DNA of 64,000 nt from Prinia subflava (lineage: Eukaryota; Chordata; Aves; Passeriformes; Cisticolidae), in the NCBI RefSeq assembly GCF_021018805.1, contig NW_026960611.1:1550001-1614000 (forward strand), written 5' to 3'. The position numbers and the translations under genes were made by a program. Positions within the stretch are counted from its first letter, which is position 1, and each line of letters starts with the position of its first letter. Shown here in pieces: positions 1-64,000 of the stretch. Under the pieces are notes generated by a model. The model was not told the DNA's origin and did not search any database. It saw only the letters and a program-made list of their open reading frames with translations.

Positions 1-3000
1 CAGTGCATTAAAATTTTTTCACATATCACTGGTAACCTAAAGGAACAGAGATTCTTTTTGCCTAACTGGTATATAAATTTTCAGGCACTCAACCTATGTA
101 CCTGTATCCTTGAGTAAGGGTCTGATTCTTTTGTATATACATCCAAATGGGTAAAGATCACCAGTGATAGTGTCTGTCATAGTAAAACACGTACCTATTC
201 CTCATGATGAGTTTTGAGATAAGCAAGGGAAAATATGTTATATATTTACATGAGATGTTTTGATTTATTCATTTAAAATAAGTTTATTTTATCTGAAAAT
301 TGAAAAAAGGGCTCCACTGCACCATCCCTTCTCCAGATATCCAATACATGAATTCCGGCATTCTTACAGTCTTTTCTGTGGAAAAATTCTTCTGTGTTAC
401 AGAAAAGATACTGAAACCTAAAATACACATAAGCCCAACAACTGACATCAGATCAAGCACTGAGAACTCCCCCACTCCTGACTGCATTTCATTTTGTTTG
501 AGTTGCATCCAGTAATGATAATGAGGACTCACAGATTGACAGATGAGATTGTGTGATAGATAACTTGCAGTTTGTCATCTTGACAATGCACAGCAGTGAA
601 ACCAGCTGCTATTGCACTATAATGCATTGCTTGCTCTGTCTTATTTATTTTTAACCATGCGCAAACCAAGCACATTTTTTACAGATATAAACATTTCTAC
701 TTATGAAACTTGTAGGACAGCCCAGAGCAGTGGGCCAAGCCCAAGAAGCACCAGGTGCTATAGGTGTTGATGGATTTCTGAAATCCATCATGGAATGAAA
801 GAGCAGTTGGCAGAGGAGTCTTTCTTTGTGTTTGGTTGGGTAGCAGGAATAACCTGAGACTGAGGACAAAGCCACTTGAGATAATGTGTAAACAATTTGT
901 AACAGTGACAGGGTAATCAATAGCCTTAGGGTGGATTCACACAGCTGGCTACCCTGCATCTGCTCAGAGCATGGAGTGAATGATGGAGGCTTCTCCCAAC
1001 ACCCTTATCCATTCACACATCTCCATTATGGCTGGACAGCATGTGCAAAAGTTATTTTATGGGTAGCTGGAAAAAAAAAAGAGAGGAAAATAGCTACAAA
1101 CACCTAGCTACAAAAGAAATCAGATTAGGTATGTGTCACCTTGTGAAGTAAAGCTGTCACTCACGCAGGTTGAATTCAGGAAAGCTGCTGCCACTCATCC
1201 TGCTAGATCACAGGCATAAAAGACAGCGTGCTTTAGACAGTCCAGACACCAAGTTATGCATATGCTAAGCATGGCAGAGTGAGTGGAAGAAAGGAGTGGC
1301 AATTGTGGGACCCCACTACTGCATGACCCAGTAGATCCATTGTTTCACATTACAAAGAACTGCTATCAAAGCATAAAACCTATAATTGAATCATGCTAAA
1401 AATGTATTGAGGTAAATGAACTTTATTAAAAATTTGGTTATGTTTGCTATTTTCTCAGTTAGTTGCTATGCACTTTAAACCCTGTTTTTGTGTTCCTTTT
1501 TTTCTTAAAGTGTAGCATTCCATGCAACCAAATTGAAACCTCTTGGGCAGACCTGTGATATTGACTTATTTTATAAACTCCTTTGGATCTCACGTATTGA
1601 TTGTTGTGCCTCATTCAAAATATTGACTTTGTATATTCAATGTCATCTGTACCATAAAAGTATAAAATATTTAATAGTCACTTTATTGCTAGAACTGTGA
1701 TGTGTTCCTCTAAGCTTAAATGTGAATATTTGTCAGTGATCAGAGCCTATCTCTACATAGAAACAGCCACAGCATTGGAGAAAGGCTTGGTGAGATTGAT
1801 CTGTAACCAGCAAAAGTGGGTGTGGAAGCAAAGGGCATGTATGGAAATAAATAAAAATCAAATGGATGTGCAATTTAATTCCACAGTTTCATTTCAAACT
1901 GAGATAGATTTCCACCCAAGTCGCAGTCATTAGAAATTTTATATCCAGTAAGGCATAATATTTTTTAAATATATTCACACTATCTAGAAAAATTGCTTCC
2001 AAATCCTCCCACTGAAAAAGATCACCACTACAAGCCTAAGGTCATTCTGTCCCAGTGAGATTTATGACACCTTTTTCTCCCCAAGAAAAATTTCACTGCA
2101 CTGGAACAGATCATGAAGAGGAAAGATGATGATTTAAATCACTGAAACCTTCAGTTCAGGACTAGGTTCCCTTTTGTGAAGATATTCCAATAAGTCACAG
2201 GCCTGTATTCAGAAGCAGTTTGATCAAGTTCTCAGGATCTATCACAGTCCTCCTATGTCATCTCTACTGCCAAAGGAAAATATCATTCTCCATTTACATT
2301 CAATTCACTGGAAGTACGGAGCTCCAAATGCTTTTAAACATTAAACCAAGCTCACACACACTGAAGCTTATTAGAGCCACACTGCAGCTGTGCTATGCTG
2401 ATCCATGCAAAGGGAGAATAACAGCAGACCAAACAAATCAGTGCCCAGGCTTTTCATTTTCTCTCTATTATGAAATGAGATGGTCAAAGGTTTTCTTGTC
2501 TTTTGAGGTCAACAAGGCCAGCAGAGGTGACACCATTATTCTTTTCCTGGAGGGAAAACCCTCTTTTAAGGCTCCAGTTGGTACAGGTTCTCTGACAGAG
2601 CAATATTCAAAGTCTCTGAAATATTTGTGCTAACACAAAACCTGGAAAAGTGCCAGACTGATCAGCTAAGCTATAGAACCAGACCTTCATGTTACAGAAA
2701 TACCAAACTGTGACTTAAACTGTGTGATAGTGGAGTATCTCCAGTCTTCAGAAATCTGCCTACTGAGAAGCTAGACTGAGACACTAAAGGAATGTGACAA
2801 AAGTTCTTGAGGTGGAATGTTAGTGCACTAAGTTCCAGCTATGCTGAATGCCACAGCCGTCCCTGTGTCAGTTGGTACTTTGTGGAGGTCTTTCCCATCT
2901 GAATTTATGGTCACTATTTATATGACCATGGAGAAGAGAGGAGTATGAACAAGTTCCAGAGAGATTATACTCACAAGACTACCATGCTAGTGCAGGTTAT

Positions 3001-3676
3001 CAAAAATTCAAGGCAAGGGGCAGATATGTTAGCCATGGAGATTGGTTTGGCTTTTTTTACTGTGTCATTTTGAGTAATTGACAGGATTTAGACAATAATT
3101 GCAAGTATGAATCACAATGCAAACTCATTTTTTTATGAAGAGAAACAGTTTTATGCAGTGTAATATTGTATGGTAAGATAATCACCTAAGAGCCCATAAA
3201 ACAATAATCTGAAAAGCTGTTCAGCTAGGGAAGCATAAAGATTGAATACCATTTTATGTGCTTTAGCAAATGATGACTCAGTGTCTGGCATCTATCGTGA
3301 TTAAAACAAAACACAGAGAGTGCTACAGAGAATTTGTGGGTGCTGCTTAAAAAATGCTGTTTTGTGTTACAAGGAAAGTCAATACAAATTATTTCACTGA
3401 CATAGCCCTAGGAAATTTGCAGAATTCACGCAGTTCTGCAGCTCCAAGTCATGACAAGTAAGCCTTCCAAAATCTGTCTTCCACCTGTCACCATCACTTA
3501 CTCTTTTTTCCATTGTTTATATACAGGAAATTAAGTAAGAGGCCAAGAGAATACCCAAACCTGTGCTCTAAAACTATTGTTATTAATAGCAAGCACACTG
3601 CATACAAATATTACATGGTGCTTTTTAAAGACAATTACGCTGACATCATTTGAGCAAAGGAAAAAAAAAAAAAAAA
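1..3676. other. Non-coding, apparently unique DNA
   Basis: I see no gene, RNA gene or recognisable repeat here. The sequence is AT-rich with short open frames that have no family resemblance and many interrupting stops. It could be intergenic or intronic. A short A-run ends it just before a CR1 fragment. Confidence 0.6.
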
Positions 3677-4042
3677 GATCTTTAGCCAAGAGAAGAGGGC
3701 TACAGGGGGACCTCATAGCAACCTTCCAGCCTTAAAGGAAAGATGGGGAGGGAGGTTCTATTAGGGAATATAGTGATGAGGAGTAACAGATTTAAAATGA
3801 AAAAAGGGTAGATTTAGATTGGGAAGAAATTTTTTACTATGAACATGGTGAGAGAGTGGAACAGGCTGCCCACAGAAATTGTGAATTCTCTGTGCCTGGA
3901 AGTGCTCAAGGCCAGGTTGGATAGGGCTTTGAGAAACCTGGTCTAGTGGAAGATGTCCCTGCCCATGGCAGGGGATTTGGAATTAGCTGATCTTTAAAGT
4001 CCATTCCAACCTAAACTGTTCTATGGTTCTGTGGCTCTATGG
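3677..4042 (+). mobile_element. CR1 LINE 3′ end fragment
   Basis: This is the 3′ end of a CR1 non-LTR retrotransposon in forward orientation. It contains the typical CR1 order: a decayed end of the reverse-transcriptase ORF (a region reading like 'gagagagtggaacaggctgcc'), then the segment around 'ggttggatagggctttgag', and the terminal 'attccaacctaaactgttctatggttctgtgg'. It is 5′-truncated, as is normal for CR1, and has diverged far enough that no reading frame is left. The diagnosis rests on remembered CR1 consensus features. Confidence 0.88.
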
Positions 4043-6976
4043 CATGAGTTAAGCTGTGAAATACAGCTTGCCAAAGAATGTTGCAGAAGCTAAAAATGTA
4101 TGTGGATTCAAGAAGCAATCAGATATATCCAGGGAAGCAAAGCCCATAAAAGCTATTAAATGCAAAGACATCATTTCCTCCAGGATGCATCTCAGACATT
4201 GACAAGGATGCAGGAGATAATTTTGTGGACACATGACATTTCACACCTTTGTCCTCTCCTTTTACTGGTATCTGTCACTGGTCACCAGTTAGCAACTTCC
4301 AATATGATCATCTATTATTTTGCCTCTGAGACCTGTTACTTCAGTCAAAACATATTAACAAATTATTTATTGCCTGTTTCTCCCTTGAATTGCCATTAGT
4401 CTTGTGCTGGTGCTGGTCATGTCTTTGCCTGGTGCTGGCTTGAGGCTGGAATCATCTACAGCAGAGGCGGCTGGGGGCTGCAGAACATCACAGGGACAAG
4501 GAGCACTTCTGGACTGTGCTGTGTTAAGGCAGCATGGGAATCTTTTCTTGCTGGAGACTCTGCCCTAAAGACTACTCTATTTCATGGATAGTATAATGTC
4601 ATTTTTTTCTTCCAGCTTGTAACCTGTATTTATGGTAGTGACTTAGATGTCCCTGGAAATATTTGGGGCTGCAGTGTTGAGTGCTGCCAGGGAAAGAAAT
4701 CATCTTGAAGTCCTTTTGAGAAGGAAGGAGACCAAACCATGCAGGTCTGGGGCATCTGGAATTTAGAAGCAAGGGCAAGCCTGCTGTTAGAGAGGGGGAC
4801 TCTCTGTAGATGCACCACACCTGCTCCACAGAATGGATTTTGGGAAGGTCATGGATGTCTGACACTGAAGGTTTGCAGGGCTAGGGTGAGGTCTGTCCAC
4901 AGATTATTTGTAGGAGACTAACTTTTAATTATGGCAAGTCAAGGACCTAACAAAAAGTGTCCTTCAAAATCACCAGTACCATCATATGGGCATGGCTTTC
5001 TCCAAATTCTCTCCAGTCAGATGCAGGCACAGCTGAAACAAAGGGCCATATAGTAATAAGGGCAACACATATGTAAGCCTTAAAAGCACATAGCCAAAGC
5101 ACTGGGATAAGTGTCAGAGGCCTTATAGCTACCTGGTTAATCTGTATCTTTCTTTCCAAGACAGTATATCAAACTTAAGACTAAAATGATCCAACTACCA
5201 CCAACAGTTTCTACCACAGGCATTTAAAATAAATAAGCTAAATACTCTGCTATGCCATACATTCACAAGGATTGCACTCAATTAAATTTGCCCCAAAAAA
5301 ATATAAATGGTACTGATTGTATAGTCAGGTGTCGTGTTGAGGACATATACAGGAGTGATTTGGCAGTTCTGGTTTAAAAGATGATCTAAAAGCAGAAATG
5401 AAAGGAAGGGACTCTTTAGAGAGACATAGCCTGTCCTCCAGGCAATAGCAGTAAGGTCATATCCAGTCTTAACAAATAAAGAAGTGTCCATTCCTGTTGC
5501 TCTTTTTCTGAAATTACTGCCTGAAGTTCATCATTATGCAAAGGAGTGTGCTGTTGCTGCTGTCAACCCTACCCTGCTTCTTGCAGCATTCACTATTACC
5601 AAAATCTCTCCTAAAAACAAGTGCACACATAGAAAATAATAGGAAATACTTCCCAGAAACTTTCTTCTAAAGCAAACATAGGTCCCTACCAGCAGCAAAT
5701 ACGACAGTCCTCAGTTCCTCAATAAAACACCACAAGAAACGTGTGACAGACCAAGGATCTGAATCTACAGTCTTCTTTATGTGTAAGATGTGTCTTCTTT
5801 GCATATCTTCCTTTATCCCATAGAAGCAAGGGGAAAAAAAGGACGGAAAATACATAATTAAAATTTACACAGATCTTGAAAGTTATTATGAAAAAACCCC
5901 AAACCAAACAGAAGTAGAACTCTCATCGTTCAGTTTCGAACATCTCAGTGTTGAGCAGATGGCTATAGCACAAGAAAATCATCACACTTTTTTATTAGTA
6001 AATTGAAAGGCATTTGGGTAGCAATCACCATAATCGTCATTTTTGCAGGCCCTAGAAATTGTAATAAGCTTTTAGAGAGCAGTTGACTTCACAACATAAT
6101 TGAGACTAGGTATCTTTAGTTTATCCACCCAAAAGCTACAATCTCACTAAATCTTTAACAGGGAGTTTGACTACAGATAAAAAGACCATTCAAAACAGAC
6201 ATTCATTCAGAGAAAATTCCCTTTGCATTCCTTCCAAAAGTCTCTGAAGTTAGTAATACCTCTGGAAGAATTTCACTTAACATTATGAAGAAAAAAAATT
6301 TATCTTTCTTTCCTTTATTTTTATTTATTTGTTTTTATTTAAATTTTGTGTTTAGAAAGCCTGCTATCTCACCCTAAAGAAAAGAATTTTTATCTGTTCT
6401 TGTTTTTATTTAAATTTAAATTGTGTATTTAAGAATTTTCCCTGGAAAACATCAGCTTGGACTGCAACCAGACTGAAACCAGCAGATGGAGCCAAATCTG
6501 CTTCCTATACACTAAAATTAGTGCTTATTCTGAGTGATGACGGTGTCTCCATCATGTATGTATTTTTCAGCTGGACAAAAACCACCTGGCTTTTCCTGCA
6601 GAACCTTCAATCATATCTCACCATTATCACTGCCACTGTGGCAGGAACCTGTTTCTGCAGGAAACAGGCTGAGCATTTTGCAGCAACAAATATGTCAAAT
6701 GCCTCTGCAAGGACTTAGCAAAGAACTCAGTGCCAGGACTGTATAACTCAGGCTGCTGATATGCATATGGCCCCAAATCATGCAGGCAGCCTGGCAGGAT
6801 TTAAAAGCCTTGGAGAGATGAGGTTTTACGCACCCTGCTGCTCTGTACCAGCACCCAGCTCTGTACCAATACACACACAGAGGCAAGATCCATGGCATAC
6901 ATGCAGCAGTAGCTTTTGAGGTGCAGGGCAACAATCCCCTCCTATGTCTCATTTATTTTGGGCTTCCCTGCTCAGA
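4043..6976. other. Non-coding DNA
   Basis: No gene or recognisable mobile element is seen. Around 6,300-6,420 there is a low-complexity T/A-rich stretch of TTTATTT-type runs. Confidence 0.6.
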
Positions 6977-6982
6977 ACCTAT

Positions 6983-7382
6983 TGAAGCCGAGCTCTGGTA
7001 AGACCGGGGACTAGAGCGACGTGAGACCAGCCAGTATGGTTTCCAGCATGTACTCCGCTTTATTCCGCGAGATGGCGGGTTATATACAGAGCGAGTCGTT
7101 TACATTTAGCAGGTGCACTGTGATAGGCAGTGGACATACAGAAGTATGTAAACAATCCAGGGTTAAGGTAGCTACGGAGACTTAGTGCCATTACCTCTAT
7201 GCTGCGAGTGTCCATACCTTAACACATTCCTAGTAGCAGATAAGTTTATCTGCTACTACGTATGCTGAACGTTCTGCGGCCTACTAGACCCAGGCCTGAG
7301 GCCTAGTTTGGCCTAGTTTGGAATAGCTCAAATTGTATCCATGAGCATATCATGCCCACGATACCTGAGAAACTCGGCCACA
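6983..7382 (-). mobile_element. Solo LTR, ERVK-like, 400 bp
   Basis: A complete solo LTR bounded by TG (6983) and CA (7382) and flanked by a perfect 6-bp target-site duplication ACCTAT (6977-6982 and 7383-7388). The reverse complement carries a poly(A) signal (plus-strand TTTATT near 7,060) and a TATA-like box (plus-strand GTTATATAC near 7,080), which sets the orientation. A 6-bp duplication fits betaretrovirus-like (ERVK) integrase. It is related to the more degraded LTR at 18,191-18,568, sharing the 'ctttattcc..gag/gaa' region and the order of blocks. No internal retroviral sequence is attached, so this is a product of LTR-LTR recombination. Confidence 0.85.
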
Positions 7383-7388
7383 ACCTAT

Positions 7389-8349
7389 CTCCCCAAAGGC
7401 CTTGTTATTGCTTGTCACCTCCAGCTGAAGCAGATGCATTTGCAGATGCTCCTCTCACTGCCTTAAGGAGGAACAAACTCACAGAGATCTGCTCCTCTGA
7501 AAGGCAGCATGAGTCATGTTCAGATGCAGAGAAGCAGGGGGACTTGCCTATGCTGTATCTTGACACACTGAGACCAGGGACAGGGAATTCTGACATTTAC
7601 AAAGGAAAGTGAGGGTGGATTCTCAATGCCAGCAAAGCAGTAGGGATCAAGATTCAGAGCTGAGCCTGATAAAACCCAGGACTCTTGAAGCTTTGCACAA
7701 GGAAGCAAGGAAAAGCTGAGGGGGACAGAAATGGTGACATCTCTGCCAGAGGTGAAATGTCTCCCATATTCCCATAAAAATTTATATTATGAGACCAAAA
7801 TTGGGTGGCAATTGCTTCCGCTCTTCCAAAGGAAGAGAAGATCTGATAGGGAGCACATGGGGTTTTGGTCACCATTTCATGAATTCAGCCCTTGGAATGT
7901 CTAGACAGGAACAGGCAGTGCAGAAAGATGTGGGTAATGGGTGATGGGTTGCCAATCTGGAGAGGATTTGGAGTGAGACCACAAACTTGTTCCTGGAATT
8001 AGTTCTCAAACTGTGATTGCTTCTGCTTTGGCCTCAAGTCTATCTGTGAGTCCCACTAACCCAGCTTTGACTTCCCAGTCCAACTCCACTCATGTCCCTG
8101 GAACTCACAGAAATTTATCTAAAATCCAATTGTGGAGCAAAAGCATCTCACTGTACAATGAGACAGGCAAGTCTTTGGTACAGGGTAACGCTGAGTTCCA
8201 GATTCAAAGAGAAGATGAAACTTTCAAAGGAACCTGAGTTAGAGCCTTTGCTACTACTCAGAGTTTGGGAAGGGGCAGGAAAATCTGGTTTAAGGCATAA
8301 ACTATTCCCTCAGTACAGCAATGAAGTGTGTTCTCCTAGAATATAGGCA
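7389..8349. other. Non-coding DNA
   Basis: No gene or recognisable repeat is seen between the two solo LTRs. Open frames here are short and unrelated to known families. Confidence 0.55.
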
Positions 8350-8355
8350 GGGTTT

Positions 8356-8787
8356 TGTGGTGGTGTGGGTTTTTGCTTTGAGTTTTCAAGCTAGCTTTTT
8401 ATTTCATTTGTGTCTTATGATTTAAACGATACATGCCGTTATGTGTCAATTCTCTGTATCTCTGCCTCTGTTTCTAGAACCTTCCTTGCCAATCTTCCCT
8501 CACTTGATATATCATTTGCTGTTTTATATCATTACACTGCTTCTGCTATTCCCATTGGATTTAGTTCTGTATCACCCACCTTAGACTCCTCCCTGAGTGC
8601 ATTCTCATTGGTTGTTTGCTTTGTATTGCCTGTGTATAAAATCCACGGCGGGTTCAGCTTTTAGTTTTTTTTAAAAGCACTCACTGAGACCATCGGAGTT
8701 CCTGAGCGGAGAGGAAGAGTCTCCCCGGGGGAAATGTGTCGCACCCCAATGCTGCCTTGTGCATCCTGAGAAACACACTCCGCAACA
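8356..8787 (+). mobile_element. Solo LTR, ERVK-like, 432 bp
   Basis: TG...CA boundaries (begins TGTGGTGG, ends CCGCAACA) with a perfect 6-bp duplication GGGTTT on both sides (8350-8355 and 8788-8793). A TATA-like TATAAA near 8,633 supports forward orientation. It is inserted directly upstream of a CR1 tail, so the LTR may have landed inside an older CR1. Confidence 0.75.
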
Positions 8788-8793
8788 GGGTTT

Positions 8794-8870
8794 CTTTAAA
8801 TAACCTCTGAAGTGGATCAAATTAGTTGTCGGGCAGTTGGACTAGAACATTATTGTAGGTCCCTTCCAAC
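8794..8870 (+). mobile_element. CR1 3′-terminal fragment
   Basis: A short CR1 3′ end: 'cagttggactagaac' followed by 'attgtaggtcccttccaac' is the CR1 3′ UTR signature. It runs straight into the expanded TATTC repeat that replaces the usual short CR1 terminal repeat. Confidence 0.8.
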
Positions 8871-8955
8871 TATTCTATTCTATTCTATTCTATTCTATTC
8901 TATTCTATTCTATTCTATTCTATTCTATTCTATTCTATTCTATTCTATTCTATTC
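8871..8955 (+). repeat. (TATTC)17 microsatellite
   Basis: Seventeen uninterrupted copies of TATTC (85 bp). The unit matches the short repeat at the end of the adjacent CR1, so it most likely arose by expansion of the CR1 tail. The open frame across it, rich in Phe-Tyr-Ser-Ile-Leu, is an artefact. Confidence 0.97.
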
Positions 8956-9247
8956 TGCTGCTTGGCCTGGATCAAATTCAAGACCCAGGTGAGGCATTGC
9001 CCTAGCTAGACATGTCCAAATACAGCAATATGTTAATGTTAGGCACTTGGATTTCAAATTCCAATCTGAAATAAAGATAAGATGTGGAAAATAAAAAAGT
9101 AGAGTGAAACTAGCAACCCAAATCTTTGGCTCTGGACCATCTGCATAATAAAGAAGGATGAGGAAAATTAGTAGGAACTACTCTATCTCTTATAACAGGT
9201 TATTTGGAAAAATATGGTAAAATATCAGGCCTCCAACAATAGCTGCA

Positions 9248-9570
9248 TATTGGCGATTGAATGAGAGACAGGAAGACTGATTCGGTGATCAGAATTCGAT
9301 TTTACTCAGGTTTCTCAAAAGTTTATATACTATTTCAGACAGGTTAATAATTTCTACTACAATAACCAGGTTAAAAATCACACCGAAAACTCATGTGTTT
9401 ACAACTCTTTGCTTGCAGAAGTTGATTGAATCTTATCTTTTCCTGTAAGCAGGTGTAATCTCATCTTCTGTAATCTTCAAAGTTCTGTTTGTTCTTGCCA
9501 TGGCATCTTGGTTATCAAACCAGCTATGCTAATCAAGTCTGTTTGACTCTCTGTCTTGTGTATTCCCACA
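9248..9570 (-). mobile_element. Probable degraded solo LTR, about 323 bp
   Basis: Delimited by a 6-bp direct repeat GCTGCA (9242-9247 and 9571-9576). The left end is TA rather than TG (one G-to-A change would explain it) and the right end is CA. TATA-like sequence (plus-strand TTTATATAC near 9,330) suggests reverse orientation. The length is close to the 327-bp LTR at 19.7 kb. It is weaker than the other solo LTRs because one terminus is non-canonical. Confidence 0.5.
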
Positions 9571-9576
9571 GCTGCA

Positions 9577-10044
9577 TTTTCAGCAGAGCTTGGAGTGATA
9601 ATCTGTGCTGTATGTAAAGTACATGGGTAGACCTTGAGATCAAATGGCTTTGTAAGTAGTAGCTGGTACTATTTTTATAGGTTGGATAAACCATCATCAT
9701 GTCACTTATTTAACTCCATTGTGCAATTAGTTTTTTGAACAACCCCAGAAGTTTAGTTTCAGTACCAGAAGTTGCCTGCCATTGTATCGGACTTTACCTG
9801 AATGTGCAGAAGTCAGGGCATCACTGAGCATATGAAAGTCACCTGAGGTTTCACCTGAATGCCAAATAGAAACAGACTGCTCACAGACCAACAGGCAGGC
9901 TGAATTGCTGGCAACATCCCCCTGCTTTGTTAGCAGCCGACTGTTGTTTCTGTGCTGGAGAACTATACAACTTTCTTCTGCAAGTTCTAACTTCCCTGGG
10001 AGGCCTGAGCTGATCAGTTCAGCTCCTTTCACTTCGTTAAATGA
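9577..10044. other. Non-coding DNA
   Basis: No gene is recognised. A minus-strand open frame of about 100 codons (9,727-10,032) shows no family resemblance. Confidence 0.5.
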
Positions 10045-10049
10045 ACAAG

Positions 10050-10660
10050 TGTCTTGGGTTGAAAAATGTAACCAAAAATGTGTATTCTATTTTCATCTGT
10101 TGAAGCCAGTTGGGAGATACTGTTCTTTATCTCTTGTAACTCCAGGAGTGGAAAGAGGGAGGATGCCTTCTGTTAATGGGACAACTGATAACACCAGATA
10201 AGGCAGTGCCTTCTTATCTCTTCCTCCAGCCCTCCTCCTCCGAGGGACATCACCTGTGAATGGGCCATTTAAGGCCTCTCACATGACTGATAACATTACT
10301 TCATTCCATTGTGAGATGCTCCACACAGTGGGAAGAGCCAAAGCCTTTCCACCGAGATAAAACCAGCAATCCCAAACACCAAGGGAGCCTGTTTCCACTG
10401 GATTCCCAGGGGAGGACTGGACCCTTCCTTGAGGATCATCTCTGCTTCAACGAATTCACTCCAGGAGGACTTACTTCGGACTGCTTGCAACACCCCGACC
10501 AACAGGGTGTCAGGTTTGCATTCTGACTCTGTCAGTGGTCCTTTGTACTATTGCATTTATTTTATTTTATTTTTACCCTTTTTGTTGTTTGTTTCTTTTC
10601 TCTCTATTAAATTGTATTTCTGACTTGGAGTCTCACTGGTTTTGCTTTCAAACCAGTACA
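10050..10660 (+). mobile_element. Solo LTR, ERVL-like family, 611 bp
   Basis: Begins TGTCTTGGGTTG and ends CAAACCAGTACA. The flanks ACAAG (10,045-10,049) and ACTAG (10,661-10,665) form a 5-bp duplication with one mismatch. It is the forward-strand relative of three reverse-strand copies in this window (12.4, 24.7 and 61.2 kb), with shared blocks such as the GCACCT/ATCACCTGTGAATGGGCC region and the tract describing 'accctgtcggtcagggtgt'. A 5-bp duplication fits the ERVL (class III) type. Confidence 0.8.
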
Positions 10661-10665
10661 ACTAG

Positions 10666-12399
10666 AAAGGAAGCTGGAATGCTCAAGAGAGCCGTGTGGC
10701 ACAGCTAAACCCAGTCCACACTGCCTGAGCTTTGTCTATACCAGCGTTTCAGCACTTTCAGTATTGGCTGAATCAGTCGGGATGAATTTAGTAATTTCCT
10801 TGGGCTCTGTGTGAACTGTAAAATCAAAAATAGAGACTGTAGCAGCAAGGGTACTGTAGATTTTTTGCATCTGTCTGGTGCAGGCCTGAAAAATTACTTC
10901 AACTTAGAAATTATATGGTTATCTACTACAGAGTTTTTGTGCAGTAGACAATAAGGGTCATATTACTGTTGTCTTTAGAAGCATCCACCAATTTCAGGAG
11001 AGGAGGATCAGGCCTAATTAATACCTCTGTGGTTATGTTGTGAGTAGTCTTCATATCTCACTTGAGCTGAAACAATCCCACTTAATTCCTGAGATCTTCC
11101 AACATGTAAACAACAAAGAAAATGCTAGTTGGATATGCTAATCCATTCTTCCACATGGATTAGACCACACGTAGGAGTAAACTTTTTGGAGAGACCAGAG
11201 ACAGGGAGTGTTTAGTCATAAGATAATTATTAGAGTATTCTGCATTTTTCAGGCATTTCAAGTTCCCTCTCCCATCATACTTATGAATAATAATAAAGAA
11301 CACATTTTCCATTATCTTCCCATGGCTTTGCTATAAAAGAAAAATTGCAGATATTCTCACCACTCAACAACAGATCTAAAATTCGTGAAAAACTGAGAGG
11401 CAAGACTGAGGAAGCAGTGATTAGACTTCTGATCCATCTATGCATTGTGCATCCTCTCCACTGTCAGCTGAACCGGAGGTACGAACCAAGCACTGTTGTT
11501 CTCTGTTTCAGAGGGATCCTGCCTCACTTACAATGTCACTCCTGTGGATATCCATGATGCCTAGAAGTAATATAACCTTCATCAGGAAGGTCTCACAAAA
11601 TTACTTTAGTACACTACTGACTAAGCCATGTCAGTTCCTACTCCCTTTTGTCTCTAAGAGTTAGTTCCTAGTGAAAGCTTCAAGTATATGGCAGTGTTAA
11701 TTTTTTTCTTCTCGCTCTCCCTGACCAGCATTTGCCAACCCACTACATACTTTTCTTGATCAATATCACGTGTAAAGGTATATCATGAATAATTTTTTCC
11801 ATAAGAGACAAAGGTTATATGTTTAAGTATGCAAAATTCACATGCACACAGTTATTTGACCTCATGTAAGACATAGAGCTGTTAAACCAAATTCCATATA
11901 ATGGCTGATGTGATTTGACAGGGTTCTGGTTCATTACAAAGATCAGCCTTTCAGATTCACTTCTCCAGCTCTGCTCAAACCATGACATTCTCATTAAGTA
12001 AATGCAGAGCTTTCTCTCCTAGTTCTCATTAACATTAACAATAATGAAGACCATTCCCCTTAGAATGAACTCCAGAGACATCACTGGGCATGACACTGAA
12101 ACAAAGTGACCAAACTCTCATCCATATCTCCACCACAGGTGATTAGGTGGGTTGGTGGGATAGAACAGCCATTCTTTGGCATACTAATCCAACACAAGCT
12201 ATTTCTGGATGAAAAGTCTGTATCACATTTAATATGAGATCTCAGAAAAAAACAATATATTAGGAATGGCACAAGTTTATCTACCCATTAAACACCAACT
12301 CACACTGTTACCCAGCCTTTTTCACTTGATGGTAACACAGATTTTATAATTCAGAATGATCAAAGCACAGCATTTCCTAAGGAGTTTACTTTTGTCTGT
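10666..12399. other. Non-coding DNA
   Basis: No gene or recognisable repeat is seen. Confidence 0.6.
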
Positions 12400-12404
12400 A
12401 AATT

Positions 12405-12587
12405 TGTCTTGGTTTGGAAAGACAGGTATCTGTCAGGGAAAACTGGAGTTTCCCTTGGAATGGAGAATGTAAAACCTCCTCCCTCCAAATTATTATAATT
12501 TTTGCAATTAAAAGCTTTCAGGCAAAAATATGGGAATGGGAGTAACAGTTCTTTACTAGGAATATTAAAAATACAAATGCAGTAATA

Positions 12588-12624
<37 letters not shown>

Positions 12625-13198
12625 CAAACAAACAAAAGTCCTAGAAAACCCTGACGGAGTCAGGAATACGACCTGACACCCTGTCGGCCAGGGTGTTGGA
12701 AGCAGTCCAAATAAGTCCTCCTGGAGTGACAGATGTGGTTCTGTTCGAGTAGAGATAATGACAGATGTTCTGTTGGAGTAGAGATGATCCTGTAGTGGCA
12801 GTCATATGAGTCCAGTCTTCCTCTGAGAATCCAGTGGAAAAGAGGATATATGGGGTCTCTGTGTCCCCATTTTTATCTGGATAGGGAATGGTTGGCTCCT
12901 CCCCACTGGGTAGTGCATCTCAGAATGGGATGATGTAATGTGTCATGTCATTGGTGAGCCTTAATGGCCCATTAACAGAAGATACCCCCCCGGAGGGTGG
13001 ACAAAGTTGATGAAAGAGATAAGAAACATTGCCCCACCTGGTTTTAACAGATGGTCTATTATCAGAAGGCATCCACTCTCCTCTCCCCTGGAGTCACAAG
13101 AGATAAAGAAAAAAAAAAAAAAGAAACCATCTCCCAACTGCTTTCTACCGATGAAATAGAATTCACATTTTTTTTGTCTGGTTACATAATCCAAGAAA
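12405..13198 (-). mobile_element. Solo LTR, ERVL-like family, about 794 bp
   Basis: The left end TGTCTTGGTTTGG matches the family. The right end is degraded (expected ...GAGACA, seen as ...AAGAAAA). A 5-bp AAATT lies on both sides (12,400-12,404 and 13,199-13,203), but in AT-rich sequence this is weaker evidence than elsewhere. It contains a 29-A run (about 12,591-12,619) where the sister copies have shorter A-rich tracts, plus further small expansions that explain its greater length. Confidence 0.72.
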
Positions 13199-13203
13199 AA
13201 ATT

Positions 13204-14504
13204 TTATCCTAGTTATAGAACAACTAAGAAATAAATCTGGTCATATTTGCCATTTGCAACAGATAACCATTTTTAGTCATCTTTAAATATAACATCATAA
13301 GAAGCAGGAACCAGAAGAGACAAAAAAGTAGGCTAGAAAAATAGATTAATCAAAAAATGAAAAATATATTAACCAAAAAATATAAAATAGTATTTTCCCA
13401 GAGTTAAAAGCAAATGCTGTAAGCCATAAATTTAATCACAGAGTCTAATACTGATACCTAATTGATGGAGGAAATTAATATCAAAGGCAGACATTTAATA
13501 AGGAAGTTCTTTCAGCATAATAAATAGTTAGGTATTTGTAGATCTCTGTTCACAAGTTATACAATAAGCAAAAAAACAACAAAATAGAAAGCGATATTAG
13601 TTACCATCTGGGATAAAAGAGTCACTGTAACTCATCCTTGAAAGTGTATATGTGAAATTTAATAAGCAACTGCTTTTCTAGCTATCTGCATTTTAAACAA
13701 ATCTAAAAAAATAGGCATGGATGCATATTTTTGCATGCATAAGATATTTGGATGTAAATGTGGTTGTTGAAAAAACAGTAATATTCTGTCTTCGTTTCTC
13801 TTTTTTACTGGGTGCTTTGATTTTAGAGGGTTTCCTCTGGAAAAATGAAATGCTCTTCACTATGTGAACTCAGGAAAGCTGGAATTTTAAAACACAGGTC
13901 AAGTGTGTGATGGCAAAATTGCAAGACTATTGGTGGATTTCTGTGCCTGTTTGCTGCCATGTGAAGTTCTAGTGTAAAAGCCAGTAAGTGCAATGATACG
14001 TAGCTCCTCATGCATTTCAAATACTATAAGAAAGACTGATATTTTTTTCAAATGGGGATAATGAGACACAGGAAGAGGAAAACAGTTCTCTAAGGTTTCC
14101 TGTCAGCCTGTACCAAGGTGGGCACAAAAGTCTGGCAAGCTTTCTGAATCTCCAATTATGCTCAACCTTGGCTGCTTCCAAAATCCCCAAATCAGTCTAT
14201 TTTTGAGCTGCAACTTTTCTCCAGTAGAAACAAAGCAGACACTAGCTGGGATTGTCTTTGATGATAATGCTCTGCACACGTGTAGAGCCTTTTAACCTGA
14301 TGGCTTTTGTCCTGACAGGAGCAGCCATGCTCATTCCCCTGATTTAACAGAGATCTCTATGACTTTTCAGAATGAAGGAGATCTGACCCGATATTTAAGT
14401 TTAGCTTAGCACAGAATTAGGACCCAAGTAAGGGTAGTGCTGACCAGAGGAAAGCCCATGGTAGGATACCTGGCTTAAATGAAGCATGATAAATTCAGGC
14501 TGCA
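13204..14504. other. Non-coding DNA
   Basis: AT-rich sequence without a recognised gene or element. Confidence 0.6.
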
Positions 14505-14755
14505 AATCACAGAATCATAGAATGGTTTGGGTTGGAAGGGATCTAAAAGACCAGCTGGTTTCAGCTCCCACCACCATGGGCAGGGACACCTCCCCATGGA
14601 TCGGGTTGCTCAAAGTGCCATCCAACCTGGCCTTGAATGCTTCCAGGAAAGAGGCATCCACAACTTCTCTGGGCAGCCTGTTCCAGGGTCTCACCACCGC
14701 CACAGTAAATAATTTCTTCCTAATATTTAATCTAAACCTACTTTCTTTGGGCCAG
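14505..14755 (-). mobile_element. CR1 LINE 3′ fragment
   Basis: Reverse-strand CR1 3′ end. It opens with 'aatcacagaatcatagaatgg' and 'ggttggaaggga', the reverse complement of the CR1 terminus. On the minus strand a segment encodes the C-terminal reverse-transcriptase ORF motif W-N-R-L-P-R-E-V-V-D (about 14,650-14,690). 5′-truncated and pseudogenic. Confidence 0.9.
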
Positions 14756-17700
14756 TGGCCTCTCTGCTCTCCACTACTGAAACCACACCTTCCTTAGCAA
14801 AGCCTGGCTGACTCCCACCTGATGCAAATCTAGCCTGGGAATCTTCCAGCCTAGAGATGTAACTCCTATTGAAAATCTGCTGACAGACTGTGTAGACTTG
14901 TCCCTTCACTTTGAAACAATGGAAACAAACTATATTTTTCACAGAGAGAACCATCCATTAATGTTTCATTGTTCATTGATCTCCACACCGCTCCAGATGT
15001 ACTGGAGAACTTTCATTTGACAGCAAAGCCTCTGAAGATATAGAAGCTATTGACCACTGCTCATCATGGACAGGCAAGCTGAACGACTTGCCAAGTTATT
15101 AGTTGTAATGATGGTGATTCCAATTAGGCAAAAGGTAAGCACTGTTACAAATTTCCTGCCAATTTCTGTCATTTCTGTCACTGTGGTAAATTGGCCTTAA
15201 AGAGGACTTTTATGTCTTCAGTTGGAAGCACAGAGCTAAATCCAGCAGAAGGCAGTTGCAGCAATGCTCTGCTACTTAACTCGGACAAGAGGGAAAACAG
15301 AGAAATTGATCCTTCTCAGCGGAGAGGGGTGATTAGCCTAATGAGGGATGCACAGCTGTGGTTATCAGATACAAGTAATGGTCTCCCTCTGACATGGAGT
15401 GTGCCTGCAATTCTCTCCATCTCCTAGTATAAAAAGGTACTACAAGGAATGACACTGGGATAATTGAGCAGCAGACCACCTTTAAATTATGTGCCAGTCC
15501 TGTTTTCACCACAGAACCCCCTGATATTTAACTCTGTTGCAGATTTGGCCCTTTTTGCTAGGAATTGTAGGGAAAGCAGACAAAGACTTTTTCACCCCAA
15601 AGAACATGCAGCTTCAAAAAAAGAGAAAAAACATGAGAAAAGACAGGCACAATAGATAAATGAGGGCATAAATGTGGATAGAGAAAGGGAAACTGGTAAA
15701 ATTTAAATGAGTCTAGTGGGTCTCATCTTGTAGGTTGGTTGGAAAAGTTGTTACTCTTCACAATAATTTTGCACAATACTGAGCACAAGTGGTGCTGAAG
15801 CCATTCAAGCTGTAATGTTAATACCACTATTAATGAAAATAAATTAAATTAATATCACTATTAATAAAATTAGTAAAAACAGTCTCTAAAAATAGAAGGC
15901 TATATAGTAACTCCAGCTGAATTACATGTTAATTTTTTATTTTGGCTAGCATACAGCCCAAGGATTCATCTAGTTCCACAAGCCACTGGCTTTTCCTGTA
16001 TCTTTTCAGAAGCTATTTATTTTCAGAGTCATACAGAGCATTTTTCTGGCAGTTTTTATGAGTATGTGGACCTTTCTGCTGCAAATTTTCCCTGAAGTTC
16101 TCCAGCAGTTGACCAACATGGTCCTGTATGAGTGTTTGAGGAGAAGTGAAGAACAGAGAAAATACAATTTTTGCTCAGTGCTGAGAGATATTTAATGAAC
16201 TACATTGCCTCTTAAAAAGGCTAGTGCTGGCTGCTATAAAGACAGGAGGGAAACGTCCTATAAAATTCATGGAGTACCCTGCTTATAAAGTGATGTTTCC
16301 TTCTGTCTCCAGGTTACTTATAGATGATTTAAACTCTTTTCAGCAGGTTTAAGTCTACTTATTATTTTTGTGCCCTATCTGCAATCATTGTGAATATATT
16401 AAACTCTCACAAAGCATCAAATTCTAATGTTATTGGTTCAATAATTTCTTGTTCCTCTAGTTGCCATTCTAAAGTTCAAATCATTCAAGTAGCTCTAAAT
16501 AGGTGGGTTTGCAATTGATTTTTTCTAGTTGTTTAAAAAGGGCAAATTTAAGTGTCTGATCCCTTTCTCTAAGACAGCTTTTTATAAATTTCTTATACAT
16601 TTTTTCTGATATATCTCCAACTGTAATATCTTGATTTCCATTTGCATTCCCAGTACTTTTTCACCTGTACATTTTCCAGATACCAAGTGAACTTGGTTCA
16701 TCATTTTCAAAAGGAAGTAACATCTGAATTTTGCTTTTTATATCCTTCAAAAGCTACCTGTTACAGCAGATGATCAGGAAAGGACACAGCTGCCATGTGG
16801 GTATGGAATCACCAACATACTCATACTTTCTCAAGTATAAGAGAAATGTTATATTTTAACATCATGGAGAAACACCACCTCAGATGTTCCATACCAAGTC
16901 AGGAAAGGCAAATGGCAGTAGCAGATGAAGAGGGAAAATTGAGTCAGGAGAAGTAAATGGTGGGAGAAAGCTCAGGAGTAAACTTCTCACTATATTACCT
17001 TTGTAGATATATGACCTGCAGAGTTATTGAACAAAAGGATTTTTTTCCTTCTTTGTCTCCATAATATACAAAACTAAATTACAGTAGTATTTGTTCCTGT
17101 CATTCTGCTGTGGTGGTTTAGGAATATACATCATCACTCCCAAATCTGGTTTATGTGCCCATCTCCATGAAGCTTTGATTTAAATTAATTTTAGCTGTGG
17201 ACAGTTATTGAGTTATATATTCTTAGGTAGATGAAAATTCTTTTGTAAAGTTGACAGTTACTATGAATGCTTTTGATATGAACCTTCCCACAAATACATT
17301 AAAATTGAGCTGATTCTGCCACATGATGTGGCACAGACTACATGACCTTCCATCTCTGAGGGGTGAAATCTCCACCTTGCTGAAATTGGTGTCAAATGAA
17401 AGCAAGAGCTGGTCCACTGAGCTCAGCTCTTTCCTGACTCTCCTCAACAAGGCTTTCATATAGGCTCTGTTTTCATTTTTTTTTTCTTAGTAAATACTAA
17501 GCTCTCTACTTCTTAAAGAAAGCTGAGGCTTTCAGGGTATGGAAAACTGAATTTTCCCCTCTGATTTCAACAAAACACTAACTGTGATCTGCTTAGTGTT
17601 GTTTACTTCTCCATGAACTCTGTGGCCATGTCAAATTCACCTGCAATACTTGACAGTGTTGTTTGTAGACAGGAAGTAGCATTCTTCAGTTGAGCTCTTT

Positions 17701-17876
17701 TTTCCTAACTTCCAAGAATATCAAATGAGAGATCTTTCCCTTAGTCGAAGAAAAGGACAAAGGAATGGGAAAACCAGCAAGCCGAAGGGAGAGACAGCAC
17801 ACTTAAATAAATGAAAAAGATACTCTGTAACAGACTGCAGCCCCCTGCTTCACAAGCTCACTAATGAGTGAGATTA
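14756..17876. other. Non-coding DNA
   Basis: No gene or recognisable mobile element is seen in these 3.1 kb. Short open frames lack family resemblance. Confidence 0.6.
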
Positions 17877-17882
17877 GTGGGA

Positions 17883-18592
17883 TGTCGCCCTGTTCTTTTG
17901 AAATTTTCCTAGCCTTCTGAATTGTTTACCCTATTGGAGTCAGTTTCTCATGATTCTAACAGTTTCTTAATGTAAATATAGCTCTGTTTACCCAACGGTG
18001 GTTTTTTGTTTACATTCCTTTCTGGAGGACGAGAGAAGTTGATTGACTGTCTGTTTGACCAGCATGGTTGGAGAGGTGGTGATTCCATCCTCCAATCCAC
18101 AGCCAGTGCCACAAAATGTATAAATATGAATGAAAATAAACTTCATCCCTTTCTCCCGCTTGGACATCTCCGAGTCCCTGTGTGGTTCTTCGAAACCAGG
18201 GCCTCTATTAATTACATGGAAGCTGGACTGAGCAACACAGAGCACAATCAATATGGTGAAATCATACGTTCTCCCCTTTATTCCCCGAAACGGCTGGTTA
18301 AATACAGTTTCAGATCATTTACAGTTACAGGTGTTTTATAATTGGTATTCAGTGTGAAAAGGAATGCAAACAATCTCAATTTAAGGTAGCTACCATAATT
18401 TCACCACAACTATCCTATCTAATGCATAAACACACCTTAATCTAAATTTTAACTGCACTACAGGCTTATCTACTTCCACACAGGCCCAAACCTGAAGCCC
18501 ATTTTGGGATAGCTCAGATCTCGTTCCAAAATACCTCATGTCCATGTTCTCTAAGAAATTCTGTTACAGTTCTTTTGCGTCCTACTGCAACA
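17883..18592 (+). mobile_element. Solo LTR split by a second LTR
   Basis: An older solo LTR running from TGTCGCCC (17,883) to TGCAACA (18,592). It is flanked by a perfect 6-bp duplication GTGGGA (17,877-17,882 and 18,593-18,598). A TATA-like box (TATAAATA near 18,118) and AATAAA (near 18,134) support forward orientation. It is interrupted by a 378-bp LTR and one copy of that LTR's duplication, leaving about 326 bp of its own sequence. The 6-bp duplication points to ERVK-like integration. Confidence 0.8.
18191..18568 (-). mobile_element. Solo LTR nested in another LTR, 378 bp
   Basis: Bounded by the 6-bp duplication GTTCTT (18,185-18,190 and 18,569-18,574). The left end is CG rather than TG and the right end is CA. 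It aligns block by block with the 400-bp LTR at 6,983-7,382, including the plus-strand 'CTTTATTCC' poly(A) region and TTAAATACAG at the TATA position. It is more diverged than that copy. Confidence 0.8.
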
Positions 18593-18598
18593 GTGGGA

Positions 18599-19722
18599 TC
18601 AACTAATTTGATGTAGCCTGGGGGAAGCAAAAGGGTCTTGTCATTCAGCACAATACGCTAGGAGAAGGGCGGATTAAATGCTGAAAAACTGGAGTGAAAA
18701 ATTTCTATTCTCCCTATGCTGGAATCCTTCAGATTCTGTTCTTCAGAATAACCATTCATCTGTATCTCACGCTCTGTCTGGACCAAGGCAGGAATGGGTC
18801 TCCAGTGAATGGAGATCCAATGCATGACTGCAAAAATTACCACATGGTCATGATTTAAGGCCATGCATTGGATTCTCTGCATTTATCAAAGTCCTGTAAC
18901 TCAGCAGATCCCAGCAGCCTGACTCCTGAGCTAGTTGGGTTCAACGACAAAATCATGTCCATAATCCCTTTTGTTTTTGTTTTATCCTTTGTAATGATCT
19001 TCAGGGATTCTGTTCCAATAGTGCTTGAGACTGTCTTGGGGCACACAGAAAGGATGTTTGCGCTGAAAGGATTTTTAATCTAAAATTACTTTCCAATGAA
19101 AGCTGACAGAGTTGAAATGTGTTGGTTTGGGAGATGTTCCAAAAGCCATTCTTTTGCAGGAACACTTGTAAGAGATTGGTATTTGAGGTAGATAAAGCTA
19201 TTTTCTCATATGCAGCTCAGCTTTGTTAGCATGACAGTAAAGCCAGAAGAAGTAAAATCCAAGAGAAAAACAGTTATCTTAATACTCTTAAAAAAACCAC
19301 ATGCACAATCTTACAGTTTATTCCTTAGTATTCATGGGATAAATCAATACAGATTTATTTGATGGGAGCAGACAGGGTGCTAGTTACTGTTTGAATAGTC
19401 CTATAGTAAACTGTTTTAAAAGAAAACTGCAGAAGAAAGAAATCAAAATCTCATAAACTAATTGAATAGATTTATTCAAGGAGAAGGAAAGGGCCTTGAT
19501 CTCAAAAGTATTTAAGGATGCATTCTTAAGCCTGCTGAGCATTCAGCCTCAGAAAGCTGCTCTAAATACTCCTCTATCGATTCTTAAACAATACATTGAA
19601 ATTTTAATGACCTTGCCAGCAAAGGACTTTCTATCTCAGATATCACTGACATAAGTACTGAACTAGGAGTGCTTGCAAAGGAGTCAGACTGAAATATGCT
19701 GGTTACCAAGGAAATGCCAGTA
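18599..19722. other. Non-coding DNA
   Basis: No gene or recognised element is seen. Open frames around 18,650-19,080 on both strands are short and show no family resemblance. Confidence 0.55.
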
Positions 19723-19728
19723 CTCCCC

Positions 19729-20055
19729 TGTCGCTGTGAGCCTTGCCAGAAAGACACACTCGGAGCCGGAGTTCGGGTTGATCAGAGCAGCAGGGGAGAA
19801 AATCCCGCCTTGTTTATTCCTTCCTATTTTATACTTCTAGCAAGGTGACCATGGATTGGAGAGTTCGCATTCCCACCTCTTACCCACATTGGTCAAGGAG
19901 GCTGTCATTCAACCTCCCTTCTCTTGGAGAAGGAATTCATAACAATGGCAATATTTACAAAACACGCTCTTCTGTTTACATTAACGAGCGTGAGAAGCTG
20001 CACACTTCTACTTTAGTATGAATGCTCAGCAAACTAGGAAGATCTCATGGTGACA
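19729..20055 (-). mobile_element. Solo LTR, ERVK-like, 327 bp
   Basis: TG (TGTCGCTG) to CA (GGTGACA) with short inverted ends and a perfect 6-bp duplication CTCCCC (19,723-19,728 and 20,056-20,061). Plus-strand TTTATT (near 19,812) and TTTTATAC (near 19,828) are, on the minus strand, a poly(A) signal and a TATA box, which gives reverse orientation. Confidence 0.82.
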
Positions 20056-20061
20056 CTCCCC

Positions 20062-23057
20062 ATTTCCCACTGTTTTTCATGGATGAACTGAGAAAAAAGA
20101 CTGACAACCACCTCATCACAACCTCCTTTAAGGTAGATGTAGAGGGCAATAAGGTCTCTCCAATAAGTTTGCAGAAAAAAAAAACCAAAAAATGTTTAAA
20201 TGCTCCAAAAGGTGAGGAAGCAACATGCCTTGGATAGAAGAATTGAAAAAAAAAAAAAAAGTGCAGAAAGTTTACCTTAAGATCAGGCAAATTTTGTTTT
20301 CTGTAATTAAGGAAGTATCCTTGCAAGCAGCTCAATTATCTCCTGTTTTAGTGAAGTTTTGGGTGGCTGTAACTCAGATCTGTGGAAATCAATGGAATCA
20401 CAGAAACAGAAAAGTTGAGAAGCACAATGACTGATGCTACTGGAGTTTTAGAAAACTCTTCTTCTGACCTTGGAGATTTGGCATGGAAAAGAAAGATTCT
20501 AATTCCAGGATGTAAATGGCAGCATCACCTTTCTAAAGTTTATGGTCTCATATTGCTGTTGCATTGTTCTAAATATATGAAAGGGAAAATTCAGATAAAG
20601 TTACAGAAGCAAACATGCTGTACTGAACAGACTGGTAAATGCCCTGTATTTCACCAGTGAAATCTATATTTACAGCCCTGGAAAAAATTAGTATTGATTC
20701 CTTTGGCTCTCACGCTGTGTGTGTTGTAGTGGGTGGTTAGTATGTGGAAAGCCAGGTATGCACAACAAAGTAAAATGGGTATTTTGTCCATTTTGCAAAA
20801 AGTGCCCACTCCTGAATAGTCTCTGGCTGCGTGGGTTGACACCATCAGGCAGCTGGAACAACCACAGACTTCTGGTTCAAATGCAGAAAGGAAATTTTTT
20901 TCCATTACCTTGCTAATTGGGGGATCCCCAAAGAATGCCTGGGCAGCAGTACAAAATTAGAGATGCAGGCACCATTAAACTCAGTCCATGCTAGAGGATT
21001 AGTGGCCTGCTATTCACACAGGCTTATCAAGAATTATTCCCAGCTGCAAGGTCACCTGAGCAATGTACAATCCTCCTCACCAGTCTTCTGCTTTTTAACC
21101 CAGCCCCCCAGGTACTGTCCATGTTACAATGGGGAGGACCACAGAAATCCTCACATCACAACTTGAACAGGTACTTTTCTTCCCCCTTTATTAGCAATTT
21201 CACCACTATGTCGGAGGGAATAATTAAAAAAGAATTGAATCCGTGTATTTCATACCTGAACATATAAGCCTTAAATCTCACCCATGGGTTTATCTTAAGT
21301 TTCAAAAGACAACACAAGTAAGTTGCAATGAAGAACTTATTTTAGATGTCACTGAAGGTCTTTAGGGATGCATGTCTCATAAATAAGGTGCCCAGTACCC
21401 CTACACCTCTTACTCTTAAGAATAGACTACAGGCTCATTTGTTTCAATAATTCCCTAACTTAATCTGTTACTTTTGCTTTTTGATTGCTTTCAACTTTTT
21501 ACTGCCTTATTCCTTTACTCTGTAAGTGTAGGAGGTGCACGGTTAATGTGAATGGCAAATAGCAACCCTAATATGAAAGAGCTGTAATGAAAAACTGTGA
21601 TGGCTCTACCTCTTGGAATCAGACTTCAACACCACATACAAAATATGTGACTTTAGACCATGTGCTGCAGGGCTCCAAACCCCTGTGCCCGAATCTTTCC
21701 CCCCCTTGTTTCTTCACCTGTGTTGAGTAAACTCAGCTCCTGGCTTCCCCTTTCCAGCTTCCTGTGAAGCAGCCCTGCTGCTGTCATGAATTATTTCTTA
21801 CTGCTCAGAGTGCCTGGGAAAAAGGACTGATTCACAACAGTGCATTAGAGGACTAATTAGATACAACCCAATATTTGGCTCTGGGGAGCAGCTACACTGG
21901 CAAAATATCCCCCAGCAACACTGTTTAAAGGACAGAGTAAAACAAATGAGACAGTGAGTGAACCAGAGAAAAGTGAAGATGTAGACTTTAAGAGATTGCT
22001 GGGAAGAGGGTCAAGTATCCCTCTAATCAGTAGCTACATAGAGCAGGAGACTAATGGCATAGTAGGAGAAAACCAAGGCAGTTGAATCAGCATGAAGGAT
22101 TAAATGTGCTGTTTTGAACATCTCCAGTGCCTGTGCCATGGCTGATCCCCAAGGTAACAGTCAGCCTAGAGCTGACCATGCAAAAGAAAGGACCTGACTT
22201 CTCAGTGTGACAGCATGGGGTCAGGGCCACCTGCCTTGCACTCCCTGGCAATTTGGAAAAATAATTCAACTGAGACAGAGAAAGGAATGCCAAGATGATA
22301 AAGTATTTTCTGCTCCCCTTTCCTTTCTGGTGTGAGGAGATTTGTCCACTGCTTCAAGGAATATATACCACAGAGCTGAGGGAAAACCAAAGGTTTTGTT
22401 TGCAGAGTGCTACAGTTTGTGGGATTTGTAATTATGCTCCTTTTTCCCTACCTTTCTTTTTTTTTTTTTTAATGTAACTCTCAAAAGTGCATCCAACATT
22501 AAAAACAAGGCCTCCAATGAAGTTCAGCATCTTTTGTCTGAAAACTGAAATGTACCTTCTTCAGCAAAGAAAGTCTTGAATATCTTAATACAATAATACA
22601 AACCCCACTGTGTTTCACAGAGACCAAACAGCATGCTGGGCCAGCTAAAATTTTACACAACTGCCCAACCCTGTGTTACTTCAGCTCTTGATCTGCCTCC
22701 CTCAGAATACTCCACTAGAAACAGATGTATGCCCTCAGCAGACTGTCATGTCTGCTAGTCCTGCCTACTCCTTAATTAACCTCCTCCTGAGATCCTTGTT
22801 CACATCTCTGACACACTGAAGGATCTGACAAAGAATGAGGGAAAATATCAAGTTCTGAGTAACCACTTGATTGACCTCTGTAACAATGTTCATGCTCAGT
22901 GCCCTCTTATGTCTCAATCTGTAGATGTCATAAATTACAGTTACAGTTGATAAGAGGATGAATTACAAAATACTGTACTTTAAGCTTTATCTTTGCCTAC
23001 TTATTCAAAGTAAGTAAATGGGATGTCTACAAAGCATTCAAACTAAGATTTTTCTGC
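20062..23057. other. Non-coding DNA
   Basis: No gene is recognised. There is a 15-A run near 20,250 and a T-run near 22,457. Confidence 0.6.
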
Positions 23058-23063
23058 ATAGAC

Positions 23064-23638
23064 TGTCGTGGTGCCTTTAAGAGAACTCAGTCTCTCTGCC
23101 TGCCCAAGCTAGCTCAGGCACCGCAGCAGGCTAAAGGGTACAGCTAGGCAAGTCACGCAAGCCTGCTGATCCCTGTGAGTTCTTGTCCTGAGAGGCTGTG
23201 TGAGGCGGTGGAGAATGCTGACAACAACGGAGAAGAAGAAGGGAGGAGCCAGTCCAGTAAAACGACAGATTTATTTGGGGGTCCCACGGGACCTCCTTTC
23301 CACCTGCCGGATCCTCAAACTGCCCCCTAGGCTCTTCTGACCTGCCGTTTTATACAGCAGTGAAATGGGGTGTGGTAAGGAGGTTACAACCAATGGGTTT
23401 CAACTAAAGAGGTGGTACGAACATGGGGTGACATAACAGAAACCAATCGGGGACAACAGGGAGGGGTTTACACAGACTATGAGAAAAGATTGACAAATAA
23501 CTGAAGAAGCTACAAGACTTTGGGGAATTGCAGGATAATAGCAACAGGGGAAAAATGGGGTACAAGGAACATACCATTGTACAATCAACCTGCACAAACC
23601 CAGTAAACTTATTATGAACTTAATTCCACACCACCACA
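23064..23638 (-). mobile_element. Solo LTR, ERVK-like, 575 bp
   Basis: Starts TGTCGTGGTG and ends CACCACCACA, an imperfect inverted terminal repeat. It is flanked by a perfect 6-bp duplication ATAGAC (23,058-23,063 and 23,639-23,644). Plus-strand GATTTATTTG (about 23,266) and GTTTTATACAG (about 23,347) give the reverse-strand poly(A) signal and TATA box. No internal sequence is attached. Confidence 0.88.
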
Positions 23639-23644
23639 ATAGAC

Positions 23645-24667
23645 TGCTTGAATATTTAAGATGCAAGAAAATATCTCTGGGTGGTCTTTTGTTTTTGCCT
23701 TTCCTTCAATAGATTTCACGTCTTGCTGAGCACTTAAATCCTACCTTCTCTGACAGGGCAGATATTAATTGCGCACTAAGAACTGCTCTGGTGAGATTTT
23801 TTACTTGGAGTAGATAACACAGATCTTTACTTCCCTTGTCTCCTTTCCATGCTTCTATGAACAGGTAAGCAGTTAATGGTGACTGTGGAAGTCATCAGTG
23901 GTGTCTGAGTTAAAGCTGAAAGGAGCTGTTCTTGTTTTTAGTGCTTTGAGCTCTTGGCATACTCAAGCATATATAACTGCATTGAGTACCTTCAGAACAT
24001 ATTTTCAAGGATTTGTTTACAATTACAGCAGCTAGAGAGACCTCATGTCAAACAAAAAAATATAACACAACTAAAGATTTGGAAAACCAAAGAACTGACT
24101 CTTTTAACATATATGTTCCCTTTACAAGCCATGTAAAAGGCAGTTTCCAGCAAAATTCAAGTATGAGAACCACCCAACCATGTACAACTATTTTCATTAT
24201 GTATACATATATTTTTTTTCTTTTTTTTTTTATTGTTTTCTTAAATGAGATACAAAACTTTTAATTGTATGGGATAGTTCACTAGCATTTTCTCATCTTC
24301 TTAGGGAAGGTCTAAGTCTGGAGAACTCCTTTCATTCAAACCGTATGAAAACTCTTTGACAGAGTCAAACCACAAAAATGAGAAGTCATATTAAAGCCTC
24401 ACTACTCATTTCAGATGAGGCAAGTGAACTCTTAATTCTGAAAGTACTTCATGATCTTATAAGTGACCAAGTTCTACACAGAGAGCTTCTTTTAATTAAC
24501 TTTCCTTGGTTAGAAGGAATAATCAAGGTGTCTAAAGTAAAAATATAAGTCCTAAGGCAAGTTTTATGTTGTGTCTGTCAGCTTGCTTTTAAATCAAGAG
24601 ATTATATAAATTCCTTCTCTGTGTGAGCTCTTATGTTAAAGACAGTCAATTATAAAAAATAAATTGA
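23645..24667. other. Non-coding DNA
   Basis: No gene or recognisable repeat is seen apart from a T-rich run near 24,210-24,240. Confidence 0.6.
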
Positions 24668-24672
24668 CTTGA

Positions 24673-25353
24673 TGTCTTGGTTTGGAAAGACAGGTACCTG
24701 TCAGGGAAAACTGGAGTTTCCCTTGGAATGGAGAATGTAAAAAACCCCTCCCTCCAAATTATTACAATTTTGCAATTAGGAGCTTTCAGGCAAAAATATG
24801 GGAAGAGGAATAACAGTTGTTTACCAGGAATATTAAAAAAAAAAAGAAAAATACAAATGCAGTAGTACAAAAAAACCCAAACAAGCAAACAAACAAAAGT
24901 CCTAGAAAACCCTGACAGAGTCAGAGATATGACCTGACACCCTGTTGTCAGGGTGTTGGAAGTCCAAATAAGTCTTCTTGGAGTAACAGATGTTGTTCTG
25001 TGGAGTAGAGATGATCCTGCAGAAAAAAAGGTCCAGTGCTGGCAAAATGGGTCCAGTCTTCCTCCAAGAATTCAGTAGAAAACCAACTGCATTAGCGTTT
25101 GGGATTGCAGGTTTTATCTCGGTGGAAAGGCTTTGGTTCCTCCCACTGGGTGGAGCATCTCACAATGGAATGAAGTAATGTCATCAGTCATGTGAGAGGC
25201 CTTGAATGGCCCATTCACAGGTGATGTCCCTTGGAGGAAAATGGGTGGAGGAGTAGGATGGGTGCAGGAGGAGAGAAGAACAATATCTCCCAACCGGTTT
25301 CAACAGATGAAAATAGAATACACATTTTTGGTTACCTTTTCCAACCCGAGACA
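24673..25353 (-). mobile_element. Solo LTR, ERVL-like family, 681 bp
   Basis: The best-preserved copy of the family in the window. It begins TGTCTTGG, ends CCCGAGACA (inverted ends TGTCTYGG) and is flanked by a perfect 5-bp duplication CTTGA (24,668-24,672 and 25,354-25,358). A variable A-rich tract lies about 160-210 bp from its left end. The 5-bp duplication is typical of ERVL-class integration. Confidence 0.87.
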
Positions 25354-25358
25354 CTTGA

Positions 25359-28300
25359 TGTGAAGTATTAAAAGATATTGCTTTTTCCTTTTTTATATTA
25401 ATCAAATTTAGAAATCATACCATATACAAATGTGGTGAATAGGTCTAGACTAAAGGTCTTATTTTCCAATGAGAGGCTCCTTTTTCATGCTTATAATCAC
25501 AAAATGCATCCCCCTTGGGATAGGCTTCATAGAGAATCCCAAATGACACTGCAGATCCTCACTTTTTCTTGAGCTATCCAGAGGGTCACAGCACTGGAAG
25601 GAGCACTGTGGGAAGCATACTACTGTGTCTCTGAAGCATCCTATTTAGAATGTTGAAACAAACACCTTGAATTTTCATCAGGGCTGCACATGTGGAAGCA
25701 CACACCTTGGGGACTTGAGCAAGTTTTCCTGCTTGCATCTTGCAGCCTCTGTAATGTTTTAACTGAATTGCATTTTGACCATGTATTCCAAGGCCAACCT
25801 AAGTAGGATATTTCCCCTTTTGGTTAAAATTTGAGTGGGAGGTTAATACACTGCATTTCACTGCTTCAAAATTTTGGGTCTGGAGATCTTAAGCTTTCTG
25901 CCCTCACCATTTGGAGGTTTGACTCTAGGAATTCTGCTTTTATGCAGGGCCTGTCTTATAAAATTTTAAATTCTCTAATTTGAACACCACCCAGCATCTC
26001 TGGTATAAAGCAGAACACAAAATCAGTGTACTGGAGAGAATTTAAAAAAAAGTCATTCTATCATCTCACTTTTTATGAAATATATAAAAAAGAAGTGGTA
26101 CTGAATGCAGAGATCTCTTTTTCCTTTGTAGCAGCTCTTAGGCATCCATTTAAAAGTCCTTTACAAGCTTTAATAGGAGAGAGTTTCAAAAAGGACCTGG
26201 AAGACCAGGACAGAACTACAGACAGGAAAAACTGAAGAAATGCTTGGATTTCTAAGAGTCTTCTAAAGCAAAGTTTGAGAGTTCAATTACATTACTGAAG
26301 TGGACAGAGGCTCTACTGTCACTCAAAAAATTTGGAGTTGGAATGGCTTTTTCCTTGCTATCCATGTGTCCTGGGAGTGCTAGGAAACTCCTTTTCCCCA
26401 GGCTGGTGTGCACCACTATGATGGGCTGAATGAGGACCAGTGCTGCAAGTCCCTTCTAGGTTCTACTTGTGCAATTTTTCAAACCATTCAGATACAAGGG
26501 AAAAATCATTCTCCCTTGTTTTAGCCATGTGAAAAATGAAGCATCTCATCTAAGCTGCTCCTTTAACTTCTCCAGTATCATAATATGGATGTCAATCCAC
26601 CCCCACTGCACTAAGCCAATGTCTCTCTGCAACCTGAAAGGTTGATCAACAACTGTAGCAGACTTCCCTGTATTAGTCTTTGCTTGCTTGCTTGCTTGCT
26701 TGTTTCCTGTAGCCTAATTAAACCTGACATTCTACAGAAAAAAAAAATAAATTATGTGATCACATTGCATGTCGAACTGTGTCATCCATTTTTGAGCTTA
26801 ATAGTCCTTAAACCATAAAATAATCATGTGCATCCCTGCATTCTGTCACTGCCTTTGCTTCTGGATGCATAAAACATATCACAGTTTTTTGGATGCTTTC
26901 AGCTTTATGACCTAGAGTTGCAAATTAGCAGTAAAAGTGTATGAGACATGAGATTTTTTTCCTTTTATTTTTCTCTTCCATATCTGAGGTATTTTCCCAC
27001 TCAAGAAACTCAGTGGAAGAAATAGATGAGATGTGAATCTGGCAACAAAACCCAATACTAATTCTCACAGAGAGGGTCTTCAATTTTTTCTTTCTGCCAT
27101 GCTCAAGAGTCAACAAAAATAATAATGTATTCTCTAGTAAAAATATTACTTTCCCATCTAAACTTCTACAATTTCTTCCAGAAAAAAAAAAAAAAAAAAA
27201 AAAGGAGTTACAGAACTATACCAAACTCTCATCCAGAAAGTGAACTTCTGCTTGCAGGTCCCCAGCACTTAAAGCTGTATTTGCTGCACATCCCCAGTTG
27301 GAGATGTAATAGTCAGACATTTATGAAAAACAAATGTGGCAATAAATATTTCAGGTAGACAAAAGTGCAAGGGCATTCCCTTGTCTCATTCTTGGCTTAT
27401 AACTGGCCTCAGTATCACAGACTACAATGTTGAGCTTGCCCCTGATGCTTGCATATTAGCACCATAAAAGATATCTGGATAAAGTGTTTTTAGGTTTATT
27501 TGAAACATTAATGCTGATGCCTGACAGCATTATCTGTACTGTTTATATGACTATAAAATAGCTTTATAGTGATACAATTAGAAATGCTGAATTTAGATAG
27601 CATAAATGGTAGTACTGATTGTACCACTATAAACTTATCTTTATAGTGGCATAAATGAGCAATATTTGTGTCATCATGTTTTATGACATCAGGTAATCGC
27701 ATGCCTAAGAGGATAACACAAGGTCTTGCACATGTCAGTTTCACATCTAAAGTACAATGCAAAAGAACATTTTCATTCACTCAGAACATCAGCCCTACAC
27801 TAATTTTCATTTAGTTTAAGCTGCAGGGACAAGTTTATGACACCAACTCCTTCTCTGTTCCTTCCCCTTTGGCTCTAGTTAGCTTTACAGGAAAATGCCT
27901 CAGGAATTTCACCTACTCCTGGACTCTGCATTTTTGCCCATGTAGATAATGCCACTCAAGTCAACAGGAGGAATCCCACTTCCTCAGTTAACAATGAATT
28001 GGGTATCATAAACACAGATCTCCATGTAAAAAGACTTCATTATGTAGGCAGCACCCTATAGCAGCCTGAACATCAGTGTAGTCTAAAAGCTAAACAATCC
28101 TGGGACTAAAAACCTAGGAGCATCAAATACACCTTCTATTGTTCTTTCTTTTAACTGCAGTGCAACTCCATCATACATCCATATTTTTGTCTAAAAAAAA
28201 AAAAAGGTACAACTGTAGTGTGCTGATGGCAAAATACACAAAAGCAACCTAAAGAAGCCCTGAGGGAATTTACACATCCATTTATAAGCCTGGACCTGTA

Positions 28301-29884
28301 ATTTATTTAAACCACTCTGTTCTGCGTATCCAGCACACTGCACAATATTTAAGACTGTGTGGTGGGTTCACTCAGTCTCTCCTCTTTCAGCATTAAGGAC
28401 AAGGACATATGATTACAGTTAGGAAGATGGGATCAAATACATCATCACATACAAAAGAAAAAAGTTTTCCTCTACTCAAAAATTAGGAATTCCACACATG
28501 TACCACAAGGGCACTCTAAATTCAATGAAGAAAGACCTGCTTTCACTTATCTTCTGAAATATCCTGGATTCTTTTGGGTTTGCCCAGAGCCATTTCATTA
28601 CAGTTTCCTGCCAGTTCTTTGGCTATTTTGTACAGCAATATGATCCACCAGTGGAGACGCCTGTATTTTGGAAGCAGTTAAGATTTTTGTCAACACATAG
28701 AGAACTAAGAGATTACTTCTAGTATCATGCACTGATTCAATGGGCATGCCAAAACCTGAAAAGAACTTTCTGAAATTATGAGGACACTTTGTTCTACTCA
28801 TCCAGCTCATCCACCTTTATGTAACTTTAGCATCCTGAGAACATCTTTTCCCTGTTCCCTAGGTCCCCATCTTCTCCAATACATTGCATGAAAAAGGATC
28901 AAAAAAGGGACTTATCCATGTTAACTACAAGGAAAAAGAGTGAGATGGCAGAGCAACCATACAGAGAGAGGCTGACAGAAATTATATGGCATCTTCACTC
29001 GTCCAGTTTCTAAAAATTCCCTTCTGCTGATCATTAAAGAAGACTTAATTGTGTAGTTCTGTATGTCCATCTCCAGAGGTCTTACCAATCCAGCGCTGTT
29101 GTTAAAAGCAATTTCAGATCCTCGTGGACTGACCAACCAGGAGAGTCCTTCCTCATTCTCATATAGATTAATTTGGGCAACCAATCCTACCTGCTTTTTC
29201 TCTACACAGCAATATCTCACACTCCTCTTTGATTTTTCCCTTCATGCTTCTTGTAGGAAATAAAGAACCAGGAAAGTCACATAAGGCTGACTGACATTAC
29301 CACATATCTGTCAGCACACAGCTCTCAAAACCTGGAGCAAGTTCTTTCTGCATCTCATTACTAGGAAAATACATGAAGTCTGAAGAAAAGGTAATTTTTC
29401 TGATCTCTGTTATCTTCAAGGTGCTTTAGGCTAGCTTAGGGAGAAACAGCATAGCTATAATGAAAGACTGAGCAAATCCCGGGTTAAGTAGAACAAAACA
29501 AAATCAAATATCCTATCTGAATTAGACATCAGAGACATTCATCATGTGTGTAAACAAAATGTAAATAACCTTTAAGATAACCCTTTTTAATATTTGTGAG
29601 GTGTCTTGGCAATTTTTGTGGAAAGCAGCTTCACCTTGTAGCATTCAAGTATGATCAGTGGCACTTTTCATGCAATACACTATGCATTCCATGAAAAGGA
29701 AATTTAGTCCAGTAGTTGTTAATATTCCCTGACAATATATAATTCTGGAAACTCCACTTGTAGGAGTATGCTGGTCACATATTCAATGTTTTCGTGGTGG
29801 CCTCTAAATTTATTCTTCTTTTTATGTGAGCTATTAAAAGCTTTTAAATATTTTTTGGCTGCTGGAGGGTAATTAATTATCTGT
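25359..29884. other. Non-coding DNA
   Basis: 4.5 kb without a recognised gene. Small repeats only: a (TTGC)5-type microsatellite at about 26,680-26,702 and a 22-A run at about 27,182-27,203. The outer provirus interrupts this DNA at 29,890. Confidence 0.6.
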
Positions 29885-29890
29885 GCTTCC

Positions 29891-30405
29891 TGTTGGGAAG
29901 GATGAAGTAGAAAGACCTTACAAATATAGTGGTTTAGATTCTGGGAGTCTGAGTTCAACAAGCGAGATAGAAATGAAAGCATGCTTTGAGATTTAGGGTG
30001 TGGGGTGCAGGGCCATCAGCTTGTGAACAACGACCTGCTAAGCTGAGGGCCAGCCCCCTTGATTAAACAATATACTCCTGCTAAGCTAAAGGCCAGATTG
30101 ATTGATTAAACAATCCCCTTCTGCTTGCCTTGGGTGGTGGGACATTTCTATTGGCTGTATATGTTGTCATCTTGTATTAGATTGGTTAGTCCAACTCATA
30201 CTCTTCAACTTAGAAAGATATTTAATGTACGGGATTCGGGGCTCTGTCTCTCTCGGCTCGGTTCGCTGTTCCTGCTCTCCTGGCCTGCTTTAGCTGTGCC
30301 TAGCAGCTGCAAGCAAGGCCTTCCCAATAAACCACGTGTTACCCTTGCTCATTGCTTATAGAGATACTTTGTCGCCGATTCTACTGTCACGGAAACACTC
30401 CTTCA
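29891..30405 (+). repeat. 5′ LTR of the outer provirus
   Basis: 515 bp, TGTTGGGAAG to ACTCCTTCA. It contains CCAAT-type boxes in reverse (ATTGG near 30,150 and 30,180), a TATA-like GATATTTAAT near 30,218 and a poly(A) signal AATAAA at 30,326-30,331, all in forward order. It differs from the 3′ copy at six single-base sites. Confidence 0.95.
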
Positions 30406-30407
30406 AT

Positions 30408-30425
30408 TGGCGCCCAGCCGTGGAT
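30408..30425 (+). promoter_or_regulatory. Primer binding site, tRNA-Lys-like
   Basis: TGGCGCCCAGCCGTGGAT starts 2 bases after the LTR. The first nine bases TGGCGCCCA agree with the primer site for tRNA-Lys(CTT) used by many betaretroviruses. The rest matches only with a one-base offset (CGTGG). I call it Lys-type with moderate confidence. Confidence 0.7.
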
Positions 30426-30986
30426 GAACGACGGATCCAGCCTTTTCCACCCGTAGGAGATTTCTCCATGGACGGTAACTAAATAACCAGTTTTAGCCAC
30501 CTGAAAGTGTCGCGAGCACAGCTTACGGCTGCAGCGCAGCGCCATAGCTGGAGCTCTTAAAATCTGCCGAGGTACACCTGGAGCACGGGAAGCTGTTACT
30601 GCCGTAGCAGCCTCCTCAAGCTCTCAGAGGAATCTACCTGGCAGTCCTCGAGCACGGGGCCACCGCTGAGCAGCGGCTCCTTGGAGCTCTTCTGAGGATT
30701 TGCGTAGCTACCCTCGAGCCCTGTCTCGCCGTTGCTGGCAGCAGCGTGCCGGAGCTCTGCTGAGGGAATCTGCTACGTGTCAGAGCACACGCGAGTGTTG
30801 CTGAAAGCACCGCCCGCACTACAGCTCTGAGTGGGACGTCCCCAGCACGGCAAGCCAAAGCAGTTGCTCTGAGGAGGGACGTGAAGCAGCGTCCACGCCG
30901 ACGGGAGTGCCCGGCCAACACTCCACGCCGTTTGAGCTAAGGACCCTGCTTTGGCGACACACAGGTGAGAAAAAATCAGTCTAATA
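30426..30986 (+). other. Provirus leader with degenerate repeats and splice donor
   Basis: This GC-rich untranslated leader holds about four or five imperfect copies of a unit of roughly 55-60 bp between about 30,548 and 30,835. They are recognisable by recurring GGAGCTCT, then ATCTGC, then TCGAGCACGG-like blocks. An ACAG/GTGAGA splice-donor-like site is at about 30,961-30,970, 16 bases before the gag start. The leader is where packaging signals normally lie, so the repeats may form RNA stem-loops; this is an inference. Confidence 0.6.
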
Positions 30987-32920
30987 ATGGGGCAATCACA
31001 CTCTACCGGTGATAAATATCTTTATAAGCAACTAAAGCATTTATTGTACTCTAGTCAAAGTAAGTTACCAAAAGAAGAGCTAAAAAGCCTCTTAGAATGG
31101 ACTTTGATTAATTTCCCAAATGTTGACCGGTCAGCTGTATTCACCAAAGAATTCTGGGACACAGTTGGAATTAAGCTCTTTAATAACATTTCCCGCCGTG
31201 ATTTCGCGGCCGGTGAGCTCGTCCCAGCCTGCAGACCACTTGTAGAAATTCTTGCTGCGAAGGAGCGACTCGCGGTAGCTGCTTTGAAGAACGCCGTTCC
31301 CGCCGCGAGTTTGCAGCAGGACACGCCCACCGCCTTCCAGCCGAACCTCGTGGCTCCGGTACCCACCACCCCGCTAGCCCCTGCCGCCCCGTCCCCTCTC
31401 CCCGCGGCCCCTGGCACCTCACCTGCCCCCACTACCCCCCCCTCCACCCCGATCCGCGCCATCCCGCTGCTCCCTGCTGCCCCGGCTCCCGCGGTGTCGG
31501 CCCCCGGTTCCACCGGCGTTGCCGCGGTCCCCCTCCTCACTTCTGCCCCAGCGAGCCCGCCCACCGCCGTCCCTGCGCCCCTATCAGCCCCTCTAAGTCC
31601 CGCCGGGCCGGCCGCTTGCCCCTGCCCACCCACGTCTCTGCCAGCTGCTGTCATCCCACCTCCCCTGGCCGCGGCCTCAACCACCACGTGTTCCCCACGG
31701 CGCCACGCCGCTTCCCCTCCCCCAGCGCCCCCTACACACGTGCCCGCTGCTCCCTTTGTCCCCCTCGGGGCTCCTACGCGGTTCCCGGGTCCAGGCGTTC
31801 CGGCGCGGTTCCCCTGTCACGGTGTACCGCCGAGGTTTCCGAGCCCCGGCGTTCCGGCAGAGCTCCCTTGTCCCGGCGCTGCTGCGCGGGACCTCGTAGA
31901 AGCTGCGCTGAACACCGCAGCCCCAGCTGCGGCCGGTGCCCCGGCGCACCGCCCGCCGCCAGCCCCGGTGCTCGCCGCGGCTGTTCCCGTGTTGGAAACG
32001 GCGCCCTCCCCCCTTCCCGCCGCCGCTCCGGCCCGACCCCCCGATCCCGCCGCCCCAGCGGCTCCGCTCATGCCCGCACAGACCCCTACGTTTGCGGCCG
32101 CCGCGCCCAGAGCTGTGCCTCCCTCCGCGCCCGCAGCGGCAGCCCAGCCTCCTGCCCCCAGTCCCCCCGGAGCGCCTCCGTTGTTCGCCGCGCCGCCGCT
32201 GCTCGCCGTTCCGTCCCGGGCCGTGCCGGCTCCGCCGCAGCCCCCTGCGTCCGAGCTGCTGCGTGGAGTCGCCCCGCCGCTTCTTGCCACCGCCGATGCC
32301 CCGTTCCCGCCCGCGGCCGCGCTGCCCCCCGCGCCCCCAGTCCCGGCTGCGGCGCTGATGGACACAGACACGCAACCCCTGCCTAGCACGTGGGCCATTG
32401 TCCCGCATCACGCGGAACCGCTGGAGTGGCCCGCGCATGCGCAGTTGCCGCTTCCCCGGAACCAGCACGCCCCGCCTCCGCCCCCCGCAGCCTTTGCCGC
32501 GGCTCTGACACAGCCTCCCGGTCCCGACCCGCCGCCTGCCACGGTGCAGCCCCAGCCGGCATCCCTGTGCCCTGCCACGCTGCTCCCGCCGCCTGCCACG
32601 GTGCAGCCCCAGCCGGCATCCCTGTGCCCGCCGCCCCCATGCCAGGCTGCACGGCCGCCGCCGCCGCCAGAGCCGATATTCGCAATTCCAGAACTGTATC
32701 CATCCGCGCCGCCAGCCCGGCCAGTTCCTGCTCCGACAGCCCCAGCTGCAGCCTCTCCGCAAATAATCCCTCCCGCAGCCCTGCCCACCATGCCACCACC
32801 AAGGCACCAGCACACGGCTCGCACGCATCTGCAGCCCCCCGACATGACATCCCTGCCCCCGCCGAGTCCACAGACAACACCGCTACAGCCGATTCCTGCA
32901 CCGCCTTGGATGCATCCTTC
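30987..32920 (+). CDS. gag: Gag, N-terminal part (MA plus Pro/Ala-rich linker), interrupted
   Basis: Retroviral Gag, which assembles particles at the membrane. The start at 30,987 begins M-G-Q-S, a consensus for N-terminal myristoylation. Residues 1 to about 100 look like a betaretroviral matrix domain (W-T-L-I-N-F-P region, V-G-I-K-L-F). From about residue 120 to the insertion point (residue 644) the chain is almost entirely Pro, Ala, Ser and Thr, which is extraordinary for Gag. A 57-bp-period direct repeat at 32,531 and 32,588 lengthens it. The DNA is extremely GC- and CpG-rich. The frame is open to 32,920, where an inner LTR interrupts it. Codons read past that point (Lys-rich, to 32,990) come from the inner LTR's A-tract and are not Gag. 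The reading phase resumes correctly after the insertion at 39,895. Confidence 0.88.
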
Positions 32921-33688
32921 TGTTATGAACGGAAAAAAAAAAAAAAAAAACCAAAAAAAAAAACCACCAAAACAACCACCCCACAACTGACCCTCTCCTG
33001 GCTAGAGTAACACCCCCCACACCCCAGACAATCTGAGCAGGGAGAGCTGCCCTGAAGGAAAGTTGCCTGGCAACTTTTCCCTACCTAATTGAAATGTGAA
33101 AAGAAGCTGCCCACACCTAGATAGCCCTATTGTCCTTTGTAACTACCTCATTTAGCAAGAGTAACTTCGGCTATGACCAGGACAAATGCATATGCATTTG
33201 GATATGCAGATAGGGCAGGGCCGCCCCCGTGGATCCTGGGAGGTTTTTTTGGGGATACTGCACCCCAGGACAGGAAGCTGGATTCGTCAGAAGAGAATGG
33301 GATAGTGCCCTGGCTGAGCGGGGAGTGGGTGCACCTCCTGGCCTGGTTTGAAGATTGGCCATGACCTGTGAGGAGCCTGAATGGAATGGGAACCGGCCAG
33401 CTGAGCTGACTGATGTAGAGAATGGGAAACTCTTGAAACTTTTCCCTGAGGGCAAAGAGCTGACTGCCAGTGCTCTGCCTTCTGATGGTTGACCAGAGAG
33501 AACTGCCAGCTGTTTCTATGGGAACAAGGACTCAGCATCCACTGGGACAGCACCTGCTCCTTCAGATGGCTGCAGTAGTGTGGAAAACTCCAATCGGACT
33601 TTGCAATCCTGCTGATGATTTTAATAATGAGCTGATCACTTTAATAAAGAGATGAATATTAATAAAGGCATATGCCCTGTTCTTTTCA
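32921..33688 (+). repeat. 5′ LTR of the inner element
   Basis: 768 bp from TGTTATGAACGG to TTCTTTTCA. A long A-tract (A18, CC, A11) begins only 12 bases from the left end. It contains a perfect 18-bp palindrome CAAATGCATATGCATTTG (33,183-33,200) and two AATAAA signals close to the right end (about 33,643 and 33,660). Confidence 0.94.
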
Positions 33689-33690
33689 AT

Positions 33691-33708
33691 TGGGGACTCG
33701 TCCGGGAT
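33691..33708 (+). promoter_or_regulatory. Primer binding site, tRNA-Pro-like
   Basis: TGGGGACTCGTCCGGGAT begins 2 bases after the LTR. From memory it differs by one base from the tRNA-Pro primer site of murine-type gammaretroviruses (TGGGGGCTCGTCCGGGAT). Confidence 0.85.
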
Positions 33709-34129
33709 AGCCACGCCCACAAAGGACCACCCCCGAAGAAGGCGATCATCTGCTTCGAGGGATCCTTGGGAATCGCTGGCTACCCCCGGACCTTGACATC
33801 AGCGTGGGACCAAGCAGTACAGAAGAACGCAGGATCGGCCCTGGGATCAGCGCTGGATCGGCCCTGGGATCATCGTGAGACCAAGCAAAGGAGAACGCCA
33901 GATGGGTGAGATAAATCCGTGGCGGAAATGGGAGGCGAGTGAATGAGTGCTTGAGTGAGATGGGGGCCGGCAGCTCGGACCCCCAGAGCGAGAGTGGACC
34001 CCCTAGTATCGCGTTTCCGGCCTCCCGAGAGGGTGCCGGCCGAGAACGGGCGGGAAGCGAATGGCATAGAAGAGTGACTGAGGCGCCTCCTTGGGGGAGG
34101 GCCCCATCGAGCGTGCAAAGGCTCTTGAG

Positions 34130-34870
34130 GTGTGAGGTAAGATCCTCGGCAGGGCAGGTGAGAGGTCCCTGGCAGGGCTGCCCCAGAAGGCAGATGAGAG
34201 ATCCCCAACAGGGAAGGTAATGTCCCTGGCAGGGCTGCCCCAGAAGGCAGATGAGAGATCCCCAACAGGGAAGGTAATGTCCCTGGCAGGGCTGCCCCAG
34301 AAGGCAGGTGAGAGGAGACCCCAGCAGGGCAGGTGAGAGGTCTCTGGCAGGGCTGCTCCAGAAAGCAAGTGAAAGAAGATCCCTGGCACAGCAGGATGCC
34401 CCATCAGGCAGGCGAGGGATGATCCCCGGCAGAGCAGGTGCAAGGTAATGTCCCTGGCATAACAAGACAAGATGCTCCAGTAGGCAGGCGAGAGAAGATC
34501 CCCAGCAGGGCAAGTGAGAGGCCCCTGGCAGGGTTACTCCAGAAGGCAGATGAGAGAAGATCCCCAGCAGGGCAGGTGAGAGGTCTCTGGCAGGGCTGCT
34601 CCAGAAGGGAATTGAAAGAGGATCCCTGGCACGGCAAGATGCCCCATCAGGCAGACGAGGAAAGATCCCCGGCAGAGCAGGTGCAAGGTAATGTCCCCGG
34701 CATGGCAAAACAAGATGCCCCAGTAGGCAGGTAAGAAAAAGTCCCTGGCAGGGCAGGTAGAAAGTCTCGGGCAGGGCAGGATACCCTGACAGGCAGGCAA
34801 GGAAGATCCCTGATAGGGCAAGTGGGAAGTCCCTGGCAGGATAGGGCATGATGTCCCAGGAGGCAGGTGG
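34130..34870 (+). repeat. Leader tandem repeats, about 57-bp units in a 243-bp higher order
   Basis: Imperfect tandem units built from GATCCCCAGCAGGGCAGGTG, then GTCCCTGGCAGGGCTGCCCC, then AGAAGGCAGATGAGA-like blocks. Adjacent units at 34,203 and 34,260 show a 57-bp period. A larger block beginning GATCCCTGGCAC repeats at 34,378 and 34,621 (243-bp period). The minus strand happens to be free of stops for 420 codons through these repeats; this is a composition effect and not a gene. Confidence 0.85.
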
Positions 34871-35046
34871 GCTGTCCCCAAGAGAGTTTAAGCATATCTG
34901 GGCAAGCAAGTAAGATATCATTAGCAAGCAGGAAAGCAGGCATAAAAGTGAGGAAACAGACAAGAAAGCAGACAGGCAAGCAAGAAGGCAAGCAAGATTT
35001 ATGAGCAAAAAAAGGCAAACAAAAAGAGCAGCCAGATAAACAAAAA

Positions 35047-35720
35047 GGGAGGCGAAGGGGACTCGGCCGGAGTTCGGGTGTGAGGCTCGGCAGGACGTTC
35101 GACCTCACCCCGGCAGGGAGTTCGAGTCTCCTAAGCCTAGGGGGCAAGGGGGGCTTGGCTGGAGTTCAGGTGTGAGGCTCGGCAGGAAGTTCGACCTCAC
35201 CCTGGCAGGGAGTTCAAGCCTCCTAAGCCTTGTAGGAAAGGGAGGCGAAGGGGACTCGGCCGGAGTTCGGGTGTGAGGCTCGGCAGGACGTTCGACCTCA
35301 CCCCGGCAGGGAGTTCGAGTCTCCTAAGCCTAGGGGGCAAGGGGGGCTTGGCCGGAGTTCAGGTGTGAGGCTCGGCAGGAAGTTCGACCTCACCCTGGCA
35401 GGGAGTTCAAGCCTCCTAAGCCTTGTAGGAAAGGGAGGCGAAGGGGACTCGGCCGGAGTTCGGGTGTGAGGCTCGGCAGGACGTTCGACCTCACCCCGGC
35501 AGGGAGTTTGAGTCTCCTAAGCCTAGGGGGCAAGGGGGGCTTGGCCGGAGTTCAGGTGTGAGGCTCGGCAGGAAGTTCGACCTCACCCTGGCAGGGAGTT
35601 CAAGCCTCCTAAGCCTTGTAGGAAAGGGAGGCGAAGGGGACTCGGCCGGAGTTCGGGTGTGAGGCTCGGCAAGACGTTCGACCTCAGCCTGGCAGGGAGT
35701 TCAAGCCTCCTAAGCCTTGT
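35047..35720 (+). repeat. 193-bp tandem repeat, about 3.5 copies
   Basis: Units start at 35,047, 35,240, 35,433 and 35,626, exactly 193 bp apart, with very few differences. Each unit consists of two related halves of about 97 bp sharing GGAGTTCRGGTGTGAGGCTC and GTTCGACCTCACCC. This lies in the untranslated leader between primer site and gag-like region, so the copy number probably varies between copies of the element. Confidence 0.93.
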
Positions 35721-35829
35721 GAAGTTAGAGAGTTCAAACAAGACTCAGCAGAGGTCCAAGCCTAGAAAGCCTAAAAAGAAGTTCAGACTTAAGTCGAAAA
35801 GTTAAGAGAGATACCCTTAGCAGAAAACA

Positions 35830-36855
35830 ATGGGTGTGATTCATAGTAGTACGTGTCATAGCCAAGAGAGAGTTTTAAAAAGAGACAGACGAAAAAGTGT
35901 CAAAAGTGGGTTGCCAAGAAATTATATTCTGACCCTTTAAAGTTCAGCAAAGAGATTCAGAATGTTTAGTTGTGAGAGATCAGACAACCTTTAGTTATCT
36001 TAAAGTTTAGATTGCCAATCAGAATATTCCAGTTTAGATTGAAGCATTGTTAAAGTACTTCGTTTTTCCTTTTATTTTAAAGCCTAAAAACTGAGATGAT
36101 GTTATAGTAAACAAGCAGACCCTTCCAAAAAGACAGTAAAGAAGATTCTCCCTAACATCCCCCTGGAACAATTGTCAGACCAATAATATCCTTAAAAGAC
36201 CACAAAGAGTAAAATTACAAAGAGAGTAGTCATAGTGTAAGACCTGAATTCAGTAAATGTGTAACCACTTAAACCAACATTTCTAAGCCCAAGAAGACCC
36301 TGATGTAAAACCACTATCTTATGCAGCCTGCTGGCTAGAAAACTATAAGTAATGAAAATGTGAAAAGATGCAAACTCTCCCTCCTACCCCAGCTGTACCT
36401 CCAGTCTCTTCCTTAACCTCTCCAACAGTTCCCCGTCACCAATTGTGATACCCTCACTTCCCCACTTGGGAGTGGGAACCACCCCTGCCCAGTGTTTCTC
36501 TTGGCCTGTCTCCACTACTGCTCCCTCTACCTGGTGTTTTAGAGGAAGAGACAGATTACAACACCCAATCCAAAGCACCAAGAACAGAGGAGGTCTTTCC
36601 CTTAGAAAAGTTCCTATAGATTAATTAAAAAGATTAAAATTTATAAATGCACCTTTGACAGCCCCTGAAGCCCAAGACTCTAAGAAAGAGAGAGGGTTTA
36701 GTAGAAGACCCCATTGGAATGTCTAACCAGCTAGACCAGCTTCCGAGGCCAAATAGTTATTTCTAGAGAGAGTTAAACTCTATTCTAATAGTTCTGTTCA
36801 CTCCAGAAGAAGCCCGGATAGTCCAGATAGCAAAAAAAAAAAAAAAAAAAAAAGA
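35830..36855 (+). pseudogene. Stop-riddled gag-like remnant in the inner element
   Basis: An ATGGGT start (35,830) lies at the expected gag position. Further on, frames interrupted by many TAG/TAA codons carry gammaretroviral Gag-like pieces: a Pro-rich stretch (36,370-36,540) like the region between matrix and capsid, and at about 36,780-36,835 a segment with L-F-T-P-E-E-A-R that resembles the capsid motif L-x-x-L-x-x-T/P-x-E-R-R-x-V. Many stops lie where a TGG tryptophan codon would be plausible. The assignment rests on short motifs, so it is tentative. An A22-type run (36,832-36,853) ends it. Confidence 0.45.
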
Positions 36856-36912
36856 CTGTGACACCCAAGAGACCATAAGATGCCCTTAATAGACACCAGC
36901 TAAAATTCAGAC

Positions 36913-36916
<4 letters not shown>

Positions 36917-36957
<41 letters not shown>
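36917..36957 (+). repeat. A41 homopolymer
   Basis: Forty-one consecutive A residues inside the inner element, close to another long A-run at 36,832-36,853. They may mark a former poly(A) junction made when pieces of RNA were joined; this is an inference. Confidence 0.9.
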
Positions 36958-36958
<1 letters not shown>

Positions 36959-37199
36959 CAAAGCATGAGAGACTATAGATCCCTGATAGTGAGAATCAAA
37001 GTCTACGGTCTACCTCTCAAAACTACTAGACCCAGTAGTTAAGAGATAACCAACTTGCCTGCAAACAGTTGCAGTAACAGCTACCCTAATAAAAGAAGTC
37101 TAAAAGGTTGATCCTGCAAAAGAAAAATTGCTAAGCCAGAAGACTTAACACTAGTTGACTGACTCTAAAATAATGAACACAAGTGACTTAGAATTAATC

Positions 37200-38702
37200 A
37201 CCCTATGCAGTTTCTCGCTAGAGAACCCCTAGCCAATCTAGAACATGATTCAAAGTAAGAAGAAATTTAGTAATTGCAGACAAAGAGAAAGCAGAAGTGC
37301 TTTATGCTTTGTTTTGCTGCTGTCTTTAGTGAGAAGACAGCTTGTCTTCAAGACAGTGGTCATACTGAGTCAGTAGATATTTTTAAAAACCAGAATAGTC
37401 CTCCTGTTATCAAAAACAAAGTAGTCAGAGAAGTAGTAATTTGCTTGAATGCCCACTCACATGAAATCCATCCCAAAGAGATAAGAGAGCTAACTAATAA
37501 GTTTGCAAAGCCACTCTATCATCTACCAACAGTCTCAACTCACTAGTGAAGTTCTAGATGACTGAGAGCTAGCCAATGTAATTCCCATTCATAAAGAGTA
37601 GAGAAGAGCCTAGTAATTATATGCCAGTTAGCCTGACCAAAGTACCGAGTAGGATGATAAAGCAGTTTATACTGAGAGCTATTGTGCAGCACTAATGAGA
37701 TAAACAGAGTATCAGACCCAGCCAGCATGAGCTTAAGAGAAGTAAGTAGTGTTCGACCCCACTAGCCTCCTTCTCTGACCAGATGACCTGCCTGGTAGAT
37801 ACATGAAAAGTTGTTTATGTTGTCTATTCAGACTTCAGCAAAGTCTTTGACACTGTTTCCCACAGCTTATACAAGAACACTCTTTGCTAAGTTAAGAACT
37901 GGCTAGATACCCAAGCCCAGAGGGTAGTAACGAATAGTGCTGCATCCAGCAGGCAACCAGCCACCAGTGGTGTCCCTCAAAAGTCTGTGCTGAAGCCAGT
38001 TCTATTTATTATATTTATTAATAACACAGATGAAAATACTGAGTCCTTCATTAGTAAATTTACATATGACACTAAGCTGAGAGCACGTGTCCATCTGTTA
38101 GAGAGTAAGAAGACTCTGTAGAGAAACCTAAAATGATTAGATAGATAAGCAAAATCCAAGAAGATAACGTTTAATAAGTCCAAATCCCAGGTGTTGCATT
38201 TTAGCCACAATAACCCCCTGCAACCTTACAAGTTGAAGGTAGTGTAGCTAGACAGTACCCAAGCAGAAAAAGACCTGAAAGTGCTAGTTGATAACCAACT
38301 AAATATGAGCCAGCAGTATGCCCTGATGGCCAAAGCTAACAATATCGTAGGCTGTATTGAGAATAATGTGGCCAGCAGAAGCAGAAAGGTCATCCTTCCT
38401 TACACATAGCATTGGTGAGGCCACTTAGCATTGGTGAGGCCACTCCTTGAGTACTGTGCCCAGTTCTGAGCCCCTCAGTTTAAAAAAAGACATTAAGACG
38501 CTTGAGCGTGTCAAAAGAAAGCAACAAAGCTAGTGAGAAGCTTAAAACACTAGCCCTATAAATACTAGCTGGAAGAGCTGAAGTCACCATTCCTAGATGT
38601 GTGTAAGAAGAGAGTAGATGTAGCACTTAGTGACATCGTGTAATTAGAGTTAGACTTAATCCTAGAAGTCTCTTCCAGCCTAGTGATTCTGTAATTCTGT
38701 AA
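37200..38702 (+). mobile_element. CR1 LINE segment captured in the inner ERV, G-to-A edited
   Basis: Forward-strand CR1, from within the reverse-transcriptase ORF to the 3′ terminus ('tctcttccagcctagtgattctgtaattctgt'). Recognisable conserved stretches include D-F-S-K-x-F-D-T-V (about 37,833), S-G-V-P-Q-x-x-V-L-x-P-V-L-F (about 37,965-38,010), the F-x-x-D-T-K-L region (about 38,055-38,080) and E-R-V-x-R-K (about 38,503). Part of the 3′ end is deleted near 38,575. Nearly every GG expected in CR1 is AG or AA here, which creates many stops. The left boundary is approximate. No LINE-type target-site duplication is visible around it, and the editing runs on into the neighbouring retroviral sequence. 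Confidence 0.88.
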
Positions 38703-39108
38703 CTAAAAAGAGGAAAATTATGAAAGTCTCTTCCAGGTGCTGCTCACCACACATACCGCAGTGTGAACTCCAGAGAGAAGTCAGACCCACGTTACCGGAG
38801 TCACAGGACCAGTACCGCCCCTGATGCCGGACCAGACCCAACAGGACCACCTGCCACCTCTTCTACGTAGATAACAATTGAGAGACCAAGAGACCTATCC
38901 CTAGTTAAATTGTTATCCAGTGTGTCTTAATTCCTGATAAAAAAACCAAGTTTAAAGGCACCCCTCCCACATCTGCTCAGTCTCCCGCTGGGCAATTCCC
39001 CTAGAGAACTCCTAAATTTCTTTGAGCAGTGTCTACTGAGAGGATACACAGTAGGAAGCTGCAAGTTGATGCGGGCTACAGCCCGATCAAAGAAATAGAG
39101 GAGGGATT
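38703..39108 (+). other. Inner element 3′ tail and polypurine tract
   Basis: Non-coding sequence between the CR1 segment and the 3′ LTR. It ends in a purine-rich tract (about 39,090-39,106, AAAGAAATAGAGGAGGGA) adjoining the LTR, the expected site for plus-strand priming. GG dinucleotides are more frequent again here than in the CR1 segment. Confidence 0.65.
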
Positions 39109-39120
39109 TGTTATGAACGG

Positions 39121-39166
<46 letters not shown>

Positions 39167-39890
39167 ACCAAAACAACCACCCCACAACTGACCCTCTCCT
39201 GGCTAGAGTAACACCCCCCACACCCCAGACAATCTGAGCAGGGAGAGCTGCCCTGAAGGAAAGTTGCCTGGCAACTTTTCCCTACCTAATTGAAATGTGA
39301 AAAGAAGCTGCCCACACCTAGATAGCCCTATTGTCCTTTGTAACTACCTCATTTAGCAAGAGTAACTTCGGCTATGACCAGGACAAATGCATATGCATTT
39401 GGATATGCAGATAGGGCAGGGCCGCCCCCGTGGATCCTGGGAGGTTTTTTTGGGGGATACTGCACCCCGGGACAGGAAGCTGGATTCGTCAGAAGAGAAT
39501 TGGATAGTGCCCTGGCTGAGCGGGGAGTGGGTGCACCTCCTGGCCTGGTTTGAAGATTGGCCATGACCTGTGAGGAGCCTGAATGGAATGGGAACCGGCC
39601 AGCTGAGCTGACTGATGTAGAGAATGGGAAACTCTTGAAACTTTTCCCTGAGGGCAAAGAGCTGACTGCCAGTGCTCTGCCTTCTGATGGTTGACCAGAG
39701 AGAACTGCCAGCTGTTTCTATGGGAACAAGGACTCAGCATCCACTGGGACAGCACCTGCTCCTTCAGATGGCTGCAGTAGTGTGGAAAACTCCAATCGGA
39801 CTTTGCAATCCTGCTGATGATTTTAATAATGAGCTGATCACTTTAATAAAGAGATGAATATTAATAAAGGCATATGCCCTGTTCTTTTCA
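39109..39890 (+). repeat. 3′ LTR of the inner element
   Basis: 782 bp. It is identical to the 5′ copy except for a longer, uninterrupted A44 tract (39,121-39,164), two substitutions and one G-run length change near 39,450-39,500. The 18-bp palindrome is at 39,384-39,401. The ATG at 39,854 in this LTR opens the downstream frame by chance and is not the Gag start. Confidence 0.94.
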
Positions 39891-41398
39891 CTTCTGTGCC
39901 ACCCTCTCTGCCATACGCTGCCGGCCCAAGCCCAGCCACATCTTTGAGAGACCCCTCACCAGCGCACGACCCTGCCCAGCTAACAGCTGATGTGCCTTCC
40001 CTGTCAGCTCCTCTGCCTCCGATGCCTGCTGCCCTACCCCAGCCACCGAATCTCCTCGGTCACCCAGCTGCGTTCCCGCCCTCCGCACCCCTACCACCAA
40101 ATGAGACTTCATTGTATCACAACTCGTCCATACAGTCCCAGCCATGCACACAAACCGTGCAACGAAAAGGGGGAGAGTGGAATACAACAGCTGCTTCAAT
40201 GAATACAGGACAGACAGAGAACTATTTTGTCCCTGCAAATGACAACCCTTTGATTCAAATACAAGAGAACCCTGAAAAACAACTAAGTCTGTTCCCAAAC
40301 AGCTCTACATGCCCCCCTGTCCCTGTGTTTGGGACAGACTTCTCAACCCAAAATGAGACATTAAACCCTGATTATTCACTAACATCAATCCCAAAAGTAC
40401 AAAACCCCCAGAAGTGCTTCGACAATTCCCAGTTCACAGACTGGCATGAAGTCAAACGCTTGATTTGCAAAGAGGAAAGTCTGAATCCTCTAGCTATGCC
40501 TGTGCTATTGAGCCAACAAGCCGAAAATACAAGAACATGGACAGCTATCCCACCTCATGAAATAAAAGAACTACGAACAGCAGTGAAAGACAGTGGCATT
40601 TGCTCACCCTATTTTAAACAACTGCTTAAAAGTATGATAGAAGAACACACGCTGACACCAAATGACTGTAAAAATCTCGCCAGTGTAATTCTCACAGATT
40701 CACAATATATGCTGTGGGAACACATATGGAGAAGAATGCTTACAGGAGTTTTGACCATTTACAGGCAAAGCACTGATGCAACTCTTCGCACCCTTACCAT
40801 ATCTAAGTTGACTGGTGAGCATCCTGATGACCGGAATGAAGATCAAGTGAACCTACCCAGAATAGTATTTGATGACATTAAAAAAATGGCTCGTAGAGCC
40901 TTTTTGCAGATTCAGCCTGCAGGAAGTTTTGAAAAAGCCTACAATCTGATCAGTCAAGAGCTGTCTGAACCATTTACTGCATTTGCAGACCGAGTGATAC
41001 AAGCAGCAGAAAGGCAATGTGGCGATGATATAGCTTGCCCAATTATGATAAGAGACATTATTGAAAATAATGCCAATGCTGAATGTAAAAGAGTAATCAA
41101 AGCCCTAGGAAAACAAAGACCCACAGTACCTGAAATGATTGAAGCTTGCAACAAAATTGGAAGTCCACAGCAAGTGGCAGCTATCCAAGCAAATGAACTT
41201 GGAAAGACTTTAGGAGAAAAAATTGAACGAGCTCTTATGGCTCAGGCAACACAAGCAGAGGCACGAGACCAAAAACTGACTGAAATTCTAGCTGCTTTGC
41301 ACCTGAACTCCCAGCAACAAAACAACACCATGGCTGTTATGCAAACTGCTGTAACCTCAGCACCTTGCTACTTTTGTAAAAACCTGGTCATATTGTGA
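39891..41398 (+). CDS. gag: Gag, C-terminal part (linker end, capsid, start of nucleocapsid)
   Basis: Continuation of the outer element's Gag after the inner insertion. The phase matches the part ending at 32,920, so the insertion fell into a frame still open at that time. It starts with more Pro-rich linker, then a region with an acidic/Asn-rich stretch, then a betaretroviral capsid: W-T-A-I-P-P-H-E-I-K-E-L-R region at about 40,530-40,575 and a major homology region (S-E-P-F-T-A-F-A-D-R, about 40,963-40,993). A Gln-rich coiled segment follows. The first zinc knuckle begins C-Y-F-C (about 41,368) but the frame is lost by one base in an A-run just after, and translation stops at 41,398. The ORF track start at 39,854 is in the LTR and is not native. 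Confidence 0.87.
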
Positions 41399-41490
41399 GA
41401 AATTGCCCAGAAATTAAAAGAGGTGCACAAGCACCGCATCGCTGCCATGCCTGCAAGAAAGGGAAACATCATGCCTGGCAATGTCGAGCT
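41399..41490 (+). pseudogene. Out-of-frame nucleocapsid zinc-knuckle remnant
   Basis: In another frame (one base off the capsid frame), the end of the first zinc knuckle and a complete second one, C-x2-C-x4-H-x4-C (41,443-41,484), are still readable. Two knuckles are typical for betaretroviral nucleocapsid. After this the sequence soon loses any Gag or protease similarity; no protease DTG/DSG motif is seen. Confidence 0.75.
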
Positions 41491-41770
41491 AAGCATGACA
41501 CAAGGCAAACCCACTCTCCAAAAAACTCCAAAGCGAGTGCGCAATGCCATCACGTGACGTAACAAATAGTGGCATCCCAAGCACCCGAGGCAAAATTTAT
41601 GAATGCCCCGACTCCACAACACTCTGCTACATTACCAGTCAGATCCCAAGTACTGACCCAGACCTACTACCACCAAGATCCTGGCGAACTTTGGCAACCT
41701 CCAAATCAACAACACTTTTAAAAGACAATAGCTAAATCGTTTGTTTGATAGTTGGAGCTTTGTACCTTAG

Positions 41771-42028
41771 CTAAAGGAACTTTGCAAAATAAGCCTGTTC
41801 ATTTTAATAGTAATAGTAATAGTTGTAGTTTTAGTAGCAGTTCCCTGCATACTTCAGTGTGTACAGAAAATTATGAGTAAAGCAGTTTCTAGTATTTTAA
41901 TTGTTCATCAGAACGGGGGAGATGTTGGGAAGGATGAAGTAGAAAGACTTTACAAATATAGTGGTTTAGATTCTGGGAGTCTGAGTTCCACAAGCGAGAT
42001 AGAAATGAAAGCAAGCTTTGAGATTTAG
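41771..42028 (+). pseudogene. Env transmembrane-tail remnant
   Basis: An open frame of 85 codons without its own start, between stops at 41,768 and 42,026. It holds a run of about 20 hydrophobic residues (mostly Ile, Val, Leu; 41,795-41,854) followed by P-C-I-L-Q-C-V-Q-K. This is like the membrane anchor and the Cys-containing start of the cytoplasmic tail of a retroviral transmembrane Env protein. The frame runs into the 3′ LTR. All of surface Env and the outer part of the transmembrane subunit are missing. The deletion therefore joins the end of gag to the end of env. Confidence 0.65.
41911..41922 (+). promoter_or_regulatory. Polypurine tract of the outer provirus
   Basis: GAACGGGGGAGA directly abuts the TG of the 3′ LTR, the normal place and composition of the plus-strand primer. 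Confidence 0.85.
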
Positions 42029-42437
42029 GGTGTGGGGTGCAGGGCCATCAGCTTGTGAACAACGACCTGCTAAGCTGAGGGCCAGCCCCCTTGATTAAAC
42101 AATATACTCCTGCTAAGCTAAAGGCCAGATTGATTGATTAAACAATCCCCTTCTGCTTGCCTTGGGTGGTGGGACATTTCTATTGGCTGTATATGTTGTC
42201 ATCTTGTATTAGATTGGTTAGTCCAACTCATACTCTTCAACTTAGAAAGATATTTAATGTACGGGATTCGGGGCTCTGTCTCTCTCGGCTCGGTTCGCTG
42301 TTCCTGCTCTCCTGGCCTGCTTTAGCTGTGCCTAGCAGCTGCAAGCAAGGCCTTCCCAATAAACCACGTGTTACCCTTGCTCATTGCTTATAGAGATACT
42401 TTGTCGCCGACTCTACCGTCACAGAAACACTCCTTCA
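41923..42437 (+). repeat. 3′ LTR of the outer provirus
   Basis: 515 bp, same termini as the 5′ LTR. Six substitutions separate the pair. It is followed at once by the second GCTTCC duplication. Confidence 0.95.
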
Positions 42438-42443
42438 GCTTCC

Positions 42444-45400
42444 AAACTAATCAAGGATATTAGTCTTTCTAGAATACTTAGGCAAACCATACAGAGGTAA
42501 CTGGGGAAATCCAGATGGTTACTGCCACACTAACGTGCACTTTACTGATAATGGCTACCCAGATTTCCAGAGCTTCTCAGTATATTCTCATTGTACTCAT
42601 ATGGCTCCATTATGCCAATAATAGCTAGAATTAATTGCTTCTAATTGAGGTTGGTGGTATTAAATCAAATTAGTGTCCACAGCATAATACAAACAATGTC
42701 AACAACACTAGCTCTGTTACAGCAACTAAATAGAAACTAAATACAAGTGTTCAAAATTGCATCCTTTAGTGATCTTCTGTGAGTTAAATTCTGGCCATTA
42801 AAGAAGAATGACGTTTTACAAGAACACCCCTTAGGAGTTTCACCATCTCCCCTCCATAACATGAGCCCAACCCAATCAACCCAAATTTTGAAGATTCAGG
42901 TAAGGGTGAAAGAACCAGTATGCACAATTCATGCTGCTGAAAGATGTCTGATAATATCCGTGACTGCAAGAAAGTTTGTCCTTTTTCCCTCCTCGGGTAA
43001 AACTTTCAAAATATGTTAAATACCTGAGAAAGAGGTGCAATGACATCTGTAAAATAGCAAAGTACTGATATTTCTGTTCTTTTCAAGCCCCATTTCCACT
43101 GCTGCTAGCTGCAGAACTTCAAATGGGGTAAGACTCTCTGGCTAGACTGTCCAGAGAATCTCCACTGATCTCAGTGGACAGTTTGGCAATTCTTTTTATT
43201 TCTGCTGTCCTGAGACGGAATTCATGACTGTCACACATGACAGTGACCGCAATGATTTTTTAATTACTTAGAGTGACACTGACATAGCTGAACTGATATC
43301 AAAAAAGATTTTAACCTGGACTGAATTTTCCTACTGAGAATCAAGCTTACTTTTACTATCTGCTGTATTTTCAAGCAGGCGTGCATCACTTTCCATAGCT
43401 TTGCCATTTCTCCTGAGTTGTCAAGAATGAGCCTCCACCCAAACATGGGATGGCAGAGATGTGGTTAATCATTTACAGAGCCTTTCAGTGGCACATCCCA
43501 TAATAACGCATTTAGATGTGATAAAAGTGATGTAGACACTTGTCTTTCAGAAAGCAGGCTCAAAACTGAATAGATAATTTAAAGGAGGGGTTGGGTTTTT
43601 TTGAAAGAGGGGTAAAATTTATTTCTTCTGAACTTCTATCCCATGCTTGAGCAATTATCTGGAGAACTGCTGGTAAACATCTTGTCAAGATTAGTTCCAT
43701 TACTTATGGGGAGATGTCAAATATCCACCTGTATCCCAGGGAAATTACACTAAATCTGCTGAATGTTATTTCTGCCCTGAGGAAATCCTCCAAGCATTCA
43801 ATTGAAATAAATATTGATAACCTGACCTGCTACTTGCAGAAATTTCTTTGTTGATACCAATCAAATAGAAACTGTGCAATATTAAGGGCTTACTCTGACC
43901 AAGCTCAGGACACTTCCAGGTGTGGAAGGTGGCCCCCACAGAGCACTTATAGTGCAGACAAGTGAAAAGAACAGACCTTGGGTTTAATTCTGATTTTCCA
44001 GGTCATAAAAACCACATTAAAAAAAAAAAAAAAAAAAAAAAGACCGGATGAGCTACCCAGATGTTACCTAAACCATCCTTTGGCCAAGGCCAAGGCTATC
44101 TCAATCATTTGTATTAATGTCACAAAGAAATTGATAGGAAGAAATCTATGGAGTAAGCACACAGAACCAGATTGTCAAATAGATGGCACAACCATCCCTT
44201 TGCTCCTGGGTAACAAAGCTGGATGAAGGGCAACTTAGGACACAAAGAAGCTTTGGGACTGAGGTTTTGTCTCCCAAGTTGCCACCAATTCTCTGCCCCA
44301 GAAAAGTCAAACATTACTCTTGAAAAGAAATTAATAAATGGTCGAAGAAACAAAATGGCTGGACCTCATTGTTCAAAAGATTTTTTTCCTATTTAATTTT
44401 ATTCAGTTTCATGGTATTAGGTTTGTTAATTTTGCTACAGATTTACAGCTGCTGACTTTCTAAAGTGATTTTGTTAGACATCAAGGCTACACTAGAACCT
44501 GAAATGCTATTAAACACAACTGTGAGTTTTTCTATGCCTGAAATATCTCCTGAAATTCCAATAGTTTGGCAGTGTGATGAGCATGGAAAGACATTCACAC
44601 CTGATTTCCCTGCAGTCAATTAAGGTGTTTTTCTATGTGTGCAAAGTATCAACATCTTGTAATATTTATCTGTAAAGTAGAAAAAGATGTTTCATACTGA
44701 GCTGCTGGAAATGTCCTAAAGAATATCTTTAAATACTGATGTTTCCCAATGTAGTCCTTAGACATTCTATTTGCAGTGACATTTCAGCTTGCTATAATTT
44801 TGCTGTAATTAAACCCCTCCATTTTTTTCCCCTAGATAATTTGTGCATATAGACAACTGCATTTTCCTGGTACAACTAATTTGATATTTCACCAGCTTCT
44901 CTTATGAGCAGGAAGAATTCAAAGTTACTTAGCACATTTTAAGCATTTTTTTCTTCTGTTTGTAATTATACGTTGCACCTGCTTAAAATCCAGGGGAACA
45001 AATGACTAGACAAAAAAAAAAAAAAAAGAACATAAGAGTCATACTTCAAACTGATGTGCAGAACACACTATTCATGGAGGTAGAAATTGTTCACTTAGCA
45101 TCCCAGTCACCTGTTGTGTCAAAGGACCAAATTGCCAATATGAGCAGGGGTTGTTTTTCCAAAACTGAGATTGGCATTTAGGTGTTAATGTGTCTGACAA
45201 AATTAGTTTGATTTGAGATTCTGGAACTTCAGGAACTCCAAAAAATTACCCAATCTTAACTTTGAAAACTGAATTAGAAGTGTTGTAATTAGGGGGGAGT
45301 TTGAAACCTTCGTTAAACCCCACTTCAGATACAAGTTAAGATATTCAAGACTCATTGTTCAAGTCTCAAAGAACCTACTATATAAGATATATTGAGCACA

Positions 45401-46384
45401 GTATTTTAATCTGTAGTGTAATGAATGGTATTTCAATATGCAGTATATAGCCAAAAGCGATTTGTCAGAACCTTCATTTTTCCTGACAGGCCGGTCAAAT
45501 CAGTACTCATGTAAACACTGTTAGGGTGTGGGTCTGACTGCACAGACATTTTTCCTTTCTGATACTTGACTGTGTTGTTCTTCTCTGCAAACAGCACACA
45601 GAGTACATAAATCAAACCCTTCTCATCTTCTCTCTTTTTCCTTTGAGCTGTAAATTTTTGCAAGACTGGGTTCAGTCACTGCTCACTTGCCCCTTGGTCC
45701 AAGAGAAAGAAATAATTTCCATTCATGCAAGTCTACATCAGTGTAACAGCTAACACATCTTCTTTCTGTCTCAAAGTACAATGAAAGATGACTTCTCCAG
45801 CACAGACATCGACCTCTTATCAGGCATTACAGACAGTTGCTGCACCTCAAGTGCAGTTATCTCGGAGATATAACAGGAGATATGCTACATGAAAGAAGTG
45901 GACTGTCAGGATTTTGTGCTGAGTTAAAAAAAAACCAAACTGCTTAAAAAGTCTTACATGCTAAAATGCACTCATACATTTTATCCCTAAGAGGGTATGG
46001 TTTTGTACTCAATCATTTTTTTTCGCCATTTTAAAATTGTAGGTGTGACAAGAATTAACCCTGAGAAGCATTGTGCCAGCCATGCTACCATGAGTCATGA
46101 CTGGCTTCATTTTCTTAGTCAGTTTAGGCATATTTCACAGACATTATTAATGGCTTTTGATAAACATGAGATGAAAATATATATGCTATCTGTACATCTG
46201 GGATAGCAGTTAATGGCCAAAAACTTTTAGAAAAATGGAGTGTCCTTATAATTTTGGCAACCAAATTCTTTTATTTCCTTAAAAACCCTCCAGTTTTCAA
46301 AATCTCTACCTGACCATCCAAAAAAATCAAACAACTCAGAAATATCTAGAAAACATCAGACCTGAAGTGAAAACCAACAAGTCC
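42444..46384. other. Non-coding DNA
   Basis: Flanking host DNA that resumes after the provirus. No gene is recognised. A-runs occur at about 44,018-44,041 and 45,013-45,027. Confidence 0.6.
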
Positions 46385-46619
46385 TATGAAGAAAGGTGGA
46401 GAGAGTTGGGGTTGTTCAGTCTGCAGAAAAGAAGGCTCTGGAGCCTCCTTATTGTGTCCATTCAATACTTAAAGGGAGCTTATAAGAAATACAGACATCT
46501 ACCAGGGCCTGTAGCGGCAGAACAAGGAGCAATGGATTTAAACTGAGAGGGCAGGTTTACATTGGCTATAACATGGAAATTCATTACAAGACACTGGTAA
46601 GACACTGGAAGAGGTTGCC
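46385..46619 (+). mobile_element. CR1 LINE fragment, interrupted
   Basis: A decayed stretch of CR1 from the C-terminal part of the reverse-transcriptase ORF ('gaaaggtggagagagttggggttgttcagtctgcagaaaagaag' region onward to 'ggaagaggttgcctg'). It stops abruptly at about 46,620, where LTR-like sequence begins, so the LTR element probably inserted into this CR1. Confidence 0.78.
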
Positions 46620-47229
46620 TGTCTTTATGGGTTACGGGCGGCATGGTCTAACAACATTGACTCTCAGTGTAGAGGAGAAATGAGAGCAATCTTTATTCTT
46701 CTAAATCTTCCTTTTATACAGTACTTTGATACAACGAAAATAATTCGTCATTCAGAGCCCACACCTCCTGTAAACAACTTTGCCAGAAAAACACCACCTG
46801 CTGATGATTTTCCACTTCCCAAGGATTGTTATGGTTTCTTCCTTAAGATTTTCCCAGGCCAGAATGAGAAAGTTGCTAGCCTGTCTTTCACACAGACTCC
46901 AGAAGTCTTATCCTTCCTGGAGCTTCACTCTGATCCCGGCTGCTGTAGGTATTCCTGGATAGAGGGTACTGCTAAGTACCTCCTGTCCAAGTACCTCAGG
47001 TGAAGCTCCCAGGCACAGGCAATACTTAGCAGCACAGCTATCAGTGATTTCAGCTCTTTTCAGTTTCAGCTCTATAGTGATTTCATCTCATGAGCTTGCT
47101 AAGTGCCTTGGCAGACGCAGAGAGAGAGAGGAGAAGCGCTGTATGAGGTTCCACAGATGAGTCTTTATTAGCATCCTCTGTGAAGGGTTTCAGGGACAGC
47201 TCTTCTAGTGAGCTGGGCAAAAGTGGGGT
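46620..47229 (-). mobile_element. LTR-like sequence next to a betaretroviral pol remnant
   Basis: On the minus strand there are two promoter/poly(A)-like sets: CTGTATAAAAGG (plus-strand CCTTTTATACAG near 46,708) with AATAAAG (near 46,690), and a second TATAAA/AATAAAG pair near 47,230 and 47,168. This suggests at least one and perhaps two LTR pieces lying 3′ of the pol remnant in the same orientation. I could not fix the ends or find a target duplication. Confidence 0.45.
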
Positions 47230-47790
47230 TTATATTTTACCCATTTCTGGGTCATGGATTAGTACTGGTGGTTTTTCCTTGCAGGAAAGCGATGTGGATG
47301 ATATAAAATGCCTAGTCATAGGGGGATTTAAGTCTGTCATTGAACAATTCAAGAAATTAAAAACATACAGGGCTTTGCATAATCTTTCAGCAGGAGTGTC
47401 CCCAGCTCCCCCCTTTTGTTGTAACAGAAGACGTTTGAGAGAGCCATGGGCACATGCTATAACTGATTGTCCTGTGGGTGAGTGAGGTATCCCTCTTTTG
47501 TGGGTGATACCCCATAAGGAGAGGAAGTTTGCAACTCTACGGGAAATGTATGCGGGTCCATTATCTGTCTTACTCTGTTGCGGAATTCCTAAGGTGGCAA
47601 AGGCAGCAGCGAAATGACGGCAGGCGCCTTTCCCTGTCTCTCCCGTGTGAGCTGAAGCAAACAGAGCACCTGAAAAGGTGTCAATAGAAGCATGCACAAA
47701 TTTCAAAGGGCCGAATTCAGGAATGTGTGTCACATCTGTCTGCCAAATTTGCAGGCTCTGTAGACCTCTTGGGTTGACTGCTGTGTTCAC
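47230..47790 (-). pseudogene. pol: Betaretrovirus-like integrase catalytic core, damaged
   Basis: 186 open codons with strong resemblance to alpha/betaretroviral integrase: W-Q-T-D (first catalytic Asp, residue 19), K-T-D-N-G-P-A-Y (second Asp, residue 76) and A-H-G-S-L-K after the third position. The expected catalytic Glu, 35 residues after the second Asp (residue 112), is Ala in this frame, so the enzyme would be inactive. The start Met is only the first one in the open stretch; the frame is broken upstream. Integrase normally inserts viral cDNA into the host genome. Confidence 0.85.
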
Positions 47791-47844
47791 ATAAGGAAGG
47801 GAGCAACGCTGACAGTCAGGGCATATAGAAATGATATTAGAGGC

Positions 47845-48033
47845 TTATGCTGGAGTTAATCCGAAAAGTCTTACTAAACCCCTAACATTTTGATGGAAAA
47901 AGGAGTGACCCAGTTTAGCTTGTTCTATTTTGTTGGGCAAAACATGCTGCACTGATAAGGTTAACAAGTCTGCCTGGGCGTTACCTTCAGTGAGAAAGCC
48001 CGGTAGATTGGAATGTGACCTGATATGCATCAC
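47845..48033 (-). pseudogene. pol: RNase H end and integrase zinc-domain start, broken
   Basis: A short open frame containing H-I-R-S-H-S-N-L-P-G-F (the RNase H C-terminal region) followed by G-N-A-Q-A-D and then the His-x3-His part of the integrase N-terminal zinc site (H-S-F-F-H, just before N-V-R-G-L). The matching Cys-x2-Cys lies just downstream in another frame (around 47,810-47,825). It links the RNase H and integrase remnants into one decayed pol. Confidence 0.75.
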
Positions 48034-48125
48034 AAAGTAAGGAGCCCTCCTTTGGTCTAACAGGGAGACCAGAAGTTTTAACCAGGAAAAAAGAATGTCA
48101 TTTTAACATTTCTCAAAACAGAATT

Positions 48126-48476
48126 CTATGCTCTCTGTACAATACCTGAAACATATGCCGAGTCAGTAATCAGATTAAAAGGTGTGCTGAATTTCTGAAA
48201 CACTCTGACCACAGCAGCTAATTCCACTATTTGTGGAGACCCTTCAACAACAGCAATATCAGATTGCCAAGTTCCAGTTTCAGGATCCCTCCATACAATC
48301 ACTGATTTATGGGTTTTCCCAGACCCATCTGTGAATATTGTCATAGCTTGCAAAGGAGTCTCACTTCTCTTTGGCTTGGGGATTAAATTAAAAGACGAAC
48401 TTAATAATTTGTGTTTAGGCGGATGGATAGATATCTGCCCTGGATAATTTCTAGCACTTCTGTCGATAAACACCAA
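48126..48476 (-). pseudogene. pol: Betaretrovirus-like RNase H remnant
   Basis: 116 open codons with the RNase H core: F-T-D-G-S-G (Asp at residue 50), V-E-L-A-A-V (Glu at 85) and I-T-D-S-A-Y-V (Asp at 105). Three of the catalytic acids are therefore still present. The upstream connection/reverse-transcriptase domain is missing. RNase H degrades the RNA strand of the RNA-DNA hybrid during reverse transcription. Confidence 0.83.
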
Positions 48477-48829
48477 AACAGTTTTTTTCTCAGTTCTTGG
48501 CTTTCAGCATGTTTCTCTGTCTCCCTGGATTGTGGCTCCACTTCAAGGCTGTTTGAACCAGACAGGTGGGCTTTTTTGTGTTTGGGGTTTTTTCTGCTTT
48601 TTTTTTTGCCCCTCTGTGAAATTCCAACAGACTGGTTTCAAAGAAATGCATCTGTTACCTTTAGTGCAGAGCTGTCGAAAAGCAAAGTAACTGCCATTCT
48701 GTGCCTTTGGAATAGTTTTTCTTTGGCTTACCTGCTACTTTTGTGAGTTAGGATATGGGACTTGCCATATCTCAGCTGTTTGTGAGGCTTCCATTTCTTC
48801 TGCTGCAAGATCAGTTGAAACAAAATAAA
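48477..48829. other. Non-coding DNA
   Basis: T-rich sequence between the pol remnant and the next LTR. No gene or element is recognised. Confidence 0.5.
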
Positions 48830-48834
48830 CTTAA

Positions 48835-50203
48835 TGTCATGGGTTGGCACTGGCCAGATGTTAATGCACTTATGAATATATGTTTTTTCTCTAACAACTC
48901 TTGTGGGATGTGATCAGGAACAGAGCAGAGCAGGCTTAAATCTTGAAAACAAAAAAAACCACTAAAACTTTATTACATTACATAAGAACAGCGACAGAAA
49001 AACTCTTAAACACACACAGAGACAGAAATAAAAACTTCCCAGGACATTTTTTCTCTTCTCCCAGTTTCTATCCCCCACACATTACTCTTCACAGACCAAA
49101 CTTTTGGGTTTTAGATCAAACAATCACTACTCAAAAAAAAAACAAACCAATTTTCAGTTTAGCAAGGGAGAGAGGAGTTTCTCTCGCACTACAGACTGTT
49201 CTCTAGAACACACAGGTCTACTCTTTATGTGTTCTCATGTCACCCGTGGCACTGCCTGGAGAAGTCTGCCAGGGTGACTCTCTCTTTTTCTTATGTCCAG
49301 CGCTCTCACCGCTGTCTCATAGGCTAAAACTACATACAGGGCTTTTTAAGGATGCTGCATGCTGAGCTCTCCCCCTTTTTACTCAGGGGCCGGGGTTCCA
49401 GGAGCAGGTCTCCCCTGAGGGCAGAGGGCGCTACTTTACTCTCTTCCTCTTTTCTCTGCTCGCTCTACTCTTTAAGTGCTAGTCACTGTAGCAAAAGCAG
49501 GGCAGCTGCATCTACCTAAAATGCAGTTTATGTTCAAAAGAGACTTAAGTTCAGTCTATGGCTGACATTATGCAAGAGAAGTCTAGCTCAGAAGGTTACT
49601 CTTCTCATTCTTCCATCGGGTTCCTTCCAATCATGCTTTATCATCTCAGTTTCAGGCCGCTTCTCTCTCTCCAAAACCACCAGTTATGAGAATCAATGTC
49701 TAAGAAAAGTTTCTTTCTGCTACACAAGGGTTAACAATTTTTTCTCGGCAGGGTGCTGCAGGCTCAGGCACTCTCAGGCTCCGCAACTCCCACGTGGCTG
49801 GGCACCTTTTCCCGGAGTTTAGGGGGGGGAGGGGGGGTGAGTACACACAGAAGGCACTTCCACAGTTTTCTACCCCTCCATCTTGGACGGGGCAGTTCAG
49901 TTCTAGTCCTGTCTCCTCTCTTCTCCCCCCCGGGGCTCTGGCTTACCTGAGCCGACCACGTGTTTCCCCTCCCCCACCCAGCCTCGTGGCTGGGCAGGAG
50001 AAGGAAGCCTGACACGTCTCTCTGCTGAAACCAGGATCTGAAAAGAGGCCGAACCCCCTTGGGGTCCTGCTTTTAACTCTTTGTGTCCTCAGAAGCGTGT
50101 CCAAACCTCCGAGTGACTAATCTAGGTGCCAGCAGAAAAGCTGATCACTGATTGGACTGCCCACATCCCCCTGGAAAAATTCACCTCCCCCGCAACCACG
50201 ACA
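48835..50203 (-). mobile_element. Long solo LTR, 1,369 bp, ERVL-like duplication
   Basis: From TGTCATGGGTTG to CAACCACGACA (imperfect inverted ends TGTCRTGG) with a perfect 5-bp duplication CTTAA (48,830-48,834 and 50,204-50,208). On the minus strand TTAAAAAG (near 49,350) could serve as TATA box and AATAAAG (near 48,967) as poly(A) signal, leaving about 130 bp of U5. It is several times longer than the other LTRs here. The purine/pyrimidine-biased stretches at 49,820-50,000 include runs of C and G. Confidence 0.78.
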
Positions 50204-50208
50204 CTTAA

Positions 50209-51853
50209 AAAAACCTCAGCCTGACTGCAGAGGGATATACACAGCAGAATGAGGTGCTGTGGTGTCATGCAATGCCTGATGGTTCCCTATATAATTTCTC
50301 ATTCTGGAAGTATCTGGAATGTTGGCAGAGCTGGACAGAGAGAGGTCATTAAAACATTTCTACTTTACCAAAGGAAGCTAACATACCATCACTAGCATAC
50401 GTTTCATTTTTTTTTCCACTCAGATTGAAGTAAAATATCCATTTTCTTTGCAGTTTTCAATGCAGGAACTGAAATTTATTTCTCACTTGATTTTTTCTTT
50501 TTTACTTTGATATAGGTATTTGCTAGCTGTGGTCCATGGTTCACCTAGTCAGTCTCTGGAGGATGTCTCATCTATCTGTTTGGGCTTATGGCTCTAAGTG
50601 TAATTTTTCTGAGGCCAAGAAATATAATTTGTACAGTATCTTGCACAATAGAGACTTTTCTCTATGCCTGGAGTCATCAAATATGAGAGAAAAATAAATG
50701 TATAAATGTTCAAGATGTTCCTAAAAAAAGTATGCTGTGAAGAAACCTGTGAGAAACATATTCCACTTTGAGCCTGCTCTGTTCAGTCTTTCTTCCACCC
50801 TCTGCAGGTTTTAATACTTCCCTTTAAGCTCCTTCATCCACCTTCCAGCCACTGAATAAACACCTGCAACCTCACCTGTCACTCAGGGAAAGCCTTTCAT
50901 GGGACAGGTGAGAAAAATAATTTCTGCTTCTGAGCACTGTTGCTCTTCACATTGCAATGGTAGAGAAACAATTGCTGTAGGTGTTGCCTTACTTGTCATA
51001 GCTGCTGCTCCTTTGCCCACTTTATTGGGCAAGTTGAAAACTGAATTGGAAACACTGAGATCTAAAAGAAGGAGCAGTAGCTGGGTGGAAGCTTCTTCAG
51101 GTCTGGCTTGAGTGCTGAAGGAGTTATGTTTGTGGGGTTGGTCTTTGTGCATCAGATATATGGAGATATAGTGCAAGATTTGTGCAGAGGGTCTTTCACA
51201 CATTTTAATCTCCAAAGTATCAGACTGTGTACAGTACACTGAGATGTCTTTATCTGTTAATATAATCTCATGCAGTTCACAGCTGTTTGATCAAAGTAGT
51301 CTCAATATAGCTGAGTAATGTGAGCCAACACCAGAACAGAGAGGAGCAATCTATATTATTGAACTCTGTCTTTTGTAGTAACAGAGGAAGAGGGTCAACC
51401 CAGTAGTACCACTCCATCCCAATTTGTCTGTGCCTCCCTCCCTCCATTCTTCAATTCCCAGCTAGGAAAACATTTTGGTTTCTTTAGCTTTTTCTCAGCC
51501 CTATTCACTGTATTAATTCTTCCCTTCAGCATGGATATAGAAGGGAAAATTTACATATTGAGTTTCATTTTATCCTTTTATATTTCATATTTCAGTTTCT
51601 TCTCCTGGGAAGATCCTAATGTCTGATGCTAGAGGGAGCTCAAAACCAGTATGAAATCTCATCTGGGCAAGTGGATAAAAATCTAAAGATTGACAGAGTA
51701 TTGAATGTTACATAGAAAACCTGTTATTTTCTGCTGTTAATTTTTTGTGGGTTTTTGGGTTTTTATCTGCATCTGTTACAAAGAGGAAAAAAGAAGTCTA
51801 ACCTTGATGGGATTTTTTTTTTTCCCAGTTATTAATTTTCCCTGATACTGGTG
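50209..51853. other. Non-coding DNA
   Basis: No gene or recognised element is seen up to the next provirus. Confidence 0.6.
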
Positions 51854-51857
51854 TGAC

Positions 51858-52250
51858 TGATGCCTTGAGGCTGAAACAGAGACTAAATAGAGTGAAAGGA
51901 ACAAAATGAGTGTTTATTCAAGCCCATGCCCTTGCGTCTCCGGACCCACAGAGGTGGCCCAACCCGAATATTCCCAAGATGGAGACGAAAAGGGGCTTGT
52001 CCCCAGGTCTTACCCCTTTTACAAGTTTCCATTCATTTGCATATAGCAATGTACCGTCCAATCAATAACCCCGAATCACCAAACACCCCCCTCTCGACTT
52101 GCCCTTCTCTTCCAGGTTGTTTATACTCGGGCCTGGAGCTTAGAGACAATGTCCTTGAAAAAGGCCGCCCTACCCCCATCACACCGTGAAGATCCTAGCA
52201 CCACTCAGTGCTATCAGACAAAACAGAAAAAACCCAGCCCTAAGGCATCA
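51858..52250 (-). repeat. 3′ LTR of the env-less provirus
   Basis: 393 bp, TGATGCC to GGCATCA (perfect 7-bp inverted ends). On the minus strand TATAAA (52,130-52,135) precedes AATAAA (51,913-51,918). It has four extra bases and about three substitutions relative to the other LTR. Confidence 0.95.
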
Positions 52251-52265
52251 GTTTCCCCCCTTTTA
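52251..52265 (-). promoter_or_regulatory. Polypurine tract
   Basis: On the minus strand TAAAAGGGGGGAAAC directly precedes the 3′ LTR. Nearby, GACAAGG (52,273-52,279) and CCTTGTC (52,286-52,292) could form a small hairpin. Confidence 0.9.
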
Positions 52266-52424
52266 GAGGCTTGACAAGGCCTCTACCTTGTCGAGTCTCT
52301 ACCTATATAGCAACCAGTATCTAGCGGAAAATAAATATCTAACAGTAAGAGTATCTAACAAAATTATGTCTTACCCAGCCAGAAATGTAAAGAAAACAGT
52401 ACTTAAACATAGAAAAGAATTCAT

Positions 52425-54551
52425 TTACAACGTATTATCATTTGCATCAGTCTTTGTTGTCGCAATTGTCTCAGGGGCAGAAGCCTCCTTAATTCTGGAG
52501 TAGTGGATCCGTGGTCCTTGGCCAGCGACTTTTACTGCGGTGAAGGTGGTCAGCAGGACTTGAAATGGTCCCTTCCATCTTGCTTGTAAAGGATCACTGT
52601 CCCACCACTTAACATACACCCAATCTCCAGGTTGGAAAGGATGTACGGGTGTATCCAATCCTATGGGTCTAGATAACACGACATAGGTTTGAAGCTTCTG
52701 CAAAGTAGAACTAAGAGCCATTAAATATCTTTGTAAATCAAGTTTCCCTTTCATATGAATCTCACCTGGGATATGTGGGATTTGATAGGGTCTCCCATAC
52801 AATATTTCATAGGGACTGATGTTATCCCTTCGCCTGGGTTGGATGCGAATTCTTAATAAGGCTATAGGCAGCGCTTGGACCCATGTCATAGATGTCTCTT
52901 GACAAATTTTTCTAATTTGTGTCTTAAGAGTCCCATTCATACGTTCAACTTTACCGCTCGCTTGGGGTCTATATGATGTGTGCAAGTCCCAGGCAATTCC
53001 CAAGATTTGACTGATCTCTTTAATCACCTTTGCAACGAAGTGTGGTCCCCTATCTGATGACATTCCCAAGGGAACCCCGAACCTTGGAATGATATGGTTA
53101 AGCAAGACTTTTGTTACTTCCCTAGCCATATTGGTGCAACAGGGGTAAGCTTCCGGCCATCCACTGAAAGTGTCCACTAGTACCAGCAAGTATCGGTATC
53201 CCTCTTTACGTGGTAACTCCGCAAAATCTATTTGCCAGTAATCCCCAGGAAGATCCCCTGCCTTTGTTACTCCTAACACCACTCTTTTCCTCGTGTCAGG
53301 ATTGTTTTTACAACAAATTTCACATTTACTCACTACTGATTGTGCAATGTCAGCCATTCCCTTCCCTATCACTACCTTTTTTAAATGTTTTAGAAGATTC
53401 TCAACTCCAAAATGTGTGTTTTCATGTTCTCTCTGGGCTAGTTCCCGAAGGATCAAGGATGATACTACAACCTGATTTGCTGGTGTAACAGCCCATCCAC
53501 TCTCTGTGATCTTAGCCTTAAGGAACTTAATTAGTTTATGATCAGCTTGATCATATTTTGGGGTAAACTCAGATAAATCAATTTCTTTTTGTGGAATTAC
53601 TGCTAGGATACCTTTTTCTGCAATTCCTCTTGCCACTTTATCAGCAAAGCAGTTTCCCAATTCTGGAACAGTTTTCCCTTTTTGGTGACCTTTACAGTGC
53701 ATAATAGCTACTCCTGTGGGTTTTTTAATGCTCTCTAAAAGAGCAAGTATTTGTTGAGCATGTTTAATTGGATTGCCTTGAGCGTTCAGAAGTCCTCTCT
53801 CCTTCCAGATGGCTCCGTGGGCATGGACAACACTGAACGCGTACCTAGAATCAGCCCAGATATTTACCTTCATTCCTTCACTCAAGTCTAAGGCCCTCGT
53901 CAGTGCAATCAATTCAGCCTTCTGCGATGATACATCTGCCGGCAGGGCCTTGGCCTCAGTCACCTTGTCCTGTGTGGTCACAGCATAACCAGTCATTCTT
54001 TTACCATTTTTCACAAAGCTACTCCCATCTGTGAAGAGTTCCCAATCTGGATCTTCTAGGGGCCTGTCCTTCAAATCTGGTCGACTAGAATGGACTTCTT
54101 CAATTGTTTGTAAGCAGTCATGTTCAGGCATACCGTCAATTAACGTGGGAGACAAAAACATAGCCGGGTTAACGACAGAAGTGGTTTTCAAAGTAACGTC
54201 ATCCTGCTCTAGCAGCAGTGCTTGATACTTAAGCATCCGGCTACCAGATAACCAATGTACCCCCTTTTGCTCAAGTACAGCTTCTACAGCATGGGGTACA
54301 TACACCACAATGTGTTGCCCAAGGGTGAGCTTTCGGGCTTCTTGAATCAGGATGACAGTGGCTGCCACAGCCTTCAGACACCCTGGCCAGCCTTGGGCAA
54401 CATGGTCTAGCTGTTTAGAGAAGTAGGCCACAGCCCTCCGTTGGTTCCCAAGCCGCTGTGCTAGTACCCCCAAAGCCATATTCAGTCTTTCATATGTAAA
54501 CAGTTCGAAAGGTTTAGTTAAGTCTGGCAGACCCAGCGCCGGAGCTGACAT
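52425..54551 (-). CDS. pol: Pol, C-terminal part: RT connection, RNase H, integrase
   Basis: 708 open codons; the Met at 54,551 is simply the first in frame after a frame break, not a native start. Order: end of reverse transcriptase/connection (S-A-P-A-L-G-L-P-D, residues 2-10), RNase H with Asp175 (T-D-G-S-S), Glu213, Asp234 and Asp304, then integrase with the His376/His380 and Cys410/Cys413 zinc site, catalytic Asp442, Asp500 and Glu536 (35 residues between the last two) and a C-terminal G-P-F-x-V-type domain (near residue 665). All catalytic residues that I can check are present. The domain order and the G-P-F motif are gammaretroviral. In this copy it is out of frame with the reverse transcriptase, so it cannot be made as one Pol polyprotein. 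The stop at 52,425 leaves no room for env. Confidence 0.93.
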   Translation of the reverse strand: MSAPALGLPDLTKPFELFTYERLNMALGVLAQRLGNQRRAVAYFSKQLDHVAQGWPGCLKAVAATVILIQEARKLTLGQHIVVYVPHAVEAVLEQKGVHWLSGSRMLKYQALLLEQDDVTLKTTSVVNPAMFLSPTLIDGMPEHDCLQTIEEVHSSRPDLKDRPLEDPDWELFTDGSSFVKNGKRMTGYAVTTQDKVTEAKALPADVSSQKAELIALTRALDLSEGMKVNIWADSRYAFSVVHAHGAIWKERGLLNAQGNPIKHAQQILALLESIKKPTGVAIMHCKGHQKGKTVPELGNCFADKVARGIAEKGILAVIPQKEIDLSEFTPKYDQADHKLIKFLKAKITESGWAVTPANQVVVSSLILRELAQREHENTHFGVENLLKHLKKVVIGKGMADIAQSVVSKCEICCKNNPDTRKRVVLGVTKAGDLPGDYWQIDFAELPRKEGYRYLLVLVDTFSGWPEAYPCCTNMAREVTKVLLNHIIPRFGVPLGMSSDRGPHFVAKVIKEISQILGIAWDLHTSYRPQASGKVERMNGTLKTQIRKICQETSMTWVQALPIALLRIRIQPRRRDNISPYEILYGRPYQIPHIPGEIHMKGKLDLQRYLMALSSTLQKLQTYVVLSRPIGLDTPVHPFQPGDWVYVKWWDSDPLQARWKGPFQVLLTTFTAVKVAGQGPRIHYSRIKEASAPETIATTKTDANDNTL

Positions 54552-55944
54552 CAGAGTGCTTCAGCTGTTTAAAAGCTGCTCTGCTTTTTTCAGTCCATAT
54601 AATAATCCCTCTCTCAGCATCCTTTAAGGCTTCATATAAGGGTTTTACCAGCAGCCCATAGTTTGCTATCCACAACCGACACCAACCTACCATTCCCAGG
54701 AAGGCTTGCATTTCCCTTGTAGTGTGGGGCTCTGGGAGTCGACAGATGGCTTCTTTCCGTTCTTTGCTGAGCTGACGATGTCCACGAAAAATCTCAAGCC
54801 CCAAATAAACTACCGTTTCTTTAGCAATCTGTGCTTTGTCTTTTGAAACTCTATACCCACTCAGTCCCAAAAAATTTAATAAACTTACAGTAAGTTGTAT
54901 ACAGTCCTCTCTGGTTCCGGCGGCAATCAAGATGTCGTCTACATACTGTAGAATAACTGCTTTTGGCTCCTGTCTTTTCCAGTCCTCTAATTCCTTTGCT
55001 AGCTGATTTCCAAATAGAGTCGGCGAGGACTTAAAACCCTGTGGTAGCACTGACCAGGTAAGTTGACTTTTTCTCCCTGTCTGAGGGTTTTCCCACTCAA
55101 AAGCAAAAAGCTCTTGGCTGTTTTTATGCACAGGAATGCAAAAAAAGGCATCCTTCAGGTCCACCACAGTAAACCACCCTAACTCGTCTGTCAGCGCAGT
55201 CAAAAGAGTATAGGGATTGGCTACTACTGGGTGTATGTCCTCTGTAATCTTATTAATCGCTCTTAGATCTTGTACTAATCGGTAACTCTTACCATCAGCT
55301 TTCCTAATAGCTAAAATGGCAGTATTAAATTTTGACTCACATTGCACTAATAAACCATGTTCTAAGAATTTTTCAATTATAGGCATTAGTCCTTTACGGG
55401 TCTCTAATTTCAAAGGGTATTGCTTTTGCCTTACTGGTGTAGCTCCTGGTTTGAGTGTAACAATCACTGGTTCTGCACGTTTGGATCTTCCTGGGATATC
55501 ACCAGCCCACACTATTGGATTTACCTCCTTCTCAACTTCAGCGGGGATTTCATTATGTCTTTCCTGCACAAAAAGTGCAGCAACTTCAATAAGTTTAGAT
55601 TCAGGTATTATAACTTGTACACCCTTTCCCTTTTTAAACTTAATTTCTACTTCCAATGTTTCTAGTAAGTCCCTCCCCATCAATGGTCTAGGGGAGGTAG
55701 GCATATAGAGGAATTGGTGGTTTACCAAATGCTTTCCCAATTTAAAGTCTAAAGGTTCAAAGAAAGGCCGTGTTTCGCTTACCCCGGTTGCACCGATAAC
55801 ATGTGCAGTATCGTGACTCAGTTTCCCTTTTAAAGTATTTAACGCAGAGTAGGCGGCTCCAGTATCTACTAGAAATTCAACATCTTCATTCCCCAGCTTA
55901 GCTATAACCGAGGGCTCTGCTGGGGGGTTAACCCTCGGTCCCCA
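54514..55944 (-). CDS. pro-pol: Protease and reverse transcriptase, in frame after the gag UGA
   Basis: This follows gag directly in the same frame; the first codon after UGA is TGG at 55,944. The protease active site D-T-G-A is at 55,855-55,866. The first Met in the frame is at 55,740 and gives 408 codons, but the real product would arise by readthrough of the UGA, as in gammaretroviruses. Numbered from that Met, reverse transcriptase shows D194 (V-V-D-L-K-D-A-F), L-P-Q-G-F (232-236) and the catalytic Y-V-D-D (266-269). Near 54,550 the frame shifts by one base; the last ~15 residues to the stop at 54,514 are out-of-frame noise. The reverse transcriptase would copy genomic RNA to DNA; protease cleaves the polyproteins. 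Confidence 0.92.
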   Translation of the reverse strand, partial: WGPRVNPPAEPSVIAKLGNEDVEFLVDTGAAYSALNTLKGKLSHDTAHVIGATGVSETRPFFEPLDFKLGKHLVNHQFLYMPTSPRPLMGRDLLETLEVEIKFKKGKGVQVIIPESKLIEVAALFVQERHNEIPAEVEKEVNPIVWAGDIPGRSKRAEPVIVTLKPGATPVRQKQYPLKLETRKGLMPIIEKFLEHGLLVQCESKFNTAILAIRKADGKSYRLVQDLRAINKITEDIHPVVANPYTLLTALTDELGWFTVVDLKDAFFCIPVHKNSQELFAFEWENPQTGRKSQLTWSVLPQGFKSSPTLFGNQLAKELEDWKRQEPKAVILQYVDDILIAAGTREDCIQLTVSLLNFLGLSGYRVSKDKAQIAKETVVYLGLEIFRGHRQLSKERKEAICRLPEPHTTREMQAFLGMVGWCRLWIANYGLLVKPLYEALKDAERGIIIWTEKSRAAFKQLKHSDVSSGAGSARLN

Positions 55945-57897
55945 TCATTCAGATCCTGAGCCGCTTGAAGTTTGCACTACTGGGAGCTGGGGGACTGAGG
56001 ATTTTCCTTTCAACACTGGACAGTCCTTTTTCCAGTGCCCCACATTCTTACAATATGCACACTGGTCTTTTTCTGCAGGGGGAGCTTTCTTGAATGGCTT
56101 TTCCTGAGCTGCCTTCTTACCAGGTTGGAATTTACCTCTCTCATTTGGACCTCTATCTCGAAACACTTTCCAGGCCACTTCTAGAAGTTTATCTAGATCT
56201 CGAACTCCCTCTATCTTTTGCAGTTTTCTTCTTATATCATTTGTAGCTTGACCCATAAACAGCAAAACCAGATGTGCTTTCCCATCACCTGATTCAGGGT
56301 CTAAATCAGTATATTTGATGGCAGTTTCTCTCAACCTGTTTAAAAAATCAGTAGGTGATTCATCATAATTTTGCCTCACTTCATAAAGTTTTGACCAATT
56401 TATAGCTTTAGGAACACCATGCTTCAACCCATACACCACAAGGTTTTGGTATCGTTTTAACCTTTCCATCTGTCCTGGTACATTCGGGTCCCACTCTGGA
56501 TTTTCAAGCGGAAATATCTGAGTGACAGTACCTTGAAGCAGCCCACTAGCTATGCCCCCTTCCACGAAAGTAGTAATGGCCTTATTAACCATTCGTCTCT
56601 CAGTAGGATCAAGTAATGTGTCTAACATAGAATTCAAATCAACCCAATCAGGATTTTGGGAGTTAACAGCTCGCTCTACTAGTTGTGCTACTTTATCTGG
56701 GTTCTCCTTATACTTCCCCACAGTGGTTTTCCACTGTTCTAACTCTATGAGGGAGTATGGGACCTTCACATATACTGGCCCTTGATTACCGACAGCTTGT
56801 CTCAGCGGAGCTTGCAGAACTGGCTCTCTTTCTTTTTTCCTAGTACGTCGGGCAATTGGGCTCCGCTCTCTAATCGCTCTTCTTGCTATCTTTCCCCTCC
56901 TTCGCCTACTTGGGGCAGCGCTGATCTCATCAGTTTCGTCCTCAGTTTCTTCCCCCTCAGAGCTGTCAGACTCGGTTGTAGCCAGTTGCCCAGCTCGGCT
57001 AGTCCCAATTCTGGAAAGAGTCACACAAGACTTGCTCCGGCAAACCCTCTGTGCTGCATGTCTACTGTCCTTGAAGGTATCGTCCCCGGAGGCAGCTCCT
57101 TGGCCTTCGGGGTTGCTATAGTAACTCACAGGCCTAAGGACGGGGGAGGCACCCCTCCCCCTTCGGGAAGTTCCCTCCCTGCTGTCTCCGTGAAAGGCTC
57201 TATCCCTCTGCCGGTCTTCTCTGGGCGGCTGGACAGCCCCACAGTCTCTCCCCCCTTTCCCCGCCCCTTGGGGTGGCGAAGGAGGTGGCGACAGGGACGG
57301 TGCCCGTCGCTGCCGGTCCGCGCCTTCCTCCCTCTTCACCGACCGGGGCCTGGCCCGAGCCGCCCGCGCCCCCGCCGCCACCCCCCTTTGCGACGGTGAC
57401 TGAGGGGACGGCAGGGAAGGGGCCGCCCCTTGGCCCGAGCCTGCTGCAAGCGCGGCTGGGACCGGCCCCGCCCTCATGGCAGGCGCAATCAGATCGGTCT
57501 CTGCCTCCTCTGGGTTCCTATACATGTTGTTAATGGTCAGTTTTTTCTTTTTACCCTCCAAGACCAATATATTTTCTTTCTTATCACCCAAGTCCTGTTC
57601 GCAAGCCAACACCATAAAGAGCCGAGCATATTTTAACTCCTCAAAAGCCCTGTCCCAGCGCAGGCAGGACATCAAATCTGATATCAATTTTGGATCTGCA
57701 CTGCCAAATCTAGGCCATGTCTTTCCATTATCTAATCGATACGTCGGCCACATCCTCTCCGACAGCCTAATAAGCTTAGGCATGGAAAGGCCCGATTCCT
57801 CCCCGACCAAATACACCCAATTTTTCATTATCAATCCCAGAGGGCTATCTCTCGGGATGATATCATTATCCCCTTCGCCAGAGAACACACAGCCCAT
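55945..57897 (-). CDS. gag: Gag of the env-less gammaretrovirus-like provirus
   Basis: 650 codons from M-G-C (57,897), chosen because Gly2 allows myristoylation; the frame is open 8 codons further upstream to a Met at 57,921, which would not. The order is a matrix domain (W-P-T-Y-R, G-x-T-W-P-R-F region, residues ~1-110), a Pro/Arg/Ser-rich basic linker (~145-375), capsid (from V-P-Y-S-L-I-E-L-E-Q-W, ~380-590) with a major homology-like E-S-P-T-D-F-L-N-R-L, and one nucleocapsid zinc knuckle C-A-Y-C-x4-H-x4-C (613-626). It ends with UGA at 55,945-55,947, followed by an in-frame pro-pol. The frame has no internal stop and is of normal gammaretroviral size or slightly longer. It could still make a particle-forming protein if expressed. 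Confidence 0.94.
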   Translation of the reverse strand: MGCVFSGEGDNDIIPRDSPLGLIMKNWVYLVGEESGLSMPKLIRLSERMWPTYRLDNGKTWPRFGSADPKLISDLMSCLRWDRAFEELKYARLFMVLACEQDLGDKKENILVLEGKKKKLTINNMYRNPEEAETDLIAPAMRAGPVPAALAAGSGQGAAPSLPSPQSPSQRGVAAGARAARARPRSVKREEGADRQRRAPSLSPPPSPPQGAGKGGRDCGAVQPPREDRQRDRAFHGDSREGTSRRGRGASPVLRPVSYYSNPEGQGAASGDDTFKDSRHAAQRVCRSKSCVTLSRIGTSRAGQLATTESDSSEGEETEDETDEISAAPSRRRRGKIARRAIRERSPIARRTRKKEREPVLQAPLRQAVGNQGPVYVKVPYSLIELEQWKTTVGKYKENPDKVAQLVERAVNSQNPDWVDLNSMLDTLLDPTERRMVNKAITTFVEGGIASGLLQGTVTQIFPLENPEWDPNVPGQMERLKRYQNLVVYGLKHGVPKAINWSKLYEVRQNYDESPTDFLNRLRETAIKYTDLDPESGDGKAHLVLLFMGQATNDIRRKLQKIEGVRDLDKLLEVAWKVFRDRGPNERGKFQPGKKAAQEKPFKKAPPAEKDQCAYCKNVGHWKKDCPVLKGKSSVPQLPVVQTSSGSGSE

Positions 57898-58080
57898 TCT
57901 GATATTCACAACAAAGAACAAAACAAATATTCCTAGTACCCCCCTTTATTCACTCACGTGCCTCTGTTTCAAAGGTTCTTGGCTCCGGCACTTCTGGACC
58001 TCTGCTGGCAGGGTGAAGGCGGGCGGAGGGGGGGGTGCTGCCTTCTTTTGGTCCACAGAAGATTTCCCAGACGCCTCCTT
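57898..58080 (-). other. Provirus leader with possible splice donor
   Basis: A short leader between primer site and gag. On the minus strand CACGTGAGTG (57,951-57,960) has a good splice-donor core, GTGAGT. As there is no env to splice to, it would be a relic or unused. The leader also has a C-rich/G-rich run near 58,028-58,036. Confidence 0.5.
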
Positions 58081-58098
58081 CTCCTGGCTGGCTCGCCA
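58081..58098 (-). promoter_or_regulatory. Primer binding site, tRNA-Arg type
   Basis: On the minus strand TGGCGAGCCAGCCAGGAG. The plus strand reads CTCCTGGCTGGCTCGCCA, which, as I remember it, is the exact 3′ end of vertebrate tRNA-Arg(ACG) plus CCA. A 7-base spacer separates it from the LTR, longer than the usual 2-3 bases. Confidence 0.82.
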
Positions 58099-58105
58099 AA
58101 ATTAA

Positions 58106-58494
58106 TGATGCCTTGAGGCTGAAACAGAGACTAGAGTGAAAGGAACAAAATGAGTGTTTATTCAAGCCCATGCCCTTGCGTCTCCGGACCCACAGAGGTG
58201 GCCCAACCCGAATATTCCCAAGATGGAGACGAAAAGGGGCTTGTCCCCAGGTCTTACCCCTTTTACAAGTTTCCATTCATTTGCATATAGCAATGTACCG
58301 TCCAATCAATAACCCCGAATCACCAAACACCCCCCTCTCGACTTGCCCTTCTCTTCCAGGTTGTTTATACTCGGGCCTGGAGCTTAGAGACAATGTCCTT
58401 GAAAAAGGTCGCCCTACCCCCATCACCCTGTGAAGATCCTAGCACCACTCAGTGCTATCAGACAAAACAGAAAAAACCCAGCCCTAAGGCATCA
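58106..58494 (-). repeat. 5′ LTR of the env-less provirus
   Basis: 389 bp, TGATGCC to GGCATCA. It has the same promoter and poly(A) layout as the other LTR, which it matches except for one 4-bp indel and about three substitutions. Confidence 0.95.
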
Positions 58495-58498
58495 TGAC

Positions 58499-59649
58499 CT
58501 ACAACAAGCTTTTGTTTTTTTCAGGTGAAATGTTTGGATTTAAGTTTCTGGACCATTTCACAGTGAATAATTTCCAGTTCAATTTCTGATCTTTTTGCAC
58601 TTGTACAGGCAGTCTTAAACTTACCAGAAAGATATAAATGAGCAAACATTTCATTAAAAATGAAGATGCTTATGACAATACCTATTCTTCCAAAATGGAA
58701 CCACCTGAGCTTTTCGAATAGCTGGTGACATCCATTAGCACTTCTCTCAGATATTTAAAATATTTTGCATCTGTTTATACACACTCATTACAAAGTAGTT
58801 AAGAGCCTATGGGATCACACAGACACATTTTTGCAAATTAAAAAATATCAAAATGAGTTATGGAAGAAGCAGAGATGACTTTGTAATAAGCATCTAAGCC
58901 TTAAACTTTCCCTATCCTCAGACACTGCAGACACCCCATTAGCTGAAAGCTGTTTAGTCTGTAACCTTCCAGAATATGACATTTTGAAACTCTATGCTAT
59001 ACATTCTGTGAGAAGTCCAGCCAGCCGTGCCCAATTACACTACTCCAATAAAGAGCAGAAATCAGTCATTTTTTGGCAGACATCTCTGAGGTCAAGTAGC
59101 TAAAAGAACTCAAAAATGGAGCATTTACATAAACAATGAGATCAGACAGTATTATATTAATATGCAATAAACTTCATGATAATATGTTTGCATATTTTCA
59201 TGCCTGAAATTATCTCTAAGCAGCAAGTTTGGATTTGTCTTTCCTGAAGGAAATTTTATTGGGAATGGACATTTGGAATAAATTCCTTCAGTCTGCAAGA
59301 TGATGGAAGATCAGTGAAAGGCTTCTACAGGCAGGGCTTCTAGAATAACAGAGAAGGCTTGGTTGGAGACACATGTCAAAACAAACACAATATGCATTCA
59401 ACTTAAATATGTTTAGAGGTCTTCCTCAAAAATCAGTCTTCTTGGGAGTGATTCCAGTACCATCTCACTCCATGCATGTTTCTTCACATAACCAACCTCT
59501 TGGTCAGATCTCCAGTTTGTACATGTGTCTAATTGATTACTGAATACAAATTGAGGGTTACTATATTTTACATTGTTGGGTCCTAAGCCTGATTCAGAGT
59601 TCCAAAAGCTTCTGATTTTTTTTCAGGAAAGTGACTGTCACATGTCTTG
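58499..59649. other. Non-coding DNA
   Basis: Host flank after the provirus. No gene or recognised element is seen. Confidence 0.6.
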
Positions 59650-59825
59650 GTCCTGTGGACACCTTGACAAATTAGATTGCTGAGCAATCACCAACTCTAT
59701 GAAGTTTAACAAGAGCAAGTGACAGATTCTGTACCTGGGACAGGGCAACCCTGGATGTATGTACAGAGTGGGGAGCAAGTGGCTGGACAGCTTGCTCAAC
59801 AAGGAAATACTGTCTGGGGAGATGT
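59650..59825 (+). mobile_element. CR1 LINE reverse-transcriptase fragment
   Basis: A short internal CR1 stretch: 'atgaagtttaacaagagcaag' followed by 'cagattctgtacctgggac' and 'ggcaaccctggatgtatgtac' matches the CR1 ORF2 region M-K-F-N-K-S-K-x-x-I-L-x-L-G. It lacks the CR1 3′ end, so it is an internal remnant. Confidence 0.82.
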
Positions 59826-61175
59826 AAAAGTAACTGTGAAGGAAATATAGCAAGGAAGAATAAACATTTAGTGTGGGAACCTTGGGTTATCCATTAGTGG
59901 TGCACATGCTATGCCCATGTTTCAGTCCAAAGTTGGTGTCACCAAACTCCAGGCTGTAGAAAAAAGGTCTGTATGAGCTCATTCAATAAGACAAATGTAA
60001 TCAAATGTCACACAAATATACATGAGCATGAACAAAGAAGGCAGCATAGAACAGATGGTGGGTCATCTGCAAAACGAGATGTAATGGGGTCCGGATGTTC
60101 TTAAGATTCATAAAGCAAGAGGCTAAGATATTTCTCTGCACCTTTCCAATAGTTTCTATTAAGCTGTGTGATGATGACACCTTCCCACTCCAGGATTTTC
60201 TATCCTACCATACTAGGTGCTGTTTGGAAAGTGGTTGGTTTGTTGTGTTACATGAACACTGAGATTAAAACCTTAACCTGAGCCAACATGAGAGCAGTCA
60301 ATTTTCTACTTTCATTTTACATATCATATTTTCCCAGTCTCTGTTACAAATGAGGAGTTAATTACCAGGAAGCTCCTTTTTTTTAACATCACAGACAATA
60401 TTTCTTCTTAGTGGCCCACAGAGAGGACAAGGAATCCTGTTTTACATAAAAATTTTAGAAGGTGGCTATGACAAAAGACTAAATCCTTACTAAATGTTGA
60501 CACATTGCCAGCAGCATACAGTAACAATGGAGAAAGAATCAAAGGCACAATTTGACATTGTGTGCAGAGTAACAGCAATTACAGTTGTTAAAAGATATTA
60601 TCTTTCAGCTGGTTGGCTTCATGAGGACAGAATGAAGAATGAATTATGAGGAAAATGAGAATCCTTCTGTCAGCTGTGATGTATGAGGAAACCTTCTATA
60701 TCTTAACAATGAAATCCTTTTCAAGCATTACAGACACATAAAGTGAGTCAGAGAGATGATGTCATCCATTACAGAAATGATAATGTAAGATTACTATGGG
60801 GAATTATTGCCAGCATTCTCCAAAAATTATTCTCTCTGCTCTGTATTTAATCACTGAATGATCTTAGCCAAGATTTTTAAACACAAACACATAAAATGAG
60901 CCTTTAACAGTAGAGGTTTTATAAATGCCCAAGACATCTGAATGTCTCTGTTTCATTGAAAAAAAGGAATTGTACTTTCATTGCCTTTTAATGAAAGTCT
61001 GGTGTACATAATGGGGTGAACAGATTTGAAAATTTCTTTCTTACATTTGGGATCAGGCCTCCAAATATGTATGATATTGGTGAAAACATGAAGGGTGAAA
61101 CCAGTATGCATAATCAAGGCATGATGTTTTTTAAAGGCCATCGGATCCTGGTGTTTTTGCTAACATCACTGCTGT
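59826..61175. other. Non-coding DNA
   Basis: No gene or recognised repeat is seen. Confidence 0.6.
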
Positions 61176-61180
61176 AGCCA

Positions 61181-61941
61181 CATCTTGGTTTGGAAAGACA
61201 GGTATCTGTCAGGGAAAACTGAAGTTTCCCTTGGAATGGAGAATGTAAAAACCCCCTCCCTCCAAATTATTACAATTTTGCAATTAGGAGCTTTCAGGCA
61301 AAAATATGGGAAGAGGAATAACAGTTGTTTACTAGGAATATTAAAAAAAAACCAAAAAACAAAAAACACCCAAATGCAGTAGTACAAAAAAACAAACAAG
61401 CAAACAAACAAAGGTCCCAGAAAACCCTGACAGAGTCAGAGATATGATCTGACACCCTGTTGTCAGGGTGTTGGAAGCAGTCCAGATGAGTCTTCTTGGA
61501 GTAACAGATGTTCTGTGAAGTAGAGATGATCCTGTAAGAAAAAAGGGTCCAGTGCTGGCAAGATGGGTCCGGTCTTCCTCCGAGAATTCAGTGGAAAAAC
61601 AGGCTGTCTTGGTGTTTGGGATGGCTGGTTTTATCCCTGTGGAAAGGCTTTGGCTCCTCCCACTGAGTGGAGCATCTCACAATGGAATTAAGTAATGTTA
61701 TCAGTCATGTGAGACGCTTTAAATGGCCCATTCACAGGTGATGTCCCTCGGAGGAGGATGGGTGGAGGAAGAGATAAGAAGGCACTGCCTTATCTGGTGT
61801 TAAGAGTTGTCCCATTAACAGAAGGCATCTGTCCTCTTTCCCCCCTAGAGTTACAAGAGATAAAGAACAATATCTCCCAACTGGCTTCAACAGATGAAAA
61901 TAGAATACACATTTTTGGTTAGATTTTTTCAACCCAAAACA
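61181..61941 (-). mobile_element. Solo LTR, ERVL-like family, 761 bp
   Basis: The fourth copy of the TGTCTTGG family. The first two bases are CA instead of TG, the right end is AAAACA, and a perfect 5-bp duplication AGCCA flanks it (61,176-61,180 and 61,942-61,946). Its sequence is closest to the copy at 24.7 kb, with the same A-rich and AAACAAAC-like tract. Confidence 0.85.
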
Positions 61942-61946
61942 AGCCA

Positions 61947-63335
61947 GCAGAACAGAATGACCACGGCCTGTGGGTGCTGGGAACAGGCAGAGTCAGGAGA
62001 TACTTTGGGAGAATCCTGCATGGGTATTTCTACTAGAATCTGTCTGTGATGGGGCTGGAGACTCAGCTTTCCCAGCTTTTAGTCACTGCTGACATTTCTT
62101 CATTAACATCTTCCATGTTTCCTACAAAACCTAAGCAGCCCTATTTTTCAATGTCAGCTATCTGCCAGTTTCCTGGATCAATAACTGTGACTAGCCTAAG
62201 AAACCTGCAGGTCCAGGTCTTCATTTATTAAGTCGATGTATTGACACTGACTTTATCTGATCTGTAATAATTTTTTTACCATCTGATGACAGATCTTCTG
62301 TTTAAGCAGAACCACATTTCTACCCTGCCTGTGAAATCCAGAGCCTGCATTACCTTCAGTTTATGCAGTGACATGGGACCTTCAGGGAAACTGCATTTCT
62401 TTTTACCTGATTTTGTATTTAAAGGGAAAAAAAGAACAAGTTAGCTACTTTGGAGCAAATAGTGCTGTGAACCTAATGTGACCACACTGTCAAATTTACT
62501 TCAGGATGATGCATTTGTTCATTAATTACAATATTTTAGGTGAATGTCATACTTTTCTTTATCTGCATGCTTAACTACACTTCAACCTTTTCTGCAGGTT
62601 TTCCACTGAATCGTTTTCTCGCATAAAATGCTGGAGCCATGCCTCTCTTTTCTTTAGAAATACCTCTGCAGTTTTCCTGACCCTACTACTAGCTGTGAGA
62701 ATAGATTAAAACTTCTGAGCTGTGAGTTACTATCTGTGATTATCAGTTATACAGCAAAGTGTTGGCATGTCACATGAGGAACAGACCTCTTTCTATATTA
62801 AATAACCTTTTCTTATGGATGATGAAAAAAACCCTGATAGAATCACAAAAATATTTGTGTGGAAAGGGTCTTCTGGAGGCTTGTTGTTAGATCAGATTTC
62901 TGAGAGGCTTGTCCAGGCAAGTGCTGAAGATATCAAAGGCTCTGGATTTAATTGCAAAATGGTATCCATTGTAGGATTGTCATTCTACAGCCGAGTCACA
63001 TAACAAGCAAATGCACAGCAGGGCCACCATTAATTGAAAGTGAAAGCAGCATCCAAATGAACCCTGCTCAACTTCAAATGAAGCCAATGATTTGCAGTCC
63101 TACTCACAGTAGACCAAAGCTTTCAACAGCTATTTTGCACCCAGTATTCAAGTTATTCCTTTGTTGGCTTCAAAGGAAAAGCACAGGCATAACAGGCAGG
63201 CAGAGAGGGAGAACCGCAAGTCCATAATCAGAGTGAGAACCTAATTGTGTTGATATGCTAGTCCTGCTGGACCATGCAAGAATCCTTTGTTTGATAGCCA
63301 TGATACTGATTTCAGATTTGGAAAACTGCTTTACA
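61947..63335. other. Non-coding DNA
   Basis: No gene is recognised; the open frames around 62,815-63,227 have no family resemblance. Confidence 0.55.
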
Positions 63336-63410
63336 GGGAATCATAGAATAGTTTGGGTTGGAAGGGACCATTATACATCTACCAGTACAACCCCCAAGCT
63401 GAAGGATGTA
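63336..63410 (-). mobile_element. CR1 3′-terminal fragment
   Basis: Opens with 'gggaatcatagaatagtttgggttggaagggacc', the reverse complement of the CR1 terminus. Only about 75 bp are recognisable. Confidence 0.8.
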
Positions 63411-64000
63411 AGTAATCCACCTTAATTAATGTACAACAAAGCCAATGTTTTTTAAAAGAGTTAGAGTGGTTAGGTAGAAGCTAGTTGGTTATGTATTACA
63501 GTCCTAGGTGGGAGCTGCAGTCAAGAGCTACATTTTCCCAAAACCTTTGCACCCAGCAACACCCCATGAAGAGAGGGAATCAGCAGTCATGCATCGGTTT
63601 TATCCATGTTGGATAAAACACAGAGACCTTTGACTCAAGCATGTAGACAGAGCACTGCGTCTGAGCAATATAATTAGAAAAAAGGAAGCCAGAAGGTTGG
63701 CTGAGCTTATGTAGATATGTATTCATAGCTTTGCTAGGAAAAAACCTGTTAAAGGTGTGTTCTTTTTCTTTCTAAATGTCAGTTTTTACTGAGCAATCCA
63801 TTCTGCTGTCAAATGACTTATTAAAAAGACAGGGAGTTTGAAATGCTAAGCAAGCCCAAGATCCCAGAATGCTGCTCATATCTGTTTGTTTATTTATTTG
63901 TCCACAATTTTTTCTTGCGTGGCCAGCTTAGCTCCTGCTTAAGAGAGCAAACAAACTGCAGATGTAGATTTGATGACATTAGACCTAACAGAGCCCTCAA
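63411..64000. other. Non-coding DNA
   Basis: Nothing recognised up to the window edge. Confidence 0.55.

What the first reader, a model, noticed from the sequence alone, without database searches (positions are those of the whole stretch)
35760..38702. Regional G-to-A editing signature in the inner ERV
In 37,561-38,700 I count by hand about 18 GG against about 71 CC dinucleotides, although the CR1 consensus is rich in GG on this strand. Where CR1 is recognisable, expected GG reads AG or AA (for example 'agctagtgag' for a CR1-like 'agctggtgag'), and many stops look like TGG turned into TAG or TAA. The two LTRs and the leader repeats keep plentiful GG. This is what cytidine deamination of minus-strand cDNA during reverse transcription produces (APOBEC-type editing). 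Heavy editing of LTR elements has been reported in some birds, but a mosaic copy with a sharply edited interior would be notable.
Basis: partly seen in the sequence, partly recalled or inferred. Interest (0 to 1): 0.85.

Follow-up and report, generated by a model that had tools for sequence, protein, structure and literature searches.

The report
Retrovirus family from a hypermutated ancestor
A bird retrovirus-like element carries very dense G-to-A damage of the kind left by antiviral DNA-editing enzymes, and because the other copies examined share the same damage, an already edited ancestor seems to have gone on to multiply in the genome instead of dying out.

Summary
The counts are exact: 18 GG, 71 CC in 37,561-38,700. 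The G-to-A editing reading holds, but the event is not private to this copy. The inner element is a class-I ERV whose interior joins a pol remnant to a sense piece of a CR1 LINE. Against four close unedited CR1s of the same genome, 84 of 113 GG sites read A; the mirror change, C>T at CC, hits 5 of 68. At 128 polarised GG sites, 18 copies give 90 A in all, 27 G in all, none evenly split. One 35-base stretch of pol shows the same against 14 unedited places. So an ancestor was edited before the family spread. Of 100 listed pol matches 91 carry the edited form, on 27 contigs. Four of four insertions examined have different flanks and 4-bp duplications; three sibling LTR pairs differ by 0, 0 and 1 substitution. 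Private changes show no G>A excess in siblings (7 G>A, 15 C>T); the window copy has a weak one (7 to 1, mostly not at GG). Best reading: an edited, gene-dead provirus founded a non-autonomous, presumably helper-moved family.

The parts
32922..32925 (.). 4-bp target site duplication, left copy (CTTC)
   Evidence: Read from the sequence; the same four bases follow the 3' LTR.
32926..33688 (+). 5' LTR of the inner element (TG...CA), not GG-depleted
   Evidence: 99.3% to the 3' LTR over 756 bases: 2 substitutions and one 1-base indel outside the A-run; GG ratio 1.15.
33691..33708 (+). Presumed primer binding site directly behind the 5' LTR
   Evidence: Position and sequence. Likeness to the tRNA-Pro site of MLV-type viruses is recalled; not tested.
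33691..35720 (+). Leader with tandem repeats, GG-rich, not edited by composition
   Evidence: GG ratio 1.07, 282 GG; repeats D1, D3, D7. Two pieces across 13 copies: 6 private G>A and 6 C>T.
35720..36974 (+). Interior left part, probably gag remnant; GG-depleted to 36,370 (7 GG, ratio 0.31), not at 36,371-36,815 (ratio 1.0)
   Evidence: Its gag nature rests on position and an ATG at 35,831; the only protein match is not significant (E 0.61).
36993..37229 (+). pol remnant (RT/RNase H connection), edited
   Evidence: tblastn with the pol of the ERV at 52-55 kb: E 5.8e-7 in a 5.4-kb target, stops inside. GG ratio 0.17 in 36,975-37,560. G in 14 of 14 unedited places where the window has A at 4 of 35 positions.
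37274..38700 (+). CR1 LINE piece in sense orientation, heavily edited (ORF2 aa 312-760 and 836-858 of 858, plus 3' end)
   Evidence: tblastn; G>A 131 of 327 G against C>T 26 of 224 C with four close CR1s.
38710..39114 (+). 3' end of the interior up to the LTR, little GG-depleted (ratio 0.82); perhaps the end of integrase at its start
   Evidence: integrase-end match 38,710-38,763 has E 0.22 only.
39115..39889 (+). 3' LTR of the inner element, not GG-depleted
39890..39893 (.). 4-bp target site duplication, right copy (CTTC)

Best explanation
A gammaretrovirus-like provirus whose pol was joined to a CR1 LINE piece was deaminated by an APOBEC-type enzyme on its minus-strand cDNA, which turned about three quarters of the GG sites measured into A on the plus strand. 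SHOWN: strand- and context-specific G>A in the CR1 piece and in 35 bases of pol; the same edited and spared sites in the 18 copies compared; dispersed insertions with their own target duplications and near-identical LTR pairs. INFERRED: that the edited DNA integrated, was transcribed from unedited LTRs, packaged through its unedited leader and copied by proteins of another ERV, and so founded a family that was mobile until recently; that editing came in one round; that a host APOBEC1-like enzyme did it.
For: CR1 copy to window: G>A 112-140 against C>T 21-34 and A>G 15-33 in 30 of 30 genomic CR1 loci. With four close CR1s: GG 84/113, GA 25/81, GC 11/65, GT 11/67, mirror C>T at CC 5/68; GG against other G p 3.6e-20. 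Control between two unedited CR1s: G>A 23, A>G 33. 128 GG sites over 18 copies: 90 all A, 27 all G, 5 A in all but at most 2, 2 G in all but at most 2, 4 fixed for another base. Pol: 91 edited and 9 unedited rows of 100 listed, 105 matches in all, reversed control 0; 14 unedited places. 58 of 59 exact CR1/ERV junctions lie next to a listed edited pol row, in three size classes of 14, 33 and 11; 0 of the 9 listed unedited pol places lie within 6 kb of such a junction. TSDs CTTC, CCTG, ATAA, CAGC; sibling LTR pairs 1/704, 0/706, 0/706. Mean distance of 18 copies 0.53%. No plus-strand ORF of 120 aa between the LTRs. Six APOBEC_N matches in the host genome. The other gamma ERV family (12 loci, RT region) shows no such excess.
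Against: The viral part is proved by letters over only 35 bases, found with a pattern that allowed only purine changes and one mismatch, so the lack of other differences there is partly built in. Piece 36,371-36,815 and the 400 bases before the 3' LTR are hardly depleted, which a simple gradient rising towards the 3' end does not predict. No unedited CR1-bearing copy was found, so the order CR1 capture, editing, spread is inferred. The window copy has 7 private G>A against 1 C>T (p about 0.03), 5 of the 7 at GA and 1 at GG, so slight later editing of this copy is possible. The helper, and the enzyme, were not tested.
Confidence: 0.8

Rival explanations
1. Mosaic founder: an edited interior was joined by template switching to an unedited leader and 3' end of an active relative, and the recombinant founded the family.
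For: Sharp change at 35.7 kb and low depletion after 38.72 kb; bases just behind the leader look like an edited repeat unit (score 78, 300 shuffles mean 50.2, maximum 68, with a scoring that favours G/A).
Against: Low editing of leader and LTRs is also expected from the order of reverse transcription (general knowledge); the repeat likeness is weak.
Confidence: 0.35
2. Editing in several rounds along the lineage before the spread, not in one burst.
For: Uneven depletion along the interior; only the end state is seen in the copies compared.
Against: No intermediate among 18 copies at 128 GG sites.
Confidence: 0.3
3. Each copy was edited on its own at the same hot sites.
For: GG is a strong context, and mouse Mtvs share some edited sites (PMC12548423, passages).
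Against: About a quarter of GG sites are spared, and the same ones are spared in the 18 copies; no evenly split site of 128.
Confidence: 0.01
4. Ordinary decay or a naturally G-poor, A-rich genome.
For: Some retroviruses are A-rich (general knowledge).
Against: The CR1 piece is of host origin and shows the same; C>T on the same strand is not raised alike (26/224 against 131/327); CC is not depleted.
Confidence: 0.01
5. The copies arose by segmental duplication, not retrotransposition.
For: Some contigs are rich in copies (17 of 91 on C36).
Against: Different flanks and own 4-bp duplications in 4 of 4 insertions examined, LTR pairs 0-1 apart in three siblings; 27 contigs.
Confidence: 0.03

Closest known systems
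APOBEC ultra-edited bird ERVs, such as zebra finch TguERVL1_I-int and TguLTRK1 (Knisbacher and Levanon 2016, not held; numbers from Table 3 of PMC12548423, section 6 read)
   Same: Plus-strand G>A clusters in a songbird ERV. Listed load 71.5 and 57.2 G>A per kb; here about 125 per kb raw in the CR1 piece against L039 (137 in 1,096 sites).
   Different: Here the edits are shared by the copies compared and precede the spread; the yardstick is a captured LINE; our figure includes ordinary divergence from L039 (C>T 29 of 234).
Hypermutated mouse Mtvs (Mtv21, Mtv61; PMC12548423, passages and section 6)
   Same: Extreme load (Mtv21 120.8 per kb); abrupt change along Mtv61, for which the authors suggest recombination.
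   Different: Single proviruses, TC-type context, enzyme mouse APOBEC3; here a dispersed family with GG context in a bird.
Edited primate gammaretroviral ERVs (CERV, RhERV; PMC2564838, passages)
   Same: Gamma ERVs with GG to AG changes; authors name recombination between edited and intact proviruses.
   Different: There edits are scored as departures of single copies from the family consensus; here such a comparison would miss them.
Non-autonomous LTR families moved in trans (ETn/MusD type; recalled, from no call)
   Same: Keeps LTRs and leader, no long ORF, recent spread.
   Different: Gene loss here goes with deaminase editing and a LINE piece; the helper is not identified.

Membership tests
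APOBEC-type hypermutated retroelement | Plus-strand G>A far above C>T | tested here: met
   131 of 327 G against 26 of 224 C.
APOBEC-type hypermutated retroelement | Dinucleotide context | tested here: met
   GG 84/113; other G 47/213.
APOBEC-type hypermutated retroelement | Trp codons turned into stops | tested here: met
   5 of 8, 4 of 7, 5 of 9 and 5 of 8 Trp codons in the four CR1 loci with a 450-residue open frame; but other residues also give stops (8 of 13 with L031).
APOBEC-type hypermutated retroelement | Flanking DNA not affected | tested here: met
   GG/(GG+AG) 0.38 and 0.41 left and right of the ERVs.
APOBEC-type hypermutated retroelement | Load rises towards the 3' polypurine tract | tested here: not met
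   Leader low, 36.9-38.7 kb high, but 38.7-39.1 kb low. Known cases also depart from it (Mtv61).
APOBEC-type hypermutated retroelement | Host deaminase with CC preference | tested here: inconclusive
   Six APOBEC_N matches, a cluster on C3 and one on C23; activity and gene names not tested.
Class-I (ERV1, gamma-like) ERV | 4-bp target duplication and TG...CA LTRs | tested here: met
   4 of 4 insertions; 4 bp for ERV1 as in PMC6523648 (passage).
Class-I (ERV1, gamma-like) ERV | MLV-type pol | tested here: met
   78-codon remnant, E 5.8e-7 in a small target, to a pol with MLVIN_C.
Class-I (ERV1, gamma-like) ERV | tRNA primer site | not tested
   Sequence behind the LTR only; tRNA likeness recalled.
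CR1 LINE | ORF2 homology | tested here: met
   E 1e-111.
CR1 LINE | 3' end ATTCTRTG (PMC6523648, passage) | tested here: inconclusive
   The window has two ATTCTGTA at the place, one letter off, of the G to A kind.
Non-autonomous LTR family | No own genes | tested here: met
   No plus-strand ORF of 120 aa between the LTRs.
Non-autonomous LTR family | Recent insertions in different places | tested here: met
   (four insertions).
Non-autonomous LTR family | Helper in trans | not tested
   Candidate gamma pol lineages with long open frames exist; no link to this family was shown.

The most novel reading that the evidence does not exclude
A near-lethal burst of host deaminase editing created, instead of ending, a successful parasite: an edited, gene-dead provirus with a captured LINE piece became the founder of a large helper-dependent family that spread largely without further editing. 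Antiviral editing would then be a birth route for non-autonomous retroelements.
Probability: 0.6. Interest if true: 0.75.

Novelty: new variant of a known kind. Interest (0 to 1): 0.62.

Why it matters
Hypermutation is usually read as the death of a provirus. Here the edited form is the common one (91 of 100 listed pol matches; 14 places carry the unedited form at the site tested) and its insertions are recent. It also matters in practice: scans that compare copies only with each other would miss it, because the copies agree, and inherited G>A load would mislead dating. The captured CR1 gives an outside yardstick that most edited ERVs lack. In my searches of the open library I saw no listing of a recently mobile family founded by an edited copy; the key 2016 survey is not held, so it may be reported there.

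Tried and rejected
Rejected: independent editing of each copy; ordinary decay; segmental duplication. A three-letter (G=A) alignment within the window gave mainly low-complexity matches. The gamma ERV at 52-58 kb is too distant to polarise the viral part in DNA; the RT region of 12 loci of its family shows no G>A excess. No unedited CR1-bearing progenitor was found.

Corrected on checking: I first wrote that later copies show no further editing. One search counts 14 private G>A and 16 C>T over 13 copies, but splits them: the window copy has 7 G>A and 1 C>T of 17 private changes (contexts GA 5, GG 1, GT 1), the siblings together 7 G>A and 15 C>T.

Limits: DNA searches of the genome score only the best 40 candidates (of 894 and 906), so relatives of intermediate identity can hide. 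The four close CR1s were picked for low A>G; the true donor may differ, and all 30 loci together give much the same (GG 82/113). In one search sites were counted over the copies with a base there; the 11 non-GG sites classed as mixed, of 245, were not looked at one by one. In one search letters were shown for 14 of 59 places, all of the A-rich form; 45 were not seen. In one search the figures for L053 and L054 (0 nt) are an orientation error of my script; one search shows that they carry the extra CR1 stretch. For L016 and L018 the counts there include about 60 flanking bases on each side. My note says about 93 edited rows; the recount is 91.

Full report
What was claimed.

Check. The counts are exact (18 and 71). 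None of 5,000 base shuffles came as low. The loss of GG is one-sided: over 35,720-38,720 the GG ratio is 0.41, CC 1.57, AG 1.65, while leader (1.07) and LTRs (1.15, 1.18) are normal. The edges lie near 35,720 and 38,720; the last 400 bases before the 3' LTR are only slightly low (0.82) and 36,371-36,815 is not depleted.

What the element is. It has TG...CA LTRs of about 0.76 kb and a 4-bp duplication CTTC, and it sits within the gag of an outer ERV whose own LTRs lie 12.03 kb apart. Between its LTRs there is a leader full of repeats, a probable gag remnant (position only), a pol remnant related to the MLV-type pol at 52-55 kb on the other strand (E 5.8e-7 in a 5.4-kb target), a CR1 LINE piece in sense orientation (37,274 to about 38,700) and a 3' end whose integrase match is not significant (E 0.22). 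No plus-strand ORF of 120 codons lies between the LTRs.

Polarising the changes. The CR1 piece can be compared with CR1s that have nothing to do with the ERV. The genome holding the window is available (1.12 Gb). A recalled CR1 protein gave 146 matches, 30 of which came as loci. All 30 show G>A (112-140) towards the window far above C>T (21-34) and A>G (15-33). With the four closest (L039, L044, L046, L048): G>A 131 of 327 G, C>T 26 of 224 C, T>C 20 of 245 T, A>G 10 of 238 A. By 3' neighbour: GG 84/113, GA 25/81, GC 11/65, GT 11/67; C>T at CC 5/68. GA is also somewhat above GC and GT (p 0.018), while GC and GT do not differ from C>T (p 0.20). Two unedited CR1s compared with each other show no G>A excess (23 against 33 A>G). 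Trp codons of the four CR1 loci with a 450-residue open frame are stops here at 5 of 8, 4 of 7, 5 of 9 and 5 of 8; with L031, 8 of 13 stops lie at other residues.

The viral part. A purine-ambiguous 35-base pattern from pol had 105 matches, with 0 for the reversed control. Of 100 rows listed, 91 carry the edited and 9 an unedited form. A second pattern, with one GG fixed, found 14 places; 9 are identical to each other and 5 have one mismatch to the pattern. Against the nine, the window differs at 4 of 35 positions, in two GG pairs, G there and A here; one pair was fixed by the pattern, the other reads GG in 14 of 14. Because the patterns allowed only purine changes and one mismatch, the lack of other differences is partly built in. 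The rest of the viral part rests on composition.

Shared, not private. Twelve sibling interiors and five further loci were compared. The twelve have the same GG depletion as the window piece by piece. At 128 GG sites of the CR1 piece, the copies with a base there (up to 18, window included) give 90 all A, 27 all G, 5 A in all but one or two, 2 G in all but one or two, and 4 fixed for another base. So editing preceded the spread. Private changes in 13 copies: siblings 7 G>A and 15 C>T; window 7 G>A and 1 C>T, of which 5 at GA and 1 at GG (p about 0.03). The family as a whole thus shows no continued editing at GG, and the window copy may have a little at GA. In two leader pieces the 13 copies have 6 private G>A and 6 C>T.

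Spread. The 91 listed edited pol places lie on 27 contigs. Of 59 exact CR1/ERV junctions, 58 pair with a listed edited pol row at 1.63-1.65 kb (14), 1.74-1.86 kb (33) or 2.16-2.21 kb (11), which I read as internal deletions of one founder. L016, L018, L053 and L054 keep a CR1 stretch that the window lacks; in L016 and L018 it too is edited (G>A 42 and 39 against C>T 9 and 9 with the best CR1, flanks included). The window, C19, C46 and C43 insertions have different flanks and the duplications CTTC, CCTG, ATAA, CAGC; the LTR pairs of the last three differ at 1, 0 and 0 of about 705 bases. The mean distance between 18 copies is 0.53%, and the window is the outlier with 1.0%: a young family.

Mechanism. 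Plus-strand G>A at GG is what deamination of minus-strand cDNA at CC leaves (established for APOBEC3; general knowledge). Birds lack APOBEC3 (general knowledge; the abstract of PMC5399452 in the listing calls A3s specific to eutherian mammals). The genome has six APOBEC_N matches: three that look like exons of one gene and two more within 25 kb on C3, and one on C23. By position I suspect AICDA with two APOBEC1-like neighbours; the names are not tested. PMC3880073 (passage) notes an A1 homologue in zebra finch. The unedited leader fits the order of reverse transcription; the little-edited 3' end does not fit a simple gradient and may point to recombination, or to a second start of plus-strand synthesis at the purine tract at 38,705-38,717 (speculation).

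Known and new. [quoted passage not shown] Table 3 of PMC12548423 (section 6) lists 71.5 G>A per kb for a zebra finch ERV and 120.8 for mouse Mtv21. Here it is about 125 per kb raw in the CR1 piece against L039. What I did not see, within the searches named under Why it matters, is an edited founder of a recently mobile family. Host: a songbird by the nearest protein match (Prinia subflava, 95% identity over 94% of the query); the species is not established.

Noticed in passing
29891-42500: Outer ERV with near-identical LTRs (99% over the 300 bases shown, 12.03 kb apart) whose gag-like frame with a very proline-rich stretch is split by the inner element; its nearest protein match is from Prinia subflava (95%).
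   Followed up: partly
52425-57921 (minus strand): Another gamma-like ERV with long gag and pol frames (Gag_p30, RVT_1, RNase_H, rve, MLVIN_C); 12 loci of its family show no G>A excess in RT.
   Followed up: partly
47230-47790 (minus strand): Isolated retroviral integrase core fragment.
   Followed up: no
33746-35717: Leader of the inner element is filled with tandem repeats (about 60-base and 92/101-base units) whose number seems to differ between copies; it also holds a 420-codon frame on the minus strand.
   Followed up: no
38409-38446: About 19 bases of the CR1 piece stand twice in tandem and keep their GG; the 100-base bin from 38,350 has the lowest editing (2 of 7 GG sites).
   Followed up: no
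35718-35860: Bases just behind the leader resemble a repeat unit with G turned to A (score 78; 300 shuffles mean 50.2, maximum 68).
   Followed up: partly
window element, 35720-39116: The window copy has twice the divergence of its siblings and 7 private G>A against 1 C>T, mostly at GA.
   Followed up: partly
contigs C36-C51 of G000: Many copies of this family and many young CR1s and gamma ERVs lie on a set of small contigs, as on a repeat-rich chromosome such as W (guess).
   Followed up: no
G000 C26: 8 of the 14 places with the unedited pol form lie on one contig, which also holds 3 edited ones.
   Followed up: no
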